Source: Thalassotalea nanhaiensis | Lineage (GTDB): Bacteria > Pseudomonadota > Gammaproteobacteria > Enterobacterales > Alteromonadaceae | Direction of reading: 5' to 3' | Assembly: GCF_031583575.1 (NCBI RefSeq) | Contig: NZ_CP134146.1 | Coordinates: 2,418,001-2,482,000 of the forward strand | DNA length: 64,000 nucleotides | In this document: one piece after another, positions 1 through 64,000 of the stretch | How positions within the stretch are numbered: position 1 is the stretch's first letter | Layout of the letters: the number at the start of each line of letters is the position of its first letter | The notes under the pieces: generated by a model | What the model saw: only the letters and a program-made list of their open reading frames with translations | The model's database searches: none | What the model was told of the DNA's origin: nothing | Translations under genes and position numbers: made by a program

Positions 1-897
1 CACGAAAAAGAATTTGCTGTGGCAAAAGCAGCTGAAAAAATGGGCACACTTTATAGCCTATCAACTATGGCGACTACCAGTATAGAAGATATTGGCGCGA
101 CAATTGATTCAGATAAAATGTTTCAAATCTACATTTTTAAAAACCGAGAACTAACTAAAGAATACGTAAAACGCGCGAAAGCTTCAGGTTATAAAGCGCT
201 TTGTTTGACTGTAGATACTGCGATTGCAGGCAATCGTGAACGTGATCATTATTACGGCATGGGGATACCACCGAAATTAACCCTGAAAAGTATGCTTAGT
301 TATATGACTCACTGGCAGTGGGCGTTTAACTTATTACGTAATAGTGACTTTAAACTTGCCAATGTATCTCATTGGGATACCAGTTTATCAAAAGGCACCA
401 TGGGGTTAATTCAATACGTAAACTCCCAATTTGATGCATCCGTTACTTGGGACGACGTTGCTTGGTTAGTCGAACAATGGGATGGACCTTTTGTCCTTAA
501 AGGCTCACAATCAGTACTGGATGCAAAAAAAGCTGTAGAGGCAGGTTGTAGTGCTATGATGGTGTCAAACCATGGTGGGCGTCAACTCGACTTTGCTCCT
601 GCGCCAATTGATTGTATCGCACCAATACGCGATGCGATTGGCGATTCACTTGAGTTGATTGTGGATGGCGGTGTCCGTAGGGGCTCAGATATTGTTAAAG
701 CACTCGCGCTTGGCGCTAATGCTTGCTCAATTGGCAGGCCATACCTTTACGGTTTGGCAGCTGGTGGTCAACAAGGCGTAGAAAAGGTCATCAGCATACT
801 TAGCAATGAAGTTAAACGCACTACAGCTTTGCTTGGCTGTAAATCAATAAGTGAAATTAATAAAGATCATTTAATTATTAATAATCAAATTAAATAA
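1..897 (+). CDS. FMN-dependent alpha-hydroxy-acid dehydrogenase (lactate dehydrogenase-like), 5' truncated by window
   Basis: This is the C-terminal ~298 residues of an L-lactate dehydrogenase / glycolate oxidase family flavoenzyme, which oxidises an L-2-hydroxy acid to the 2-oxo acid using FMN. The reading frame is open from base 1, so the true start lies upstream. The family barrel motifs are visible: LSTMATTSIEDI near the beginning, the catalytic-His segment SNHGGRQLD, and the FMN-phosphate segments VDGGVRRGSD and ALGANACSIGRP. A GntP-type permease follows 36 bp downstream and an SDR after that, so a small hydroxy-acid uptake and oxidation unit is plausible. The exact substrate (lactate, mandelate or another) cannot be read from the sequence. 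Confidence 0.88.
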   Translation, partial: HEKEFAVAKAAEKMGTLYSLSTMATTSIEDIGATIDSDKMFQIYIFKNRELTKEYVKRAKASGYKALCLTVDTAIAGNRERDHYYGMGIPPKLTLKSMLSYMTHWQWAFNLLRNSDFKLANVSHWDTSLSKGTMGLIQYVNSQFDASVTWDDVAWLVEQWDGPFVLKGSQSVLDAKKAVEAGCSAMMVSNHGGRQLDFAPAPIDCIAPIRDAIGDSLELIVDGGVRRGSDIVKALALGANACSIGRPYLYGLAAGGQQGVEKVISILSNEVKRTTALLGCKSISEINKDHLIINNQIK

Positions 898-933
898 CAG
901 TATTTATAACTAATAACAAAAAAGAGAAGTATT

Positions 934-2229
934 GTGGAAATCCTAGTGTTAATTCTTTCCTTGGCCTTATTAATATGGCTAACCATGCGTGGTGCTAACT
1001 TAATCGTCGTTGCACCATTTTGTGCGCTTATATTGGCTCATTTTAGTGGCTTTGATATTGGCACGGTCGAAGAGCATGGCTTTACCTTTATCTACATGAA
1101 AGGCTTTACCAGCTTTTTCGCTTCCTGGTTTTTAGTGTTTTTGCTTGGCAGCATTTTTGGCAAGTTAATGGAAGACTGTGGCGCGGCTGAGAAAGTATCA
1201 CACTACATTATGACCCATGTTGGTAGTGAGCGTGCTGCCGTTGCTGTTGTACTTGCCTGTGCGGTGTTAACCTATGGTGGAGTCAGTGTCTTTGTCGTGG
1301 CATTCACGTCCTACCCTATTGCGTTGAGTTTATTTAGAGAAGCAAATTTACCACGCCGATTTATTCCTGGTTGTTTAGCCTTTGGCTCAGCCACCTTTAC
1401 CATGACTTCAGCAGGTTCACCTGAGATCCAAAATTGGATCCCAATCAAGTATTTGCATACCTCGCCTTGGGCGGGTTGGGAAGTGAGTATTCCCGTTGCC
1501 ATTTTTATGGCATTTGCCGGTTTTATTTGGCTAAACAAAATGATCAGTACTGCCGTTGCTAATGGTGAAGTATTTGAACATCGAGATAATGATCCTCACC
1601 CAGATGAGCGAAATTTACCGTCGCTATTGCCTTCTTTATTACCACTGTTCTCTATTGTATTGATAAGCTTTCTTGCTCATGATGTTCTACGTCAAAATGC
1701 ACTAGTGTTAGCACTGTTAATTGGTTGTATATTGACCTACCTGTTAAATATGAGCCACTTTCAAAATACCGAAAAAGCGTTGCATGAAGGTGCATATAGC
1801 GCATTAATCGCTACCGGTAATACCTGTGCCGTTGTTGGTTTTGGCGCCGTGGCAAAAATGACTCCTGGCTTTGATATAGCCATGGACTTTGTGATGAATT
1901 TACCAGGCAGTGGTTTAGTCAGTGCTTCGGTAGCCATCATTATCATCGCGGGTATTACTGGCTCGGCATCAGGAGGCCAATCTATTGCATTACCAGAGCT
2001 AGCGCCACATTATTTGAACTCGGGAGTCGACGCTGGTGAATTACATCGCGTTGTTGCCATTAGCTCTGGCGCTTTAGATTCTCTACCGCACAATGGTTAT
2101 GTAGTGACTACCGTTAGAGCAATATGTGGCGAAAGCCATGCGTCTGCGTATGCTCCTATATTTGCATTAACGGTAATATTGCCAATAATTGGTACTGTTA
2201 TGGCGGTTACATTGTTTTCAATATTCTAA
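934..2229 (+). CDS. GntP-family permease
   Basis: A 431-residue polytopic inner-membrane protein that begins with GTG after an AAGAGAAG ribosome site. Long hydrophobic helices run along its whole length (about 12 or more segments), and the glycine/serine-rich re-entrant stretches (TSAGSPEIQNWIP, GITGSASGGQSIALPELAP, SSGALDSLPHNG) are typical of the GntP/citrate-proton symporter superfamily. Members import gluconate, hydroxybutyrate or related carboxylates with protons. Position right after the hydroxy-acid dehydrogenase suggests it imports that enzyme's substrate (inference). Family assignment is firm; the substrate is not known. Confidence 0.82.
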   Translation: MEILVLILSLALLIWLTMRGANLIVVAPFCALILAHFSGFDIGTVEEHGFTFIYMKGFTSFFASWFLVFLLGSIFGKLMEDCGAAEKVSHYIMTHVGSERAAVAVVLACAVLTYGGVSVFVVAFTSYPIALSLFREANLPRRFIPGCLAFGSATFTMTSAGSPEIQNWIPIKYLHTSPWAGWEVSIPVAIFMAFAGFIWLNKMISTAVANGEVFEHRDNDPHPDERNLPSLLPSLLPLFSIVLISFLAHDVLRQNALVLALLIGCILTYLLNMSHFQNTEKALHEGAYSALIATGNTCAVVGFGAVAKMTPGFDIAMDFVMNLPGSGLVSASVAIIIIAGITGSASGGQSIALPELAPHYLNSGVDAGELHRVVAISSGALDSLPHNGYVVTTVRAICGESHASAYAPIFALTVILPIIGTVMAVTLFSIF

Positions 2230-2256
2230 TGAACTTAATCTAAACAGCACTTGTTA

Positions 2257-2296
2257 GCACTATTTATTTAAAAACGGCACTATTTATTTAATAACG
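2257..2296. repeat. 20-bp tandem direct repeat, two units
   Basis: Two adjacent 20-bp units (2257-2276 and 2277-2296) begin gcactatttattta and differ at one base. A partial third unit (gcacta) follows. It lies between the GntP gene and the SDR gene. No function is evident. Confidence 0.75.
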
Positions 2297-2425
2297 GCAC
2301 TAAGCGTCATTTATTGCCGTACAAATGGCTATATTGACCAGTAAACGAGTAGTTAACACCAGAATAATTGCCGAAGTTAACACATTCTATACCGATAGAT
2401 ATTTATGATAAAGATAAGGAATAGC

Positions 2426-3178
2426 ATGAGTACACTAACCAATTTTTCTGGCAAAGTTGCCATAGTAACAGGTGCCGCCCAAGGTATTGGCGCGGCAGCG
2501 GTTAAAGCCTTTGCAGAAGTTGGCGTAGATCTGGTGATCACCGATATTTCAGACTCAGTCAAGAACCTAGCTAAACAAATAAGCACCGAATACAAGGTAA
2601 ATGTGGAAGCACTTGTTGCTGATATTTCCAAGCCTGAAACTGCGATCGAATTATCGAATATTGCGTTAGATAAATTTGGTCGATTAGACTTTGCCTTTAA
2701 CAACGCGGGTATTGGCGGCAAACCTGCTCATGTTAAAGATTTAGACAATGAACAATGGTTGAATGTTATTAACATTAACTTAAACTCAGTGTTTTACTGC
2801 ATTAAAGCACAAGTACCTTTAATGACTAAAAGCGGTGGCGGTGTAATCATCAATAACTCGTCAGTATGTGGTCTACGCCCTATTGACGGTTCAAGCATTG
2901 AATATACAGCCGCTAAACATGCCGTTGTTGGTTTAACCAAGCAAGTGGCAGTAAACCACGGCGCAGAGGGTATTCGCTGTAACGCTATTTGTCCTGGCTT
3001 TATCACAACACCGTTAACTGAAGATCAAGACACCGACTGGTTTTTAGCTCGTATTCCACAAAAACGCTTAGGCACAGCCGATGACATTGGCAAAATGGTC
3101 CGTTCTCTTTGTTCCGATGATTCAAGTTACGTGAATGGTGTAGCCTTACAAGTTGATGGTGGTTACCTGCAAACTTAA
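2426..3178 (+). CDS. SDR family NAD(P)-dependent oxidoreductase
   Basis: A 250-residue classical short-chain dehydrogenase. The cofactor motif TGAAQGIG (residues 15-22), NNAG (92-95), the catalytic serine in NNSSVCG (about 145) and Y160-x3-K164 are all present, followed by the usual CPGFITTPL segment and C-terminal VDGGY. The start at 2426 is chosen over an in-frame ATG at 2405 because AAGGA sits 5 bases before it. It probably reduces or oxidises a hydroxy/keto compound in the cytoplasm; members include 3-hydroxyacyl and 3-hydroxybutyrate dehydrogenases, but the substrate cannot be deduced. A strong terminator follows. Confidence 0.88.
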   Translation: MSTLTNFSGKVAIVTGAAQGIGAAAVKAFAEVGVDLVITDISDSVKNLAKQISTEYKVNVEALVADISKPETAIELSNIALDKFGRLDFAFNNAGIGGKPAHVKDLDNEQWLNVININLNSVFYCIKAQVPLMTKSGGGVIINNSSVCGLRPIDGSSIEYTAAKHAVVGLTKQVAVNHGAEGIRCNAICPGFITTPLTEDQDTDWFLARIPQKRLGTADDIGKMVRSLCSDDSSYVNGVALQVDGGYLQT

Positions 3179-3221
3179 CCTTTTCATTAAGCTGTTTAAT
3201 TCCATAACATTCAACTTTTAC

Positions 3222-3258
3222 AAAAAGACGGTCTTATTTAATAAGACCGTCTTTTTTT
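3222..3258 (+). terminator. Rho-independent terminator after SDR gene
   Basis: A perfect 16-bp stem (3222-3237 with 3241-3256) and a 3-base loop end in a T run. It is followed by the promoter region of the next gene. Confidence 0.9.
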
Positions 3259-3387
3259 GTGTTATTTACGGCAACTTCAGCATTTAGGCTATTGTATATA
3301 GCAGTCCAACACTATAGTTTGAGCACAGATAAGTAACATCGAGTTGCATATTGTTAATAAAAGAAAACATAGTCAGGTTAGCCGTTA

Positions 3388-4470
3388 ATGAATGAAAAAA
3401 ATTATAATGTAATGTCCATCACCCGTATTTCAGGTGCATTTATGGCCTATTTAATAGGTTCAGGATTCGCCACAGGTCAAGAAGGACTGCAGTTTTTTGT
3501 TAGCTTTGGGTTTAACGGTTTACTCGGCTGCCTTATTAGTTTGACGATATTAATTTATGCCTGTAATACGCTATTAAATGTTGGGTACAAGCACAACATT
3601 CGCAAAAACGAAGATGTTTTTGTTTATTTCTGCGGCAAATATATTGGTAAATTTTTAACTTGGTATACCATGACATTCATCGTCGCCGTTTATGCCATTA
3701 TGCTTTCTGGCACGGGAGCAACCTTGCAGCAATATTATGGCGTTCCCGGTTATGTAGGCGCTATTCTTATGGCCGTTTTATCAGGTGGTACTTTACTGCT
3801 TGGTCTTCGTAAGATAGTTAATATAATAGCAATGATAGGTCCTGTCATCGTTCTATTTACGGTAGTTATTTCAATATTAACCATCGTTGAAAACCCCACG
3901 GCAATAGTAAACGGCGCAGAAAAATCAGTTGAATTGGATATGTTAAAAGCCTCGCCAAACTGGGTTTTATCCGCTCTACTTTATGCTGGCTTAATGATCC
4001 CGGGTCTTGCAAGTTTCCTACCCGCAATAGGTGCCAATTCGAAACGCAGCAAAGACATTAAATATTCATCGTTATTTGGTCCAATATTATTTATTGGCTC
4101 ACTATTTTTACTAGCGTTAGCCCTTATGACTCAAATTGAACTGGTTAACGGTACGCAAATTCCGGTGATGGCGCTCGCCAACAGTGTGTTACCAATTTAC
4201 GCGTCTATTTTTGCGATTATTATCTTCTTCGGTATATTTACCACTGCAACACCACTGTTATGGACCGTATGCTCTCGCTTTGCAGAAGATAAAACCCCTA
4301 AATATAATGCGTTAGTCGTTGGCCTGGTGTTATTAGGTTTGCTCGGTGGTACCTTGTTGCCATTTGCACAACTGGTTAACTGGATTTACCCAAGTGTGGG
4401 TTATGCAGGTTTATTGTTTCTGGTATGTGCAATCTTTAAAGATATCCGAGTATACAAAGCAAACAAGTAA
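3388..4470 (+). CDS. YkvI-like membrane transporter
   Basis: A 360-residue polytopic membrane protein with about 10 hydrophobic helices. It opens with a helix carrying a broken segment, GSGFATGQEGLQFF, characteristic of the YkvI family (COG3949), which belongs to the LeuT/APC fold of cation-coupled transporters. A related gene lies at 58905-60059 with the corresponding segment GGAFGSGQEVVQFM. The neighbouring MFS gene on the opposite strand begins its stop codon at the base after this gene's stop. Substrate unknown. Confidence 0.78.
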   Translation: MNEKNYNVMSITRISGAFMAYLIGSGFATGQEGLQFFVSFGFNGLLGCLISLTILIYACNTLLNVGYKHNIRKNEDVFVYFCGKYIGKFLTWYTMTFIVAVYAIMLSGTGATLQQYYGVPGYVGAILMAVLSGGTLLLGLRKIVNIIAMIGPVIVLFTVVISILTIVENPTAIVNGAEKSVELDMLKASPNWVLSALLYAGLMIPGLASFLPAIGANSKRSKDIKYSSLFGPILFIGSLFLLALALMTQIELVNGTQIPVMALANSVLPIYASIFAIIIFFGIFTTATPLLWTVCSRFAEDKTPKYNALVVGLVLLGLLGGTLLPFAQLVNWIYPSVGYAGLLFLVCAIFKDIRVYKANK

Positions 4471-5775
4471 TTAATCTTGTTCGGTAATAGCTATTGCTGA
4501 ATTTTTTGCAAATACCATAAAGACGAAAAATGTTAGCAATGTAGTACTCGATAGTACATAGAATAAACCATTATACGAGTTTGTTTGATCGAGTATTTTT
4601 CCGACTAAAGTGATAATAAAAATACTTGCTAATGAGGCAACTCCAGCAACAAAACCATAAATAACATCAGCGTGTTTAGGAAACAATTCAGCGGCCAGTG
4701 GCACATAACCGGTAATACAAATACCAAGTCCGCTAAAAACCACCACGATTAACGCAATTGCCAAAGTAAGAGATGGCGTTAATGTTAATAAGTAAAACCC
4801 AGTGAAAATTAACAACATGCCGGTGCACGTCACCAACTTTCGAATAATAAGGCTCGCCATTCCTGAATGTAATAACCTATCGGCTACCAGACCAGTAACA
4901 GGAGCAATAACAGAGAGAACCAACCAAGGTAAAATAGAATACAAACCTGCCGTTGAAATTGATAAATCAAATGTATCTACAAAATAACTTGGTAACCAAC
5001 TGGCTAACGCAAATGCTATAGTCCCCATCACCATGCCAATCAGGTATAAAACCAAAACAGAGGGATGAAAAAGTAATGCCTTAAAGGGTATGCTGCGTTT
5101 TTTATTTTCAGATTCAATTGACGAAACATCTTGCTGAATTTTTTGCTGCTTGTTCGGCACTAATTTAAACCAAAAATACGCCCAAATTAAGCCTAGAACA
5201 CCAAAGATATAAAATACGGACTGCCAACCAAACCACATAATTAATGTGCCGGTGATCAATAATGAGAACACACTGCCGAATGCGGTAGACATATTCATTA
5301 AACCATAAGATCTTGATAGTTCGTCTTTTTTCATCCAATCATTTAGTAAACGGTAGGAACATGGAAATGCGGCGCCCTCCCCTAGTCCAAGTAAAATACG
5401 GGCTACAATCAATGCCGAAAAAGAAATACTCGCCGCTAACGGCGTGATCAGCGTAAACAATGACCAAAGCATAACGGCAATAGAAAATATTAAATAGGCG
5501 CCGAACCGGTTAGATAATAAACCACCAACAATCTGCATGACTAAATAGCCAATAAAAAAGCTTGATAACACGAAGCCTTTTTCAGTATCGGTCCAATTAA
5601 ATACTTGCTGCATTTCAATGGCTGCTACCGACACCATGACCCTATCGATGTAACAAATGAACAGTGCGATCAGCACTAAAGACAACACAGAATAGCGTTT
5701 ATGCCACTGCTTGCTTTGAAAAAAAATTCTTAACAACCTATATACCTTAATCGTTCTATAAATAAGAAAGTTCAA
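4471..5775 (-). CDS. MFS transporter (ACS/SLC17-like)
   Basis: A 434-residue major facilitator with 12 predicted helices. The first helix carries CYIDRVMVSVA, and the signature after helix 2-3 is GGLLSNRFGAYLI; GLGEGAAFPCSYRLLNDWM matches the anion:cation symporter (ACS) branch that moves organic acids such as galactonate or glucarate. The frame opens with TTG at 5775, which has no clear ribosome site. TTG at 5736, preceded by AAGG at good distance, is an alternative start that removes 13 residues. Its stop abuts the convergent YkvI gene with zero bases between. Substrate is not determined. Confidence 0.82.
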   Translation of the reverse strand: MNFLIYRTIKVYRLLRIFFQSKQWHKRYSVLSLVLIALFICYIDRVMVSVAAIEMQQVFNWTDTEKGFVLSSFFIGYLVMQIVGGLLSNRFGAYLIFSIAVMLWSLFTLITPLAASISFSALIVARILLGLGEGAAFPCSYRLLNDWMKKDELSRSYGLMNMSTAFGSVFSLLITGTLIMWFGWQSVFYIFGVLGLIWAYFWFKLVPNKQQKIQQDVSSIESENKKRSIPFKALLFHPSVLVLYLIGMVMGTIAFALASWLPSYFVDTFDLSISTAGLYSILPWLVLSVIAPVTGLVADRLLHSGMASLIIRKLVTCTGMLLIFTGFYLLTLTPSLTLAIALIVVVFSGLGICITGYVPLAAELFPKHADVIYGFVAGVASLASIFIITLVGKILDQTNSYNGLFYVLSSTTLLTFFVFMVFAKNSAIAITEQD

Positions 5776-5824
5776 TTAATAGAATAGCTTATATTTTTGA
5801 AATAAAAGGAAAGATGAAAAAAAA

Positions 5825-5868
5825 GGTCAGTTCCCTTTACACCAAAGTTGGCATAAAGGGAACTGACC
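5825..5868 (-). repeat. REP-like palindrome, also able to act as terminator
   Basis: A perfect 15-bp inverted repeat (5825-5839 with 5854-5868) encloses a 14-base loop and is flanked by A and T runs. Arms of the form ggtcag-ttccc/ggg-aactgacc resemble the intergenic palindromes mobilised by REP-associated tyrosine transposases in gammaproteobacteria (from memory of the family). On the minus strand it is followed by a T run, so it can terminate the thiolase operon. Confidence 0.6.
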
Positions 5869-5891
5869 CCTTTTAGAAGGTATAAGTTAAG

Positions 5892-7124
5892 TTATTTACT
5901 TAACACAGTTAATGCTAGTGCTGCTACATCGGTGCCTATAAAGCCACCACCGTTTTCAGCCAGTGCCAATTTTGCTCCTTTAACTTGCCTATCGCCTGCT
6001 TCACCACGCAGCTGCCAAACAAGTTCGGTAATTTGTGATGTACCGGTAGCGCCAATTGGGTGGCCTTTACGCATTAAGCCACCAGAAGTATTCACTGGGA
6101 TCTTGCCGCCAAGCTTGGTATGACCTTCTTCAATTAGCTTACCACCTTCGCCTTGTGGACAAAGACCTAGGTATTCGTAATACATAATTTCAGAAATAGC
6201 TGAGGCATCATGCAGTTCAACAACATCTAAGTCAGTTGGTGAAATACCGGTAGTGTTATAGATTTTTTCAGCGCCTACTTTAGGGCATTCCAAACCTGAA
6301 TCAGCAGCGTAATCGTAACCACTTGAAAGCTCTGATGCTTCTACTTTCACCATTCGGCTCATGCCTAGTTCTTTGGCTTTCTTCTCACTCACAATAATGG
6401 TTGCAGAGGCACCATCACCTATTGGTGAGCACATTGGCAGTGTTAATGGGTAAACCACTTCGCGAGAATTTAATACATCGTCAACGGTGATCACATTTCG
6501 ATATTGTGCATATGGGTTCATGCTGCCGTGATAAGAGTTTTTCGCTGACACCGCCGCAAGTTGTTCACGAGTAGTACCATATTTTTGCATATGATCCAGC
6601 GCCCAAGAAACATAGATATCAATAAATACACTGCGGTTAGTGCCTGCACCTTCATCAACAGGCATGCCTAAAGCCTTCAGCTTTTCACCGACTTGGGCAA
6701 GCATCTCATCGTTTTTCTCAATATCAATACCGCCAGAGAATACGCCAAAGGTTTTCAATTTATCTTTATGGAATAACTTTTCAACACCAAAAGCTAAAAC
6801 GATATCGTAAGCGCCCATTGTTACCATAGAGCAAGCTTGTTGAAAGGCTGTAGCAGAGGATGCACAAGCATTTTCAATGTTTATAACCGGAATTTTTCCT
6901 ATGCCCATATCGCGCAAAATTACTTGCCCCGGCACACAGGTTTGGCCTTGTAATACACCAGCACCAACATTGCCACAATAGGCTGCGTTAAGCTCTTCTT
7001 TACTTATACCTGCATCTTCTAACGCGATATTTATTGCTTCGCTGGCAAGTGACTTTAACGAACGATCCAGATGCTTACCGAACTTAGTCATGCCAACACC
7101 GGCTATATATGCATTTTGTTTCAT
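5892..7124 (-). CDS. Thiolase family protein (SCP-x / acetyl-CoA acetyltransferase-like)
   Basis: A 410-residue cytoplasmic thiolase of the lipid-transfer-protein/SCP-x branch. The nucleophilic Cys87 lies in IENACASSATAF, and the catalytic His lies in MRKGHPIGATG; the HDASAISE segment is also typical. The C-terminal Cys of classical degradative thiolases is replaced by an NGGGF loop, as is usual in this branch. AGGA precedes the ATG. The acyl-CoA ligase gene ends only 8 bp upstream, so the pair is co-transcribed. It probably cleaves or condenses a CoA-activated intermediate; the natural substrate is unknown. Confidence 0.85.
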   Translation of the reverse strand: MKQNAYIAGVGMTKFGKHLDRSLKSLASEAINIALEDAGISKEELNAAYCGNVGAGVLQGQTCVPGQVILRDMGIGKIPVINIENACASSATAFQQACSMVTMGAYDIVLAFGVEKLFHKDKLKTFGVFSGGIDIEKNDEMLAQVGEKLKALGMPVDEGAGTNRSVFIDIYVSWALDHMQKYGTTREQLAAVSAKNSYHGSMNPYAQYRNVITVDDVLNSREVVYPLTLPMCSPIGDGASATIIVSEKKAKELGMSRMVKVEASELSSGYDYAADSGLECPKVGAEKIYNTTGISPTDLDVVELHDASAISEIMYYEYLGLCPQGEGGKLIEEGHTKLGGKIPVNTSGGLMRKGHPIGATGTSQITELVWQLRGEAGDRQVKGAKLALAENGGGFIGTDVAALALTVLSK

Positions 7125-7132
7125 GTTTATTC

Positions 7133-8686
7133 CTAATTAACGGCGCGGTCTTTACCTGACCAGTACGTCTTACGAAGTTCTGCTTTCATCACTTTGCCAT
7201 TTGGTGAACGTGGTAAATCATCAATAAAGTCAACTGTTTTAGGGGCTTTAACAGAGCCTAGTTTTGCTTTAACAGCTGCAATAACGTCTTCATCTGTTGT
7301 TGTTTGGCCAGGCTTTAATTGCACAACAGCTTTTACTGATTCACCCCATTTTTCATCAGGAACACCAATTACTGAACATTCTTGTACAGCTGGATTTTCA
7401 GAGATCACTTGCTCAACTTCGTTCGGGTAAACGTTAAAGCCACCGGTAATAATTAAATCTTTGCTTCTATCTACAATTTTAATGTAGCCATCGTCGCTCA
7501 TTACACCAACATCACCAGTCCATAACCAACCGTTTTTATGGGCTTCACTAGTCGCTTCTGGGTTATCTAAATAACCTAATGTGACTAAACGACCTTTGAC
7601 ACAAATTTCACCTGCTTCACCACGAGGTACTTCTAAGCCGTCTTCACCTAAAATTTTAACCATATTAAGACCAGCAGGACGACCAATACCCGCTAAACGG
7701 TCTTCGTTGATATTGCCATCTTTGTCCATGTAATCCCATGGCGCTTTTAATGTGATTGCTGCTGGAGCTTCAGTTTGACCATAAGCTTCGGTCATACAAG
7801 GACCGAAAACCTTACAAGCTTCTTTTAATTTTTCAACCGACGTAGGTGCAGCACCTACAACAAAGTGTTGCAAGGAAGAGTAGTCATAATTCGAAATTTC
7901 TTCGTGCGCCAACATCATATACATAACGGTTGGTGGTAAAAATAAGTGAGTGACTTTATGCTCGCTGATGTCTTGCATAATTGATAATGGGTCAACATGC
8001 TTAGTGATTACGTTTGTACCACCGCGCATAAAATGTAAGCACCCCATAATACCTGCAGAGTGTGTCATAGGCGCAACAACTAAGTGCACACTATTTTCTT
8101 CAAACTTAAAGTGGGTAAACCAGTTAATCGCAAACGTTTCAAGCGCTTCATGATTCATCAGCACACCTTTCGACTTACCCGTTGTACCGCCTGTTGGGAA
8201 AATGGCAGCAAGCTCATTATCAACCTGCTCACCAATTTGGTGAAAATCACTATGACCCGCACAAAAATCGGCAAGAGAAACACCTGTTTCCCCGTCACCA
8301 GTAATACACACAAACGCCTTAATACTAGGTACTTGTTCTGCAATCGCTTTAACTTCTGCGTTAAAGCATGCATCGTAAAACATGATGTCCATGTTAAAAC
8401 GATCTGATAAATCTACATTAACTTCTACGCTATTACGTGGGTTAATCGGTAACCAAATTCCTTCGGCGCGCATAAGGCCCAATAGAGATAGCCATGCATC
8501 ATTTGAATTGGGGGCATAAACACCTATGTGTGCCCCTTTGGCAAAACCGTTACCGTGAATAGCCGCAGCTATTTTGTGGATATCTTTATCCGCTTCGCCA
8601 TAGGTGTACTTACTTGTGTTATCTACAAACGCTTGATTGTCTGCGTGATAGGCAACGCCTTGATCCCAAAAATCGATAATACGCAT
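7133..8686 (-). CDS. AMP-dependent acyl-CoA synthetase/ligase
   Basis: A 517-residue ANL-superfamily enzyme that activates a carboxylic acid to its CoA thioester via an acyl-adenylate. The P-loop reads FPTGGTTGKSKG (a GG instead of the usual SG), followed by AYGQTEAP and the hinge segment ITGGFNVYPNEVE. The C-terminal catalytic-lysine segment PRSPNGKVMK is intact. AAGGA precedes the ATG. It is transcribed with the thiolase and lies near a saccharopine-dehydrogenase-like gene and a divergent AraC regulator, which suggests catabolism of a fatty, terpenoid or aromatic acid (inference). Confidence 0.87.
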   Translation of the reverse strand: MRIIDFWDQGVAYHADNQAFVDNTSKYTYGEADKDIHKIAAAIHGNGFAKGAHIGVYAPNSNDAWLSLLGLMRAEGIWLPINPRNSVEVNVDLSDRFNMDIMFYDACFNAEVKAIAEQVPSIKAFVCITGDGETGVSLADFCAGHSDFHQIGEQVDNELAAIFPTGGTTGKSKGVLMNHEALETFAINWFTHFKFEENSVHLVVAPMTHSAGIMGCLHFMRGGTNVITKHVDPLSIMQDISEHKVTHLFLPPTVMYMMLAHEEISNYDYSSLQHFVVGAAPTSVEKLKEACKVFGPCMTEAYGQTEAPAAITLKAPWDYMDKDGNINEDRLAGIGRPAGLNMVKILGEDGLEVPRGEAGEICVKGRLVTLGYLDNPEATSEAHKNGWLWTGDVGVMSDDGYIKIVDRSKDLIITGGFNVYPNEVEQVISENPAVQECSVIGVPDEKWGESVKAVVQLKPGQTTTDEDVIAAVKAKLGSVKAPKTVDFIDDLPRSPNGKVMKAELRKTYWSGKDRAVN

Positions 8687-8788
8687 GAATACGTCCTTTT
8701 TGTTTATATTATTTACTATTTTCTAATTAATTGTTGTTTTTCAACGACTAATGACAAAATACTAATTTGCTGTGGTTAATAAAAATAA

Positions 8789-8806
8789 GGCGCCAAAACA
8801 GGCGCC
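8789..8806 (-). terminator. Terminator after the saccharopine-dehydrogenase-like gene
   Basis: A GGCGCC stem with a six-base loop, followed on the minus strand by TTATTTTTATT, just beyond the stop at 8828. Confidence 0.7.
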
Positions 8807-8827
8807 AAATCATTTTATAAACTGTTG

Positions 8828-9949
8828 TTAAATATCAGTGATGGTTAACTTAGCAGGCACAAAATTCTTTAATTGAGCCAGTAAGTAGTTGTGACCTACG
8901 GCTTCACACGCTGATGCAAAACCTGGCTTTTGTGTGCCACCTTTAGCTAGCATTGCAGCTGTAGCGGCTTGGAATAAACCAGTCATAGTGTATGGTGTCG
9001 TTGACTGAAGAACAGCACGAAGACCGCCTGCGCTACCAATACCAACAGCCATATCAACTGAACGGTTTTCTAATGGGTTTTCACGAGGAGGCAGGAAGTA
9101 TTCAACACTTTCTACACGTGCATCAATGGCTGCTTGACGTTCTTCTTCCGTTGCAAGTGTTCTAACGTTTGCTTCGAAGTCTTTTTGCATTTCAATGGCC
9201 ATTTCCATCGTTGCACGATCAGCATTACCAGAGTATTGCTTACAGGTGTGAACTGTTGGGTGATCTTTGAAAACTGTTGGTAAGAAACCGCCACCCCATG
9301 GGTGAACAAGCTGAGTTGTGATCCAACCAGGTACGTTAACCTCATAACCACGCCCTGCTGGCCAGTTTACCATTTCGTTGTCTTTCAAGTATTGAGCATC
9401 ATGGCTGAATAAGCTAAAGATAGACTGAACAGATGCGTGTGTTGGTAAGAAGTTACCCGCAGTTGCCACTTCTAAGTTATCAATCGTTGGATCTTGATCC
9501 ATAATTGTACGAGCACAGATTTCTGCAGGAACGTACATATAAGCAGTATATGGACACATTGATATGCCCTTTTCTTTAAACGCTTGTGAGTATTTCTCAA
9601 TCATCTTATTTGCATAAGCTGGTTCACCGGTAGTGTCAATGTAATGACAACCAGTATTAAGCGCTGCTCGAACAACTGGCTCACCGTAACGCTCAAATGG
9701 GCCTACAACGTTACATACAACCTTGCGACCTTCTAATAACTCAGTTAATGATTCTTCAGTGTTATCAACTTGAACTACATCATAGTCGGCAGTTTCAATA
9801 CCAGGTACGCTTTTCATTACTTCTTCAAGTTTTGCAGCGTTACGACCTGCTGCTGTAAATGGGATTTTGTAATGACGTAAAAATTCACATACTAAACGAC
9901 CTGTGTAACCACTTGCGCCGTATACTACTACTGGTTTCTTTGAACTCAT
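8828..9949 (-). CDS. Saccharopine dehydrogenase-like NAD(P)-binding oxidoreductase
   Basis: A 373-residue protein with an N-terminal Rossmann domain (VVVYGASGYTGRLVCEFL) of the saccharopine dehydrogenase / trans-acting enoyl reductase superfamily, followed by VGPFERYGEPVV and a large C-terminal domain. The start at 9949 is chosen because CAGGAG lies 5 bases upstream; an in-frame start at 9979 would add 10 poorly conserved residues. It is in line with the ligase and thiolase genes, but a terminator lies between, so it may be a separate transcript. It probably reduces or oxidises a pathway intermediate. The true reaction is unknown, and saccharopine metabolism is unlikely given the context. Confidence 0.75.
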   Translation of the reverse strand: MSSKKPVVVYGASGYTGRLVCEFLRHYKIPFTAAGRNAAKLEEVMKSVPGIETADYDVVQVDNTEESLTELLEGRKVVCNVVGPFERYGEPVVRAALNTGCHYIDTTGEPAYANKMIEKYSQAFKEKGISMCPYTAYMYVPAEICARTIMDQDPTIDNLEVATAGNFLPTHASVQSIFSLFSHDAQYLKDNEMVNWPAGRGYEVNVPGWITTQLVHPWGGGFLPTVFKDHPTVHTCKQYSGNADRATMEMAIEMQKDFEANVRTLATEEERQAAIDARVESVEYFLPPRENPLENRSVDMAVGIGSAGGLRAVLQSTTPYTMTGLFQAATAAMLAKGGTQKPGFASACEAVGHNYLLAQLKNFVPAKLTITDI

Positions 9950-10200
9950 GTTCACTCCTGTTGTGCTTGTGACAAGCATTTATGTTTATGAACAAAACTG
10001 CTGTTATTTTAATTTTGTGGCAGCTTTATTAAATATTTAATCGCTAGCCATAATCCCAAACTATGTAAAATTTAACTGGTCATTAAAATCGAAAGTAAAG
10101 TCAAAATTTAGAAATAAACTAAATCTTCATCATATAGCTGTAACTTGCTTACAAATTTTTCAGAAATAGAGAAGCTAAATTCAAGTTTTACCAACAAACG

Positions 10201-10229
10201 TTTTCACTTACTTTAAATACAGGTATAAT
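10201..10229 (+). promoter_or_regulatory. Candidate sigma-70 promoter of AraC gene
   Basis: TTTTCA (10201-10206), a 17-base spacer and TATAAT (10224-10229), about 50 bases before the ATG at 10278. The rest of the 328-bp gap from 9950 is AT-rich with no other clear element. Confidence 0.5.
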
Positions 10230-10277
10230 TTTTAACTCCTTTATGTATTAGCAATGAAACATTATCTAGAGATCTGA

Positions 10278-11297
10278 ATGAATAACGACTCTCCCAGCAG
10301 TTACTATGGAAACATCAGCGCCATTACCCAAGCACTAAGAGCGAATGGTGTAGATGTAGATTCGTTGTATGAGCAATCTGGAATTAATATTGCTGATTAT
10401 AAAGATGGTTCAAAACGTATCCCAAATAAGTTAATTGAGCGTTTTGTTGAATTAGCGATCATCGAAACAAGCCCTACGTTAAGCTTTGATAGTGTTAATC
10501 AACTTAGCCCTGCTAGCTATCATGCCCTTGGTGTTGGATTACTTTATAGTGAAAATTTGCGTTCGTTCTGTAAACGCTACGAGCGCTACTTTACGCTTAT
10601 CTCTACCATGCTAAAAATTCGCTATGTAGAAACTGAGCACGAAGCAAAGCTTGAATCAGTAGAAAATGCCGACATTTGTCCTTTGGTTACTAATTTTGAT
10701 TCTGACTGTTTTGTTGCCAGTACGCTGAAGTTTTTACGTATGACTATAGGGCCTCAATACTTCCCTAAGAAAGTCTCGTTAATTTGGACTCCTCCTGTTG
10801 AAATTCAACAACAATACTTTGATTTATTCGGACCGAACATCGAGTTTTCTGCAGATAAAACTGAGATTTATTTTGACGTAAATGATTTAGATGAAGAGCT
10901 GTTTAGCGCAAATATTGAATTAGCGAGAGAAAGCGATAAAACCGTTACTAACTTCTTAGAAAAAACCGCAACGATAGACATTGAGTCAAGGGTATACGCT
11001 AAAATAATTGAGTTTTTGCCGTCAGGTGATTGCTCTAGAGAACGCGTAGCTGAGTCTTTAAAAATGTCTCCGGGAACATTACATAAAAAGCTCAAAGCGA
11101 TTAACACCAGTTATAAAGAGCTGTTAGATACGATTTGTAAAGAGCTTGCCGAGCAATACATTGGTACTGATGGCCTAACTATTGGTGAGGCTGCCTATCT
11201 GCTAGGAGTGTCAGATTGCAGTAACTTTTCTCGTTCATTTAAACGTTGGGTGGGTATGTCACCAAGTGAATATCGAGAATCTAAAGTTAACGATTAA
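10278..11297 (+). CDS. AraC-family transcriptional regulator (Arabinose_bd type)
   Basis: A 339-residue cytoplasmic regulator with an N-terminal Arabinose_bd-like ligand domain (LSPASYHALGVGLLYSENLRSF) and a C-terminal double helix-turn-helix ending in the AraC signature SDCSNFSRSFKRWVGMSPSEYR. It is closely related to the gene at 57809-58828 over its full length. It is divergent from the saccharopine-dehydrogenase-like gene and the ligase/thiolase pair, so it probably regulates them (inference). It converges on the sarcosine oxidase operon and shares its terminator. Confidence 0.88.
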   Translation: MNNDSPSSYYGNISAITQALRANGVDVDSLYEQSGINIADYKDGSKRIPNKLIERFVELAIIETSPTLSFDSVNQLSPASYHALGVGLLYSENLRSFCKRYERYFTLISTMLKIRYVETEHEAKLESVENADICPLVTNFDSDCFVASTLKFLRMTIGPQYFPKKVSLIWTPPVEIQQQYFDLFGPNIEFSADKTEIYFDVNDLDEELFSANIELARESDKTVTNFLEKTATIDIESRVYAKIIEFLPSGDCSRERVAESLKMSPGTLHKKLKAINTSYKELLDTICKELAEQYIGTDGLTIGEAAYLLGVSDCSNFSRSFKRWVGMSPSEYRESKVND

Positions 11298-11354
11298 GTA
11301 CTCGATTGTATGTAATCGAAGTAGCTTGCATGACTTACTTGCATTGTTAAAACA

Positions 11355-11380
11355 ATAAAGCCCTCAACTGAGGGCTTTAT
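11355..11380. terminator. Bidirectional terminator between AraC gene and soxG
   Basis: A 12-bp perfect stem (11355-11366 with 11369-11380) flanked by A-rich and T-rich sequence, lying between two convergent genes. Confidence 0.85.
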
Positions 11381-11391
11381 ATTATTAGTGT

Positions 11392-11976
11392 TTAGTTAAA
11401 TTCTAGTGACGCATCTATTAACCAATCCCAAAGGTAGCGAGCTAAACCTCGATCAACGTAAATATTATATTTACCCTGACTGATATGATCTAAAATCACT
11501 GGGATTTCAGCAAATTTGGTTACCGTACAACTGTTGACGGCAAATTTACTGTGCATGTCTAACGAACAACCTTTTGACATTAACTCAACCACTTCATTAC
11601 CCGATACAGTAAAGCCAACACGCGAGTCAGTATTTAATGTAGTTAAAGAAATAAAGTCTTGTTGTAAGGTAATTAACTGCTCTAATACCATCAATTCTTG
11701 CTCAATTGGCATGCTTATCAACCATTCATTTGGGTTTAACCACATAAGTCGGTAAGTACCATTTGCTGTTGCAGTACAGGCTTTAGTCGGTAATGCAACA
11801 CCAAGTAAAGCTTCAACTGCTTGATGAAAAGCGGTATCACTGCCCGGACCTTGCAAGCGCACCAGACCTGTTGCGCACACTTCTTCAAAGTTTATATTGG
11901 TATTTTGCCATTTAGCTTCACCAACTTGTTGATGAAGTTCAGCAAGGGTTGAAGTTACAAATAATTTATTCGACAT
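11392..11976 (-). CDS. soxG: Sarcosine oxidase subunit gamma
   Basis: A 194-residue protein related to the gamma subunit of heterotetrameric sarcosine oxidase, which has a GcvT-like fold. The segments LQGPGSDTAFHQAVEALLG, LMWLNPNEWLI and LSKGCSLDMH-like stretches are family-typical. The start at 11976 is favoured because AAAGGAG lies 8 bases before it. It overlaps the soxA stop by 11 bases, implying translational coupling. It is the last gene of the purU-soxBDAG operon, before a strong terminator. Confidence 0.9.
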   Translation of the reverse strand: MSNKLFVTSTLAELHQQVGEAKWQNTNINFEEVCATGLVRLQGPGSDTAFHQAVEALLGVALPTKACTATANGTYRLMWLNPNEWLISMPIEQELMVLEQLITLQQDFISLTTLNTDSRVGFTVSGNEVVELMSKGCSLDMHSKFAVNSCTVTKFAEIPVILDHISQGKYNIYVDRGLARYLWDWLIDASLEFN

Positions 11977-14971
11977 TAATACGGTCTCCTTTCGGGTCGT
12001 AGTGTGCAGCTTTAGTGATTGTACATGGGATAACTTCGCCACGGTGGAATGCATATACAGTGTCACCGATACGTTTGCTTCCACCTTTCACTAAACCAAT
12101 AGCAACAGATGCATTTAGTGTTGGACTCATCACAGTTGAAGTAACAAAACCTTGGCTTGGCATTGGCGCTTTAAATACCGACTCGTTAATGATGTGGGCG
12201 CCTAAAGGCAACTCTTGTGTAGGATCTACAGCCTTAAAACCAACAAACTGATGACGGTTTTCAGCTTGATCAGCTGGACGAGCCAGTGACCTCTTGCCGA
12301 TAAAGTCGTCTTGCTTTTTCGAAATAGGCACAGCCCAACCAAAATCCAGCGGCGTACTTGTACCTAAAGTATCTAGGCCAATCACTAAGTGACCTTTTTC
12401 AATACGCATCCAGTTTAAAGCTTCAGTACCAAATGGTGTGATATCAAACTCTTTACCTGCTGCCATACAAAGCTCAGATAAGGCTGTGGCATAACGACTA
12501 GGGATATTAATTTCAAACGATAATTCACCGGTAAAACTTGCCCGTAAAACACGCACTGGTACGCCATCAATTTGGCCTAGCTTCATCTCCATATGAGCAA
12601 AAGCATCTTTGCTCACATCGATACCTGTCCCCAGTTTCTCCATCACCTTACGTGCATTAGGACCTGATAATTTGATGTCTGCCCATTGGGTAGAAACGTT
12701 TGCAACCAGCACTTTATAATGAGGCCATTCGGCTTGCCACTCTTCTAGCATTAATGCCACAGAAGCAGCACCTGCTGACGTAGTATTTAACAAGAAGTGA
12801 TCATCAGCTAAACGTACTACAATACCATCATCGATAAGTGAACCACGTTCGCTACACATTAAGCCGTAACGCGCTTTACCTACTTTAACTGTGCCAATGT
12901 TATTCACATATATGCGGTTTAAGAATTCAGCGGCATCTGGGCCTTTCACTTCAATTTTACCTAGTGAGGAATAATCTAAAACACCAACAGAAGTACGTAC
13001 AGCATGGATTTCACGAATTACTGCTTGCTCTTTGGACTCCCCTGCTTTTGGGTAGTAATCGGCACGTTGCCAGCCGTAATCAATAAAAACAGCACCATGA
13101 TCTTGATGGAATTTTTTCGCCGCGACTTGTAAGCGTGGACGATATTGCTCACCAATATCTCGACCGGCTATTGCACCAATAGTAATTGGCGCATAAGGAG
13201 GACGAAACTTTGTTGTACCTACTTGTGGAATAGGACGATTAGATAACTCAGCCATTACTGCTAACGCATTAACGTTAGAAGTTTTACCCTGATCAACACT
13301 CATACCGTTAGTGGTATAACGTTTAACGTGCTCAACAGACAACATGTTTTCACGTTGTGCCAGTTCAATATCGGCAACTTTTACATCGTATTGGAAATCC
13401 AACCACTGTTTATCTGATGGTGCATTTTTGGTATACCAGTATGCTTGCGTACCAATGGTAGCTTCATCGGCACAATCATTTGTGGTATTTAAAGTAACGT
13501 CTTTACCCGTAACTTTACTAACAGCGTCGCTACCTGCAGCATAACCCGACTCTAGCGACGATTTTAATGAAAAATGACCATCAGCAGAGCCAGTGACTTT
13601 AACTGCTTGTGTACAATTACCACGAGGTACTAAACAGGCTTTTTCATCTACGTAATCTAATGAACCGCCAGCTTGTGAATACAAATGTATGGTTGGTGTC
13701 CAACCACCTGACATTGCTAATAAGTCACAACTTATTTTGGTGTCAGTGTTTCGCAATGAACCATTGTCATGTTTGGCAATAGATACTGCTTTTAGACCTT
13801 TACGACCATGTACTTTGGCAATGGTATAACCGTGATAAATTGTAATACCTTTATCTGTGGCTTGTTGTTGCCAGTAGCCATTAGCATTGGCACGAGTATC
13901 AACAATAGCGACAACTTCGCCGCCAATACCATGAAAATCTAATGCTGATTGATAGGCACTGTCGTTATTAGTAACAAACACTGCTTTATTACCAGCAGAT
14001 ACACCGTAACGATTTATATAAGTTCGCACTCCACTAGCAAGCATAATCCCTGGGGCATCATTATTTGCAAACGCTAAAGGACGTTCAATAGCACCGGTGG
14101 CAAGTACTACTCGTTTAGCGCGAATTTTCCAAAAACGTTCACGAGGTAAATCTTTATTTACATCACTATTTTTGGTTTTCGGCCCTAAATGGTTGGTAAC
14201 ACGCTCTACTGCAACTAAAAAGTTTTGATCGTAATAACCACTCACCATTGTGCGCTTTAATAATGTAACGTTATCTAGAGCTGCAAGCTCCTTGATCGCT
14301 TGTTCAACCCACTGCATTGCCGGCTTGCCATCAATTAATTCTGATGACGCTAATAAAGAGCCACCAAATTCAACGTCGTTATCTACCAGCATAACTTGTA
14401 ACCCTTGACGGGCTGCGGTTAATGCTGAAGCAATACCTGATGGACCTGCACCAACGACCAATACATCGGTATGACGGTGGCGCTTATGATAAGTATCAGG
14501 ATCGCGTTCAGTTGGACATTTGCCAAGGCCAGCAATATTACGCACTAAACCTTCATACCAACTCCAGTTTGGCCACATCATAGTTTTATAATAAAACGAT
14601 GCAGGAAAGAAGCGATGGAAATAGCCTAAAACGCCAAACACATCATTGTTAACGTTTGGCCAAGAGTTTTGCCCTTTCGCGTCTAATCCATCATATAAAG
14701 GCACTAAGGTTGCTCGTGCACTAGGTTCTGAATAAGCAGAATCAGGCTCTAATTGCACTAACGCATTAGGCTCTTCAATACCAGCAGCCATTAAACCTCG
14801 AGGACGATGTAATTTAAAACTACGACCAACAATTTTAATATCATTAGCAAGCATTGCTGAGGCTAATGTGTCGCCTTGAAAGCCTTCAAATTTTTTACCA
14901 TCAAAACTAAACGTGAGTGGCTTAGTTGTATCTACACGATGCAGATTGCCTAAGCGGTTTGCAAAAGACAT
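11966..14971 (-). CDS. soxA: Sarcosine oxidase subunit alpha
   Basis: A 1001-residue subunit with the family's usual length and order: an N-terminal 2Fe-2S-ferredoxin-like domain (about 20-100, with RGLMAAGIEEPNALVQL), a nucleotide-binding domain (VLVVGAGPSGIASALTA and VLATGAIERPLAFANND), and a C-terminal GcvT-type domain (about 600-1000) that binds tetrahydrofolate. The tetramer converts sarcosine, THF and O2 to glycine, 5,10-methylene-THF and H2O2 in the cytoplasm. Its ATG overlaps the soxD stop by one base (TAATG) and its end overlaps soxG. The gene is intact. Confidence 0.96.
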   Translation of the reverse strand: MSFANRLGNLHRVDTTKPLTFSFDGKKFEGFQGDTLASAMLANDIKIVGRSFKLHRPRGLMAAGIEEPNALVQLEPDSAYSEPSARATLVPLYDGLDAKGQNSWPNVNNDVFGVLGYFHRFFPASFYYKTMMWPNWSWYEGLVRNIAGLGKCPTERDPDTYHKRHRHTDVLVVGAGPSGIASALTAARQGLQVMLVDNDVEFGGSLLASSELIDGKPAMQWVEQAIKELAALDNVTLLKRTMVSGYYDQNFLVAVERVTNHLGPKTKNSDVNKDLPRERFWKIRAKRVVLATGAIERPLAFANNDAPGIMLASGVRTYINRYGVSAGNKAVFVTNNDSAYQSALDFHGIGGEVVAIVDTRANANGYWQQQATDKGITIYHGYTIAKVHGRKGLKAVSIAKHDNGSLRNTDTKISCDLLAMSGGWTPTIHLYSQAGGSLDYVDEKACLVPRGNCTQAVKVTGSADGHFSLKSSLESGYAAGSDAVSKVTGKDVTLNTTNDCADEATIGTQAYWYTKNAPSDKQWLDFQYDVKVADIELAQRENMLSVEHVKRYTTNGMSVDQGKTSNVNALAVMAELSNRPIPQVGTTKFRPPYAPITIGAIAGRDIGEQYRPRLQVAAKKFHQDHGAVFIDYGWQRADYYPKAGESKEQAVIREIHAVRTSVGVLDYSSLGKIEVKGPDAAEFLNRIYVNNIGTVKVGKARYGLMCSERGSLIDDGIVVRLADDHFLLNTTSAGAASVALMLEEWQAEWPHYKVLVANVSTQWADIKLSGPNARKVMEKLGTGIDVSKDAFAHMEMKLGQIDGVPVRVLRASFTGELSFEINIPSRYATALSELCMAAGKEFDITPFGTEALNWMRIEKGHLVIGLDTLGTSTPLDFGWAVPISKKQDDFIGKRSLARPADQAENRHQFVGFKAVDPTQELPLGAHIINESVFKAPMPSQGFVTSTVMSPTLNASVAIGLVKGGSKRIGDTVYAFHRGEVIPCTITKAAHYDPKGDRINVE

Positions 14972-15258
14972 TATTTAGCCTCCTGATCTGAACTGGCAGT
15001 GCTACTTTCATCAGCAACTGCAGTAACTTCATGGGTGATGGTGTTTCTATCAATGGTGAACCATTGACGACAACCATAGGTATGGCGCCACAACTCACGT
15101 TGCAGTCCCATAGTATTTTTACGAACGAACAAATAGTCGCTCCACTCTTCATCTGTTACGTTTTCAGGTTGTTCAGGACGAACAATGCCGGCCTGACCAC
15201 CGCAGGTGAATTCATCTTCATCACGATCGCCACAAATTGGGCAAGGAACTATCATCAT
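14971..15258 (-). CDS. soxD: Sarcosine oxidase subunit delta
   Basis: A 95-residue small subunit with the delta-family zinc site: CPIC at residues 6-9 and a distal H-x3-C (HTYGC) near 59-63. The segments EFTCGG, WSDYLFVRKN and LQRELWRHTYGCRQWF are characteristic. The acidic/serine C-terminal tail is a little longer than usual. It sits between soxB and soxA as in other soxBDAG operons and overlaps soxA by one base. Confidence 0.95.
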   Translation of the reverse strand: MMIVPCPICGDRDEDEFTCGGQAGIVRPEQPENVTDEEWSDYLFVRKNTMGLQRELWRHTYGCRQWFTIDRNTITHEVTAVADESSTASSDQEAK

Positions 15259-15326
15259 AATTATCTTCTCCTCTTGGAGTTTAAATTCTTTTCTAACAAT
15301 TAAGCTTTAAAACTTAGTAATAAGCT

Positions 15327-15433
15327 CTTTGTTGGTGGGTAAAGGTGGTTTAGGCAAGGCACTTGAAGCGACGTTTAGTACACTAAACGAGCGCCAAGTA
15401 ACGCAGCATAAATCGCTTTTAACCCCAACAAAG
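15327..15433. repeat. Long imperfect palindromic intergenic element inside the sox operon
   Basis: About 107 bp between soxB and soxD form a nested imperfect inverted repeat. The outer arms ctttgttgg (15327-15335) and ccaacaaag (15425-15433) pair perfectly, and the centre (about 15362-15398) carries a second dyad, cttg...gtttag / ctaaac...caag. The right arm touches the soxB stop. It looks like a palindromic interspersed element or mRNA-processing hairpin, not a terminator, as no T run follows. Confidence 0.55.
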
Positions 15434-16690
15434 TTAATGAGGGATGCCGGCAGCGGCTGCCTCATCTATCATCTCGCCTCTGGCAAAACGACCTAAATCG
15501 AATTTCTCAACTAAGTGATGAGGTTTATTGTTTGCTACCGTATACGCAAGTGTTTCACCACCAGCAGGAATGCCTTTAAAGCCACCTGTGCCCCAACCTG
15601 TACTGATGTACATGTCTTTTACTGGCGTTAAACCTATTATTGGGGTTGAATCAGGAGAAATATCTACAATACCGGCCCATTGACGCATTAACTTTAAGCG
15701 ACTAAATAATGGGAAAATTTCACACATTGCTGCCAACGTATGCTCTGTAGGATTAATGTTACCGCGCTGACCAAATGACGGATAAAAGTCTGCAGTACCG
15801 CCGACTAAAATTTCACCTCGATCAGATTGTGATACATAACAATGCACAGGACCTGAGCCTACACAACCGTGCATAACCGGTTTAATAGGCTCTGACACCA
15901 TAGCTTGTAGGGTTTGTGATTTAATTGGTAAATCAAAACCAGCCATATCAGCAATGGTACTTGAAAGGCCTGCAACACAAGACACAACCTTGTCAGCTTT
16001 GATCACACCAAACTTGGCTGTTTCAACGCCAATGGCTTTGTTATTACTGTCGGTTAATATATTTGTTATCGGACAATCTTGAATAATATCAACGCCCATA
16101 TCTGAAGCGCGACGTGCATATCCCCAGGCAACGGCATCATGACGAGCTACACCGCCACGTTTTTGTACAAAACCACCTTGAATTGGGTAACGGCCATTAG
16201 GGTTTAAATCAATAACTGGCTCACGCTCTTTTACTTGCTCTGGTGTGAGCATTTCTGAGTCCACACCTTGTAGTAATAATGAATTTGCCGCACGTTCAAT
16301 TAACTGCATTTCAACTGCAGAATGACCAAGCAGCATCACGCCACCTTGGCTTAACATAACGTTATAATTAAGTTCATTACCAAGTTGTTCATACAGTTTT
16401 AGTGAATGGTCATAAAAATTACTACTTTCTTCATAGAAGTAGTTTGAACGAACCATAGAGGTATTACGGCCAGTATTACCGCCGCCTAACCAACCTTTAT
16501 CGATAACGGCAACGTTAGTGATACCGTGATTTTTAGCTAAATAATACGCTGTTGCTAAGCCTTGACCACCAGCACCTACAATGACTACATCGTAGGACTT
16601 TTTCGGCTCAGGCGATCGCCATAATGGCTTCCAGTTTTTATGACCGGCAAGCGCATGTTTGGCCAAATTAGTAAATGAATACTTTTCCAT
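15434..16690 (-). CDS. soxB: Sarcosine oxidase subunit beta
   Basis: A 418-residue DAO-family flavoprotein subunit that holds FAD and the covalent FMN and oxidises sarcosine. The FAD Rossmann motif VVIVGAGGQGLATAYYLA lies at residues 35-52. H184 in GGVARHDAVAWGYAR matches the covalent FMN-linked histidine of this family, and GTGGFKGIPAGG lies near the C terminus. It is preceded by purU (178-bp gap) and followed by soxD after an unusual palindromic spacer. Confidence 0.95.
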   Translation of the reverse strand: MEKYSFTNLAKHALAGHKNWKPLWRSPEPKKSYDVVIVGAGGQGLATAYYLAKNHGITNVAVIDKGWLGGGNTGRNTSMVRSNYFYEESSNFYDHSLKLYEQLGNELNYNVMLSQGGVMLLGHSAVEMQLIERAANSLLLQGVDSEMLTPEQVKEREPVIDLNPNGRYPIQGGFVQKRGGVARHDAVAWGYARRASDMGVDIIQDCPITNILTDSNNKAIGVETAKFGVIKADKVVSCVAGLSSTIADMAGFDLPIKSQTLQAMVSEPIKPVMHGCVGSGPVHCYVSQSDRGEILVGGTADFYPSFGQRGNINPTEHTLAAMCEIFPLFSRLKLMRQWAGIVDISPDSTPIIGLTPVKDMYISTGWGTGGFKGIPAGGETLAYTVANNKPHHLVEKFDLGRFARGEMIDEAAAAGIPH

Positions 16691-16868
16691 ATTTTGTTCC
16701 TTAAGAACGAGACAAGTAACTTATTTACTCATCTATTAAATTTATGTTTCGCTAAATAGTTAGTTGTTAGGCAAAGCTGTTGATAAATTATCTTATGAGT
16801 TTATATTCCATAAATGATTAAGATAATTTTGAAAACAATGCAGCATAAAAACTAAATATGACGCGAAA

Positions 16869-17738
16869 TTATAGGATAATGGTTCTTTCGCCGTTAAGTA
16901 TGATACGGTCTTCAACATGTAAACGAACCGCACGAGCTAGGGCTGTAGCCTCTGAGTCATGGCCAATTTCAATCATGTCTTGCACTGACGTTGCGTGATC
17001 GACATGCTTAACTTCTTGCACAATAATTGGACCTTCATCCAGATCAGCAGTTACGTAATGCGCTGTGGCACCGATTAATTTAACGCCACGATCATAGGCT
17101 TGTTGATACGGCTTAGCGCCTTTAAAACCCGGTAAGAACGAGTGATGAATATTGATCGCTTTGCCGTCAAGTTTTGTACATAAGTCATCAGATAAAATTT
17201 GCATGTAACGGGCAAGTACTAATAAATCGACACTTTCTTTTTCCATCAATTCAAGAATTTGTGTTTCTTGTTGTGGCTTGGTTTCTTTAGTAATTGGGAA
17301 GTGATAAAAAGGTAACCCGTAAAATTCAACAAAGTCTTTACAATCTGGGTGATTAGAAAATACACCAACAATGTCTATTGGTAAAACACCACCTTTCCAC
17401 TTGGTTAATAATACGTTTAAACAATGGTCGTACTTACTTACAGCTAATAATACTTTTGGACGGTAGTCTGCGCTGCGCAGTTTATATTCCATGTTTAACT
17501 CTTGCGCTAAAGCATCAAATTTAATTTTGAACGTTTCAATACCTTCAGTCATTTCACGATCGTCAAACTCTATACGAGAGTTGTAAATGCACGTTTCAGG
17601 ATCGCCAAAATGAGTAACCTTAGTTACATAAGCACCATTTTCAAATAATGCTGTTGAGAATTGGGCCATCAAACCTAATCGGTCTGGGCATTTAAGAGTA
17701 AGAATGTACTTGTTATATTCTGCAGCTTGAGCCGACAT
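16869..17738 (-). CDS. purU: Formyltetrahydrofolate deformylase
   Basis: A 289-residue enzyme that hydrolyses 10-formyl-THF to formate and THF. The N-terminal ACT domain occupies about residues 10-90 (CPDRLGLMAQFSTALFENGA). The C-terminal formyltransferase fold carries the catalytic set N196/H198 (INIHHSFLPGF) and D234 (ADLDEGPI). The start at 17738 is favoured by GGAG six bases upstream; the ATG at 17750 is the alternative. As first gene of the sox cluster it would return THF needed by sarcosine oxidase, an arrangement known from glycine-betaine catabolic loci. Confidence 0.93.
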   Translation of the reverse strand: MSAQAAEYNKYILTLKCPDRLGLMAQFSTALFENGAYVTKVTHFGDPETCIYNSRIEFDDREMTEGIETFKIKFDALAQELNMEYKLRSADYRPKVLLAVSKYDHCLNVLLTKWKGGVLPIDIVGVFSNHPDCKDFVEFYGLPFYHFPITKETKPQQETQILELMEKESVDLLVLARYMQILSDDLCTKLDGKAINIHHSFLPGFKGAKPYQQAYDRGVKLIGATAHYVTADLDEGPIIVQEVKHVDHATSVQDMIEIGHDSEATALARAVRLHVEDRIILNGERTIIL

Positions 17739-18145
17739 AGTTAACTCCATTAATTAATTTGTGTATGAACAAGGTTTATATTGGTAGCTGAATCATCGCA
17801 AAGTCCATACGCAATTACTTGTCATAAACAAAGTTAACTCCGTCAAAAAGAGTCCCTCCCTTTCTTTAAGGTGCTATCAAAACTAATACCTGACTAACAA
17901 TAGAGGGATTAACACGTAAACTTCCTAAAATAATAAGTAGATATTCGCCAAACTGTATTATTTATTAAGCATACTCTTAATAATATTTTTGAAATTGGTG
18001 TTTTGAACTGGCAAACCTATATTATAGGTGCGTTTTTGACTGAAATTTTAGTCATGATGACATGTTATTAACTTGAGCCACCGCTAACATCAAAGTAGAT
18101 AAAGATTAACAAAACCAAAACAAATAAAGGTTTAGGAAATAGATA
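17739..18145. other. Divergent intergenic region purU / acyl-CoA ligase
   Basis: A 407-bp AT-rich gap between divergent genes, expected to hold both promoters. A near-palindrome gactgaaattttagtc (about 18039-18054) is visible. No small gene or strong promoter could be supported. Confidence 0.4.
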
Positions 18146-19816
18146 ATGAAATTAAGCCAAAGTTATATGACTGGTGAAGGTACTGGTCAATTATTATATG
18201 AAACAATCGGCAATTGTTTTGATCGTATTGCTAAACAATACCCTGACAATGAAGCTCTTGTTGTTCGTTATCAAAACATTCGCTGGACCTATAGTGAACT
18301 CAAAAAAGAAGTCGATAAATTAGCAACCGGTTTACTTGCCCTAGGCATAGAGCCTGGCGATCGTGTTGGTATTTGGGGACCAAACAGCTATGAGTGGGTA
18401 TTAACCCAGCTTGCTACAGCTAAAATCGGCGCACTTATGGTATGTATTAACCCTGCATATCGTTTATATGAACTGGAATACGCGCTAAACAAAGTTGAGT
18501 GTAAAGCAATCATCAGCGCCGAAAGCTTTAAAACTAGTGAATACTTGGTAATGTTGCAAGAGCTTGCGCCTGAGCTAAACACTTGTAAACCTGGACATTT
18601 GAAAGCAGAGAAGCTACCTCATTTAACCACAGTGATCCGTATGGGTGTAGAGCAAACACCAGGCATGTACAACTTTGGTAACGTCTGTGGCATGGGTAGC
18701 GAACAAGGCAAACTACGTCTTGCTGAATTAGCGGTTGAACTACAACCTGATGATGCCATTAATATTCAATTCACCTCAGGTACAACGGGTAATCCCAAAG
18801 GTGCAACATTAAGCCATAACAATATTTTAAATAATGGTTATAACACGGCTAATGGTATGCAATTTACCCCTGAAGACAGGTTATGTATACCTGTGCCTTT
18901 GTATCATTGTTTTGGTATGGTATTGGGTGTTTTATGTTGTGTAACTACTGGTGCAACTATGGTATTCCCTGCACAAGCATTTGATTCTCGCTCAACATTA
19001 GAAGCCGTGCATAAAGAAAAATGTACTGCTCTGCATGGCGTACCTACCATGTTTGTAATGGAACTCGACCATCCAGATTTTAGCGATTATGATGTTAGCT
19101 CCCTTCGTACAGGAGTTATCGCAGGCGCACCATGCCCAGAAGAATTGATGAATAACATTATTAGCAAATTGCATATGGAAAGTGTTGTTATTGGTTATGG
19201 TCAAACTGAGGTTAGCCCTATTAACCATATGACATTGCCTAACGATACTTTAGAAAATCGCACTCAAACAGTTGGTCGTGCTATTCCTTATGTAGAAATA
19301 AAACTTGTTGATGAGTCTGGTCACGTGGTCGCCATTGGTGAGCAAGGTGAAATTTGTACTCGTGGTTACTCGGTAATGTCGCATTACTGGAACGACGAAG
19401 AGAAGACTAAAGATACCATTAAAAACGGTTGGTTATACTCAGGTGATTTAGGCACCATGGACGAGCATGGCTATGTACGTATTACCGGTCGTATTAAAGA
19501 CATGGTAATTCGCGGTGGCGAAAACATTTACCCACGTGAAATTGAAGAATTTTTATATACCCACCCACAAATTTCAGAAGTACAAGTATTTGGTGTAGTT
19601 GATGAAAAAATGGGTGAAGAAGTTTGTGCCTGGATTCAACTTAAAGAAGGTGAAACAACAACAGAAGAGGATATTAGAGAATTTTGTAAGGGCCAAATTA
19701 CCCATTTTAAAATTCCACGTTACATCCGCTTTGTTGATGAATACCCAATGACAGTTACCGGTAAAATTCGCAAAATAGACATGCGCGAACAAATGGCAAA
19801 AGAGTTATACGGTTAA
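18146..19816 (+). CDS. Acyl-CoA synthetase (AMP-binding, ACSF2/medium-chain-like)
   Basis: A 556-residue ANL enzyme activating a fatty or related acid to acyl-CoA. The P-loop FTSGTTGNPKG, the YGQTEVSP motif, the signature YSGDLGTMDEHGY, the hinge VIRGGENIYPREIEE and the catalytic C-terminal lysine segment TVTGKIRK are all intact. Length and motifs fit the ACSF2-like subgroup of medium-chain acyl-CoA synthetases. A weak A/G-rich ribosome site (AGGAAAT) precedes the ATG. It is monocistronic, closed by a strong bidirectional terminator, and convergent with an AraC gene. Confidence 0.9.
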   Translation: MKLSQSYMTGEGTGQLLYETIGNCFDRIAKQYPDNEALVVRYQNIRWTYSELKKEVDKLATGLLALGIEPGDRVGIWGPNSYEWVLTQLATAKIGALMVCINPAYRLYELEYALNKVECKAIISAESFKTSEYLVMLQELAPELNTCKPGHLKAEKLPHLTTVIRMGVEQTPGMYNFGNVCGMGSEQGKLRLAELAVELQPDDAINIQFTSGTTGNPKGATLSHNNILNNGYNTANGMQFTPEDRLCIPVPLYHCFGMVLGVLCCVTTGATMVFPAQAFDSRSTLEAVHKEKCTALHGVPTMFVMELDHPDFSDYDVSSLRTGVIAGAPCPEELMNNIISKLHMESVVIGYGQTEVSPINHMTLPNDTLENRTQTVGRAIPYVEIKLVDESGHVVAIGEQGEICTRGYSVMSHYWNDEEKTKDTIKNGWLYSGDLGTMDEHGYVRITGRIKDMVIRGGENIYPREIEEFLYTHPQISEVQVFGVVDEKMGEEVCAWIQLKEGETTTEEDIREFCKGQITHFKIPRYIRFVDEYPMTVTGKIRKIDMREQMAKELYG

Positions 19817-19838
19817 CAACCGATGATTTACACGTTTT

Positions 19839-19877
19839 AAAGGGGCGTTAATCTTTATTAAAGATTAACGCCCCTTT
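19839..19877. terminator. Bidirectional terminator between ligase and AraC genes
   Basis: A perfect 18-bp stem (19839-19856 with 19860-19877) with a 3-base loop. Its right end overlaps the AraC stop codon. Confidence 0.88.
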
Positions 19878-20886
19878 ACTCATCTTGTCGTTTCGCCAAC
19901 TCTCGTTTGCGATACTTGCCAGGTGTGATACCTGCCCAACGACTGAACGCGCGGGTAAAGTGGCCGCTTGAGCTGTAACCGAGCGAATTAGAAATATCGA
20001 TGATCTTATAATCAGGGTTTAATAACCACTCTTTAGCAATGTCATAACGAATGCGTTGAATCACCTCTTTATAACAAGTCCCCTCTTTCGCCAAACGACG
20101 TTGTATTTGTCTTAGCGACAAGCCAATTTTCTCGGGCACTTCTTTAAGCTCAGGTAATTTTACTCGCCTATAAGGTAAAAGTGCCTGATATAAGGTATCG
20201 GTAAAGGTTTCCGGTAATATTTCATTACTGTGGGTACTGCCTTGTTTATCAGCAAGTTCAGCACTCAATTCCCCTAAAATTGCATCAGGAATATAGAAGC
20301 CAGTAAATAAGTTACTATCTGATATCATTGCCCCTGGGTAATATTGTACAAATACTTTATGTTTGTCCTCTTGTACTAAGGTGATTAACTTAGGTGCCCA
20401 CCCCTTACTAATAAAGCTTCGTACTAAACGCAGCATATTGGCAAATACTACTTGCTCCATTGGGACAACACCGTATTGCGGGTCAAATTCACTACGACCA
20501 CGGATAAACCAGGCACCTTTGGATTGTTTATTTAGCCAAAACTGTCCGTGTGATGAAACTTTATTCCGCAAATCAATAAAGTTTACCAATGCATCATAAA
20601 CACTACTTGATTCTGATTGAATATTGGCTAGTATCGGCGTAAGTACCTCAAGCTTTTGTTGCTCATCAAGATTAAACCCTAAAGCCTTATCTCCTGTTTC
20701 GTCATAAGCTAACTGCATCAACTTCCACCAGGGAAATGTAGGGATTTTTTGCTGCTTATTTTCCAGTAACGATAAGGGTAAATCCGCCTGCTCCATTAAT
20801 TTAACTACAGGGGCATTGATACTTTGCAAATACCTGATAATAGGCATAGCTATAGCGGAGTCAATTAAGTGTAAGGTCTTACCCAT
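19876..20886 (-). CDS. AraC-family transcriptional regulator (divergent from M19 gene)
   Basis: A 336-residue regulator with an N-terminal Arabinose_bd-type domain and a C-terminal AraC helix-turn-helix pair: LSLRQIQRRLAKEGTCYKEV then LGYSSSGHFTRAFSRWAGITPGKYR. It is transcribed away from the M19 dipeptidase-like gene at 21048, with 161 bp between. The same arrangement recurs at 30097-32515, and the two control regions share sequence, so each AraC protein probably controls its neighbour. The inducer is unknown. Confidence 0.88.
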   Translation of the reverse strand: MGKTLHLIDSAIAMPIIRYLQSINAPVVKLMEQADLPLSLLENKQQKIPTFPWWKLMQLAYDETGDKALGFNLDEQQKLEVLTPILANIQSESSSVYDALVNFIDLRNKVSSHGQFWLNKQSKGAWFIRGRSEFDPQYGVVPMEQVVFANMLRLVRSFISKGWAPKLITLVQEDKHKVFVQYYPGAMISDSNLFTGFYIPDAILGELSAELADKQGSTHSNEILPETFTDTLYQALLPYRRVKLPELKEVPEKIGLSLRQIQRRLAKEGTCYKEVIQRIRYDIAKEWLLNPDYKIIDISNSLGYSSSGHFTRAFSRWAGITPGKYRKRELAKRQDE

Positions 20887-20920
20887 GGTACTTTGTAACG
20901 ACTTTAACGGTAAATGTAAA

Positions 20921-20984
20921 AATTTTGTAACCCCTCAACAAGCGGCACCTAATGGTAATTATTAATAGATTGTAACAGTATAAT
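20921..20984 (+). promoter_or_regulatory. Candidate AraC operator and promoter of M19 gene 1
   Basis: The sequence aattttgtaacc (20921-20932), then 19 bases, then atggtaa (20952-20958) is closely matched upstream of the second M19 gene. A perfect TATAAT (20979-20984) lies 20 bases beyond, with no good -35, as expected for an activator-dependent promoter. Function is inferred from conservation between the two loci. Confidence 0.5.
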
Positions 20985-21047
20985 GCAATCATCAACAGAG
21001 AGAAGCCTGTTAAACAAATTTATTATTTACTCTATGAGGTATTAGTT

Positions 21048-22340
21048 ATGAACACAAGCAAGCCAACATTCAAACTTTTAACAACTGCCGCAGCCGTTGC
21101 TATTTCTTTAGTAAGTGCACCAACAATGGCCAGTGAAGAAATCCATCAAGGTTACAGCGACACTGCAGCACAATACGAAGTTGACGGAAAAATTGTTAGT
21201 AACGTAGATGTTGAAGCGCCACTTTGGAACCCTCGTGGTAAAACGCAAGAGCAACTTGCAGCTCGTGTACAATCGCTTGTTAACTTTTATGCAAACAGCT
21301 CAACGTACCTTGAGAAAACTAAAGACATACCTTACCGTGTTAAATACCAAGACGCTATTGCAATCAACTCAGTTCTTCCAAATTCAGTTGGTATTATCGG
21401 TAACACTAAAGAGTCTTACTCACGCGGTTTATTAGCAAACTACAATGCTGGTATGACAATGGCTTCAGCAACAGTTTACGCTTTCCCAGCAGATGGTAGC
21501 GATGAAATTGATCCATTCTTACGTGCACAGCGTTCTGACGAAGTTGGTAATGGTATGGGCTTAGTGAAGGTTGTAGATACTGACACTATTCGTCAAGCGA
21601 AAAAAGATGGCAAAATGGCGATTATGTACAATACCCAAGGTGCTGACTTTGTTATTGAAGATTTAGGTAACATTGATAAAGCCTACGATGCAGGTGTTCG
21701 TGCGATGAACTTTGTCTACAATGCTAACAACGCATTAGCTGCGGGTGGCGCAGTAAGCCGTACAGGTAAAGACACAGGTGTTACTGAACTTGGTGAAGAA
21801 TACATCAAAGAGATGAACAAGCGCGGTATGATCGTTGACGTTTCTCATTCTTCAGACCAAACGGCCATTGATGCGGCGAAATACTCCACAAAGCCTCTTC
21901 TAGCATCTCACTCAAACGCTGCTGGTGTATATGACGTAAGTCGTAACATGTCTGATGAAGCGATGATTGCCATAGGTAAAACTGGCGGTGCTATTTGTTC
22001 AACAGGTATTGGTTTATTCTTAGGTGCAACAGGTGAAGCAACACCTGAAATTTTTGCAACACACGTTGAATACACTGCTAACTTGATTGGTCGTGACAAA
22101 ACTTGTTTCTCAACAGATTACGTTCACGCCTACGAAGAATTGCTAATGACTCAAGTACCAAACGTAGACATTTACCCACCAGAGAAAGGATTTGGTGGTT
22201 ACATGCAAAACGTATCAGCGCGTGACATTTGGGCTGTAGCACGTATTCTTGAAGAGAAATACGGTTGGAACGAGAAAGAAGTACGTGGTTTCTTAGGCGA
22301 AAACCTAATGCGCGTATATAAAGCTAACTGGAATAAATAA
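21048..22340 (+). CDS. Exported M19 (membrane dipeptidase-like) protein with altered metal site, copy 1
   Basis: A 430-residue protein with a signal peptide (residues 1-28, cleaved near TMAS) and a peptidase M19 TIM-barrel body. Late M19 landmarks are present: VDVSHSSDQT, LASHSNA, VYDVSRNMSDE, FSTDYVH and the C-terminal FLGENLMRVYKANW. The N-terminal zinc motif HxD is replaced (AINSVLP) and the bridging-Glu segment reads YNTQGAD, so half of the usual dinuclear site is missing. The paralogue at 31277 has the same changes. GAGG precedes the ATG. Classical dipeptidase activity is therefore doubtful; a role in the periplasm with a different substrate is possible. Confidence 0.85.
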   Translation: MNTSKPTFKLLTTAAAVAISLVSAPTMASEEIHQGYSDTAAQYEVDGKIVSNVDVEAPLWNPRGKTQEQLAARVQSLVNFYANSSTYLEKTKDIPYRVKYQDAIAINSVLPNSVGIIGNTKESYSRGLLANYNAGMTMASATVYAFPADGSDEIDPFLRAQRSDEVGNGMGLVKVVDTDTIRQAKKDGKMAIMYNTQGADFVIEDLGNIDKAYDAGVRAMNFVYNANNALAAGGAVSRTGKDTGVTELGEEYIKEMNKRGMIVDVSHSSDQTAIDAAKYSTKPLLASHSNAAGVYDVSRNMSDEAMIAIGKTGGAICSTGIGLFLGATGEATPEIFATHVEYTANLIGRDKTCFSTDYVHAYEELLMTQVPNVDIYPPEKGFGGYMQNVSARDIWAVARILEEKYGWNEKEVRGFLGENLMRVYKANWNK

Positions 22341-22415
22341 ACTATAACCATTCTCTTTAATTAAGTAGAAGTAAATTTACTCACTTCTCCTTAAAACTAG
22401 CTGAATAGTTAGAAT

Positions 22416-22452
22416 AAAAGCCATCAAACGTTCATAGTTTGATGGCTTTTTT
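22416..22452 (+). terminator. Terminator of M19 gene 1
   Basis: A perfect 14-bp stem (22416-22429 with 22437-22450), a 7-base loop and a T run. It also faces the convergent yqjG-like gene. Confidence 0.88.
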
Positions 22453-22604
22453 ATTAAATTTATTTGCTGTTAATAAGTTTTATTCCACTAAAGTAAAATG
22501 TTGAACTAATTTGGGCCAGAATATGCACTTCAGTTTCAAACATTGAAAAAGAGTTAAAATACAAACAGCCCGTAGGCAGGACTGTTTGGTAGAAGAGCTG
22601 AAAA

Positions 22605-23588
22605 TTAATTGAACGTCTTATTCCTATTGTGCAGCTCTGTCCAATCTTGCTTATGTGTAATAGGTACAATACCGTAAGGGTTAAACGACAAGTGGCTTGC
22701 ATAATAATGGCGTTTGATATGTGCTTCATTTACCGTTTTAGCAATATTTGGCATTTGGTATAATTCCAACATAAAGTTATAAATGTTGTTGTATTGTTCA
22801 ATCAATCTTAAGTTACACTTAAAGTGTGTATGGTATACCGAGTCAAAACGAACTAATGTCACCCATAATCGCCAATCAGCTTCAGTTAATTCATCGCCTG
22901 TTAAATAACGATTGTTAGCCAATATTTGTTCCACTTCGTCGAGTGCAACAAATAGCTCTTTTACATTTTTATCGTACGCTTCTTGCGTGGTAGCAAAACC
23001 ACTTTTATAAACACCGTTATTGATTTTGTGATAAACCAATTCATTTACTTCTTCAATTTTAGTGCGTAAATGTTCAGGGTAAAAGTCTAAGGTATTGCCA
23101 GTAATGTCATTAAACGCACTATTGAACATGCGAATAATTTCAGATGATTCATTATTTACAATCACCTTATTCTTCTTGTCCCATAGTACAGGTACACTAT
23201 TAACTCCAGTGTAATGTGGGTCTTGTGCTAAATACTTTTCAAAAATATATTCATCACCGTATAAATCATCACCTGTTGTGCCGTAAAGTTTTGCAGACTC
23301 TGCATCATGCTTAAAGCTCCAGCCTATGTCATGCATATCAGGATTAACCACACTTACAGAGATTAAATTTTCCAGCCCTTTTAGTTGACGAAAAACCAAT
23401 GTGCGATGCGCCCATGGACACGCTAATGACACGTATAAATGATAGCGGTCAGCTTCAGCTTGAAAACCACCACTTCCTGATATACCTGCACTACCATCTG
23501 GTGTTATCCAATTTCTAAATTGTGATTCTTTACGTTGATATTCACCGTCTTTTATACTGCTATTCCAGTTGCTTTTTACTGATGTCAT
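22605..23588 (-). CDS. yqjG: Glutathionyl-hydroquinone reductase (YqjG-type)
   Basis: A 327-residue omega-like glutathione transferase that reduces glutathionyl-hydroquinones. The thioredoxin-fold active site is CPWAHRTLVFRQLKGLE with Cys57, followed by SVVNPDMHDIGWSF, DPHYTGVNSVPVLWD and the helical domain with NRYLTGDELTEADWRLWVTLVRFD, all standard for this family. It is the last gene of a DoxX-pirin-nitroreductase-yqjG run on the minus strand. In E. coli, yqjG is next to yqjF (DoxX) and near yhaJ (LysR) and yhaK (pirin), the same gene set as here. Confidence 0.92.
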   Translation of the reverse strand: MTSVKSNWNSSIKDGEYQRKESQFRNWITPDGSAGISGSGGFQAEADRYHLYVSLACPWAHRTLVFRQLKGLENLISVSVVNPDMHDIGWSFKHDAESAKLYGTTGDDLYGDEYIFEKYLAQDPHYTGVNSVPVLWDKKNKVIVNNESSEIIRMFNSAFNDITGNTLDFYPEHLRTKIEEVNELVYHKINNGVYKSGFATTQEAYDKNVKELFVALDEVEQILANNRYLTGDELTEADWRLWVTLVRFDSVYHTHFKCNLRLIEQYNNIYNFMLELYQMPNIAKTVNEAHIKRHYYASHLSFNPYGIVPITHKQDWTELHNRNKTFN

Positions 23589-23637
23589 AAGGATTCTCTT
23601 TGTCTACTCTGTATGTATGTTCGTTCTTAACAATCGA

Positions 23638-24231
23638 TTAAATAATTCGGGTTACTTGATCTAAGCTAAGTCTAGGTCCACGCGGATAGTTACCAGATTT
23701 ATCGCCGTAACCTAAATTAATTAAGAAGTTAGATTTGTATCTACCTTCTGGGAAAAATTCGGCATCAACAGCGTTATTATCAAAACCGCTCATAGGGCCA
23801 CAATCTAAGCCCAACATGCGAGCTGCAATAATTAAATATGCGCCCTGCATTGAACTATTCCTTTGAGCTGTTGCTTGACTAAATTCTGAGTTATTTTCAA
23901 ACATTTCTTTTGCGTTAGGTATTGCCGGAAACTGCTCTGGCAGATGATTAAAAAATTGCGTGTCACTCGCAATAATAACGGTTACCGGTGCGGCCAAACT
24001 TTTCTCTTTATTACCCGTTAAAAGTGTTGAATTTAAACGTTGTTTAGCGTCATTTGTTTTAACAAAAACAAAATGTCCAGGCTGGCTGTTCATTGACGTC
24101 GGCCCCCACTTCATCAGTTCATATAGCTGTTTTAATATTTCATCTGGTACGGGTGTTTCACTAAAAGAATTAAAAGTACGTGCATTTATAAACGCTTGGT
24201 CTAGTGCTTGGTTGCTAACTGATTTAGACAT
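23638..24231 (-). CDS. Nitroreductase family protein (RutE/malonic semialdehyde reductase-like)
   Basis: A 197-residue FMN-dependent nitroreductase-fold protein. ARTFNSFSETPVPDEIL and LMKWGPTSMNSQPGHFVFV match the HadB/RutE subgroup, along with ARMLGLDCGPMSGFDN and FLINLGYGD. RutE itself reduces malonic semialdehyde, but no other rut genes are present here. In this cluster a role in reducing quinones or other electrophiles is more likely (inference). It is 22 bp downstream of the pirin gene and 49 bp upstream of yqjG. Confidence 0.87.
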   Translation of the reverse strand: MSKSVSNQALDQAFINARTFNSFSETPVPDEILKQLYELMKWGPTSMNSQPGHFVFVKTNDAKQRLNSTLLTGNKEKSLAAPVTVIIASDTQFFNHLPEQFPAIPNAKEMFENNSEFSQATAQRNSSMQGAYLIIAARMLGLDCGPMSGFDNNAVDAEFFPEGRYKSNFLINLGYGDKSGNYPRGPRLSLDQVTRII

Positions 24232-24253
24232 GTTGATTTCCTATAAAGTTAAT

Positions 24254-24994
24254 TTAGTTCGTTTGTTTCATTTCAATAATAATGAAATGTGCATGCTTGC
24301 CTTTTAAAGAAAACTTTAGTTTTCCTGGCTCTTTTAGCTCTAATGAATCTCTTTCATTGAGCGCTGGGTAACCTTCAATATGCATGCTACCTTCAGCACA
24401 ATTAATATAAGCTTGACGACCTGGTTTTAACTCAAATTCAACGGTTGCGTAAGAGTCTGTTAGCTCAGAAGCATATAAATTAACGTCAGCATTGATATAC
24501 AAAGGAGAGGTATCTTTATTTTTGGGATTACCAACAATGTGTAGTAATTTATTTTCTCTGTCCTTTAACTCAAAACCTTTATGGTTATAGCGAACAGCAC
24601 CACCACGTTTTGGTGGCATAACCCAAATTTGTAAAAACCGACACCAATCACCTTGCTTGTTCATCTCTGAGTGCCACACTCCAGAGCCAGCAGAAATTGC
24701 TTGTACATGACCTCGGCCAATGGTTTCTTCTTTTTGCGTGACGCTATCCCAGTGCGTTAATTTTCCTTTAACCACATAACTAATGATTTCCATGTCTTTA
24801 TGTGGATGACGACCAAAACCATCGTGAGGCTTAATATCATCGTCATTGAAAACACGTAACGCGCCAAAGCCCATGCGAGAAGGATCGTAGTAATTCGCAA
24901 ATGAAAAATGAAAACGTGTATTTGCTGGGTGCATATGACTACTAGGTAAATAGTGTAATTCTGAGGCACTGATCTTTTGATAGTCGGCGTTCAT
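24254..24994 (-). CDS. Pirin family protein (YhhW-like)
   Basis: A 246-residue bicupin of the pirin family. The metal site is visible as H63, H65 (GRHPHKDMEIISYV), H108 and E110 (GSGVWHSEMN). YhhW-type pirins have quercetin 2,3-dioxygenase activity in vitro. It is the second gene of the DoxX-pirin-nitroreductase-yqjG operon, 73 bp after DoxX. A second, longer pirin of a different subgroup is encoded at 27169. Confidence 0.9.
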   Translation of the reverse strand: MNADYQKISASELHYLPSSHMHPANTRFHFSFANYYDPSRMGFGALRVFNDDDIKPHDGFGRHPHKDMEIISYVVKGKLTHWDSVTQKEETIGRGHVQAISAGSGVWHSEMNKQGDWCRFLQIWVMPPKRGGAVRYNHKGFELKDRENKLLHIVGNPKNKDTSPLYINADVNLYASELTDSYATVEFELKPGRQAYINCAEGSMHIEGYPALNERDSLELKEPGKLKFSLKGKHAHFIIIEMKQTN

Positions 24995-25067
24995 AATAAT
25001 GTCTCTTCTATAAAGTTATTGCTATTTAGCGACCGTTAACTTGTAACGGTCACATCTTTCATATTGA

Positions 25068-25514
25068 TTAAGCTAATCGTTGTTTGATTACGTTATCGAG
25101 TGATAATTTTCCTGCACCACTCATCATTAATGAAATTGATACCGAAAATAATGCCAGGCCAAATTCGTAACCGTTGTCTGCCATAAATAAGCCATTGCTA
25201 AAATGAACACTAAAGATGGCAACTAGCATAGTAATGCTTAGCATTAGCGCCACTGGACGAACCAGAAAGCCAATTAATAAAGCTAAACCACCAAAGAATT
25301 CTGCGCTACCGGCTAACAATGCCATGTAGTATCCTGGTTCTAAGCCAATTGAATCCATCCACTGGCCAGTGCCCTCAAGACCGTAACCACCAAATAAACC
25401 GAAAAGCTTTTGTGCGCCGTGAGCAATAAAAATAAACGCGATTGGAAATCTAAGTGCTAATGTTGAAAATCCTGCGTCAGTTGAAACTAATTTTTTGATT
25501 AATGAAATATTCAT
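25068..25514 (-). CDS. DoxX family membrane protein (YqjF-like), copy 1
   Basis: A 148-residue inner-membrane protein with four hydrophobic helices and the DoxX hallmarks FIAHGAQKLFGLFGGYG and GSAEFFGGLALLIGFL. It differs from the copy at 28205 at only about 10 positions. E. coli YqjF of this family responds to quinone-like products through the LysR regulator YhaJ. It probably heads the operon running to yqjG. Confidence 0.9.
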   Translation of the reverse strand: MNISLIKKLVSTDAGFSTLALRFPIAFIFIAHGAQKLFGLFGGYGLEGTGQWMDSIGLEPGYYMALLAGSAEFFGGLALLIGFLVRPVALMLSITMLVAIFSVHFSNGLFMADNGYEFGLALFSVSISLMMSGAGKLSLDNVIKQRLA

Positions 25515-25806
25515 ATTTTGTCCAATATTTAATGTTTTAAAATGAGGCTGTAAGCCGTTTCATGTAAGTCTTAATAACTTGATGCAGAGATAATAAAATA
25601 AAATAGAAACAAAAAATAACGCAACGTTTTGATGATTAAGTTCAATTTTTTTGACCTATAATCACTAACTATATTTAAAGTCTTTTGGATCAGTAGGTTA
25701 GACTATACTGGCATCGTATTTTGAGTGTTATGAGTAATTAATAAAGCGGTGATATAGAAGGTGACGACATGAAATTTGATATGTTCTTTTATGTTTGGAC
25801 AAAAAA
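25515..25806. other. Intergenic region upstream of DoxX copy 1
   Basis: AT-rich sequence that should contain the promoter of the DoxX-pirin-nitroreductase-yqjG operon on the minus strand. No convincing gene is seen; a preceding terminator for the OsmC gene bounds it on the right. Confidence 0.4.
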
Positions 25807-25841
25807 GCCCCCAGCAATTGGATAGTCCAACTGTTGGGGGC
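25801..25841 (-). terminator. Terminator after hydrolase-OsmC gene
   Basis: A 16-bp stem with two wobble pairs (25807-25822 with 25826-25841), followed on the minus strand by a run of six T. Confidence 0.8.
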
Positions 25842-25948
25842 ACTTCAATATAGCTGATTTTATCGAACGATGCGCTTAACTAGGTAAAAACACAATTCAT
25901 AGAAATTCAGCATAGAGATAACGCGAGTATTTAGCCAAGAATAACTTG

Positions 25949-26584
25949 CTATAACACTTTAGTAAGAACCTTTAACGTACTGTGAAGTGTTTTATGTACA
26001 GGGCATTTATCTGCGATAACTAGAAGTTTAGTGCGCTGTTCATCAGTAATATCTCCTATCAAATTTATTTGACGGTTAATTACTTCTGTATAGCCCTCTT
26101 TCTCATCACAGTTTTGAGAGTCTTCATGATAGTTTTTGCTATGGTTTAAAGTCACTTTAATATCATCAAGCGGAATTTTTTTATGATCAGCATACATTCT
26201 TAACGTCATTACCGTGCAGGTTCCTAGAGCAGCTAATAGATGTTCATAAGGATCTGGTCCAAGATTATTCCCCCCCACCTTTATAGGTTCATCCGCTAAC
26301 CAATAATGGCTATCGCTAACCACGTTCAAAGTAAATTTATGATTCTTTTCAGACACAACAATACTACCTGTATCAGCTATTAGTGTTTGCTGAGTTTCAC
26401 TTTCTACTTCAATATATTTGTTAGCCCAACTGGCGATCACCGTTGCGGCATACTCTGCATCGTCTTTATTCGACAAAAAGTGATCTGCTTTATCTAGTGA
26501 AATAAAGCTTTTGGGATGCATTACACTGGTGTAAATTTTTTCAGCTTGATTTATTGAAACAACCGAGTCCATAGGGCTATGCAA
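25949..26584 (-). CDS. OsmC-domain half of the split fusion
   Basis: A 211-residue open frame starting at a TTG inside the former coding sequence. Residues 1-50 are the end of the hydrolase fold (HSPMDSVV and KADHFLS carry the expected Asp and His). Residues 60-211 are an OsmC/Ohr-like domain with the two redox cysteines in [18 protein letters not shown] and [11 protein letters not shown]. Independent translation is doubtful because there is no clear ribosome site, but the OsmC domain itself is complete. Confidence 0.65.
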
Positions 26585-26634
26585 AACTAAGAGCGCTTTA
26601 CCTTTAAGAGCAAAGTCATCTTTACTATTGTCGT

Positions 26635-27153
26635 TTAAATCGTCAATAAATTGTTTTTGATTGCAAACTCTCTGTAGCCCAGCTTTACCTTGGCAATGCC
26701 ATTTTGGTTGATCTCATCAAGACTGTCCTGAAAATTATGTATTACATGATCAGCTTTTGCTGGAGCACCTATAGAAACAACGGCTTTTACTGATTCAATA
26801 CTATTGGCTACCGCAAGCACAGCTGCACCGCCCAGGCTATGACCAATAAGTAACTGCGGGGCCAAGTAACGTTCTTTTAAAAATTCGGCAGCGGCCCTTA
26901 AGTCTTCTAGGTTAGAAGTAAAATTTGTGTTGGAAAAATCGCCATCACTATTACCTAAGCCGGTAAAATCAAAACGTAATACCGCAATACCATTTTCAAC
27001 TAAGGCACGAGAAATTCTTGACGCTGCGGCAATGTCTTTACCGCAAGTAAAACAATGAGCAAATAATGCATAAGCTTTCACATCATTTGCTGGAAATTCT
27101 AACAAGCCAGACAAACGAGTGCCGTTACTCATAAAGTCAACTTTTTGTCGCAT
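26635..27153 (-). CDS. Alpha/beta hydrolase half of the split fusion
   Basis: A 172-residue open frame with [12 protein letters not shown] (oxyanion loop) and the nucleophile elbow [12 protein letters not shown]. It ends prematurely after AIKNNLLTI, before the acid and base of the triad, so this fragment alone should be inactive. It starts 15 bp after the pirin stop, which implies co-transcription with the pirin gene. Confidence 0.65.
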
Positions 27154-27168
27154 GTTCTTACCCTTTTA

Positions 27169-28020
27169 TTAAAGTGAAAAAAATTCTTTATCGTCACCAG
27201 GTATGCTGGCAAAGTGCTGGTTTTTCCAATCATCTTTGGCTTGTTGAATACGCTCTTTATTAAACGATACAAAATTCCAATGAATGAAAGGTACTTTTTC
27301 AAACTTATCGCCACCTAACATCACAAATCGTGCGTTATCTGCCAGCGATATGTGACTATCTCCAGGCTCTAAAAGAATAAATTGATTAGGACCAAATGTT
27401 TCGCCATCAATGATGATGTTGCCATACACTAAGAATATTGCTGTTTCTTGCGAAGGATTTGGGATGGCTACTTCACTACCTTTGTTTGCGAGCACATCTA
27501 CATAAAACATTGGTGAATACGTTTTTATTGGCGAGCTTAAGCCATATGCTTCACCCGCAACAACTCTCATCATTACGCCATTTTCTATATTTGTTGGTAA
27601 ACTTTGTTTTTTAACGTGTGTAAAAGAAGGTGCAATCTCTGCCATGTTTTCAGGTAACGCTACCCAGCACTGTAAACCACTCACTGAATGCTGCTTGCCA
27701 CGCACTTCAAATGTCTCTCGCTCAGAATGCACAATGCCAGAGCCTGCAGTCATCCAGTTAACATCACCTGGAAAAATTTCTAAATTATTACCAAGTGAAT
27801 CTCGATGTAAAATACTGCCATCAAATAGATACGTAAGTGTCGACAAGCCAATATGAGGATGAGGTTTAACGTCAATCCCCTGCCCAGCAGGAAATGTACT
27901 CGGTCCCATTTGGTCAAAGAAAATAAACGGCCCAACCATACGCTTTTGTTGATGAGGTAAAATGCGCTTAACATCTAAGCCGCCTATATCATGTTCTGTT
28001 GCTTTAAGTACCTTAGCCAT
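27169..28020 (-). CDS. Pirin family protein (long type)
   Basis: A 283-residue bicupin. The metal-binding set is H54, H56 (KPHPHIGLSTLTYLFDG), H98 and E100 (AGSGIVHSERE), with a C-terminal pirin domain (FLVYGNIIIDGE and FVMLGGDKF). It lies 15 bp upstream of the hydrolase-OsmC gene, so the two form an operon within the quinone-stress cluster. Its function is probably cytoplasmic oxidation or sensing of flavonoid/quinone-like compounds (inference from family). Confidence 0.9.
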   Translation of the reverse strand: MAKVLKATEHDIGGLDVKRILPHQQKRMVGPFIFFDQMGPSTFPAGQGIDVKPHPHIGLSTLTYLFDGSILHRDSLGNNLEIFPGDVNWMTAGSGIVHSERETFEVRGKQHSVSGLQCWVALPENMAEIAPSFTHVKKQSLPTNIENGVMMRVVAGEAYGLSSPIKTYSPMFYVDVLANKGSEVAIPNPSQETAIFLVYGNIIIDGETFGPNQFILLEPGDSHISLADNARFVMLGGDKFEKVPFIHWNFVSFNKERIQQAKDDWKNQHFASIPGDDKEFFSL

Positions 28021-28111
28021 TGCTACCTTACCTATTTAATATAATTTGATTGACGTTACTGTCTGCATGCAAGTATTACTTTCTTTGAATATTTACATGC
28101 CCCCATAACCT

Positions 28112-28149
28112 TATAAAAAAACCAGATAGCTCAATTACACTATCTGGGT
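28112..28149 (-). terminator. Terminator of DoxX copy 2
   Basis: An 8-9-bp stem (ccagatag / ctatctgg) with a 10-base loop, followed on the minus strand by six T. Confidence 0.75.
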
Positions 28150-28204
28150 CTTTTTAACTTTAATCTTCAACTGCTGTTAAATATAGCTGATGGGGAGAGT
28201 GCTA

Positions 28205-28651
28205 TTAACTTAAGCGTTGCTTTAAAAGGTTATCTAGCGAAAACTTTCCTGCGCCACTCATCATTAAAGAAATTGATACCGCGAATAATGCCAAGCCAAA
28301 CTCATAACCGTTGTCAGCCATAAATAAGCCATTAGCAAAATGAACACTAAAGATGGCAACTAGCATAGTAACGCTTAGCATCAATGCCACAGGGCGAACC
28401 AGCAAACCAACTAATAACGCTAAGCCACCAAAGAATTCTGCGCTACCGGCTAACAATGCCATGTAGTAACCTGGCTCTAACCCAATTGAATCCATCCACT
28501 GGCCGGTACCTTCAAGACCGTAACCACCAAATAAACCGAAAAGCTTTTGTGCGCCGTGAGCAATAAAAATTAACGCGATTGGAAATCTAAGTGCTAAAGT
28601 TGAAAATCCTGCGTCAGTTGAAACTAATTTTTTGATTAATGAAATGTTCAT
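28205..28651 (-). CDS. DoxX family membrane protein (YqjF-like), copy 2
   Basis: A 148-residue four-helix membrane protein, about 93% identical to copy 1 at 25068 by direct reading. The start at 28651 matches copy 1 and has AGGA upstream; the longer frame to 28738 would overlap the regulatory region. It is divergent from the LysR gene at 28760. The near identity of the copies points to a recent duplication or gene conversion. Confidence 0.9.
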   Translation of the reverse strand: MNISLIKKLVSTDAGFSTLALRFPIALIFIAHGAQKLFGLFGGYGLEGTGQWMDSIGLEPGYYMALLAGSAEFFGGLALLVGLLVRPVALMLSVTMLVAIFSVHFANGLFMADNGYEFGLALFAVSISLMMSGAGKFSLDNLLKQRLS

Positions 28652-28730
28652 AATATTTTTCCTAAGTTCGATGTTTCTGAATAATGAAGCTATTATATTT
28701 AAAGAAGTTAACGAATAATAACGATCAAAT

Positions 28731-28747
28731 TTGAACAATTAATTCAA
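28731..28747. promoter_or_regulatory. Candidate LysR-type box
   Basis: TTGAA-N7-TTCAA, a dyad with T-N11-A geometry, lies 12 bp before the LysR start in the space shared with DoxX copy 2. This suggests autoregulation; it is unproven. Confidence 0.35.
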
Positions 28748-28759
28748 AAGGATTGATGT

Positions 28760-29659
28760 ATGAACTCCCCCATTACACTTGATGCGTTAAAAGTACTAGA
28801 CGCTATTGAACGCAAGAAAAGCTTTGCTGCTGCCGCAGATGAGCTTTTTCGTGTCCCGTCTGCAGTTTCTTATACGGTAAATAAACTAGAAGAAGATCTT
28901 GGCGTTGAGTTATTTGATCGCTCAAAGCGTAAAGCACAGTTAACTCCCGTTGGAACAATGCTTATCGATCAAGGCAGGCTAATTTTAAAGGCGACCGATG
29001 AGTTAACGCGGCTGGCTCAACAGTCAGCTAATGGTTGGGAGGCAGAGTTGCGTATTTGTATTGACAGTATTTTATTATTTAAACCTATTTATGCATTAAT
29101 CGCCCAGTTTCAACAGGAATATCCGTGGATAAATATTCGAGTAACAGAGGAGGTCTTAGGCGGCACTTGGGACTCTTTAATTGCTGATAGCACAGATCTC
29201 ATTATTGGCGCTACAGGTGAGTCCCATAATAGAGACTTTAACGTACAATCGTTAGGTGACATTGACTTTGTCTTTGCCGTTGCAAAAGATCATCCGTTAG
29301 TGAATGAACCAGTACCTATATCAGACAGAGCAATAAAGCAGTATTCTTCGATTGTAGTTGCTGATAGTTCTCGTGGTCTACCTAGTCGTTCAGAGGGCCT
29401 ACTCGATGGACAATCCCGTATAACTGTACCTTCGGTTCAAAAAAAGATAGAAGCGCATCTACTAGGCGTAGGGATCGGCTTCCTGCCCGTTCACCGCATT
29501 AAAAGAGAACTTGAATCAGGCGAACTCGTTTCCTTACAACTTGCAAGTTATGAGAGCAGAACTAGTCAGTTGATAATGGCATGGAATAAAGACAATCAAG
29601 GCAAAGCACTGGCTTGGTTTATTGAAAAGGTACAGGAAATAGCAGATGAATTAATATAG
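28760..29659 (+). CDS. yhaJ: LysR-family regulator (YhaJ-like)
   Basis: A 299-residue LysR regulator. The N-terminal winged helix (LDALKVLDAIERKKSFAAAA, then LFRVPSAVSYTVNKLEEDLG) and effector domain resemble E. coli YhaJ, including the GTWDSLIADSTDLIIGATGE and IMAWNKDNQGKA segments. YhaJ activates yqjF and responds to nitro-aromatic breakdown products. Here the gene is divergent from a yqjF-type DoxX gene in a cluster with yqjG and pirins, supporting the same regulon. It is followed by its own terminator. Confidence 0.85.
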   Translation: MNSPITLDALKVLDAIERKKSFAAAADELFRVPSAVSYTVNKLEEDLGVELFDRSKRKAQLTPVGTMLIDQGRLILKATDELTRLAQQSANGWEAELRICIDSILLFKPIYALIAQFQQEYPWINIRVTEEVLGGTWDSLIADSTDLIIGATGESHNRDFNVQSLGDIDFVFAVAKDHPLVNEPVPISDRAIKQYSSIVVADSSRGLPSRSEGLLDGQSRITVPSVQKKIEAHLLGVGIGFLPVHRIKRELESGELVSLQLASYESRTSQLIMAWNKDNQGKALAWFIEKVQEIADELI

Positions 29660-29720
29660 AACTTTTTGCTACAAACTTATTGCCGTCCTGGCAGTTTGCA
29701 TACCTTCATCCATGAAGCAA

Positions 29721-29757
29721 AAAAGCCAACCTATCGTTAATAGGTTGGCTTTTATAA
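29721..29757 (+). terminator. Terminator of LysR gene
   Basis: A perfect 13-bp stem (29721-29733 with 29741-29753), a 7-base loop and a T run. Confidence 0.88.
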
Positions 29758-29769
29758 TATCGCTTTTAT

Positions 29770-30036
29770 TATGTAGGTAATATTTCCGGCAGAGAGCACG
29801 TTTGCGCAGGTTCAGACTTTGTATATAACTACGCTGGTACATTAATGTGGATTTTAAACAATCTAGATGCATTCCCCGAATCTATGGGTTACGCCTCACC
29901 ATCTCATATGGGTATGCCGGGGAAAATTTGGGGCGTTGTACGTGCCCTTGAAGAAGTCTACGGTTGGAGTGAAGATGAAATCAAAGGCTTGCTGGGGGAT
30001 AACCTCATTCAGGTTTATAAAGCTAACTGGCAATAA
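29770..30036 (+). pseudogene. C-terminal relic of an M19 dipeptidase-like gene
   Basis: A frame with no usable start encodes about 88 residues matching the end of the two M19-like proteins: GREHVCAGSDFVYNYAG, then KIWGVVRALEEVYGWSED and LLGDNLIQVYKANW. The N-terminal four fifths is missing; the LysR terminator lies immediately upstream. It is next to the AraC gene that faces M19 copy 2. It looks like the debris of a third copy truncated by deletion or by insertion of the LysR segment. Confidence 0.82.
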
Positions 30037-30096
30037 AATGATCAACAAACACAATGACAATCAGAGCAGTTTCCACTGTTCTGCTTTTTTACCGTT

Positions 30097-31086
30097 TTAT
30101 TTTACACTTTGCTTCTGTCGAAATTGGCTTGGCGTCATCCCCTGCCAACGTTTAAACGCACGGGTAAAATGCGCAATAGAGCTATAGCCTAGATCAGCGG
30201 CAATTTCTACAACTGTATCTTCACTCATCGTTAATCGTTTTTTGGCAATATCAAAGCGCATTTGCCCTATTAAATCTCGATAACTTACCCCTTCATTTTG
30301 CAAGTAACGCTGAATGCTGCGCTTGCTTTTACCGGTGATCAGCGCGGCATCAGTAATAGAAGGGACAAAGCTTTTAAAGTGCGGCGCCAGCATAGCTTGC
30401 AGCGTGTCTTTGAATTTACCTAGAGTTATTTGCTCAAGATTGATCTTACTTTGCTTTTGCTTAAATGGGTTTGGTTTTAACGCATACTGGTGTTCGATAA
30501 AAACCTTAGTACAGGACTGCCCCCGAAATACTTGTGCACCCAAAATCATTTCCGCTTGATCCGCCGTTGCATCGAGCCGCTCAAACCACACCATTTGTGG
30601 CCGCCAAGAATTACCAACAAAGATGCGAACTAGAGACACAAACACCGCAATCACATATTGCTCCATCACATTTTTGCCTAATGGTAAATGCTCTGTCGAC
30701 TGATGACAAAGCCATACACCTTCACTGGTTTTCTCGGTCCAGTTTTTTGCTTCATTAACAATGGTGTTAACCGATTCACAAAATATTTGCAGGCAATGAA
30801 ATAGCGTTTCGCCCTCAACTTTCATCTTTTCAACAATATTGGCAATATGCTCCAAGCCGCCTAATTCAACAATTCGATAACCCAGTGCGGGCATTTTATA
30901 ATCGCGCTCAACAATCGCCATCAGTTTCCTAAGTGCCATACCAGCAATCAGTAACTCTTCGTCATTTTCAATATCAAAGGGGATATGAGCCTGCTCTAAC
31001 ACCTTGTGTACAGGCGCATGAATTTCCCGCAAAACCTCAATTATCGGGTAAATTAATTTCGCTCTCAATAAGTGTGTATTAGCCAT
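30097..31086 (-). CDS. AraC-family transcriptional regulator (divergent from M19 gene 2)
   Basis: A 329-residue regulator with an Arabinose_bd-like N-terminal domain and a C-terminal helix-turn-helix pair (GKSKRSIQRYLQNEGVSYRDL, then LGYSSIAHFTRAFKRWQGMTPSQFR). The start at 31086 has CAGGG five bases upstream; 31110 is an in-frame alternative. It is divergent from the M19-like gene at 31277, the same arrangement as 19876/21048, and is related to that regulator. Confidence 0.87.
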   Translation of the reverse strand: MANTHLLRAKLIYPIIEVLREIHAPVHKVLEQAHIPFDIENDEELLIAGMALRKLMAIVERDYKMPALGYRIVELGGLEHIANIVEKMKVEGETLFHCLQIFCESVNTIVNEAKNWTEKTSEGVWLCHQSTEHLPLGKNVMEQYVIAVFVSLVRIFVGNSWRPQMVWFERLDATADQAEMILGAQVFRGQSCTKVFIEHQYALKPNPFKQKQSKINLEQITLGKFKDTLQAMLAPHFKSFVPSITDAALITGKSKRSIQRYLQNEGVSYRDLIGQMRFDIAKKRLTMSEDTVVEIAADLGYSSIAHFTRAFKRWQGMTPSQFRQKQSVK

Positions 31087-31133
31087 AATGTCCCTGATCG
31101 TTATCAACACGGCTTCAATGATGAAGTATTAAC

Positions 31134-31197
31134 AATTCTGTAACCAAACGTAATGGCGCAAAATGGTAAACCAAAATCGTTACCTTCATCCTATTAT
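31134..31197 (+). promoter_or_regulatory. Candidate AraC operator and promoter of M19 gene 2
   Basis: The sequence aattctgtaacc (31134-31145), 17 bases, then atggtaa (31163-31169) matches the pattern upstream of M19 gene 1. TATTAT (31192-31197) lies 22 bases beyond, like the TATAAT in copy 1. An added dyad ggtaa...ttacc follows the right half. Confidence 0.5.
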
Positions 31198-31276
31198 AGC
31201 TTCAGAAATTTTCAAGGACTAAATACAAAGTTACTTGGAATAGCTATAAATTTTAAATTGAATAGGAATATTTACC

Positions 31277-32515
31277 ATGAATAAATCAATATTAGCGTTA
31301 ACAGTAGCTGCAGTATTTTCTGCCAGTGCAATGGCTGCAAAAATCGAACTTACCGATGATGTAAAAGGTAAGTACTACAACTCTTACGGCAAAACTGATG
31401 CACAAATTACTGAACGTATAAAATTCCTGGTTGATGTTTCTAATCCTCGTACTGAAGAAGACCGCGCAAAAGACAATGCTACTATTAAACGTTATAAAGA
31501 TGCGATAGTGATAAACACATTGCATGTAACAACCGCTGGCTTTGCTGGCGCCGATGAAGCCGCTTATGAACAAGCACTTTGGGATTCATACGATCACAAC
31601 ATTACTCTAGAATCAGCAACCGTATCTAATGGTGATGGTAACCTTGGTGCATCCCCTGTTGATAATGCAATACGTGCAAAAGCCGTAGTTGACTCATTGG
31701 ATCACACTATGCATGTCGATTCTGTAAAGGATATCTATACAGCTAAGAAAAATGAGCAATTAGGCGTAGTTTACAATATACAAGGCTCTGATTTTATTGA
31801 CCCGCTTACCATGGAAGATCAGGTTATTGCGATGAAAAACGCTGGTATTTTAACTGCTAACTTTGCATATAATGTTGACAATAAATTTGCCACTGGTGGT
31901 AATAAAAGTCGTACTGAAGCCGATAAAGGCTTAACAGAGCAAGGCAAAGCGCTAGTTAAAATGTATAACCAACATCGCATTATTGTCGATTGTTCGCACT
32001 CATCTGATCAAACTTGTTTAGATGCAGCTGAAGTCACTACCCTGCCGATGATAGCATCGCATTCTAACGCTCAAGGTGTTCATGATGTATCACGTAATAT
32101 CTCAGATGAAGCGATTATCGCCATTGCTAAAACAGGCGGTACTATTTCACCGACATTCTTAGGCCCATTTATGAATGATGAAGGTACAGCATCATCTGAA
32201 GATATTGCTATTGCGATTGATTATGTGGCAACTGTTATCAGTAAAAACACCGATTTAGATGGTCGTAAACACGTAGGTTTTGCTGCAGACTTTACTCACA
32301 CATTAGCCGATGCCTTTGAAGTAATCGTACGTAGCCCTGAGCGCTACCCACCAGAGTCTGGTTATGCAACACCGGCAGAGCAAGCATATGCTTCTGACAT
32401 CTGGGGTGCGGTACCAATTTTAGAAAAGAAATACGGTTGGTCTGAGCAAGACATTCGAGGTGTATTAGGCGAAAACGTATTACGCGTATATAAGCAAGTG
32501 TGGTCAAAACGCTAA
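31277..32515 (+). CDS. Exported M19 (membrane dipeptidase-like) protein with altered metal site, copy 2
   Basis: A 412-residue protein with a signal peptide (MNKSILALTVAAVFSASAMA, cleaved near residue 20) and an M19 barrel. It keeps VDCSHSSDQT, IASHSNA, VSRNISDE and FAADFTH but has VINTLHV in place of the HxD motif and YNIQGSD at the bridging Glu, as in copy 1. The C-terminal GVLGENVLRVYKQVW aligns with copy 1 and the relic. AGGA lies 9 bases before the ATG. Family M19 is secure; a dinuclear zinc dipeptidase activity is not. Confidence 0.85.
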   Translation: MNKSILALTVAAVFSASAMAAKIELTDDVKGKYYNSYGKTDAQITERIKFLVDVSNPRTEEDRAKDNATIKRYKDAIVINTLHVTTAGFAGADEAAYEQALWDSYDHNITLESATVSNGDGNLGASPVDNAIRAKAVVDSLDHTMHVDSVKDIYTAKKNEQLGVVYNIQGSDFIDPLTMEDQVIAMKNAGILTANFAYNVDNKFATGGNKSRTEADKGLTEQGKALVKMYNQHRIIVDCSHSSDQTCLDAAEVTTLPMIASHSNAQGVHDVSRNISDEAIIAIAKTGGTISPTFLGPFMNDEGTASSEDIAIAIDYVATVISKNTDLDGRKHVGFAADFTHTLADAFEVIVRSPERYPPESGYATPAEQAYASDIWGAVPILEKKYGWSEQDIRGVLGENVLRVYKQVWSKR

Positions 32516-32542
32516 TTAAACCTTTAATAACATAAAATAATA

Positions 32543-32568
32543 AAAAGGGATCACTCGATCCCTTTTCT
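32543..32568 (+). terminator. Terminator of M19 gene 2
   Basis: A 10-bp stem (32543-32552 with 32557-32566), a 4-base loop and a T-rich end. Confidence 0.8.
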
Positions 32569-32706
32569 ATTGTAATGAGCGAAGCGAAAGAGTTTCGCTT
32601 ATGATGAAATATTTAAAAAATGGCGTTAAATGGTAATTGTTTATTCAAATGCGTCGTTATAATTGGTTTATCGAGAATTGTATTATTTTAACGTTTTGGA
32701 GTTATT

Positions 32707-33120
32707 ATGTTTAAACAAATTATTGCTGTACTAACTTTAGTTTTAGTATTTTCTAGTTCAGCTTTTGCAGCAGACAAAGAAGAAAATCGTCACTTTATGT
32801 TTATTGGTGAACCTAATGCCGCTGCGTGGCAATACCTAATAGAAAACCCTGCCGATCGTAAATCATCGGTTGAAGGAGCATTTAAAGCACTTGGCGGAGA
32901 AGTGGTTAGTTATTATTTTGGTTTAGGTGATGGCAAAAATTACATTACTGTAACCATTCCTAATGATAATGAGCTAATTCAAGCCATTTACCTTATGCGA
33001 TTACCGAGTGGCTTATTAAACTCGTATAAAGTTATTGAATTAATGCCGTCAGAGCAAATGACTAAAGCTTTGATCAAAACGAAACAAATGCTCAATAATG
33101 ATACAACGTTAAAAAAATAG
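32707..33120 (+). CDS. Exported GYD-domain-like small protein
   Basis: A 137-residue protein with a signal peptide (about residues 1-21, ending SSSAFA) and a single small domain. The domain pattern (FMFIGEP..., NPADRKSSVEGAFKALGGEVVSYYFGLGDGKNYITVTIPND) resembles GYD domains, ferredoxin-like folds of unknown role that are usually cytosolic. GGAG precedes the ATG. It is monocistronic between the M19 gene and a convergent transporter. The domain call is by motif only. Confidence 0.65.
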   Translation: MFKQIIAVLTLVLVFSSSAFAADKEENRHFMFIGEPNAAAWQYLIENPADRKSSVEGAFKALGGEVVSYYFGLGDGKNYITVTIPNDNELIQAIYLMRLPSGLLNSYKVIELMPSEQMTKALIKTKQMLNNDTTLKK

Positions 33121-33141
33121 TACCTATTTTACTAAAACATG

Positions 33142-33170
33142 AAAAAGGCGCAGCTAGTGCGCCTTTTTCT
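33142..33170. terminator. Bidirectional terminator between GYD-like and MFS genes
   Basis: A perfect 11-bp stem (33142-33152 with 33158-33168) and a 5-base loop; A/T runs flank both sides. Confidence 0.88.
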
Positions 33171-33200
33171 TACGTTTTTTATAACCGCTTATTATTTATT

Positions 33201-34511
33201 TTACTCAGCTCTTTTTCTATGTAAAAACATAACGGTTATACCAGCTAAAAATGATCCTGACGCCATCATAAGTGCAACATTGTTTAATGGTAAGCCTGCT
33301 GCGAAAAGAAAGCCCGGTATCATTGGCCCAAGTACTGCACCACCTCGGCCTATGCCAAGCACAAGACCAGAGCCTGAGCCGAGTAGTGACGAAGGGAAAG
33401 ATGAGGCAAACAGGCCGAAAAAGCCAGAGATAGCAGCAAAAATAAATGTTCCAGTAAAGAATCCGATTTGCTTCATGTTTGCTAATGTATCAGTGAAATA
33501 AGGGAACGTTGCAACGCCGATTGCAGCTAAAATAAGACAAGTAACCATTAACACTCGAATAGATACAAATCGCGCGATAATTCCCATACCAATAGAGCCA
33601 ACAACACCACCTAAACTAATAATCCCAAGAACTTCAGTTGCTTGTGAAGCAGTATGACCAAGGTCTGAAACAATAGTTGGTAACCATTTTACGAAATAAT
33701 AGTAAGTACCAATATTTCCAAAATAAGCAAACAAAAGAATACCGGTAGTGACTGCTAAACCGCCTTTAAATAAGTTTTTAGCGCCAACAGGTTCAACATT
33801 TTCCTCTTGTTGCGGTGTTAATGTTTCAGGAGCGCTATGCCCTAGACGTTTCATAATCTTTTGGATACGTTCTAATGCACCTTCTGGTCGTTTACGTTCA
33901 AGGAAAGAAACCGTTTCTGGAACCAAAGCATACACCAATGGAATAAATAACAAGCTCATTGCTGCGCCCAAGTAGAACGTGACACGCCAATCATATTGCT
34001 TAAGCAATGGTGCCAGGAACGTAGCCCCCATATACACACCAAAAGCAAAACCACCAGCAACCAAGGTTACCGCAAGCGCTCTGTTTTTATTATTGCAATA
34101 ATCACTCGATGTTGCTGTAGCTGCAGCCAATAACCCACCAATACCTATACCAGTAAAGACTCGCGAAGCACCCAATACCCAAACATTTGGCGCTAAACCG
34201 GCAACTGCCATACCAATGGTCAGAATAATTAGGCCAATCAACATCGTAGGCCTTCTCCCACGTGTATCAGCAAAGGAGCCCATAATAATAGAACCCAAAG
34301 CCATGCCCACTAATTCCATCGGAAGGATAATACCTAACACGGCTTTAGAAAGCCCCCATTCAGCAGTCATGCCAGGCGCGGCAAATGCGATTGCCAGAAC
34401 ATCGTAGCCATCCAGCGCTAAGATGCCGATGCAAATAGCAACAACATACCATTGCCCTATTTTCATTGGTTCTTGTTGAATTCTCTCAAGAGCCCCTACT
34501 TGTGTCGTCAT
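33201..34511 (-). CDS. MFS transporter, aromatic acid:H+ symporter (AAHS)-like
   Basis: A 436-residue 12-helix carrier. The first helix holds LALDGYDVLAIAFA, like the DG(F/Y)D motif of BenK/PcaK-type aromatic acid transporters, and GSFADTRGRRPTMLIG is the MFS loop 2-3 signature. It also has RVFTGIGIGGLLAAATA and PETVSFL after helix 6. The start at 34511 is favoured because GGGGAAG lies just before it, inside the longer frame that opens at 34523. No aromatic ring-cleavage genes are in the window, so the substrate is unproven. Confidence 0.85.
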   Translation of the reverse strand: MTTQVGALERIQQEPMKIGQWYVVAICIGILALDGYDVLAIAFAAPGMTAEWGLSKAVLGIILPMELVGMALGSIIMGSFADTRGRRPTMLIGLIILTIGMAVAGLAPNVWVLGASRVFTGIGIGGLLAAATATSSDYCNNKNRALAVTLVAGGFAFGVYMGATFLAPLLKQYDWRVTFYLGAAMSLLFIPLVYALVPETVSFLERKRPEGALERIQKIMKRLGHSAPETLTPQQEENVEPVGAKNLFKGGLAVTTGILLFAYFGNIGTYYYFVKWLPTIVSDLGHTASQATEVLGIISLGGVVGSIGMGIIARFVSIRVLMVTCLILAAIGVATFPYFTDTLANMKQIGFFTGTFIFAAISGFFGLFASSFPSSLLGSGSGLVLGIGRGGAVLGPMIPGFLFAAGLPLNNVALMMASGSFLAGITVMFLHRKRAE

Positions 34512-34806
34512 TTTCTTCCCCATATATTATATTTTCCCAAGCCAGTATTTAGCTAAGTGCGTTTTTATTGTTTTTATTACACTAATTTAACTTACAACAT
34601 TTCATTCACAGCATAGTGGTTAATTTGTTTAGGAAGCACGTCAATTGCGGCATATTTGTTGTTTTGACTATATTCTGCGCTGGCAGTGTTGGCTTAAAAG
34701 AAATGCTTGGGATTTTCCAGATAAATACTTAATGAGTGTTTATGCCGTAAATTAGGAAATGATTTTGCCAACAGTAAATTACAATTAGTAAGATAGTTTA
34801 AAATAA
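34512..34806. other. Intergenic region upstream of MFS gene
   Basis: AT-rich region expected to carry the MFS promoter on the minus strand. No gene or RNA is seen apart from the terminator at its right end. Confidence 0.4.
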
Positions 34807-34832
34807 AAATGCCATCCTTTAGGATGGCATTT
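34807..34832 (-). terminator. Terminator of heptad-repeat protein gene
   Basis: A 12-bp inverted repeat (34807-34818 with 34821-34832), followed on the minus strand by a T-rich tract. Confidence 0.8.
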
Positions 34833-34878
34833 ATACGTGAAGTTTAGGTTTGTGATTTAAATATCACAAACTTCATTA

Positions 34879-35967
34879 TTACTTAATAGATAAAGGTAAT
34901 GTGTATTCACTTAAATCAATTTTAACATGTGCATCCATTTGAGTAGTTACCGCGGCACCACAAATACCAACACAACCTTCAGGTTCGATACCTGGTACCC
35001 ACTCAAACATAGTGTCAGTACTTGCTAAAAGATCGGCTTTAAATAAACCGCTTTTAGTTCCAGCTATTTCTTGACATTCAATTAAACCAGTACCCCAACG
35101 ATCCCATTTCATCTTACTTGCATATGCTACATCATCAACCGGTAAACCTTTACTAATAACAAGTGCATCACCTGCTAGAGCAGCTTTCTGCTCAGCGTCT
35201 GCACCAGATGCTTGGAAAGTAAATGCGGCAGATATTATTTTGTCACCATATGCAGCCATTGTGTTTGACATATAACCAAATTTTGAAGGTGAAATATAAC
35301 TATCACCCGCACACGCGGCTTCTGTAAAGTAGACTTCTGCGGTAGTAGAACCTGTAGTGATGCCTTCAACTTTAACCGAGTTAATATTATTATATTGATC
35401 GTCTTGACCAACTTTTTGTTCTGCGAATGAAGATTTAACTACGATGCCATCGATAACAGCGGTATAAGTAGTTTCATTGATCGCTACGATAGTACCAACA
35501 ACGGTATCATTGGCATCAACTAACTCCATTTTACTTACTGATGACATTTGTAAAGCTTCAATCGATGCTGTATTAGCTGTCACTGTTGCAGAGTTTGCAC
35601 CAATTGAAGCCTCTAAGGCCTCTTTAGCGGCTGTTAACGCTGCAGTATTGTCTGCAGCTGCCGTAGCATTAGTTGCTGTCGCGGCAGTGTTCGCAGTAAT
35701 TGCATCGGCGTTCGCTGAAATCGCTTCAGCATTGGCTGTTGCTGCTTCAGTGTTAGCTGTAATAGCAGTGGCATTAGTTGCCGCTGCTGCTGTTGCTTCA
35801 TCTGCAGATGTTTGTGCGGCCATTGCGTCAGCGGCTACTGCGGTGAAGTTTGAGTTTACGTCTGCAGCTACTGCTGCTTCACCGGCTGTGAATTCGATTA
35901 AATCTGCGGCTACTGCTGGTAATGCCACTGATAAAGCTAATGCTGCTGCTGTTAATTTAAATTTCAT
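34879..35967 (-). CDS. Exported Ala/Thr/Asn-rich heptad-repeat protein
   Basis: A 362-residue protein with a signal peptide (MKFKLTAAALALSVALPAVA). A short ADVNSNFTAV motif (about 36-45), common before coiled coils in exported and tail-like proteins, precedes a run of about 11 heptads (residues 62-140) of the form TANTxAI, with Asn at position 3 and small/aliphatic residues at 6 and 7. The C-terminal 220 residues form an unrecognised domain with four or more Cys (ACAGD, LIECQ, EGCVGICG). It probably assembles as a coiled-coil oligomer at the cell surface (inference). A small lipoprotein gene lies 93 bp upstream. Confidence 0.75.
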   Translation of the reverse strand: MKFKLTAAALALSVALPAVAADLIEFTAGEAAVAADVNSNFTAVAADAMAAQTSADEATAAAATNATAITANTEAATANAEAISANADAITANTAATATNATAAADNTAALTAAKEALEASIGANSATVTANTASIEALQMSSVSKMELVDANDTVVGTIVAINETTYTAVIDGIVVKSSFAEQKVGQDDQYNNINSVKVEGITTGSTTAEVYFTEAACAGDSYISPSKFGYMSNTMAAYGDKIISAAFTFQASGADAEQKAALAGDALVISKGLPVDDVAYASKMKWDRWGTGLIECQEIAGTKSGLFKADLLASTDTMFEWVPGIEPEGCVGICGAAVTTQMDAHVKIDLSEYTLPLSIK

Positions 35968-36060
35968 GTTTTATATCCTTGAATCTATTATTTTATTTAG
36001 ATTAATTTATAAGTATTAATTTTATTATTTGTTATTTTAGTGATGGAGTATTTAGGAGTC

Positions 36061-36243
36061 TTATTGCCATTCAACTTCATCCCACTTTGCTTTTTCACTG
36101 TCCCAAACCAACTTAGTTTCAGCTGGAGGTGGAGGTGGTTCTATTGTCTTGCTATCCGAACCGCCACCGCCGCCACAGGCGGTAAGCATAACTGCAGCGA
36201 TAATTGCTGTAGCTAAACTTTTGAATTTCACATTAGTAGTCAT
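36061..36243 (-). CDS. Small lipoprotein (60 residues)
   Basis: A short protein with a lipoprotein signal (AIIAAVMLTAC), acylated Cys23, a five-glycine linker, a proline stretch and a tryptophan-containing C-terminal tail (KLVWDSEKAKWDEVEW). GGGAAA precedes the ATG. Such tiny lipoproteins are often missed. It lies just upstream of the heptad-repeat gene on the same strand, suggesting a joint role at the outer membrane. Function unknown. Confidence 0.75.
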   Translation of the reverse strand: MTTNVKFKSLATAIIAAVMLTACGGGGGSDSKTIEPPPPPAETKLVWDSEKAKWDEVEWQ

Positions 36244-36644
36244 AATTGTTTCCCGTTAATGTACGTATGTATTCCTTGAAAGACATTGAAGTAAAAAGAA
36301 TATGATTCTGTTTTATTAACAAATGCCTTTAATCAAAGCTCGAAACTATGAATATCTAACCTCAGAAACAATTACAATCGAGTAAACTTCAAAAAACGAA
36401 CCTACAGTCAGAATATAAATCCATTTCATTCACATTAATCATCAAATCCCTTAATATACAACCACTTACATACGGAAAAAGAATGATTCCAAGTTCAGTT
36501 AACTGCAGGTTTTTATTAATTAATACGAATAAAAAAACATAAATTCAGTCAATAATTGACCTAACAACAGCTCATAATACTGCTGGTTTTCTTTAAAGAA
36601 CTAGAGATTGGAGATGGGGAATTTATGAATTTGGACAATAAGAA
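36244..36644. other. Intergenic region upstream of small lipoprotein gene
   Basis: AT-rich sequence with no gene seen. It should contain the promoter for the small lipoprotein and heptad-repeat genes. Confidence 0.4.
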
Positions 36645-36674
36645 AGGGCTTGTACTGTTTCCAGTGCAAGCCCT
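36645..36674 (-). terminator. Terminator of LRR lipoprotein gene
   Basis: A 12-bp stem with one wobble pair (36645-36656 with 36663-36674) and a 6-base loop, T-rich on the minus-strand exit. Confidence 0.75.
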
Positions 36675-36698
36675 GCTACTTATTACGAATTTTAAAAG

Positions 36699-39600
36699 TT
36701 ATCCGTTACAGTGGGTACCACAGTTTCCTACATATTCTTCTCGGGGTATGTAGGTTCTCGCCGCTTCACTGATATCTAAAGTGAAGTCATATTTAGTCGG
36801 GTCGACTTCTAATATCTCCGGAGCTATATACCGTGGACGACATGTGGCAATGGTAGTTTCAGCTAACCCAGAACATTCTGGGAATCCTCCATGTTCACTG
36901 TCTTGAGTCCAGATAACAGGTTGCGTAAAGCGCTTACTGGTCATAGTACATTCATAGTCACCGTTTTCTTGTAATGCACAGGAATTCAGGTCTGAATAAC
37001 CTTCCTCATTTATATTAACTTCTCGGTGATGACTGTTGAGCAAAGTCATAATGTGACGTTTGCTAAAATCATTAACAAATGGCTGACCTGGTTGGTACGC
37101 AGCAGCAGACTCTTTATGTAAGTCAAAAGCGACAGAAAACTCCTCCACGTAAGTGCTGGTACAAAACATTTGTGTTGCATCATCTACTTTAACGTGATTA
37201 TCAGGGTCTGCTAGATAATCGTCTAACTCGGCATTATTAACAGCAAAACAGCCAAGTGCAGTACCCCTACTAGAGTTATTCCAGCAAATTGGCGCATGCA
37301 TAGTGAGGCCATAGTACAAACAAGATACACGTTCATTAAATGCATCTTTCATACTACCATTTAAGAATTCATAGGCGCCGCCTTCTTGCACTGCTTTCGC
37401 ATCAAAAATATCTAATAAGGCTGTAACCCCAAATGGCTTATGCGTTGCAATTAAAATTTCAACACAATCGCCGAAATATGTATGAGTGATAATTTCAATA
37501 ATATTACCCTCACTATCTTTAATGATAGTGTCCACATCTGCGAGTTCTTTTAAACTTGCATCATCTTCACAGGTTATTTGATTATCGCGCAGGTCTAAAA
37601 ATTCAGGTAACTTTATCCAGGCTAAAATGACGCTAATATCGGTTAATAAGTTAGTATCTAAAAGCAACTTATCAGTAATATTAACATTAGCTAACGCGCT
37701 AATATCAGCAATACTGTTATTGGTTAAATTTAATGTAGTTAAGGCTTCTAACTCAGCAAGAGCACTAATGTCATCAATTTGGTTATTGTTCAATGAAATC
37801 GTCGTTAACTTAGTTAAATTTTCCAGCACATTAATGTCATTTATTGCATTGTTATTTGCTGTTAATTGCGTTAATTCAGTAAAGCTGGTCAACGGTTCAA
37901 GGGAGATAATTTTGTTGTGATCTAAATTCAGTGTCGTCAGTGTATTAAACCCGGCGATAGGAATTAAATCAACAATTTCATTATGATGAATTGCCAATTC
38001 AGTTAGCATCGCGCTTGTTGAAAACTCTGGTAGTACACTAATTTGATTGTTATTTACGGTTAAAACAGTTAACTCGTTTAAACCGGCCAGGCTTGGCAAA
38101 GCTGATAAGTTATTATTGTCTAAATTTAACTGAGTTATACCGGTAAATGATTCAATACCAGCAACCGTAGTTAAATCATTATTTGACAACGTCAGTTCAG
38201 TTAATTGGTTAAAGTTTGCCAGTTTTGCAATATTAGTAAGTAAATTACCCGATAAATCTAATACTTCAACATTAGTTAAATTCTCTAGCACATCTATATT
38301 AGTTAAAGCATTTCTTGCTAATTTTAACGTTTTTAACTGAGTAAAATTACCAATTACCGAAAAGTCTGTAACTTTAGTGTTTGATAAATCAAGATACTCT
38401 AATTCGACCATTTGTGACCAAGCTGATATATCTGAAACATCAGTGTTCGGTAACGCAAGAGTTTTAAGACCGGTGAAATACTGTAGATGTTCAAAATCGC
38501 CTGTTGGATCCCAGGTAGTACAGTCCAACATCTCGATTTGGTCAACCAGTTTTTTCTCGAAAAAGTCCTTTGCTGCACCGCTAAAGGAACCGCCAGGAGC
38601 GACTATACCAAACTGGCCGCTTTCATTTTTCATTATACATGACAATAATCCGCCATTTTTACCATCAGGTCCCCAATATAAATCAGCAAGCACAGGACTT
38701 GAACGTTCACTGTCATAGGGAGCAAAATCTTTTGGCAATGAGTCAGGTAAATTATAAACGCCATCGCCGTCGATATCGTCATCTACATTATCAAGCTTGC
38801 CATCAAAGTCGGTATCACGGACCTTAACGTAGTTACCATCTTCACCAATTTTAATACCGATTTCAGTGAAGCGTTCTATTCCTATTTCGTTTATTATTGC
38901 AGTTTTCAACGCTGCTACATTAGATAAAAGAAGTGAATTAGATAAGTACTCAAATGTAGTAGTCACGTCCTCAGGCAACGAAACCAATGCTTCTTCGCCT
39001 TCTAGTTTAATTAAGGTATGAATTATTGCTGCTAGCGTTAGTGCATCATAATGACGGCCGCCGTCAGCTGCTGCTACATCACCATTAAATATCGGCAGTA
39101 ATGCGTAAATATCGGCTAAACTTGGTTCAACGCCAGCGCTCAGTTGCGATTTAGCCAGCTCGCTCGCAAGCACAAACTGCGCAGTGGTCATGGCATTAAT
39201 GTTAAGGCCAAACTCTTCAAAACTTTCTAGGGCTTCATTAGCACCATGACGGCTTTGTAAAACCTTAATGTTTGGTAACAAAGAAACATACTCAACATTT
39301 TGCTGGCCAACATGTACCACTAAACCTGTACTTGAGGTAATACTTTCGCGGCCGGAGACTACAAGTTTGACCATCTTATCAACATTTTTTTCGTCAACGA
39401 TTAGATCAAAGTCATAAATACCATCGGAATAACTTCTTTTATCATCAATGGTGATAATTTGATCGCCTACATAAGCGGTGATGATTGGCTGAATAATATA
39501 TTTTACCTGGCCATAAAGCTTAACTTCTTCAACAATTGGCTTATTGGAAATATTAACGCTGTCTTGCTCAGTATTACCTTCATCGTCGGTAACAGTTACA

Positions 39601-39941
39601 CTAATTTTATACTCAAGATTTTCATCACCATAGGTAACGTCTGGCATGGTAAAACTTACTTGTTCAGTGCTCGCTCCCACTAACGTGATTGCTGGTTGAT
39701 TTGGATTAATTATTGTCCATTCGTAGCTAACAATTACACCATTTTTATCAAATGCATCGGCATTTAATACTACTTCTTCGCGTTCAAAAACTGATAACGC
39801 TTTCGTTTCTATTGAAACAGTTGGAGCATACTTTTCTACGCTTAAGTCGGCGCTATTATCGTCGCCACAACCGCTCAGCAATACTGATGCAATTAGCAGG
39901 TTGGCACTTGAACTCTTAAACATATTTTTATAATTGGCCAT
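36699..39941 (-). CDS. Leucine-rich-repeat (internalin-like) lipoprotein
   Basis: About 1080 residues. The lipobox IASVLLSGC puts the acylated Cys at residue 25 from the start at 39941. An Ig/PKD-like domain (about 40-135) follows, then a calcium-binding segment DTDFDGKLDNVDDDIDGDG, and about 13 repeats of exactly 22 residues (LTxLxLxxNxIxDI). The C-terminal 250 residues are Cys-containing and unrecognised. It is 90 bp downstream of the TonB receptor gene and shares its direction. Surface attachment and binding of a protein or polysaccharide are likely (inference). Confidence 0.85.
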   Translation of the reverse strand: MANYKNMFKSSSANLLIASVLLSGCGDDNSADLSVEKYAPTVSIETKALSVFEREEVVLNADAFDKNGVIVSYEWTIINPNQPAITLVGASTEQVSFTMPDVTYGDENLEYKISVTVTDDEGNTEQDSVNISNKPIVEEVKLYGQVKYIIQPIITAYVGDQIITIDDKRSYSDGIYDFDLIVDEKNVDKMVKLVVSGRESITSSTGLVVHVGQQNVEYVSLLPNIKVLQSRHGANEALESFEEFGLNINAMTTAQFVLASELAKSQLSAGVEPSLADIYALLPIFNGDVAAADGGRHYDALTLAAIIHTLIKLEGEEALVSLPEDVTTTFEYLSNSLLLSNVAALKTAIINEIGIERFTEIGIKIGEDGNYVKVRDTDFDGKLDNVDDDIDGDGVYNLPDSLPKDFAPYDSERSSPVLADLYWGPDGKNGGLLSCIMKNESGQFGIVAPGGSFSGAAKDFFEKKLVDQIEMLDCTTWDPTGDFEHLQYFTGLKTLALPNTDVSDISAWSQMVELEYLDLSNTKVTDFSVIGNFTQLKTLKLARNALTNIDVLENLTNVEVLDLSGNLLTNIAKLANFNQLTELTLSNNDLTTVAGIESFTGITQLNLDNNNLSALPSLAGLNELTVLTVNNNQISVLPEFSTSAMLTELAIHHNEIVDLIPIAGFNTLTTLNLDHNKIISLEPLTSFTELTQLTANNNAINDINVLENLTKLTTISLNNNQIDDISALAELEALTTLNLTNNSIADISALANVNITDKLLLDTNLLTDISVILAWIKLPEFLDLRDNQITCEDDASLKELADVDTIIKDSEGNIIEIITHTYFGDCVEILIATHKPFGVTALLDIFDAKAVQEGGAYEFLNGSMKDAFNERVSCLYYGLTMHAPICWNNSSRGTALGCFAVNNAELDDYLADPDNHVKVDDATQMFCTSTYVEEFSVAFDLHKESAAAYQPGQPFVNDFSKRHIMTLLNSHHREVNINEEGYSDLNSCALQENGDYECTMTSKRFTQPVIWTQDSEHGGFPECSGLAETTIATCRPRYIAPEILEVDPTKYDFTLDISEAARTYIPREEYVGNCGTHCNG

Positions 39942-40031
39942 AAGGCTTCTCACTATTAATTTATTCACAGTAACTTAGTTTGAGCAGGCAAACATTTTGC
40001 CTGCTCTCTATCTGGGCTTACTCTATGATTA

Positions 40032-43000
40032 TTAGAATCTATAACTCAACTCAGCAGATACCGTACGTCCTACTGCAGCACCACCATAGGCACCGCTATT
40101 AAAGTATGGCCAGCTGTATGCTGTTTGGTCTTTTGGTGGGCGCGGGTTAAATAAGTTAACGATTTGGGCAGAAACAAATAAATCGTTATATACAGCCCAG
40201 CCACCAGTTAAGTTAAAGGTGTAGTAAGGGTCTACTCGTTGTACTTTTTGATAGTAGTAACTGTTTTCATCACCAAATTCCTGAGGTGGATTCATAATTG
40301 GCGTAGAGCCAATGCGACGGCCACTTAATGTGAGTGAATAATCAGCTTGCATCCAAGTTAATGAGCCATTTATTACAGAACGAGCAGTTGAGTTCCACCA
40401 TTTATCGCGAGTATGAACTTCTTCGCCATCTTCTGTCGCTTGATAGCTAGAATCCAGGGTATGAGTCCAGGCCAAGTCAAGTCTAAAATCACCATAACTG
40501 GTTTCTAATTTATAGTTAACTTTAGCGTCTATGCCTTCAACCATTTGCTTGGCAGCATTTTCATGCGAAGTAAATACTGAGCTAATTTCTCGACCGAACG
40601 GTCCAACATCTGACCAATCTTCAACGTCGTCGGTAATTTTGTCATCATTGTTTTGACAAAATGCAGAGCCAGGTTCGATATCCGGACGATCATTTTGATC
40701 GGCAAAATCAGGATATAACTCTTCATCACTACGGTCTTGACAGTAAAATTCATTAACCAGCACGCCTTGCAGACTTTCACTAACAACAAGTTGCTCTATT
40801 TCAATTTTGTACCAGTCTAAAGTGATGTTTAAGTCTTCAGTTGCTTCCCAAACGATACCTAAACCGTAACTAGTACCTTCCTCTTCTTTTAAGGTTTTAG
40901 AACCAGCAGTGTTACCACGAATTGATTGACCAGCACATTGTGCGTTATCTAAATCAAACTTGTCATTAACTGGGTCTAAATCAGTGAACTCACCGTCTTC
41001 ATCTTTTAAACCTTCATAATAAGCAATTTCACAACCGACAATATCAACACCAGTAGTGTAGTAACCACCGTCTTCAGCGAAAACGCGATGCATGTCTGGC
41101 GCTTTAAAGCTTGTACTCCATGTACCACGTAGCAATACCTCATCTATTGGTGTATAGCTAATACCTACTTGCGGAGTAAAACGACCACCAATATCAGTAG
41201 TGCCATCTTCGTATTCATCATAACGGCCAGCTAAAGAGGCTAATATTTGTTCGGTAACTGGTATTTGTAATTCAAGACCTACGGCGTAACGAGAACGATC
41301 ACCACCACCAATACTACCGGTTAAGTTATACCAACCTTCACGGTAGCCATTTTCGTCTTCTTTGGCTAATGTACGATCATCTAACATCATGTCATAGCCT
41401 TGCTCGTTCCATTCAAGCACGGCAGCAAACATCGCATCACCATGGTCCATTTCCCAGGCAACACCTGAAACTACTGCAGTAATGGCATTTGAATATGACT
41501 CAGATGCTTGCCACTGAGTGCCGGCTAAATCCGCTCTAACTTGTTCAGACAAAGGATCGTACAAACCGATAGTATTTACGCCGTCGTAACCTCGAAACAC
41601 GGCATCACCAAAACTGATGTCATGTTGTGTTCCTAAGAAATACTTTTTAACTTGCTCTTCTTTTAACTGCGTTGAATAACTGTCACTTTGATTGTCACTA
41701 CGGCTAAATGTTACTTCCCAATCATATTCATCAAATACTACGCCTTTAAGGCCAACATTTACCATTAATGAACTGTCTTCAACATTACCGTCTTTAAAAC
41801 CGATTTCATCTTCAGAAAAGAAACGCTGATGAGTCACCCATTTCCAGTCTTCAACACCTGTACCGGCAAAACCATCATTTTCTAATGGTAAAAGGTTACT
41901 GTCATTTTCACCTGTACCGTCTTCACTAACGTTGATCATCATTTCTTCATTAAAGTAATGAAAACCGCTGCGATATTCAGCTTCCTGATATGAATAAAGT
42001 ACATCAGCAAAAACAGAAACATCATCTGTTAAGTCGTAAATACCACTTAAGTAAGCCGATACGGTTTCACGATCATTTCGAATTGTTCGAGTACCGGTGT
42101 TATCGGTGCCACAATAATCTCCCCAGTTGTACTCATTCTCTTCACCTTCGTTATCAATGCGATCTGTAGGAATATAACCGGTACCAGAATTTTGACAGGC
42201 GCTGTTTGCTGGTGATATATAACGTGGTGGTCGAAGAAACTCATCTTCATCATCAAAGTACTCTTCATCGTTACGATAAAAGCCTTCATAACGAGCTAAT
42301 TCGTCAACAACCACTATTCCGCGATCTAAATAAGTATGACCTGCTGGACCATCTTCTACACTGTCCATCCAGTCTCGATCTGCAGCTAAAATTTTCTTTT
42401 GAACTTGATATTCAAGTGCTCCAGTTAAGCTGTAGTTGTTATCACTAATACCTGAAACAATTTGAAAACGCCCTTCTTCACCACCGCCTTCAGTGGTAAC
42501 ACCACCTTTAATAGCAACGGTAGTATCTTCAACGTCTTTTTTGGTGATAATATTCATTACCCCTGCAACTGCATCTGAGCCGTAAATAGCTGAGGCACCT
42601 GCATTTAATACTTCAATACGAGCAATTGCTACTGCAGGAATAGCTGATAAGTTAACAAAATTACCTTGGCCATTATATGGGCTTGGGTAATCAGCCATGC
42701 GGCGACCGTTCACTAAAATAAGTACTTGGTTATTACCTAAACCACGTAAACTTACTGTTTGTGCATTTGGGGTAAAACCACCGGTTGCAGCAGACTCAGC
42801 GCCTTGTGTAGTACCGGTATTTGAGGTTAAATCTTTTAAGGCATCAAACGCAGTGGCAAAACCTTTGGCTTGTAATTCAGCTGCACTGATAACTGTTACC
42901 GGGCTTGGTCCTTCAAAATCAATTTGTTTAATACGAGAGCCTGTAACTTCAATGCGTTCAACGTCATCTTCGTCTTCTACAACTTCTTGCAGTTCAACTT

Positions 43001-43118
43001 GATCAACTGCTGTTTTTTCAATTTCTTGCTCTTGGGCAGCGTAAACATTAACACTGCCGATTAAGCCGACAAGGCATGCACTACGAATACTAGTAGTTAA
43101 TTTACTTAATTTTTTCAC
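40032..43118 (-). CDS. TonB-dependent outer-membrane receptor
   Basis: A protein of about 1028 residues: signal peptide, acidic linker, a TonB-box-like segment ERIEVTGSRIKQID, a plug domain (VTVISAAELQAKG, VSLRGLGNNQVLILVNGRRMADY, ASAIYGSDAVAGVMNIITKK) and a long beta-barrel ending in an aromatic residue (ELSYRF). GTG at 43118, with GGTTGGA upstream, is the more likely start; the frame also has TTG at 43130. It lies between two subtilisin-fold genes and an LRR lipoprotein, so it may import peptides released outside the cell (inference). No siderophore genes are adjacent. Confidence 0.9.
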   Translation of the reverse strand: MKKLSKLTTSIRSACLVGLIGSVNVYAAQEQEIEKTAVDQVELQEVVEDEDDVERIEVTGSRIKQIDFEGPSPVTVISAAELQAKGFATAFDALKDLTSNTGTTQGAESAATGGFTPNAQTVSLRGLGNNQVLILVNGRRMADYPSPYNGQGNFVNLSAIPAVAIARIEVLNAGASAIYGSDAVAGVMNIITKKDVEDTTVAIKGGVTTEGGGEEGRFQIVSGISDNNYSLTGALEYQVQKKILAADRDWMDSVEDGPAGHTYLDRGIVVVDELARYEGFYRNDEEYFDDEDEFLRPPRYISPANSACQNSGTGYIPTDRIDNEGEENEYNWGDYCGTDNTGTRTIRNDRETVSAYLSGIYDLTDDVSVFADVLYSYQEAEYRSGFHYFNEEMMINVSEDGTGENDSNLLPLENDGFAGTGVEDWKWVTHQRFFSEDEIGFKDGNVEDSSLMVNVGLKGVVFDEYDWEVTFSRSDNQSDSYSTQLKEEQVKKYFLGTQHDISFGDAVFRGYDGVNTIGLYDPLSEQVRADLAGTQWQASESYSNAITAVVSGVAWEMDHGDAMFAAVLEWNEQGYDMMLDDRTLAKEDENGYREGWYNLTGSIGGGDRSRYAVGLELQIPVTEQILASLAGRYDEYEDGTTDIGGRFTPQVGISYTPIDEVLLRGTWSTSFKAPDMHRVFAEDGGYYTTGVDIVGCEIAYYEGLKDEDGEFTDLDPVNDKFDLDNAQCAGQSIRGNTAGSKTLKEEEGTSYGLGIVWEATEDLNITLDWYKIEIEQLVVSESLQGVLVNEFYCQDRSDEELYPDFADQNDRPDIEPGSAFCQNNDDKITDDVEDWSDVGPFGREISSVFTSHENAAKQMVEGIDAKVNYKLETSYGDFRLDLAWTHTLDSSYQATEDGEEVHTRDKWWNSTARSVINGSLTWMQADYSLTLSGRRIGSTPIMNPPQEFGDENSYYYQKVQRVDPYYTFNLTGGWAVYNDLFVSAQIVNLFNPRPPKDQTAYSWPYFNSGAYGGAAVGRTVSAELSYRF

Positions 43119-43208
43119 GATAGTTTCCAACCTGAATAATATTTTTATCTTTGTTTCGACGCTTGCCGCCAGAGTTATCTGACGACAGCATCCTTTATTT
43201 TTTAGTAT

Positions 43209-46200
43209 TTATTTTGTTTTTCTAAGCTTCGATTGTCGTAGCATTGTTCGACGCGTAAACAGCGCCGTTAATGCCATTAACATAAATGCTGCATTGGTAG
43301 TGCCACCAAAATCGGTCGCCTCAACATTTACGCTCGCTTCAACTGGCATAGACTGTTTATCGCCATTGTGACCAGTAAGCTCGAAGATGATGATCCCTTC
43401 CTTTTTAGCACCTGGGGTAACAAAGCTGATTTCATTTCCAGACTGCGTAAATTCAACGCTAGGGCCTGATACTTGCGCCCATTGGTATGAAATTAAAGGG
43501 TTGTCAATTACCGCATCAACTAAACTGGCGCTGATCACTACGGTATCGCCTTTGCTCGGGTTACGTTCAGATACAGACGTGGTAAACACCGGGCGACCTA
43601 CAACTTCAATCGCTTCATCAGCGTATGAATAACTCGGATGCTCTTGCTCATTAATAATTGAAGTAACTACCGGGGCAACATCAGTGTGGCCTTCAACATG
43701 GTCATAATTAATGACTAATGCTACTGCCTCGGCATTACCGCCAGCAGTCATAACATGTTCAAAGGTGATTTCGCTGCCGTTAATGCTATAGTCAACAACT
43801 TCACCGGCTGATTTAAGTGCTATACCCTTTTGTACATTTTCATGAGTAAATTGCACCAGTTCTGTACCTGCAGTTAAGTCCACAGTCATGTTGTAAGTGA
43901 TGTCTTTTTCGGTGTTATTGGCAGTGAACATGATTTCAAACGCAGCTTCTGAGCTTGCTTCATTGTTTGATAACAGGTTTAGTTGAACATCATCCAGACC
44001 GCGTTGAATATTGACATTAACCGTACCAATGTTCTGACTTAGGTGATCATCAGTACCTAAGTGGAATTGACCATAGTAACGCTCGCCCTTAGTCATCGCT
44101 TTATTCCAAGTTAAATCAAGGCTTACCTCTACATCTGGAGCTACATTTCTTGGCCCGCGTACTTTTAACGACTCATCGTCTTCGTCAGCATTGCGCACGA
44201 CTGAGATAGAGAACTCAACAAAATCTGGCTCTTCTAATGTTGCAGGATCATGTAATGGATTGGCTTCACCTTCACCGATTTCAACCGCATTAAAAATGTC
44301 ACCGTAGTTATGAATAAGTAACATATAAATACCTGGCGTTGGGTTTTGTACGTCTATCTTGGCATCTGCGCCACGATATCCATCCCAAAAGGTTACAGCT
44401 CTAAGCTCACGAGTATCAACAACACTGTCAGCATCAGAATCAACCATGGCATACATGTCAATATCTGGTGAAGAAGTATCCAGTACTTCAATCACTAAGC
44501 GCGCCGCTGTTGATGGTACATAGAAAGGGTATGAATAAGTACCATCTTCTAAATCACGATAAACTTCAGATGGGAATTGATCTCTTGATATGTATACCTT
44601 GTCAGTAAACGCTTCAGTAATACTGCTTTCTGTAATGGTTAAATCATTACTACCAATAGTGACAATGTCGCTAACTTGTACCGTACCGGTATCACGATGA
44701 GCAATAATGTTCACAGCTTCAGGCGCAGTACCAGCAACAAATTCAACTGCAGCGGCAAGGCTCATATCAGCAATGTTGCTATCGCTTGATTTGAAGTGAA
44801 TACGACCATTTGACCAAAGTGCATCAAGTTCATCATTAACGGTTGCGGTAAAGTATAATTTATAGGTTTGCCCTGCTTTTACTGAAAGAGTATTAATTTC
44901 AGCCCCTGCAAGCTCTACCGTTTTAATTTCATCTTCTTCTCGTGGGGTTAGTACTAGACCTTCTACACTTTCATCGACAACATAAGTATTTAATACCATG
45001 CCTTTGTTACCGTAAGAATAAGATATATCGTAGGTAGCATCCTTTACGGCTTTAAAGGTACGAACCCAGCCACAAGCGGCTAAACAGTCGCCTTTAGATA
45101 AGCTTGCCAGATTTAAACGATGGGTTTTACCATGCCAGCCATGTGGTGCTAAAATTTTATCCCCATACTCATCGACAGGATAAGGAAGTTCCATCTCATC
45201 ACCTTTGTCACTTTCACCAGGTAATCCCTGATCATCCGGCAGTTCCTGATAGGCAGCATCACCGTATGGATCAGCAGCTAAATATTCATCACGCGTAATT
45301 GGCATAACTAAACCAGCCTTAAGCGCATAATCTACACGCATTAACCCCGAGCCTTGCATATGGAATGATGCTGGATCGAATACTTCATTGTTGTCTTGAT
45401 CAAACTCGCCATTCCATACACGAACGGTTGTTGCTGCAGTTAACATAACCGCTGATTGCGCTTCTGCTGGCGTCCAGCGTTCTTCCTCAACTTCCTTAGC
45501 ATTTTGTACACCAGCAATAATTGCGTAAATACCAGTCATATGAGGTGTAGACATTGACGTACCGCTTTTATATTCCCATTTCGAGCCACTGGTTACAGAG
45601 TTAGATTTGTAACGCATCATGTTTGGGCCTAAACCTGAGGCTATAATGGTTTGACCTGGACCGGTAATTGAAGGGATCAAATAATCTTTAGAGAAAATAT
45701 CTGGACCACGTGATGAGAAAACACTTGGAAAGTTTGCTCTGGTTGGATTTGATCGAGCTTTAGAGTCGCTAAGGGCAATTTTATGATCTTTGCCTTCGGC
45801 TAACCATTCGACAAGCTGTTTACCGTTTTTATAGTTTAAGTGCAGCGCCGGCAATACATGTTGATCGGCAATTACGCTTTCACTACCATTTTTAGTATTA
45901 ATTAAAATCATTCCAGCAGCACCAGCAAAGTGTGCTTCTACACCTTTGGTTAAACGAGCAATAGGGCCTTCTCCATTACCGCCACCACGCTTACAAACCA
46001 CAACTTTACCAGCAACTATTTCGGGCTTTAACGTTCTTGGGCCACAACCACCGGCAATCCCCCAATCATCTTCGGCATTGCTCACTTCTGCATTACTAGC
46101 CAGAACAAGATCGGTTTCAGCAAGGCCTAATGTACCCGCTTCACCAACTAAAACTCCTGATAAATCGATGTATTGCTGCCACTCTGGCTTATCTAAGTCA

Positions 46201-47804
46201 TCTTTAGCAACGTGATTAACGACCAAAGTATTACCACCAAATAATGTCGCAATTTTTTTATCAAAACCTCGATCGGATGACGCCGAGCCAACGCTGGTAA
46301 GCCAAGGAGCATTTGCAGGGGTACGTACCGTGCCCCAGCCATATGCACCGGTGTTACCGGCAGAAGCAGATACATGCATTCCATTTTGACGAGCACCTAA
46401 AAACGCTAATGCCTGCCAACTGTACCAAGGAGATGTTGCCGGTCCACTAACGGAATAGTTAACCGCGTCAACTCCAATATTAAAGGCATGCTCAAGAGCT
46501 ACAGCAGCATAACCTGGGAAACAACCGCCATTTGTACCACCACACACTTGATAAGATATTATATTTGCATGTGGTGCCACACCGGCTATACGGTCATAAA
46601 CAAACGATTCTTTAAAGTCGTTATAGCTGTTTTTATTTTCATGATTTTCTCTACCTTCAATAGCTCTTTGCTCTAATTCTTCTTCAAAGTTAGCCATTAA
46701 AGTAACGTGATCGCGTTGCCCGGTTTCAACTTCTGCTTGTATGTTGTAAACAAAGTTACCTGCTGCGGTTGAGGCTACGTGAGTACCATGACCAGTAAAG
46801 TCTTGACCTGTTGCCCATCTTGAGTGAACAAAAGTCACATCACCATTTTCTTCAATTATGTGATCATGAGATACACTATCGTCGGCAAAAGCACCTATGC
46901 CCATAACACCAATGAGCTTTTCACTACACCAGTTTGGCTGCGTAGCACAATCTCCGTAGTAACCTGATGCACTGTTTGGGTTTGGAATAGGGTTGGTAAA
47001 AGTGTAAGTTGTACTTACTTTATTACCTTCTTCATCAACAACAAAATTACCATCGGAGTCAAATTCAAACTCTTCAACCTCGCCAGCAAATGACGGGTTA
47101 AATGGTGGTAAGTTTTCAGTATCGGTAATATCCCTTACCAGTTCATGATAAGACGAAATACCTGAGTCAATAACAGCAACAACTGCGCCCTCGCCCATGC
47201 TGATACTGTCGCCATTGGCATCTACGTATGTATTAGTTTGCTGCCAGACATTATCCGCACCAGTAAATGCAGGGCCAGAATCTGTGTCCATGGCTTGCAT
47301 TTCAAGTTTCTCGATTGAGCGTACACCTGGCATACCTTTGACTAGTAATGCTTCAGTTGCATTAAGCTCGGTGGTAAAACCGTTTAAAACAGAGGTAAAT
47401 TCAAATTCAACATCCAGCTCGCGCTTTAAGCGCAAACCAATATGCAATTGCATTTCAGCCTGTTTGCCAGATAAAAAGTTTTTATATTGCTTTGACGCTA
47501 AACTCTTAGTATTAAGCTTACCGCGGGCATCAATATTTGTGCCTTTACTGGCTACTACATTCGTTGCTGATAAACCATCGACGCCGCCTTTATACATGGC
47601 TAAAGCATCGTCTTCTAATAAGACCATGTAGCTGTCGATACCAGCGAGTGATTTCTTTTGAGTGAGTAAATCTTTGGTAAAAACCGTTTGATTTAGTGGA
47701 ATATAAGTCTGACCATCGTTGTCTATTAAGCTATTTGATGCAGCATTCGCGCCTGCAGCAGAAATAGACAAAGCCAGCATTAATTTATTTAAATGTAATT
47801 TCAC
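43209..47804 (-). CDS. Secreted S8 serine peptidase (subtilisin-like), intact, GlyGly-CTERM
   Basis: A 1531-residue exoprotease. It has a signal peptide (1-21), an I9-type propeptide (about 55-170) and a catalytic domain with D213 (VAVIDSG), H339 (GHGTHVA), N484 (SASAGNTG) and S750 (SGTSMSTPH), all intact. A PA-type insertion (about 540-680) sits inside it. Beta-sandwich modules and a PKD-like domain follow, then the tail FGGTTNAAFMLMALTALFTRR, a GlyGly-CTERM sorting signal. The start is GTG with AAGGA. It is 24 bp after the pseudo-subtilisin gene and 90 bp before the TonB receptor gene. Confidence 0.92.
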   Translation of the reverse strand: MKLHLNKLMLALSISAAGANAASNSLIDNDGQTYIPLNQTVFTKDLLTQKKSLAGIDSYMVLLEDDALAMYKGGVDGLSATNVVASKGTNIDARGKLNTKSLASKQYKNFLSGKQAEMQLHIGLRLKRELDVEFEFTSVLNGFTTELNATEALLVKGMPGVRSIEKLEMQAMDTDSGPAFTGADNVWQQTNTYVDANGDSISMGEGAVVAVIDSGISSYHELVRDITDTENLPPFNPSFAGEVEEFEFDSDGNFVVDEEGNKVSTTYTFTNPIPNPNSASGYYGDCATQPNWCSEKLIGVMGIGAFADDSVSHDHIIEENGDVTFVHSRWATGQDFTGHGTHVASTAAGNFVYNIQAEVETGQRDHVTLMANFEEELEQRAIEGRENHENKNSYNDFKESFVYDRIAGVAPHANIISYQVCGGTNGGCFPGYAAVALEHAFNIGVDAVNYSVSGPATSPWYSWQALAFLGARQNGMHVSASAGNTGAYGWGTVRTPANAPWLTSVGSASSDRGFDKKIATLFGGNTLVVNHVAKDDLDKPEWQQYIDLSGVLVGEAGTLGLAETDLVLASNAEVSNAEDDWGIAGGCGPRTLKPEIVAGKVVVCKRGGGNGEGPIARLTKGVEAHFAGAAGMILINTKNGSESVIADQHVLPALHLNYKNGKQLVEWLAEGKDHKIALSDSKARSNPTRANFPSVFSSRGPDIFSKDYLIPSITGPGQTIIASGLGPNMMRYKSNSVTSGSKWEYKSGTSMSTPHMTGIYAIIAGVQNAKEVEEERWTPAEAQSAVMLTAATTVRVWNGEFDQDNNEVFDPASFHMQGSGLMRVDYALKAGLVMPITRDEYLAADPYGDAAYQELPDDQGLPGESDKGDEMELPYPVDEYGDKILAPHGWHGKTHRLNLASLSKGDCLAACGWVRTFKAVKDATYDISYSYGNKGMVLNTYVVDESVEGLVLTPREEDEIKTVELAGAEINTLSVKAGQTYKLYFTATVNDELDALWSNGRIHFKSSDSNIADMSLAAAVEFVAGTAPEAVNIIAHRDTGTVQVSDIVTIGSNDLTITESSITEAFTDKVYISRDQFPSEVYRDLEDGTYSYPFYVPSTAARLVIEVLDTSSPDIDMYAMVDSDADSVVDTRELRAVTFWDGYRGADAKIDVQNPTPGIYMLLIHNYGDIFNAVEIGEGEANPLHDPATLEEPDFVEFSISVVRNADEDDESLKVRGPRNVAPDVEVSLDLTWNKAMTKGERYYGQFHLGTDDHLSQNIGTVNVNIQRGLDDVQLNLLSNNEASSEAAFEIMFTANNTEKDITYNMTVDLTAGTELVQFTHENVQKGIALKSAGEVVDYSINGSEITFEHVMTAGGNAEAVALVINYDHVEGHTDVAPVVTSIINEQEHPSYSYADEAIEVVGRPVFTTSVSERNPSKGDTVVISASLVDAVIDNPLISYQWAQVSGPSVEFTQSGNEISFVTPGAKKEGIIIFELTGHNGDKQSMPVEASVNVEATDFGGTTNAAFMLMALTALFTRRTMLRQSKLRKTK

Positions 47805-47828
47805 TTTTATATCCTTTTTGAAAAGTGC

Positions 47829-50800
47829 CTAAGCACTTTTCTTTAATCTTTGAGCTAAACGACGTTGGCTGGCCAAAATCATTAACAAGATGAAAGTAAA
47901 TGAGGTGCTACCGCCTGAAGAGGATGAATTTCTTTCTTCTTCAGCTTCAGAATTTTCATTGGTAATGTTCAATTCAAGTGATGCTTGATAAGTATGAATA
48001 TCGTCAGAAACCAATAATGTTGAGAAGAACTGCCCTGCCACATTTGGTGTACCTGATAACGTACCTGCTTGGCTAAGCGATAACCCTGCTGGTAATTCAT
48101 TTGAACTAAAGATAATCTTACCGCCATCAAGATCGGTAAAGTGTGATGCTAAAGAAACGCTTTCAATTTCTTGGCCAACTTTAGCTGCAATAACAGGTAA
48201 ACCAGAAACCTGCTGCGGTGCATTGTCATTGGCGTTCGATAAGCCGATATTCACCGTAGTGATATCACCATTAAGGTAATTCATGTACGCCTGTATTTTG
48301 ATTTGGTATTGGGTCTTTGCTTCATAGTTCAGAATTGATGCGTCGCGAACAGTGATTACACCAAATTCATCCATCTGAAATGGTGCACCAACATCGCTAC
48401 TCATTAAGCGCATGCGCGAGTTTTTACTTTGTTGTAATCGGTCTCCACCAAACTGAACCTGGCCAACAAAGTCACCATTTTGTGCATCTTCACTAATGGT
48501 AAAACTTTGGTTATCTTTAATGGTTGGTAATGGCGCATTCCAGTCTAAAAATTTGAAATAACCACTGGCAGGACTAAACACTGACGACTTGCCAATACAG
48601 TTGTCCAAACCTAAATCAACAATCTGACCACCACACTCTTCTTGCACAAGCTGGGCAACAGTCGCTCTTTCACCTGGAGCAACAGTAAGCTTATCTTGCC
48701 AAGTTAGTTCATCTGCATCTTTACTATCATCAGCATGCGCAATTTTTATAACAGAGCCAGTTAATAATGAGTAATTACCTTCGCCAAACATTGTTTGCTT
48801 AATTGGCGCTTTTAGTACATCAGCAAACTCGATCATTTTGATATAATCGGTTTGGCTATGCTCACCTTTTAAGTTATCCGGGTAACATGTTGCGTAAGTA
48901 CTCTCTTTTGGTAGATTACACATTAAATTAGCCGTAGTTGGGCCTTCACCACCGGGCCATGGTGCCCCTACTGGTGATGTAAATGAGATATCTTCAACAA
49001 AACGAGGGTGCGTTACCGTACAGGTATAACGTAAAGGACTTAACGTTTTAATATCACAAAAGTTGGTAAAGCTTGTTTCGCTAAGGCCAAAGTAAATAGG
49101 TAAGCTTACTATCGGCTGATTTTCAGTAAACTCTCTAATACAGTTACCATTAGAGTCATGTACTTCAATAAAATCTTCACTGTAATCTTCGTCTTCACAG
49201 ATGTCTTCAATAATTTCTTCGTCAAGGGCATTATCAAGTTCTTGCTCGAATAAGCCGCCATATTTGAAATTATGAATAAGCAAGTTATCGCCGATAGTCG
49301 GTAAACTCTGTCTATCAGTAATAAACTGAAAACCAATATTTTCATTAAAGGTTTGCTCATTTATGGTGAAATCCGATTCTATCGGGGTAACACCGTAGCC
49401 AATGTGTGGTCCATGATATAAATCTTCTAAACAGATATTCATGATCACCGTATCACCACCTGGAGAAACAATAGTAGGTAATGTCGATGTTTTTAGACGT
49501 TTTTGTGGGGCATCTAAGTCATAGGCATATTTGTAATCAATATAAAACGTTTCTAAAGTAAGTGGCTTTAAAGAGTCATCGATACCATCGCGCAGTCCAT
49601 CTTCGCCTTCATCAATTGAATCAAAAGATACAAAAAGCTCGGTAATTCTTTGCTGTTCATTTCTAACAGCAGCTAACTCAACCGGTGTTTTATAACGTAA
49701 TTGACTATTAACAATTGAGCCTTCTTGCGGATATACATTATCAGCCGCAAGCAGTGCTTCTTGGTTATAAAGCTTTAACACCACTAACTTTTCACCAATA
49801 CGATCCATATACTTAGATACTGGTACTTGCATTGGCTCAAACATAGTAACGGCAACACTTAGTTGCTTGTTTGAAACACTGCATTGCTCTTGTGGATAAA
49901 CACCACCAGAAACTGCTTTAATAATGTTGCCACCGGAATTTACTTTGTCGGCAGGTTTACTGGCTGAATAGTAAATGGTAGGCATGGCATAAAGCTCTTG
50001 CGCAACACTTGATTCATTTTTAATATCAACCTGATTATAAGATTGGGTAATGTCAAAATAAGTGGCATTTTTCCAGTCACTTCTAAACGGTGGCACTCTT
50101 TCTTCTATGCCTATTTTGTCATAGGTTTCTTTTTTGAAAAAAGTATCAAAAACAGAAGTTTCCATATCAACACTGAATGGACTAGTTTGATTAGGCATAG
50201 CTAACCAGGGCATTTGAATATTTTTAGTTTTACTACGTTCGTGAGAAAATTGGATGTAGCCATCTAATGCATATTGATCCCAATTTTCAAGTGTGTAATC
50301 CGCACTTTCCTGAATCGATATAGGGCTTAACTTACTGCCATCAATATTAAAGGTAACGCCGACAGTGATTTCTGAATTAGCTGGTATCGTTACGTGTGAA
50401 GGCATGAGCACACTAATGGCGGCATTATTCGGTCGATACGAGTCTTCCACACTTTTCGCATCATGAATAACATTTGACAAATAATACGTTTCTTCTTTAT
50501 CAGAAACGTTTTTAATGACTAATTCTTTAGTAAATCCGGCTTCGCCTTGCACAGCAACCTGACCTAAATTAATAGTCGGTTGCAGCGTTGCTTTGTCATA
50601 CATTAACACTGGCGTGCCATTAGCGGCCACAGGGTTTAAGCGGCCACCGCCTAATTGGGCAATTCCCCAGGCATTAGCAACATCATACTCACCGGTATTG
50701 GTGATCATCGCTTTAATTTCATGGGCGTTAAGCTGTGGGTAACGCTTCATTAAATTAGCAGCCACCCCTGCAACTCTTGCTGCGCCGTATAAATTGTTAG

Positions 50801-52094
50801 GTTCAACTTTATCGCTGTAGTTACCAGAATTAATAATTGCGCCATAAGCGTCAGATGATAATGCAACAACTTCAGGTTTTATATTTGATTGACCACGATT
50901 AGGCCCTATTGGACTGTGTTCGTTAATAATGTATTCACCAACATTATCGACATCTTTATCAACAAAACCGACTGAAATTCCTTCTGGCACCATACCGCGT
51001 GGAGCCACGCTGTAATACGTTTCAAATTGACCATTGTCCCCTGCAGGAGTCACCACTAGGGTGCCGGTAGCAGCAATGGCACGTAATATTTTAATATCTA
51101 AACTACCGCCAGTATGGTTTTCGTCCCAAAAACCTAACCAGCCCAGAGTGTTTACATCTAATAATAAAATATCGGCAGCATCAGACATATCACCGTCTAG
51201 GTTGGGATCCATAACCATTTCGAATGCTTCGTATAGGCTTTCTTTTGACTCTCTTAAAATTCCAGAGCCTGAGTTATTTACACCATGGACTTTATAACTA
51301 AGTATTTTCGCTGAAGGCGCTGCATTTAAAATCATAGATGCGGTGACGGTGCCAACTCCGGCCTGATAGCCGTACTCTACCCCATCGACTTCAATTTCGA
51401 TGTCGGCAAAAAATTCAATCGGGTTATAATCAAAGCCGCCACGAGAAGAGGAAAAGTCGAAGCCGCCAATAACGGTTTGGTTTGGAAATAAATCAGACAC
51501 TGCATCACGGTCATAATATGCAGTCACATAATCAGCTTGCTTACCGCTACCACCAAGTTGTGCATGAGTATAATCAACACCTTGGCCAATAAGAGCAACC
51601 ACCGGATTGTCTCCTGGGTCATTCACTTTTAAGTACCGATATGGCGACTCTTTGGCTGCTAATGAATTAGCTTCTACCAAGGTGGCATTTTCATCCTTAA
51701 TTACAGAATCAACGTCAGAAAAATGACGAACTTTGTCAGCGGTTGCTTTACTCATTTGCATGGTGAGCATGCTAGTAACGATTCGTAGCTGTCTGGTCAC
51801 AATCGCGTTAGGGTCTTCGGCTTGAATGCTCGCAATTAATTGAGTTTGTTGTTCAGTGATTTCGTTTATAACAGCGCTTCGACCAGCACCGTATACAGCA
51901 TATTTGCTGTCTATTGCTCCAGCTTGAGCTAGAGTAATATTGTATACCCCTAATTCTTCGTTTGTGTTAGCTAGGTGTGAACTAACACTGTCGGTATTAG
52001 CACTATCTAGTTTGCCATTATTTACGACGGCATTAGCACTATTTGATAATAATGCTGAAACTAAAATTGCGACAGCGGATGATTTAAAAATCAT
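47829..52094 (-). CDS. Catalytically dead S8 (subtilisin-fold) secreted protein, GlyGly-CTERM
   Basis: A 1421-residue protein with signal peptide and subtilisin fold whose active site is lost. Where the family has VIDTGVDYTH it reads LIGQGVDYTH (G170); the HGTH position reads VGTV (V247); the oxyanion segment is AGDNG; and the GTSMAAPHVAG helix reads NNLYGAARVAG (no serine). Hydrophobic core and glycines are kept, so it is not a decayed gene. A cadherin-like domain, an Ig (LPAGLSLSQAGTLSGTP) and a GlyGly-CTERM tail (SSSSGGSTSFTFILLMILAS) follow. GAGGA precedes the ATG. It probably acts as a binding, chaperone or inhibitor partner of the adjacent protease. Confidence 0.87.
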   Translation of the reverse strand: MIFKSSAVAILVSALLSNSANAVVNNGKLDSANTDSVSSHLANTNEELGVYNITLAQAGAIDSKYAVYGAGRSAVINEITEQQTQLIASIQAEDPNAIVTRQLRIVTSMLTMQMSKATADKVRHFSDVDSVIKDENATLVEANSLAAKESPYRYLKVNDPGDNPVVALIGQGVDYTHAQLGGSGKQADYVTAYYDRDAVSDLFPNQTVIGGFDFSSSRGGFDYNPIEFFADIEIEVDGVEYGYQAGVGTVTASMILNAAPSAKILSYKVHGVNNSGSGILRESKESLYEAFEMVMDPNLDGDMSDAADILLLDVNTLGWLGFWDENHTGGSLDIKILRAIAATGTLVVTPAGDNGQFETYYSVAPRGMVPEGISVGFVDKDVDNVGEYIINEHSPIGPNRGQSNIKPEVVALSSDAYGAIINSGNYSDKVEPNNLYGAARVAGVAANLMKRYPQLNAHEIKAMITNTGEYDVANAWGIAQLGGGRLNPVAANGTPVLMYDKATLQPTINLGQVAVQGEAGFTKELVIKNVSDKEETYYLSNVIHDAKSVEDSYRPNNAAISVLMPSHVTIPANSEITVGVTFNIDGSKLSPISIQESADYTLENWDQYALDGYIQFSHERSKTKNIQMPWLAMPNQTSPFSVDMETSVFDTFFKKETYDKIGIEERVPPFRSDWKNATYFDITQSYNQVDIKNESSVAQELYAMPTIYYSASKPADKVNSGGNIIKAVSGGVYPQEQCSVSNKQLSVAVTMFEPMQVPVSKYMDRIGEKLVVLKLYNQEALLAADNVYPQEGSIVNSQLRYKTPVELAAVRNEQQRITELFVSFDSIDEGEDGLRDGIDDSLKPLTLETFYIDYKYAYDLDAPQKRLKTSTLPTIVSPGGDTVIMNICLEDLYHGPHIGYGVTPIESDFTINEQTFNENIGFQFITDRQSLPTIGDNLLIHNFKYGGLFEQELDNALDEEIIEDICEDEDYSEDFIEVHDSNGNCIREFTENQPIVSLPIYFGLSETSFTNFCDIKTLSPLRYTCTVTHPRFVEDISFTSPVGAPWPGGEGPTTANLMCNLPKESTYATCYPDNLKGEHSQTDYIKMIEFADVLKAPIKQTMFGEGNYSLLTGSVIKIAHADDSKDADELTWQDKLTVAPGERATVAQLVQEECGGQIVDLGLDNCIGKSSVFSPASGYFKFLDWNAPLPTIKDNQSFTISEDAQNGDFVGQVQFGGDRLQQSKNSRMRLMSSDVGAPFQMDEFGVITVRDASILNYEAKTQYQIKIQAYMNYLNGDITTVNIGLSNANDNAPQQVSGLPVIAAKVGQEIESVSLASHFTDLDGGKIIFSSNELPAGLSLSQAGTLSGTPNVAGQFFSTLLVSDDIHTYQASLELNITNENSEAEEERNSSSSGGSTSFTFILLMILASQRRLAQRLKKSA

Positions 52095-52403
52095 AGTGTC
52101 CTCTTTAATTAATTTAAAATGTTCTAAATTTAAGATTCATTTGGAATCATAAAATTTTGAAGCTGTTGTACATGGGTGAATTTATTGGCAGATATAAATA
52201 CAAGAGTTAAAATTTCCATTCAATCAATCAGAGTTCCAATTAGCGTTGAATTAACATCTTATTTTTATCCAAAACCTTTAATCACAATGCTTTGAAAGAA
52301 TTTGTTCCGATAACAATCTCACCCAAAGATTAACAAAATTTAACAATTTCCAGATGTCATATAAGTAACTTTAAATGTCACTTAGTTGAATACATGTTTG
52401 AAT

Positions 52404-52428
52404 TAAACCCCTGTAAACCAGGGGTTTA
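52404..52428. promoter_or_regulatory. Inverted repeat, candidate operator
   Basis: A perfect 10-bp stem, taaacccctg / caggggttta, with a 5-base spacer and no T run on either strand, about 310 bp before the pseudo-subtilisin start. It may be a regulator site; unproven. Confidence 0.35.
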
Positions 52429-52658
52429 CACAAGATTAACAAAGGTAGATTTTGCAATTACTTATTGCTGTATTTTGAATTTAGGGGCTGTCAAAGTTCA
52501 CACTTGAATATGTGCTATAACTAACACTTGTGATACTTATTGAGAATGATTAACGAAGAAAGAGTATCCATCGCTAAGGTCGTCAAATTAGGAGATTGGT
52601 AGTTTATCTTACTGATGATTAATAAACGGCTGAAAGGATGTTGATCACTTTATAAAAG

Positions 52659-52690
52659 TAAACCCCATTTACTACAACGGGGTTTATTTA
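52659..52690 (-). terminator. Terminator of the winged-helix regulator gene
   Basis: An 8-bp stem, taaacccc / ggggttta, with a 12-base loop (52659-52686). The T tract on the minus-strand exit is weak, so moderate support. Confidence 0.5.
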
Positions 52691-52749
52691 ATAAAGACTG
52701 AGTTGTGATAACTCAAATAATTTATTTTTAAGTTCGATTTAGTAGACGG

Positions 52750-54882
52750 TCAATCAAGCAACATAGCATATATATCGGCATCATTAACCCCGTGTAAACT
52801 AATCAATATTGACTGGTTCTGGGTTGGAGATATACCACGGTAATTACGTATTGACGTTGCAGGTAACGATATAACTACCTTGTCTTCACCGTTCATATTT
52901 AGTTGCTTTATTCGATCGTTTGCATCACTGCGCTCGATATAATAAAACGCATCATCCATCCAAAAAAAGTTACCAAAATCTCGAGCGGAAAGTTTATCTA
53001 CTACTTTAGTGAATTGCTTGGTATTTAAGTTAAATTGCCAGATCCCTGATTCATTTTTTCTGCTGACATATAAATTACCGTCAGCACCTTCGACAGCAAA
53101 ACTTTCGCCGGTGTGAGTAATTTCATCAATAGTTTTGTCAGCAATGTTATAGCGATAAATCCCTTGCTTTTTCTCTGTTATACCTGAAAAATAAAACGCG
53201 TCTTCAGATAATGACCAGTACGGGTGAGCCACCTTCATTGGGAGATTATCTATTTTGCTTAAATTACCATCGGGTAAGCTACCTAAAAACAACTGACTTG
53301 CTGCTTCGCCAGGCTGTTTTAACACAACAGCAAATTGCTTGCCTGAAGGTGAAGTCGTTGGCACAAAAGGTAAGCCAATATTTTCGGTTAGTTGCTTAGA
53401 AACAAACTTCTGTCTTAGCCATAACTCCCAATTACCAGAGCGATTCGATACAAATAAAACACTGTCATCTGCATTAATATATTGGCCGTACAAATCTCTT
53501 GAAGATGAAGCAACACGGCGTAACGTACTTCCAGTGTCTAACGATTTTTCTTCAATAAACTCACTTGAGGTATGGCGTGAAAAAAACAGTTCTCCTGTTG
53601 CTTTGTTTATAGCAACACTGCCAGGAGTTGGCGAGCTATTAAGCATGACTAATTCATTACTATCAAGACTTAATGCTTCGATAACAAACTGCCCTTGCTT
53701 AGGCTTTGTGATAATAATTTGTCTATTGCTCTCATCCCAAGCCAAACCAATCATAGTATTATCATCGGTAAGTAAAATACGCTCGTTATTTTTGCTCGCC
53801 GATTGAACCGGGGCTTCAACGTCCAAAGTTATCAACTGCGATTGCAAGTTGTCTTTACGTATAATCGCTATTTTTTCATTATTATCAATAAAAACCACCA
53901 AAGAATCAGATTGGTTTAATTTAGGGTAAGTCAGCTGATGACTGGTCTGTTCAGCTATATCGTAGCGAAATATTGCGACCCTGCCTTTTAACACTTTAGG
54001 GTAAGCGATGTATTTACCATCACTGCTCCAATCAAGACCATGGTTAAACTTGTCTTGACTACACCCATTCGCGATCAGCTTGTCCCTATTTGAGATAAGA
54101 TGATAGCGTCTTACCTGACAATCACCATTGTCATAAATCCTGATATACGCTAATGATTGACCATCTGGTGACCAAACTGGGGTTATTTCTTCAGCATCAC
54201 TACGAGTGACCAGTCGCAGTTCTGCTTCATTGTCGGTTAAATCTTTAATATATATTTGGCTATGTTTTCTTTCTTGGCGCCATTGAAAAGCCATCAACTG
54301 ACCGTTAGGACTGATCGCGGGCTGCTCTTCAACTCCCTCAAAATTAGTAATATGTTTAACTTCAGTTTTAACTTTAACTACACTTTTTGTCGATTGAAGT
54401 TTATTTGGTAGAAACGCATAAACTCCTGCGGCTACAACTAATACCGCTGCTGTAGCTATATATGCTGGCATCACTCTTTTGCTAGGATTTAGATTTTTGA
54501 CCTTCTCTTCTTCAACAGGCTCTGGAGATATAATAAGCTGATAGCCAACTTTTTGAATAGTCACGAATACTTCGTCAGTATCAGCGCCTAAATCGGTAAA
54601 TACTTTGCGAAGAAACCAAACAGCATTAGGGAAACCTGTTTTACCAACGCCTTCGTTATTCAACCAAACCTTTTCAATGGCTTCATCTTTACTGACAATA
54701 TGATCAGGGCTTACTATAAAAAGTTTCAGTAAATCAAAAACTTTCGCTGAAAGCTGTACTGATTCTTGCTCATTGGCAATGGTCATTTTTCGACAGTCTA
54801 CCTGCCAACGACCGATACTGTACTTACGAGATGGTACTTCAATCATAAAGTTTACATAGCCTCTGCGAAAAATCGATTTCAT
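52750..54882 (-). CDS. Membrane-tethered winged-helix regulator with PD40/TolB-like propeller
   Basis: A 710-residue one-component regulator like CadC/ToxR. An OmpR-type winged helix covers residues 20-118 (LSAKVFDLLKLFIVSPDHIV, VGYQLI), a single transmembrane helix covers 138-158, and a periplasmic part holds several PD40 beta-propeller blades (ISPNGQLMAFQW, WSPDGQSLAYIR, WSSDGKYIAY). It lies between the exoprotease operon and the M12B-type protease gene, all on the minus strand. A reasonable hypothesis is that it senses a periplasmic signal and controls the proteases. The ATG at 54846 is an alternative start. Confidence 0.87.
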   Translation of the reverse strand: MKSIFRRGYVNFMIEVPSRKYSIGRWQVDCRKMTIANEQESVQLSAKVFDLLKLFIVSPDHIVSKDEAIEKVWLNNEGVGKTGFPNAVWFLRKVFTDLGADTDEVFVTIQKVGYQLIISPEPVEEEKVKNLNPSKRVMPAYIATAAVLVVAAGVYAFLPNKLQSTKSVVKVKTEVKHITNFEGVEEQPAISPNGQLMAFQWRQERKHSQIYIKDLTDNEAELRLVTRSDAEEITPVWSPDGQSLAYIRIYDNGDCQVRRYHLISNRDKLIANGCSQDKFNHGLDWSSDGKYIAYPKVLKGRVAIFRYDIAEQTSHQLTYPKLNQSDSLVVFIDNNEKIAIIRKDNLQSQLITLDVEAPVQSASKNNERILLTDDNTMIGLAWDESNRQIIITKPKQGQFVIEALSLDSNELVMLNSSPTPGSVAINKATGELFFSRHTSSEFIEEKSLDTGSTLRRVASSSRDLYGQYINADDSVLFVSNRSGNWELWLRQKFVSKQLTENIGLPFVPTTSPSGKQFAVVLKQPGEAASQLFLGSLPDGNLSKIDNLPMKVAHPYWSLSEDAFYFSGITEKKQGIYRYNIADKTIDEITHTGESFAVEGADGNLYVSRKNESGIWQFNLNTKQFTKVVDKLSARDFGNFFWMDDAFYYIERSDANDRIKQLNMNGEDKVVISLPATSIRNYRGISPTQNQSILISLHGVNDADIYAMLLD

Positions 54883-55229
54883 TTAACTTTCATTAACTTA
54901 AAATAACAAGTTTTTACCGATAACAAGATATCAAAATGTCTAAAACATATGGCTATATGATTAAAAAAATCAACCAAGAATTTAAACAATAGACCTCTAA
55001 TAATTTCATAAAGAAATCAAGTCATTGTTTTAAAAGAAGTAAATTTAACAAATATGAAAATATTGGATGTAAATTGGAGTAACACTTTGCGATTAACATA
55101 TATTTAACATGGCTATAGATAATCGATCGATGTAAATTTATGAACAGAGTACTAATTAAATAAAAGTATCTCGCTAAAGTAGTTAAAATTCAGGCAAGCT
55201 TTCGTAACATTATATTTACAAAATAGTGG
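54883..55229. other. Intergenic region upstream of the regulator gene
   Basis: Very AT-rich. It should carry the regulator promoter; no gene or clear operator was found. Confidence 0.4.
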
Positions 55230-55258
55230 ACAATGGAAAATTATCAATTGACCATTGT
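55230..55258 (-). terminator. Weak hairpin after the M12B-type protease gene
   Basis: A 7-bp stem, acaatgg / ccattgt, with a 15-base AT-rich loop and only a poor T tract on the minus strand. Confidence 0.4.
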
Positions 55259-55276
55259 TTACTTTTGCAGGTTGAT

Positions 55277-57628
55277 TTAAACAATATAAAATTTCCTTTT
55301 AATTTTATGTTTTCTACGTATCAGCCAAAGCAGAGCGAGAGCATTGAGGCTGAATAAACTGCCACCGCTGGATTTGGATTTAGTTTTTGGCTTAATTGTG
55401 ATTATTACTTGTGCGCTAGCTTGATACCCTGATGCATCCGCAACTTGATAGTGCACTCGGTCTATGCCATCGTAATTATTAGGAGCCGAATAGACGAGTG
55501 TGTTGTTAACTATAGCAACCGTTCCTTGGCCATCATAACTTACAGAGGTTATAAACAATGAATCATCTGGATTTAAATCCGTATCATTGTCGAGCACATC
55601 AAAAGTATTATTTCGACTTTCAAATTCAACAGTGAACGCATCATCATTTGCTATAGGAGGGGTGAGAACTTGGAATTCATCAGAAATGGTGAAAAATATA
55701 TTATCATTACAGGATATTTTTAAGCGAGCCGTTGTTGTATCTACAACAGGGGTGGAAATAAGCTGTTCACCATCATTCTCAGTATTTTGGGCAAGTATTA
55801 AATCAAAATTGTCACCGCCATCAGAAGAAAAACTAATATCAACCGTTTTACAGTTTATTGGAGCTAAATCTGTATTTGCTACGTCCCACTGTAGTTTACT
55901 TTCAACTTCATTTTTCCAAAACTCACCTGCTATCGGTTGGGTAATGATGAAAGGGCCTGCTTCTGCGTTCACAGAAATCATCATTTGATCCCAACTAACA
56001 CCACCACGATTATCTCGCGCTGTTACTTTAAAATTTAACTGACGGGTGGTCGTGGGATAATTTTCGCCAACCATTAACTCTCCAGATAGAATGCTCTCAA
56101 GTTGCGGAAATACTCTATATGGTATGCTAGTTGGTTTAAAGGATCTGAAAATAGGCCTACTACTATCATCTACCATAGTTTCAAGATCGAAGGACGCTTC
56201 TCCCAAATCCACTTGCTCCCATGTATAGGTCAGTTCATCACTGTTCTTGTCGGTTGCGGTGGCAGTTAACCTAAATGGACTGTTCGCAGGTATTTGATAG
56301 TCAATGCCAGCATCAACCTCTGGCGCAGTATTGCCATTATCAAAAGTCACACCACAGCTTTGCCCTATTCCCCACGGGTCGTTGGTTAAATACTCTGTCA
56401 TCTCCTTAATTGATTCGATATGAAAATAATCATCAGAATTGCTTTGTAAGTTTGCTTCGCCACATATACCTGTATAAGCCATAATGGTAGAGCCACTACC
56501 GGGTTCGAACGCTGATGACTGCCACCGATTGCCCGAACAAGCACCACTTAAGGCATTGAAACTGTGCTCTGCGCCAAACTGGTGCCCTAGTTCATGGGCG
56601 ACAAAATCGATATAAAAACTATCGTTTGATGGGGCTGGACTACCAGTAACGCCTAACGCTTTCCAAACACCAGAGTTGATATCACCTTCATCGACTAGAT
56701 CATTGTCACATGCAACACCAACACCCGCCAGACCGCCGGCACCAGTGGTAACCAGGTGACCTATATCAAATTTATCATTGCCAACGTATTGCTGTAACAC
56801 CACTGCATTTTGGTAAACATCGTTATCATTATTAGCGAACGGATCGCTATTTGCGTCAAGGAATATTACCGCTTCAGATTCAGCAATTAACTGTAAGCTG
56901 ATAGCTAAGTCTCGTTGGAATACTTCATTCATTCGATTAGTTAATGTTGCCAATGCGGCAAGGACTAACTCTTTAGTACCACCATGAAACTCACTGTACT
57001 CCCCTGTGGTAGCAAAGGCTATCCTATAAGTTTTATTAATCGGAAGGCCACTCGCGGATTTAGCCGATAATAATTTATTCACAGATTTAACTTTTGTGGC
57101 AATATCTGTCGCTTGAACAGTTAACGATTGTGCGTCACTTTTGTAATAACTTGCATATTGAAACTGATCATTTTTAAACTGTGGATCAATGAATACTGTT
57201 TTACCTTGATAGTTAAATAAACCATGGAAACCTTGAGGCGTAATATCAAAGCGACCAGTATGTGCTGGATTATTTTTCTGTACTCCGGTGAAGGTTCTTA
57301 TAGAGGGATATTTTTTTGCTAAAGCTTTTGGTAAAACGGCATTTTCATTCAGGTCAAACAACACTGTTTCACCATTTGGTAAAGGGACTTCTACCGATAA
57401 CTTTGATTGTTGCATTTGCTGATTTAGCAGGTGAAAGTCAGCAGACAAGTTACGAAAGACTTTTGCTTTCATATTACTTTTGTCAGTAACCTCGCTGTTT
57501 CGATACTGTAACTGAGATATATTGTTATCAACATCAGACCATATTGGTGCCGACACTGGTGTTTGCGCACGAGCAGTTGTGATCACAGTTGTTAACAGTG
57601 CAGCTATAGAAACTAAAATTTTTTTCAT
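55277..57628 (-). CDS. Secreted reprolysin-like (M12B-type) zinc metalloprotease, GlyGly-CTERM
   Basis: A 783-residue exoprotease. Signal peptide (1-21), a propeptide-like region (40-190), and a metzincin domain with the zinc motif HELGHQFGAEH at residues 345-355 (H345, H349, H355 with Glu346). A PKD-like domain (about 430-550) and a cadherin-like bacterial Ig (ANDDAFTVE..., NTFDVLDNDTDLNPDDSL) follow. The tail KSSGGSLFSLNALALLWLIRRK is a strong GlyGly-CTERM signal, implying sorting by rhombosortase and type II secretion. Its own promoter is likely, as the gap to the next gene is large. Confidence 0.92.
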   Translation of the reverse strand: MKKILVSIAALLTTVITTARAQTPVSAPIWSDVDNNISQLQYRNSEVTDKSNMKAKVFRNLSADFHLLNQQMQQSKLSVEVPLPNGETVLFDLNENAVLPKALAKKYPSIRTFTGVQKNNPAHTGRFDITPQGFHGLFNYQGKTVFIDPQFKNDQFQYASYYKSDAQSLTVQATDIATKVKSVNKLLSAKSASGLPINKTYRIAFATTGEYSEFHGGTKELVLAALATLTNRMNEVFQRDLAISLQLIAESEAVIFLDANSDPFANNDNDVYQNAVVLQQYVGNDKFDIGHLVTTGAGGLAGVGVACDNDLVDEGDINSGVWKALGVTGSPAPSNDSFYIDFVAHELGHQFGAEHSFNALSGACSGNRWQSSAFEPGSGSTIMAYTGICGEANLQSNSDDYFHIESIKEMTEYLTNDPWGIGQSCGVTFDNGNTAPEVDAGIDYQIPANSPFRLTATATDKNSDELTYTWEQVDLGEASFDLETMVDDSSRPIFRSFKPTSIPYRVFPQLESILSGELMVGENYPTTTRQLNFKVTARDNRGGVSWDQMMISVNAEAGPFIITQPIAGEFWKNEVESKLQWDVANTDLAPINCKTVDISFSSDGGDNFDLILAQNTENDGEQLISTPVVDTTTARLKISCNDNIFFTISDEFQVLTPPIANDDAFTVEFESRNNTFDVLDNDTDLNPDDSLFITSVSYDGQGTVAIVNNTLVYSAPNNYDGIDRVHYQVADASGYQASAQVIITIKPKTKSKSSGGSLFSLNALALLWLIRRKHKIKRKFYIV

Positions 57629-57764
57629 AAGACAGACAACTTTTCCATTGCAAATTAATGTGGTGATGGCAATAGCGGATGTTTACAGAATACTCCCAAA
57701 ATTACCAGTCAATAAAGTTTAATCTAAAGTTAATTTATTGATTTTTCATGCCCAAAAACAAAAA

Positions 57765-57790
57765 AGCCCAATCAACGATATGATTGGGCT
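57765..57790 (-). terminator. Terminator of AraC gene at 57809
   Basis: A perfect 10-bp stem (57765-57774 with 57781-57790) and a 6-base loop, followed by a T run on the minus strand. Confidence 0.85.
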
Positions 57791-57808
57791 ATTCATAATG
57801 AAGTTTTA

Positions 57809-58828
57809 TTACTTATTTTCTAATGAATTTCGATAGTCTCTTGGCGACATTCCTACCCAGCGTTTGAACGCGCGGGAAAAGTTACTACAGTCAGTAAAGC
57901 CAAGTAAATATGTAGCTTCAGCCATAGATAAGCCATCTTTACCAATATATTGCTCGGCTAACTCCTGGCGGATTTGATCGAGTAAGTCCTGATAATTCGT
58001 GCCTTCCTGTTTTAACTTATTATGGAAGGTGCTTGCCGTCATATGTAATGACATGGCAACACGTTCACGTGAACAATCACCGGACGGTAGAAATTCAATA
58101 AGTTTCGCCACAACTCGTGATTTTAAATCGACTTTAGCAGTTTTTTCTAGGAACTCGGTAACTGTTTTGTCGCTTTCACGAGCAAGCTCAAGATTAGACG
58201 CAGGTAGCTCTTTATCAAGGTCAGCTACATCGAAGCACACTTTGGTTTTTTCCGCGCCAAATTCAATTTCACAATTAAAGTGATCGTAATATTGTTGTCT
58301 GATCTCTTCTGGCGGAGTCCAAATCAACGATATTTTTTTCAAATTATATTCTGGACCGCTGATCAATCTGGCAAACTTTAATGTGATAGCAGCAAAGGTA
58401 TCTGAATCAAAGTTTTTCACTATTTGGCAATTACTATCACACTCAATACTCGTTAAACATGCAGAGCCCATAGTCTCTGTGTATTCAACTTCAAGTAATG
58501 TTGAAATCAAACCAAAATAACGTTGATAGCGTTGACAAAAAGATCTAAGCGTATCGCTATATAGCAAGCCAACGCCAAGTGCGTGGTAACTAGCCGGGCT
58601 TAAAAACTCTACACATTTAAAGCTTATCGTTGGATCAGTAGCCTCGACACTCAAACGAATCAAATTATTCATTAATTCGTGTGGTACTCGGTTCATACCC
58701 GATTTATATTCGCTAAGATTTATACCGGCATGGGCTAATATTGCGTTAGCGTCTATATTAGATGATTTTAATGCCTGACAAATCGTTGCGGCATTTCCAT
58801 AAAAACTACTTGGAGATATGTTTGCCAT
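57809..58828 (-). CDS. AraC-family transcriptional regulator, paralogue of 10278-11297
   Basis: A 339-residue Arabinose_bd-type AraC regulator. It is the same length as the protein at 10278 and shares long identical runs, such as LSPASYHALGVGLLYS and IEFLPSGDCSRERVA, and the final DCSNFSR-FKRWVGMSP. It lies 76 bp downstream of the YkvI-like gene on the same strand, so the two may be co-transcribed. Target and inducer are unknown. Confidence 0.88.
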   Translation of the reverse strand: MANISPSSFYGNAATICQALKSSNIDANAILAHAGINLSEYKSGMNRVPHELMNNLIRLSVEATDPTISFKCVEFLSPASYHALGVGLLYSDTLRSFCQRYQRYFGLISTLLEVEYTETMGSACLTSIECDSNCQIVKNFDSDTFAAITLKFARLISGPEYNLKKISLIWTPPEEIRQQYYDHFNCEIEFGAEKTKVCFDVADLDKELPASNLELARESDKTVTEFLEKTAKVDLKSRVVAKLIEFLPSGDCSRERVAMSLHMTASTFHNKLKQEGTNYQDLLDQIRQELAEQYIGKDGLSMAEATYLLGFTDCSNFSRAFKRWVGMSPRDYRNSLENK

Positions 58829-58904
58829 TGATACAAAAGACCTAGAGCTAGTATTTAAGATATTTAGTTAAATACTAGCCTATAAAGTGAAATTAAAGCA
58901 ACCG

Positions 58905-60059
58905 TTATAATAATTCAGTCTGGGTTTTATCTAATACAAGCTGTTCACTTACCTGAGTTTTTTTTAAAAATATCAGATAAACACCATAGCTGAATAATGG
59001 AATAAAAAAGAAGATGAAAAAGGATGCAGAGAAAAATGTATAGCCTTTAGCAACTAAATTCATTAACCCGATGCTTGCAAGCCAAATGCTGGCAAAAAAG
59101 AGCACGGTTGAAACAAGTGCATGACCAAAGCTTGACAATTTTTTACCACGTTTTTCAACATTGTAGCTGTCAATACGCTCTACAAAGCCTTGTAATAAGC
59201 CAACCCCGGTTTGGGCGATCATAATAAATACAACACTTACATAAAGATCTATAAATAGTGCAGATTCAATTTTCTCTAATATCCAGTAACTTGGTAATTC
59301 CTGACCTACGATTTCAGGATAACCGATCATAAAAATGGTATGAAAAGAAATTGCCGGCGAAATTGCTACATAGCCCGCAATACACGCAGCGATAAATGCC
59401 TCTTTGCGTGTTTTCAACTGAATGGCACAATAAATTACCAAAGGGATAAAGCCGGAATTTGAGAAGCCGTATTTTAATCCGGTAAATACAGAATCTAGAA
59501 ATGTTTGCTGGGTCAACGTATCTTCAGCAAATTTAGTCACTATAATGTTTCGATAGTTGTCATCTAACATGACATCGAAAAATAGATATATCAGGATAAT
59601 AGCCAGAGCAACAACTGAATAAATCATCGAGCTTTCAACATATTTTCGGCCCAAATAATTTAGTACGACCACAATCATTAGCAATGCTGCGCTGCCATAG
59701 ATTGTCTCATAACCAAAATGGTCCTTAGCTATAGTTCCTGCTGCAGTAGCACAAATGGCAAGCGCAACAACTAAACCCAACATGATTAAAATTTCGTAAC
59801 AAAACCAACCTTTATTTAATAAAACCTTGAAAAAGCTTCGGTAGTCATATGCTTTAAACTTTCGAGCAAATTCAAAACATAGAAATAAACAAATGGCATA
59901 AACTAGGCCAATGGTGATCATCGAGACAATGCCACCGTATGGACCGTGGCCAGACATAAATTGCACAACCTCTTGACCAGAGCCAAATGCTCCACCAAAC
60001 ATCACAGACAAGAAAACCGATGATGGAATAAGAATAACGCGCATTAGATATGAAGACAT
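58905..60059 (-). CDS. YkvI-like membrane transporter, second copy
   Basis: A 384-residue polytopic membrane protein with about 10 helices and the family segment GGAFGSGQEVVQFM after the first helix. The start at 60059 is preferred because its N terminus then matches the length of the other YkvI-like protein (3388-4470); GTG/ATG at 60110-60113 would add about 18 residues. It lies upstream of the AraC gene at 57809. Substrate unknown. Confidence 0.75.
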   Translation of the reverse strand: MSSYLMRVILIPSSVFLSVMFGGAFGSGQEVVQFMSGHGPYGGIVSMITIGLVYAICLFLCFEFARKFKAYDYRSFFKVLLNKGWFCYEILIMLGLVVALAICATAAGTIAKDHFGYETIYGSAALLMIVVVLNYLGRKYVESSMIYSVVALAIILIYLFFDVMLDDNYRNIIVTKFAEDTLTQQTFLDSVFTGLKYGFSNSGFIPLVIYCAIQLKTRKEAFIAACIAGYVAISPAISFHTIFMIGYPEIVGQELPSYWILEKIESALFIDLYVSVVFIMIAQTGVGLLQGFVERIDSYNVEKRGKKLSSFGHALVSTVLFFASIWLASIGLMNLVAKGYTFFSASFFIFFFIPLFSYGVYLIFLKKTQVSEQLVLDKTQTELL

Positions 60060-60180
60060 AGAACTCACTAAATGGGAAAAAAGCGACTTGATGATGGCAA
60101 AATTAACCATCACATACTGGTCTTATATATTCAATATTATGTCAAAACTCTTATCAGGCGCCGTGTACAGGCTTGAATGG

Positions 60181-60696
60181 CTACTTAGCTTGATCTGGTC
60201 GAGTTCTTCTTGGAGTATCGTCGATTTCTTGGGGGAATTCAGCTAGGTTAATTTTTACGCGTTTACTCTTCTTGGCAAGTATCAGCAAACCTATGCCAAC
60301 AACTGTTTGTGCTATTAACCAATCCAATTTCCCCATACCAAACAGCACTCGTTGCCCCCAATAAAAACTTAAATCAATACACACAGCGATGGTGCTTAAT
60401 ACTAAGAAATTACACCATAATTTTTCCACCCAGTTACTGGCATTTGGCTTTCGAGAGAAAACAACAATTAACAACAAAAGTCCTGGAATACCTGTGGCTA
60501 AGCTTAAATAAAACAAGCTTGAATCTGAGTAAACCCACTGAATTAAACTTAGTTTGTCGCGTAAATTACTTAATGACAATATACCGACAACATAGCCTCT
60601 CAATAAGAAAACTAAGATAAAATAAAAGATGAAAGAGAGTTTTAGACAATTATGTTTGTCAAAGTCATTAATGGAATATTTTGCTAATGGATGCAC
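60181..60696 (-). CDS. DUF2919-like membrane protein (YfeZ type)
   Basis: A 171-residue protein with four hydrophobic helices and a cytoplasmic-type basic/acidic C-terminal tail. The opening YSINDFDKHNCLKLSFIFYFILVFLLRGYV resembles DUF2919 proteins. The start is GTG. No function is known. It is in line with the GFA and DUF599 genes upstream and may be in the same transcript. Confidence 0.6.
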   Translation of the reverse strand: MHPLAKYSINDFDKHNCLKLSFIFYFILVFLLRGYVVGILSLSNLRDKLSLIQWVYSDSSLFYLSLATGIPGLLLLIVVFSRKPNASNWVEKLWCNFLVLSTIAVCIDLSFYWGQRVLFGMGKLDWLIAQTVVGIGLLILAKKSKRVKINLAEFPQEIDDTPRRTRPDQAK

Positions 60697-60722
60697 AACT
60701 GGATCTACTTCTGATTATTACG

Positions 60723-61112
60723 TTAACTTTTGGACAAGTGTGAAAGCGTTGCGGCATTGTCTTCCCAATTTTGACCATCAAAATCTTCCACAGGCCATTG
60801 CTGCCAATCTTTGGTGTCTAAACACTTAGCATTTACGCTATAACCATCTGGGTTTGACCGCGGTATATAAAATGACTTTATGCCGCAGGTTTTACAAAAG
60901 AAATGCTGTGCAACTTTACTATTAAATTGATAGCAACTTAATTCATCTTCATTTGTTAACAGATTAAAGTTATTACTTGGCACAATCAAATGAATAAAAC
61001 CGGTCATCGCACACATTGAGCAATTACAGTTTGTTATATAAGGTACTTCTTCGACTTCAACTTCAAAGCGAACCTTTTTACAATGACAACCACCTTGTAA
61101 TTTTTTCATCAT
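60723..61112 (-). CDS. GFA/CENP-V family zinc protein
   Basis: A 129-residue protein with the glutathione-dependent formaldehyde-activating fold. The zinc cysteines are C9 and C11 (GGCHCKKV), C29/C31/C34 (NCNCSMC) and C73/C76 (CKTCGIKSFY), all present. Its ATG overlaps the stop of the DUF599 gene by four bases (ATGA), so the two are translationally coupled. Most such proteins are not proven to act on formaldehyde. Confidence 0.88.
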   Translation of the reverse strand: MMKKLQGGCHCKKVRFEVEVEEVPYITNCNCSMCAMTGFIHLIVPSNNFNLLTNEDELSCYQFNSKVAQHFFCKTCGIKSFYIPRSNPDGYSVNAKCLDTKDWQQWPVEDFDGQNWEDNAATLSHLSKS

Positions 61113-61816
61113 GTATCCTCAGAGCCCAAGTCTTGAATGCCAAGTTTTATCGCCTTTAATGCCCTTGATTTAAACTCACGGTAAAATAACACATAGACAA
61201 CGGCAAGGCTGGAAGTAATAAACAGTAAGGGGTGGAAAAACCAACTTAGCGCAGCTAGGGAAAAATAGTATGAACGTAAACCATAATTATAAGCATGCCC
61301 TGCTTGATCTTGTACTACCCCCATTTGTTTTGCGTAATCGAGCAACGCTGGGTTAGTCGTTTTTTCAGCAACAGGTGCAGCTCCTATCATTATGTTTAAA
61401 AATCCATATTGTCGCATTGACCAGGTAAATTGAAAAAATGCCATGACAAAGATCATACCCAGCAAACTCAGTTTAACTTGTATTGCTACATGATTGCGCT
61501 CGGTTGCGATTGGTATTGATGATAATACCTCATTCACATTATCTACTTGCGTAAACAGCGTTAACACACCCGCTAAAATCAGTAAGGTGGTTGATGCAAA
61601 AAAGGCCACGTGACGCTCTAGATTTGACAGTAATGCGGCATGTGAAACACGTACATCATTATCAAGAATTTGTCGCATCCAAAGAATTCTATGCTGATGC
61701 AAAACTCTTGATAAACAAGCGGTATTTTTAGCTTTAATACGGGCAAATTGGGTATAACCAATCCAGCAACTAAAAAATATCGCTAATGCAATAAAATCAA
61801 CTAAGGTTAATGACAA
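61109..61816 (-). CDS. DUF599 membrane protein
   Basis: A 235-residue inner-membrane protein with four to five helices. LERHVAFFASTTLLILAGVL, MAFFQFTWSMRQYGFLNIMIGA and the NYGLRSYYFSLAALSWFFHP segment match DUF599. The start is TTG with GGAT upstream; an in-frame stop excludes a longer version. It is the first gene of a pair with the GFA gene. Function unknown. Confidence 0.82.
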   Translation of the reverse strand: MSLTLVDFIALAIFFSCWIGYTQFARIKAKNTACLSRVLHQHRILWMRQILDNDVRVSHAALLSNLERHVAFFASTTLLILAGVLTLFTQVDNVNEVLSSIPIATERNHVAIQVKLSLLGMIFVMAFFQFTWSMRQYGFLNIMIGAAPVAEKTTNPALLDYAKQMGVVQDQAGHAYNYGLRSYYFSLAALSWFFHPLLFITSSLAVVYVLFYREFKSRALKAIKLGIQDLGSEDT

Positions 61817-62005
61817 AATGTATCCAAATTATGTGAGGCAGATAACAATATAATTTTATTATGCCTATTCAATTTATATTATCCATAAAATAATGCCTAA
61901 ATTGCTAAAAAATAATTCGATTACAACGCTATTTACATTAAATGTTAATTTAGCGCTAATAGCTTAATATCATTGACAGTAAGTCATTAAATACGCTATA
62001 AAAAG

Positions 62006-62026
62006 ATTGTTAAAAGAGTTAACAAT
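62006..62026. promoter_or_regulatory. Operator-like inverted repeat upstream of CBM9/DUF5916 gene
   Basis: attgttaa-AAGAG-ttaacaat, an 8-bp perfect dyad with a 5-base spacer, about 70 bp before the ATG at 62094. Candidate regulator site or mRNA hairpin. Confidence 0.4.
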
Positions 62027-62093
62027 ACAGAGTCAAAAGATAATAATTTTCTGTATTAACAATAATAAAAATAAGCAAACATAGGATGTAGTC

Positions 62094-64000
62094 ATGATTT
62101 TGCCTTGGGAGAGCGCAAAAGTATTAGCCCCGCTAGTGCTATTTTGCAGTATTGCTTTTCCGTCTATTGCTGAGCCAATTAACATTCCACACATTAAAGC
62201 TGACATCACGTTTGATGGTGAGCTGGATGAATCTGTATGGCAACAAGCTGAGCACGTTGAAGTTAACATCGTCAACTACCCTTATGAAAACACGCCGAGC
62301 CCCGTAAAAACCGATGCCTATATATTTGAAGACGGCACCCACATTTACTTTGCGTTTAAAGCCCAAGATCCTAATCCTGAAAATATTCAAGCCTTTATCC
62401 GCGACCGCGATGACGCATTTTCTGATGATATTGTTGGCATAAAGTTAGATCCATTTAACAACCATCGTCTTGCCTATAAGTTTTTCGTTAACCCTTACGG
62501 AGTTCAAAATGACGGTATAGAAAACGAAATGACTTCGAACAATAGCAACCTTTGGGATGGTATTTGGGATGCTGGCGGCAAAGTTACCAGTGATGGCTAT
62601 CAAGTAGAGTTTGCCATTCCTTATCGTGAACTTAACTTTGAAGAAAGTAGTGATATAAAAACCTGGGGCATCGAATTAATCAGACTTTACCCAAGAGATA
62701 AAGTATTACGTATTTCAAACATTCCTTTAGATCGAGATAATTCTTGTTGGACCTGTCAAATGGCTGAAATGCAAGGGTTTGAACAAGCTAAAATAGGTGA
62801 AAACCTGTTAGTTACCCCTTCTGTTGTTGCTAAAGTCGATGAAGAACGTGACGTATACAATGATGAAGATTGGCAATCTGAAAACGATGCCGAGGTAGGT
62901 TTAAATGTACGTTGGGGGATTACCCCAGATGTAATGTTAAATGCCACCATTAACCCCGACTTTTCCAATGTAGAGGCCGATGCAGGTCAATTATCAGTAA
63001 ATAAAACATCGGCATTGTTTTTTGATGAAAAAAGAACATTCTTTTTAGATAATTCTGAGTACTTTTCAAGCCCACTAAATTTAGTCTATACCAGAAATAT
63101 CACTGACCCAGATTACGGCGCTAAAATTACCGGTAAACTGGGTAAACAAACCTTTGGTTTTTTCATGACTAAAGATAACTATACCAACCTAATTATACCC
63201 GGTAATTTATATTCGTTGCCCGATGAAATTAACGAAGAAAGCTACTCTGGCGCCCTACGCTATCGTTATGATGTAAATGAAGATTTATCCTTTGGCTTAA
63301 CATCAACATTACGAAGTGCTGATGATTACCATAACTATGTAAATGCTATTGATGTAAAATACAAAATGTCAGTAAGTAATACGCTTATCGCGCAAGTACT
63401 CACATCTGATACAGAATACCCAATAGCACTTTATGATAAATGGTGCCCCAATTCAGGCGGTCAGGATGAGTGTTATTTATCATCAATGATTGGCAAAAAC
63501 CAAGGTGGTTTTACTGATCAAGCATTTCACCTGGAGTTTGAACACAGCAGTGAATACTGGGGGGTAAGAACGAAATATAAAGCCATAGGCGAAGACTTTA
63601 GAGCCGACTTAGGTTACCTACCGCAAGTAGACTATAACGAATTTACCACAACAGTTAATAGAACAATGTATTTTGATGACACGCTTTGGTCTGAAATGAT
63701 TTTTGGCGGTGAATTTCAAACCAGTCATAATGATGATGGCGATTTAATTAATGAACGTACATCTTTCAGCTATACCCTTTGGGGACCATGGCAATCTGTG
63801 TTTGATGTTATCTATTCACACGAAGAACAAGTAGGCCTTCGTTATGACACCAATCAAACAGCAATTGATAATAACACCACTTTGTTTGAGCTGGATTATC
63901 TTGACCTGTATATGAGTGTTCAGCCAAGAGCGGACCTAATGTTTGGTTTTTCAAGCCGCATTGGTGATTCAATTGATTATACAAATGATCGCAAAGGTGA
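62094..64000 (+). CDS. CBM9-like/DUF5916 exported protein, 3' end outside window
   Basis: At least 635 residues, open to the window end. A signal peptide (about residues 1-27, LVLFCSIAFPSIA) leads into a CBM9-like beta-sandwich (about 30-220: ADITFDGELDESVWQQAE, IYFAFKAQDPNPENIQAF, YQVEFAIPYRELNF) and then a predicted beta-barrel region (DEKRTFFLDNSEYF, then alternating aromatic strands), as in DUF5916 proteins. AGGA precedes the ATG. Such proteins often sit near TonB receptors and proteases; the natural ligand is not known. Confidence 0.85.
   Translation, partial: MILPWESAKVLAPLVLFCSIAFPSIAEPINIPHIKADITFDGELDESVWQQAEHVEVNIVNYPYENTPSPVKTDAYIFEDGTHIYFAFKAQDPNPENIQAFIRDRDDAFSDDIVGIKLDPFNNHRLAYKFFVNPYGVQNDGIENEMTSNNSNLWDGIWDAGGKVTSDGYQVEFAIPYRELNFEESSDIKTWGIELIRLYPRDKVLRISNIPLDRDNSCWTCQMAEMQGFEQAKIGENLLVTPSVVAKVDEERDVYNDEDWQSENDAEVGLNVRWGITPDVMLNATINPDFSNVEADAGQLSVNKTSALFFDEKRTFFLDNSEYFSSPLNLVYTRNITDPDYGAKITGKLGKQTFGFFMTKDNYTNLIIPGNLYSLPDEINEESYSGALRYRYDVNEDLSFGLTSTLRSADDYHNYVNAIDVKYKMSVSNTLIAQVLTSDTEYPIALYDKWCPNSGGQDECYLSSMIGKNQGGFTDQAFHLEFEHSSEYWGVRTKYKAIGEDFRADLGYLPQVDYNEFTTTVNRTMYFDDTLWSEMIFGGEFQTSHNDDGDLINERTSFSYTLWGPWQSVFDVIYSHEEQVGLRYDTNQTAIDNNTTLFELDYLDLYMSVQPRADLMFGFSSRIGDSIDYTNDRKG

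Follow-up and report, generated by a model that had tools for sequence, protein, structure and literature searches.

A pseudo-subtilase encoded beside an intact subtilase in Thalassotalea nanhaiensis: a candidate protease partner

Genes and domains of the locus

On its minus strand the window (the whole stretch of DNA analysed, 64,000 nucleotides) carries a pseudo-subtilase gene (PS) followed by the gene of an intact partner subtilase (ACT); both are listed with their domains and neighbors in Table 1. An earlier note on this DNA had described a frame of 1421 residues lying 24 bp from the next gene, and the ORF coordinates agree. The same note held that fold and modules were kept: the S8 fold, the fn3-like domain and the He_PIG module are indeed present, but the cadherin match falls under its cut-off. 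Similarly, of the signal peptide and GlyGly-CTERM tail that it named, the first stands in that the N-terminus scores signal-like in a hydropathy scan, but the tail scores under the cut-off of its family.

Table 1. Features of the locus (positions in the window).
Feature	Position	Strand	Basis
Leucine-rich-repeat/PKD protein	36699..39968	-	Pfam
TonB-dependent receptor after ACT	40032..43130	-	Pfam
ACT, intact subtilase, 1531 aa, GTG start	43209..47804	-	ORF list, Pfam Peptidase_S8
Catalytic S8 domain of ACT (D213, H339, N484, S750)	45345..47195	-	PF00082, 6.7e-31
PA domain inserted in S8 domain of ACT	45813..46049	-	PF02225
PS-ACT spacer, 24 bp	47805..47828	.	ORF list
PS, pseudo-subtilase, 1421 aa, ATG start	47829..52094	-	ORF list, Pfam Peptidase_S8, signal-like N-terminus, GlyGly-CTERM-like tail
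GlyGly-CTERM-like tail of PS	47832..47939	-	TIGR03501, 12.7 bits, cut-off 15.5
Putative Ig (He_PIG) module of PS	47967..48200	-	PF05345, 1.8e-07
Cadherin-like module of PS	48282..48506	-	PF00028, 21.0 bits, under Pfam cut-off 28.8
fn3-like domain of PS	50205..50534	-	PF06280, 1.4e-08
Pseudo-S8 domain of PS, residues ~161-468	50691..51614	-	PF00082
L435 in place of catalytic Ser	50790..50792	-	alignment; Ser kept in 3/40 PS
D353 in place of oxyanion Asn	51036..51038	-	alignment; Asn kept in 9/40 PS
V247 in place of catalytic His	51354..51356	-	alignment; His kept in 3/40 PS
G170 in place of catalytic Asp	51585..51587	-	alignment; Gly/Ser/Ala in 40/40 PS
CadC/ToxR-like regulator with winged helix, a single hydrophobic stretch and PD40 propeller repeats	52750..54882	-	Pfam, hydropathy scan
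Probable zinc metalloprotease, 783 aa, HELGHQFGAEH motif	55277..57628	-	sequence motif

The Peptidase_S8 match of the window PS (Pfam: 4.7e-10, 39.7 bits against a cut-off of 21.8) spreads 308 residues over 273 model positions; all 40 PS match the family at E <= 1, and the fn3-like domain (PF06280) was seen in 24 of them. The pseudo-S8 domain ranks first among PS domains in mean column conservation, and the N-terminal part is weakly conserved among homologues. Near the spacer, a 9-bp hairpin (47820-47841) overlaps the PS stop and is followed by no T-run on the minus strand. Because a promoter and terminator scan returned sites no more numerous than in shuffles, no promoter is claimed.

The window regulator (Trans_reg_C 1.2e-07; PD40 1.2e-19) has a single hydrophobic span at 140-158 in the hydropathy scan. 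Relatives lie near 33 of the 40 pairs, the window's included, and none was found in the other seven loci within the stretch read. Downstream of ACT, the TonB receptor or a relative is present in all 12 loci of the window's subclade (window included), and a relative is absent from the other 28 within the stretch read. The leucine-rich-repeat/PKD gene is likely the last of the cluster; its product is matched in five other loci, possibly through common domains. Relatives of the zinc metalloprotease, whose motif we take to be a signature of such enzymes, occur in five other loci.

Loss of the catalytic residues

All four replacements that the note had read in PS (Asp to G170, His to V247, oxyanion Asn to D353, Ser to L435), together with the intact D213/H339/N484/S750 of its neighbor, were confirmed by alignment. 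Asp is lost from all 40 PS, His from 37 and Ser from 37, and at most one of the three is retained by any PS (n=40). Scored for the residues of an active S8 peptidase (the triad plus the oxyanion Asn), the set thus yields Asp in 0, His in 3, Ser in 3 and Asn in 9 of 40. The note had named homologues with a retained triad as evidence against its reading, and not one of the 40 is of this kind. In the neighboring ACT (n=40) His, Asn and Ser are retained throughout.

If PS were an enzyme whose active site had moved or was of another type, then the Asp, Glu, Lys, Thr and Asn that it still conserves would be compatible with such a role; however, not a single column of the pseudo-S8 domain holds His, Ser or Cys in at least 36 of the 40 PS, whereas the same alignment test on ACT counts ten such columns for His, seven for Ser and six for Cys. 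On this pattern of residues a relocated Ser/His/Cys site was rejected, and an enzyme of this kind appears very improbable.

PS could also be a decaying duplicate that persists through its linkage to ACT: most members have lost Asp, His and Ser, and a remnant cassette (L151) shows that cassettes do decay. Set against this are dN/dS values for PS of 0.07-0.24 in nine comparisons (close to those of ACT), with 0.057 (window vs L087) and 0.104 (a second comparison) for the pseudo-S8 domain, as well as 40 full-length frames belonging to one clade and an adjacency to ACT that survives both inversion and a joint frame. Since the same loss recurs in 40 distinct homologues and dN/dS is low in nine comparisons, loss of the triad is not the product of chance or decay; low dN/dS and full-length frames speak equally against sequencing error, and to the decaying duplicate we give almost no credence.

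The 19 PS that were sampled from the 40 group in one clade (SH-aLRT 100) in a tree of 19 PS, 19 ACT and 19 other rows over 302 columns, obtained by a quick search without bootstrap and rooted at the midpoint. In this tree the clade stands apart from ACT and from the other live subtilases included, on which ground a recent duplication of ACT giving rise to PS was rejected.

Pairing of PS and ACT

That the two genes make up a conserved pseudoprotease-protease pair, as the note had proposed, is strongly supported: 40 distinct PS-ACT pairs were found, the window's included, and the genes are adjacent in all 40 full-length PS cases. This genome holds five pairs, and up to six per genome occur across the set (some surveys scored two candidates per genome, so that copy numbers there are lower bounds). 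Other carriers are further members of the window's genus, Shewanella, Neiella and Solimonas; the named carriers, with Thalassomonas/Thalassotalea, are presumably all Gammaproteobacteria. Spread of pairs on plasmids was rejected, a search of the plasmid set at 1e-20 having given no match. Across 15 genomes of the genus, 22 full-length PS places pair one to one with 22 ACT places of at least 947 bits, a cut-off chosen afterwards (the next ACT-like matches reach at most 904) with a profile built from paired ACT.

Wherever the two are fused or on the same strand (37 pairs), PS precedes ACT. Solimonas flava and S. variicoloris encode both in a single open frame, which contains an internal sorting-type stretch and a second signal-like stretch; gaps are -68 to 91 bp in 34 of the 35 same-strand pairs with separate genes, and three pairs have divergent genes that are still direct neighbors. 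One locus (L097) has an intact PS and an ACT with an in-frame stop, the other 39 ACT being intact; the ACT profile (A5) was built without it. Left out of the counts were L126 (identical to L063), L056, L061 and L064 (the same records as L085, L092 and L088), L101 (live, unpaired), a PS fragment with a stop on a short contig of G003, and L067-L083, which are 17 of 29 loci from one survey and do not exceed 171 bits against the PS profile; 13 of these 17 were placed in the tree, and their Asp, His and Ser are present wherever aligned.

PS and ACT distances are correlated (r=0.953), and when partners were shuffled within genomes none of 20,000 shuffles reached this value (mean 0.677, largest 0.947): the divergence of PS tracks its own neighbor better than it does the other copies of the same genome. 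Linked genes share a history anyway, and matching distances thus show co-inheritance, not contact. The within-genome shuffles argue for neighbor matching over shared ancestry as the whole reason, though linkage alone can give such matching.

An I9 prodomain (E <= 1) was found in 35 of 39 ACT vs 2 of 40 PS. ACT therefore usually has a prodomain of its own, a role in folding is not the obvious one for PS, and the possibility that PS acts as the folding prodomain of ACT was rejected. Nor does the wider ACT-like class need PS, since ACT-like subtilases without it exist (L021, L146-L150). Work on pseudoproteases is often held back by the lack of a known partner. In the present case the genome points to one, in 40 matched pairs, and live relatives without a dead neighbor provide a natural control; given both, the role of the dead subtilase for the live one, and the specificity of pairs, become directly testable.

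Proposed role and known systems

Some marine and related bacteria still carefully preserve a dead copy beside a live one, which suggests that the former works in the service of the latter. We consider it very likely that PS is a dedicated functional partner of some kind. More specifically, PS is probably a non-catalytic partner of the adjoining subtilase that binds ACT and/or substrate at the surface, where the two would rather likely form a physical complex. Both proteins would be exported, and GlyGly-CTERM-like tails together with rhombosortase would bring them to the cell surface; the pseudo-S8 fold would bind ACT and/or a protein substrate, setting the place, time or target of cleavage by ACT. 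No other part of PS is as well conserved as this domain, although the positions once held by His and Ser are free to vary. The presumably membrane-anchored winged-helix/propeller regulator may turn the cassette on, and in the window's subclade peptides, or a cofactor freed by proteolysis, might pass to the TonB-dependent receptor encoded next. If the partner role is true, then protein breakdown here uses a subunit that a family search lists as one more S8 protease.

Surface sorting in the window is weakly supported. Ten tails were scanned with TIGR03501, and those of the PS from L020 (17.2 bits) and L055 (20.5 bits) pass the cut-off; for the tail of the window ACT no family was matched, nor did the hydropathy scan mark any stretch of that protein. 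Rhombosortase is present in the genome (176.8 bits, cut-off 84) and exceeds the cut-off in none of 14 control genomes. Surface proteases that depend on rhombosortase, such as VesB of Vibrio cholerae, are comparable in the GlyGly-CTERM-type tail of some PS and the similar tails (by eye) of ACT, but VesB is described, in the excerpts available, as a serine protease with no mention of a pseudoprotease partner.

One form of the partner explanation, which we hold only tentatively, makes PS a substrate receptor analogous to a SusD-type binding protein: its dead cleft and Ig-like modules might catch protein at the cell surface and pass it on, first to ACT and from there to the TonB receptor. The position of that receptor after ACT in all 12 loci of the subclade and the conservation of the pseudo-S8 domain favor this, as does the PA domain, found in 39 of 39 ACT scanned; the 28 loci in which a relative of the TonB receptor is missing from the stretch read do not. 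In the Photobacterium subtilase P57 it is the PA domain that binds collagen (PMC5177683). P57 (from Photobacterium sp. A5-7) shares the S8 design with inserted PA seen in ACT but is described there as a single enzyme, and that text reports no dead partner for it. Taken further, and again as a possibility short of even odds, the pairs may be two-subunit surface proteases of Gammaproteobacteria, in which a triad-less subtilase is receptor and scaffold, catching substrate and presenting it to its matched live subtilase, with products going to the TonB receptor in one branch and up to six separately evolving pairs per genome.

The order of the genes, PS first in 37 of 37 same-strand or fused pairs, would also suit an inhibitor or safety lock, one that prevents ACT from working inside the cell before it is at the surface, and the cleaved CspB prodomain stays bound, blocking the active site (PMC6636752). 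However, the usual lock, an own I9 prodomain, is already in most ACT, 1200-1400 residues with several further modules would be an unusual size for an inhibitor, and conservation is low in the N-terminal part of PS. We regard this as unlikely.

The note's statement that no system of this kind is described was too strong: the Csp proteins of Clostridioides difficile, with CspA and CspC dead and CspB live, are a precedent for dead/live subtilase pairing. They are spore proteins acting in spore germination, whereas PS has a signal-like N-terminus, and its named carriers (Shewanella, Neiella, Thalassomonas/Thalassotalea and Solimonas) are not, we assume, spore-formers. The two systems are alike in that dead and live subtilases are encoded together and can be fused, CspB-CspA being made as one fusion (PMC6636752, PMC12880746), although the live part comes first in CspBA and the dead part first in the Solimonas frame; the dead Csp members are functional according to the same two papers. 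CspA and CspC are altered at two triad residues (PMC6636752), most PS at three, and the Csp subtilase domain has a jelly-roll insertion of ~130 residues for which PS, by the spacing of its Peptidase_S8 match, has no room. By analogy PS might be a sensor subunit like CspC/CspA, a small ligand on PS triggering ACT, a role known for dead subtilases encoded alongside a live one (PMC12880746). The missing insertion, the signal-like N-terminus and the presence in the cassette of a regulator that already bears a sensor-like propeller count against this, and we think it somewhat less probable still than an inhibitor. That regulator resembles CadC/ToxR-like membrane regulators (PMC5430869) in its N-terminal winged helix and one hydrophobic stretch, but differs in its C-terminal part, a PD40 beta-propeller.

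The gene pair and the extent of its family

The earlier note had proposed a subtilisin-fold protein stripped of its catalytic residues directly upstream of an intact subtilisin, and its frame proved real: an ATG-initiated pseudo-subtilase of 1421 residues, followed after 24 bp by a GTG-initiated live subtilase of 1531 residues. Both carry a Pfam subtilase domain (4.7e-10 and 6.7e-31, respectively), accompanied in the former by fn3-like and He_PIG domains and in the latter by a PA domain. The active-site readings also held: Gly, Val, Asp and Leu replace the expected Asp, His, Asn and Ser in the pseudo-subtilase, and the live subtilase is intact at all four positions.

Features of the window and of collected loci (L numbers)
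Feature	Location	Strand
Pseudo-subtilase	47829-52094	-
Live subtilase	43209-47804	-
Perfect 9-bp hairpin across the pseudo-subtilase stop codon	47820-47841	
Regulator (CadC/ToxR-like winged-helix/PD40 propeller protein)	52750-54882	-
Probable zinc metalloprotease	55277-57628	
LRR protein	36699-39968	
Two complete regulator-dead-live cassettes in tandem, own genome (L017, L019)	C1:2572778-2594350	
Single-frame Solimonas pair	L057:7650-14969	
Single-frame Solimonas pair	L065:7539-14861	
Live subtilase resembling the dead family	L101:6988-10401	
Regulator, then dead-subtilase remnant	L151:4715-7933	
Interrupted live gene with full-length dead frame	L097:10076-13667	

Relatives, gathered partly from 39 related genomes, amounted to 40 pairs once duplicates were removed. 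Six members of the genus contribute 22 of these and named genomes another nine (Shewanella six, Neiella one, Solimonas two); the last nine lie in other genomes, which makes 24 genomes, provided that the named and remaining genomes all differ. The scan of the named collection returned 29 loci, 12 of them pseudo-subtilases. Pseudo-subtilases were found at 1e-60 in 12 of 394 genomes of the order (the window's counted), representing 7 of 115 genera, and in 6 of 15 genomes of the genus; two of 369 genomes sampled from the class gave a match at 1e-40, namely the window's genome and, as a live relative, one other (G015). The window's genome holds four further copies (32-35% identical over the best-matching segment), each directly preceding its own live subtilase, and the triad is absent from all five. 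This 4.3-Mb genome gave 27 subtilase-model matches, some proteins matching twice, and looks protease-rich.

Catalytic loss, selection and co-inheritance

None of the 40 pseudo-subtilases retains the catalytic Asp, which has given way to Gly in 21, to Ser in 18 and to Ala in one; His and Ser are each replaced in 37 and Asn in 31. The three that keep His and the three that keep Ser are different proteins. Their live neighbours retain His, Asn and Ser in 40/40 cases and Asp in 39/40, the single exception (L097) being a frame with an in-frame stop that was read only after that stop. The pseudo-S8 domain (the Peptidase_S8 region) has not a single alignment column in which 36 or more of the 40 pseudo-subtilases share a His, Ser or Cys, as against 10 His, 7 Ser and 6 Cys columns conserved at this level in the live subtilases. 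The domain is nonetheless the best conserved part of the protein (mean 0.52; 56 of 338 columns at least 0.9), with the commonest residue at the former His and Ser positions reaching only 0.20.

Substitution counting over nine comparisons of related cassettes gave dN/dS of 0.07-0.24 for pseudo-subtilases, close to the live subtilases, with several dS values near saturation and one live-subtilase value not computable; between the window and locus L087 the ratio is 0.081 for the pseudo-subtilase, 0.080 for the live subtilase and 0.057 for the pseudo-S8 domain. Distances among pseudo-subtilases and among live subtilases correlate at r=0.953. Shuffling the live partners within genomes only gave a mean r of 0.677 (largest 0.947), and 0 of 20000 shuffles reached the observed value, which shows that each pseudo-subtilase travelled with its own neighbour; such a match of distances does not by itself prove contact.

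In a tree built from 57 S8 domains (19 pseudo-subtilases out of 40, 19 live partners and 19 others) pseudo-subtilases form one clade (SH-aLRT 100) apart from all live subtilases. The live partners form no clade of their own: unpaired subtilases of the window's genome (L021-L024) fall among them. One live subtilase (L101), with Asp, His, Asn and Ser, scores 290 bits against the dead-family profile; in the tree it is placed apart from the dead members. In the three divergent pairs (L130, L131, L132; 507-674 bp between genes) the dead member retains His and lacks Asp and Ser.

Pseudo-subtilases lacking an intact partner were seen at two loci: L097 and a 329-residue remnant, L151, which has no live partner within the stretch read and is a cassette in decay. 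Solo relatives of the live subtilase are common (60 of 394 genomes at 1e-120 vs 12 of 394 for the pseudo-subtilase at 1e-60), and no pseudo-subtilase adjoins the five such loci inspected (L146-L150). Within the genus the 22 live-subtilase matches of at least 947 bits lie exactly at the 22 pseudo-subtilase places, the others reaching at most 904, a gap that is partly by construction since the profile came from paired members and the cut-off was chosen after listing.

A probable non-catalytic partner

Conserved, paired, catalytically dead and of low dN/dS, the pseudo-subtilase is best read, with moderate confidence, as a non-catalytic partner of the live subtilase. Both proteins would be exported and sorted to the surface. 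A rhombosortase is present in the window's genome, and a simple rule finds Ser/Gly-rich hydrophobic tails in 32/40 pseudo-subtilases and 29/40 live subtilases; when ten tails were searched with family models, two scored above the GlyGly-CTERM cut-off, whereas the pseudo-subtilase of the window fell below it and the window's live subtilase gave no match.

The pseudo-S8 fold may bind the live subtilase or its substrates. A TonB-dependent receptor follows the live subtilase in 12/12 loci of the window's branch (window counted) and, within the stretch read, in 0/28 others; substrate capture in this TonB-linked branch is the most attractive form of the partner reading, and inhibition of the live subtilase by its dead neighbour the next rival. 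Ligand sensing as in the Csp proteins is less likely. These are a described case, from Clostridioides difficile, of dead subtilases (CspA and CspC) encoded together with a live one (CspB; PMC6636752, PMC12880746). The pseudo-subtilase has the general arrangement in common with them but neither the Csp insertion nor the setting, so it is not a Csp protein. Among solved subtilases the best matches were 8jmw for the pseudo-subtilase profile (1.1e-21; best 60 of 115 matches) and 7eox for the live one (3.2e-94; best 60 of 187). The pair was not found among the matches listed from open-licence PubMed Central literature, and it may be in print elsewhere, in subscription papers or preprints.

Neighbours and gene arrangement

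A relative of the regulator occurs in 33/40 loci, its distance to the pair being 110-699 bp at 27 of them and 2.7-4.8 kb at six; winged-helix and PD40 domains were scanned only in the window's regulator. The metalloprotease or a relative, and the LRR protein or a match, each occur in 6/12 window-branch loci (window counted); relatives of the former lie in the same cluster of five other subclade loci.

Same-strand, separate genes make up 35 of the 40 pairs; 34 of these are spaced by -68 to 91 bp, and for the 35th (L097) the gap is measured from the live gene's stop onwards; three are divergent yet adjacent. The remaining two, from Solimonas flava and S. variicoloris, are single open frames of 2439 and 2440 codons. 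By eye, the pseudo-subtilase part ends GlyGly-CTERM-like and the live part starts with a second signal-like stretch, where a hydropathy scan reports a span; one of the two frames has a Met at the junction. Polyprotein and internal initiation are thus both possible. In the window, the hairpin just before the GTG start may point to translational coupling.
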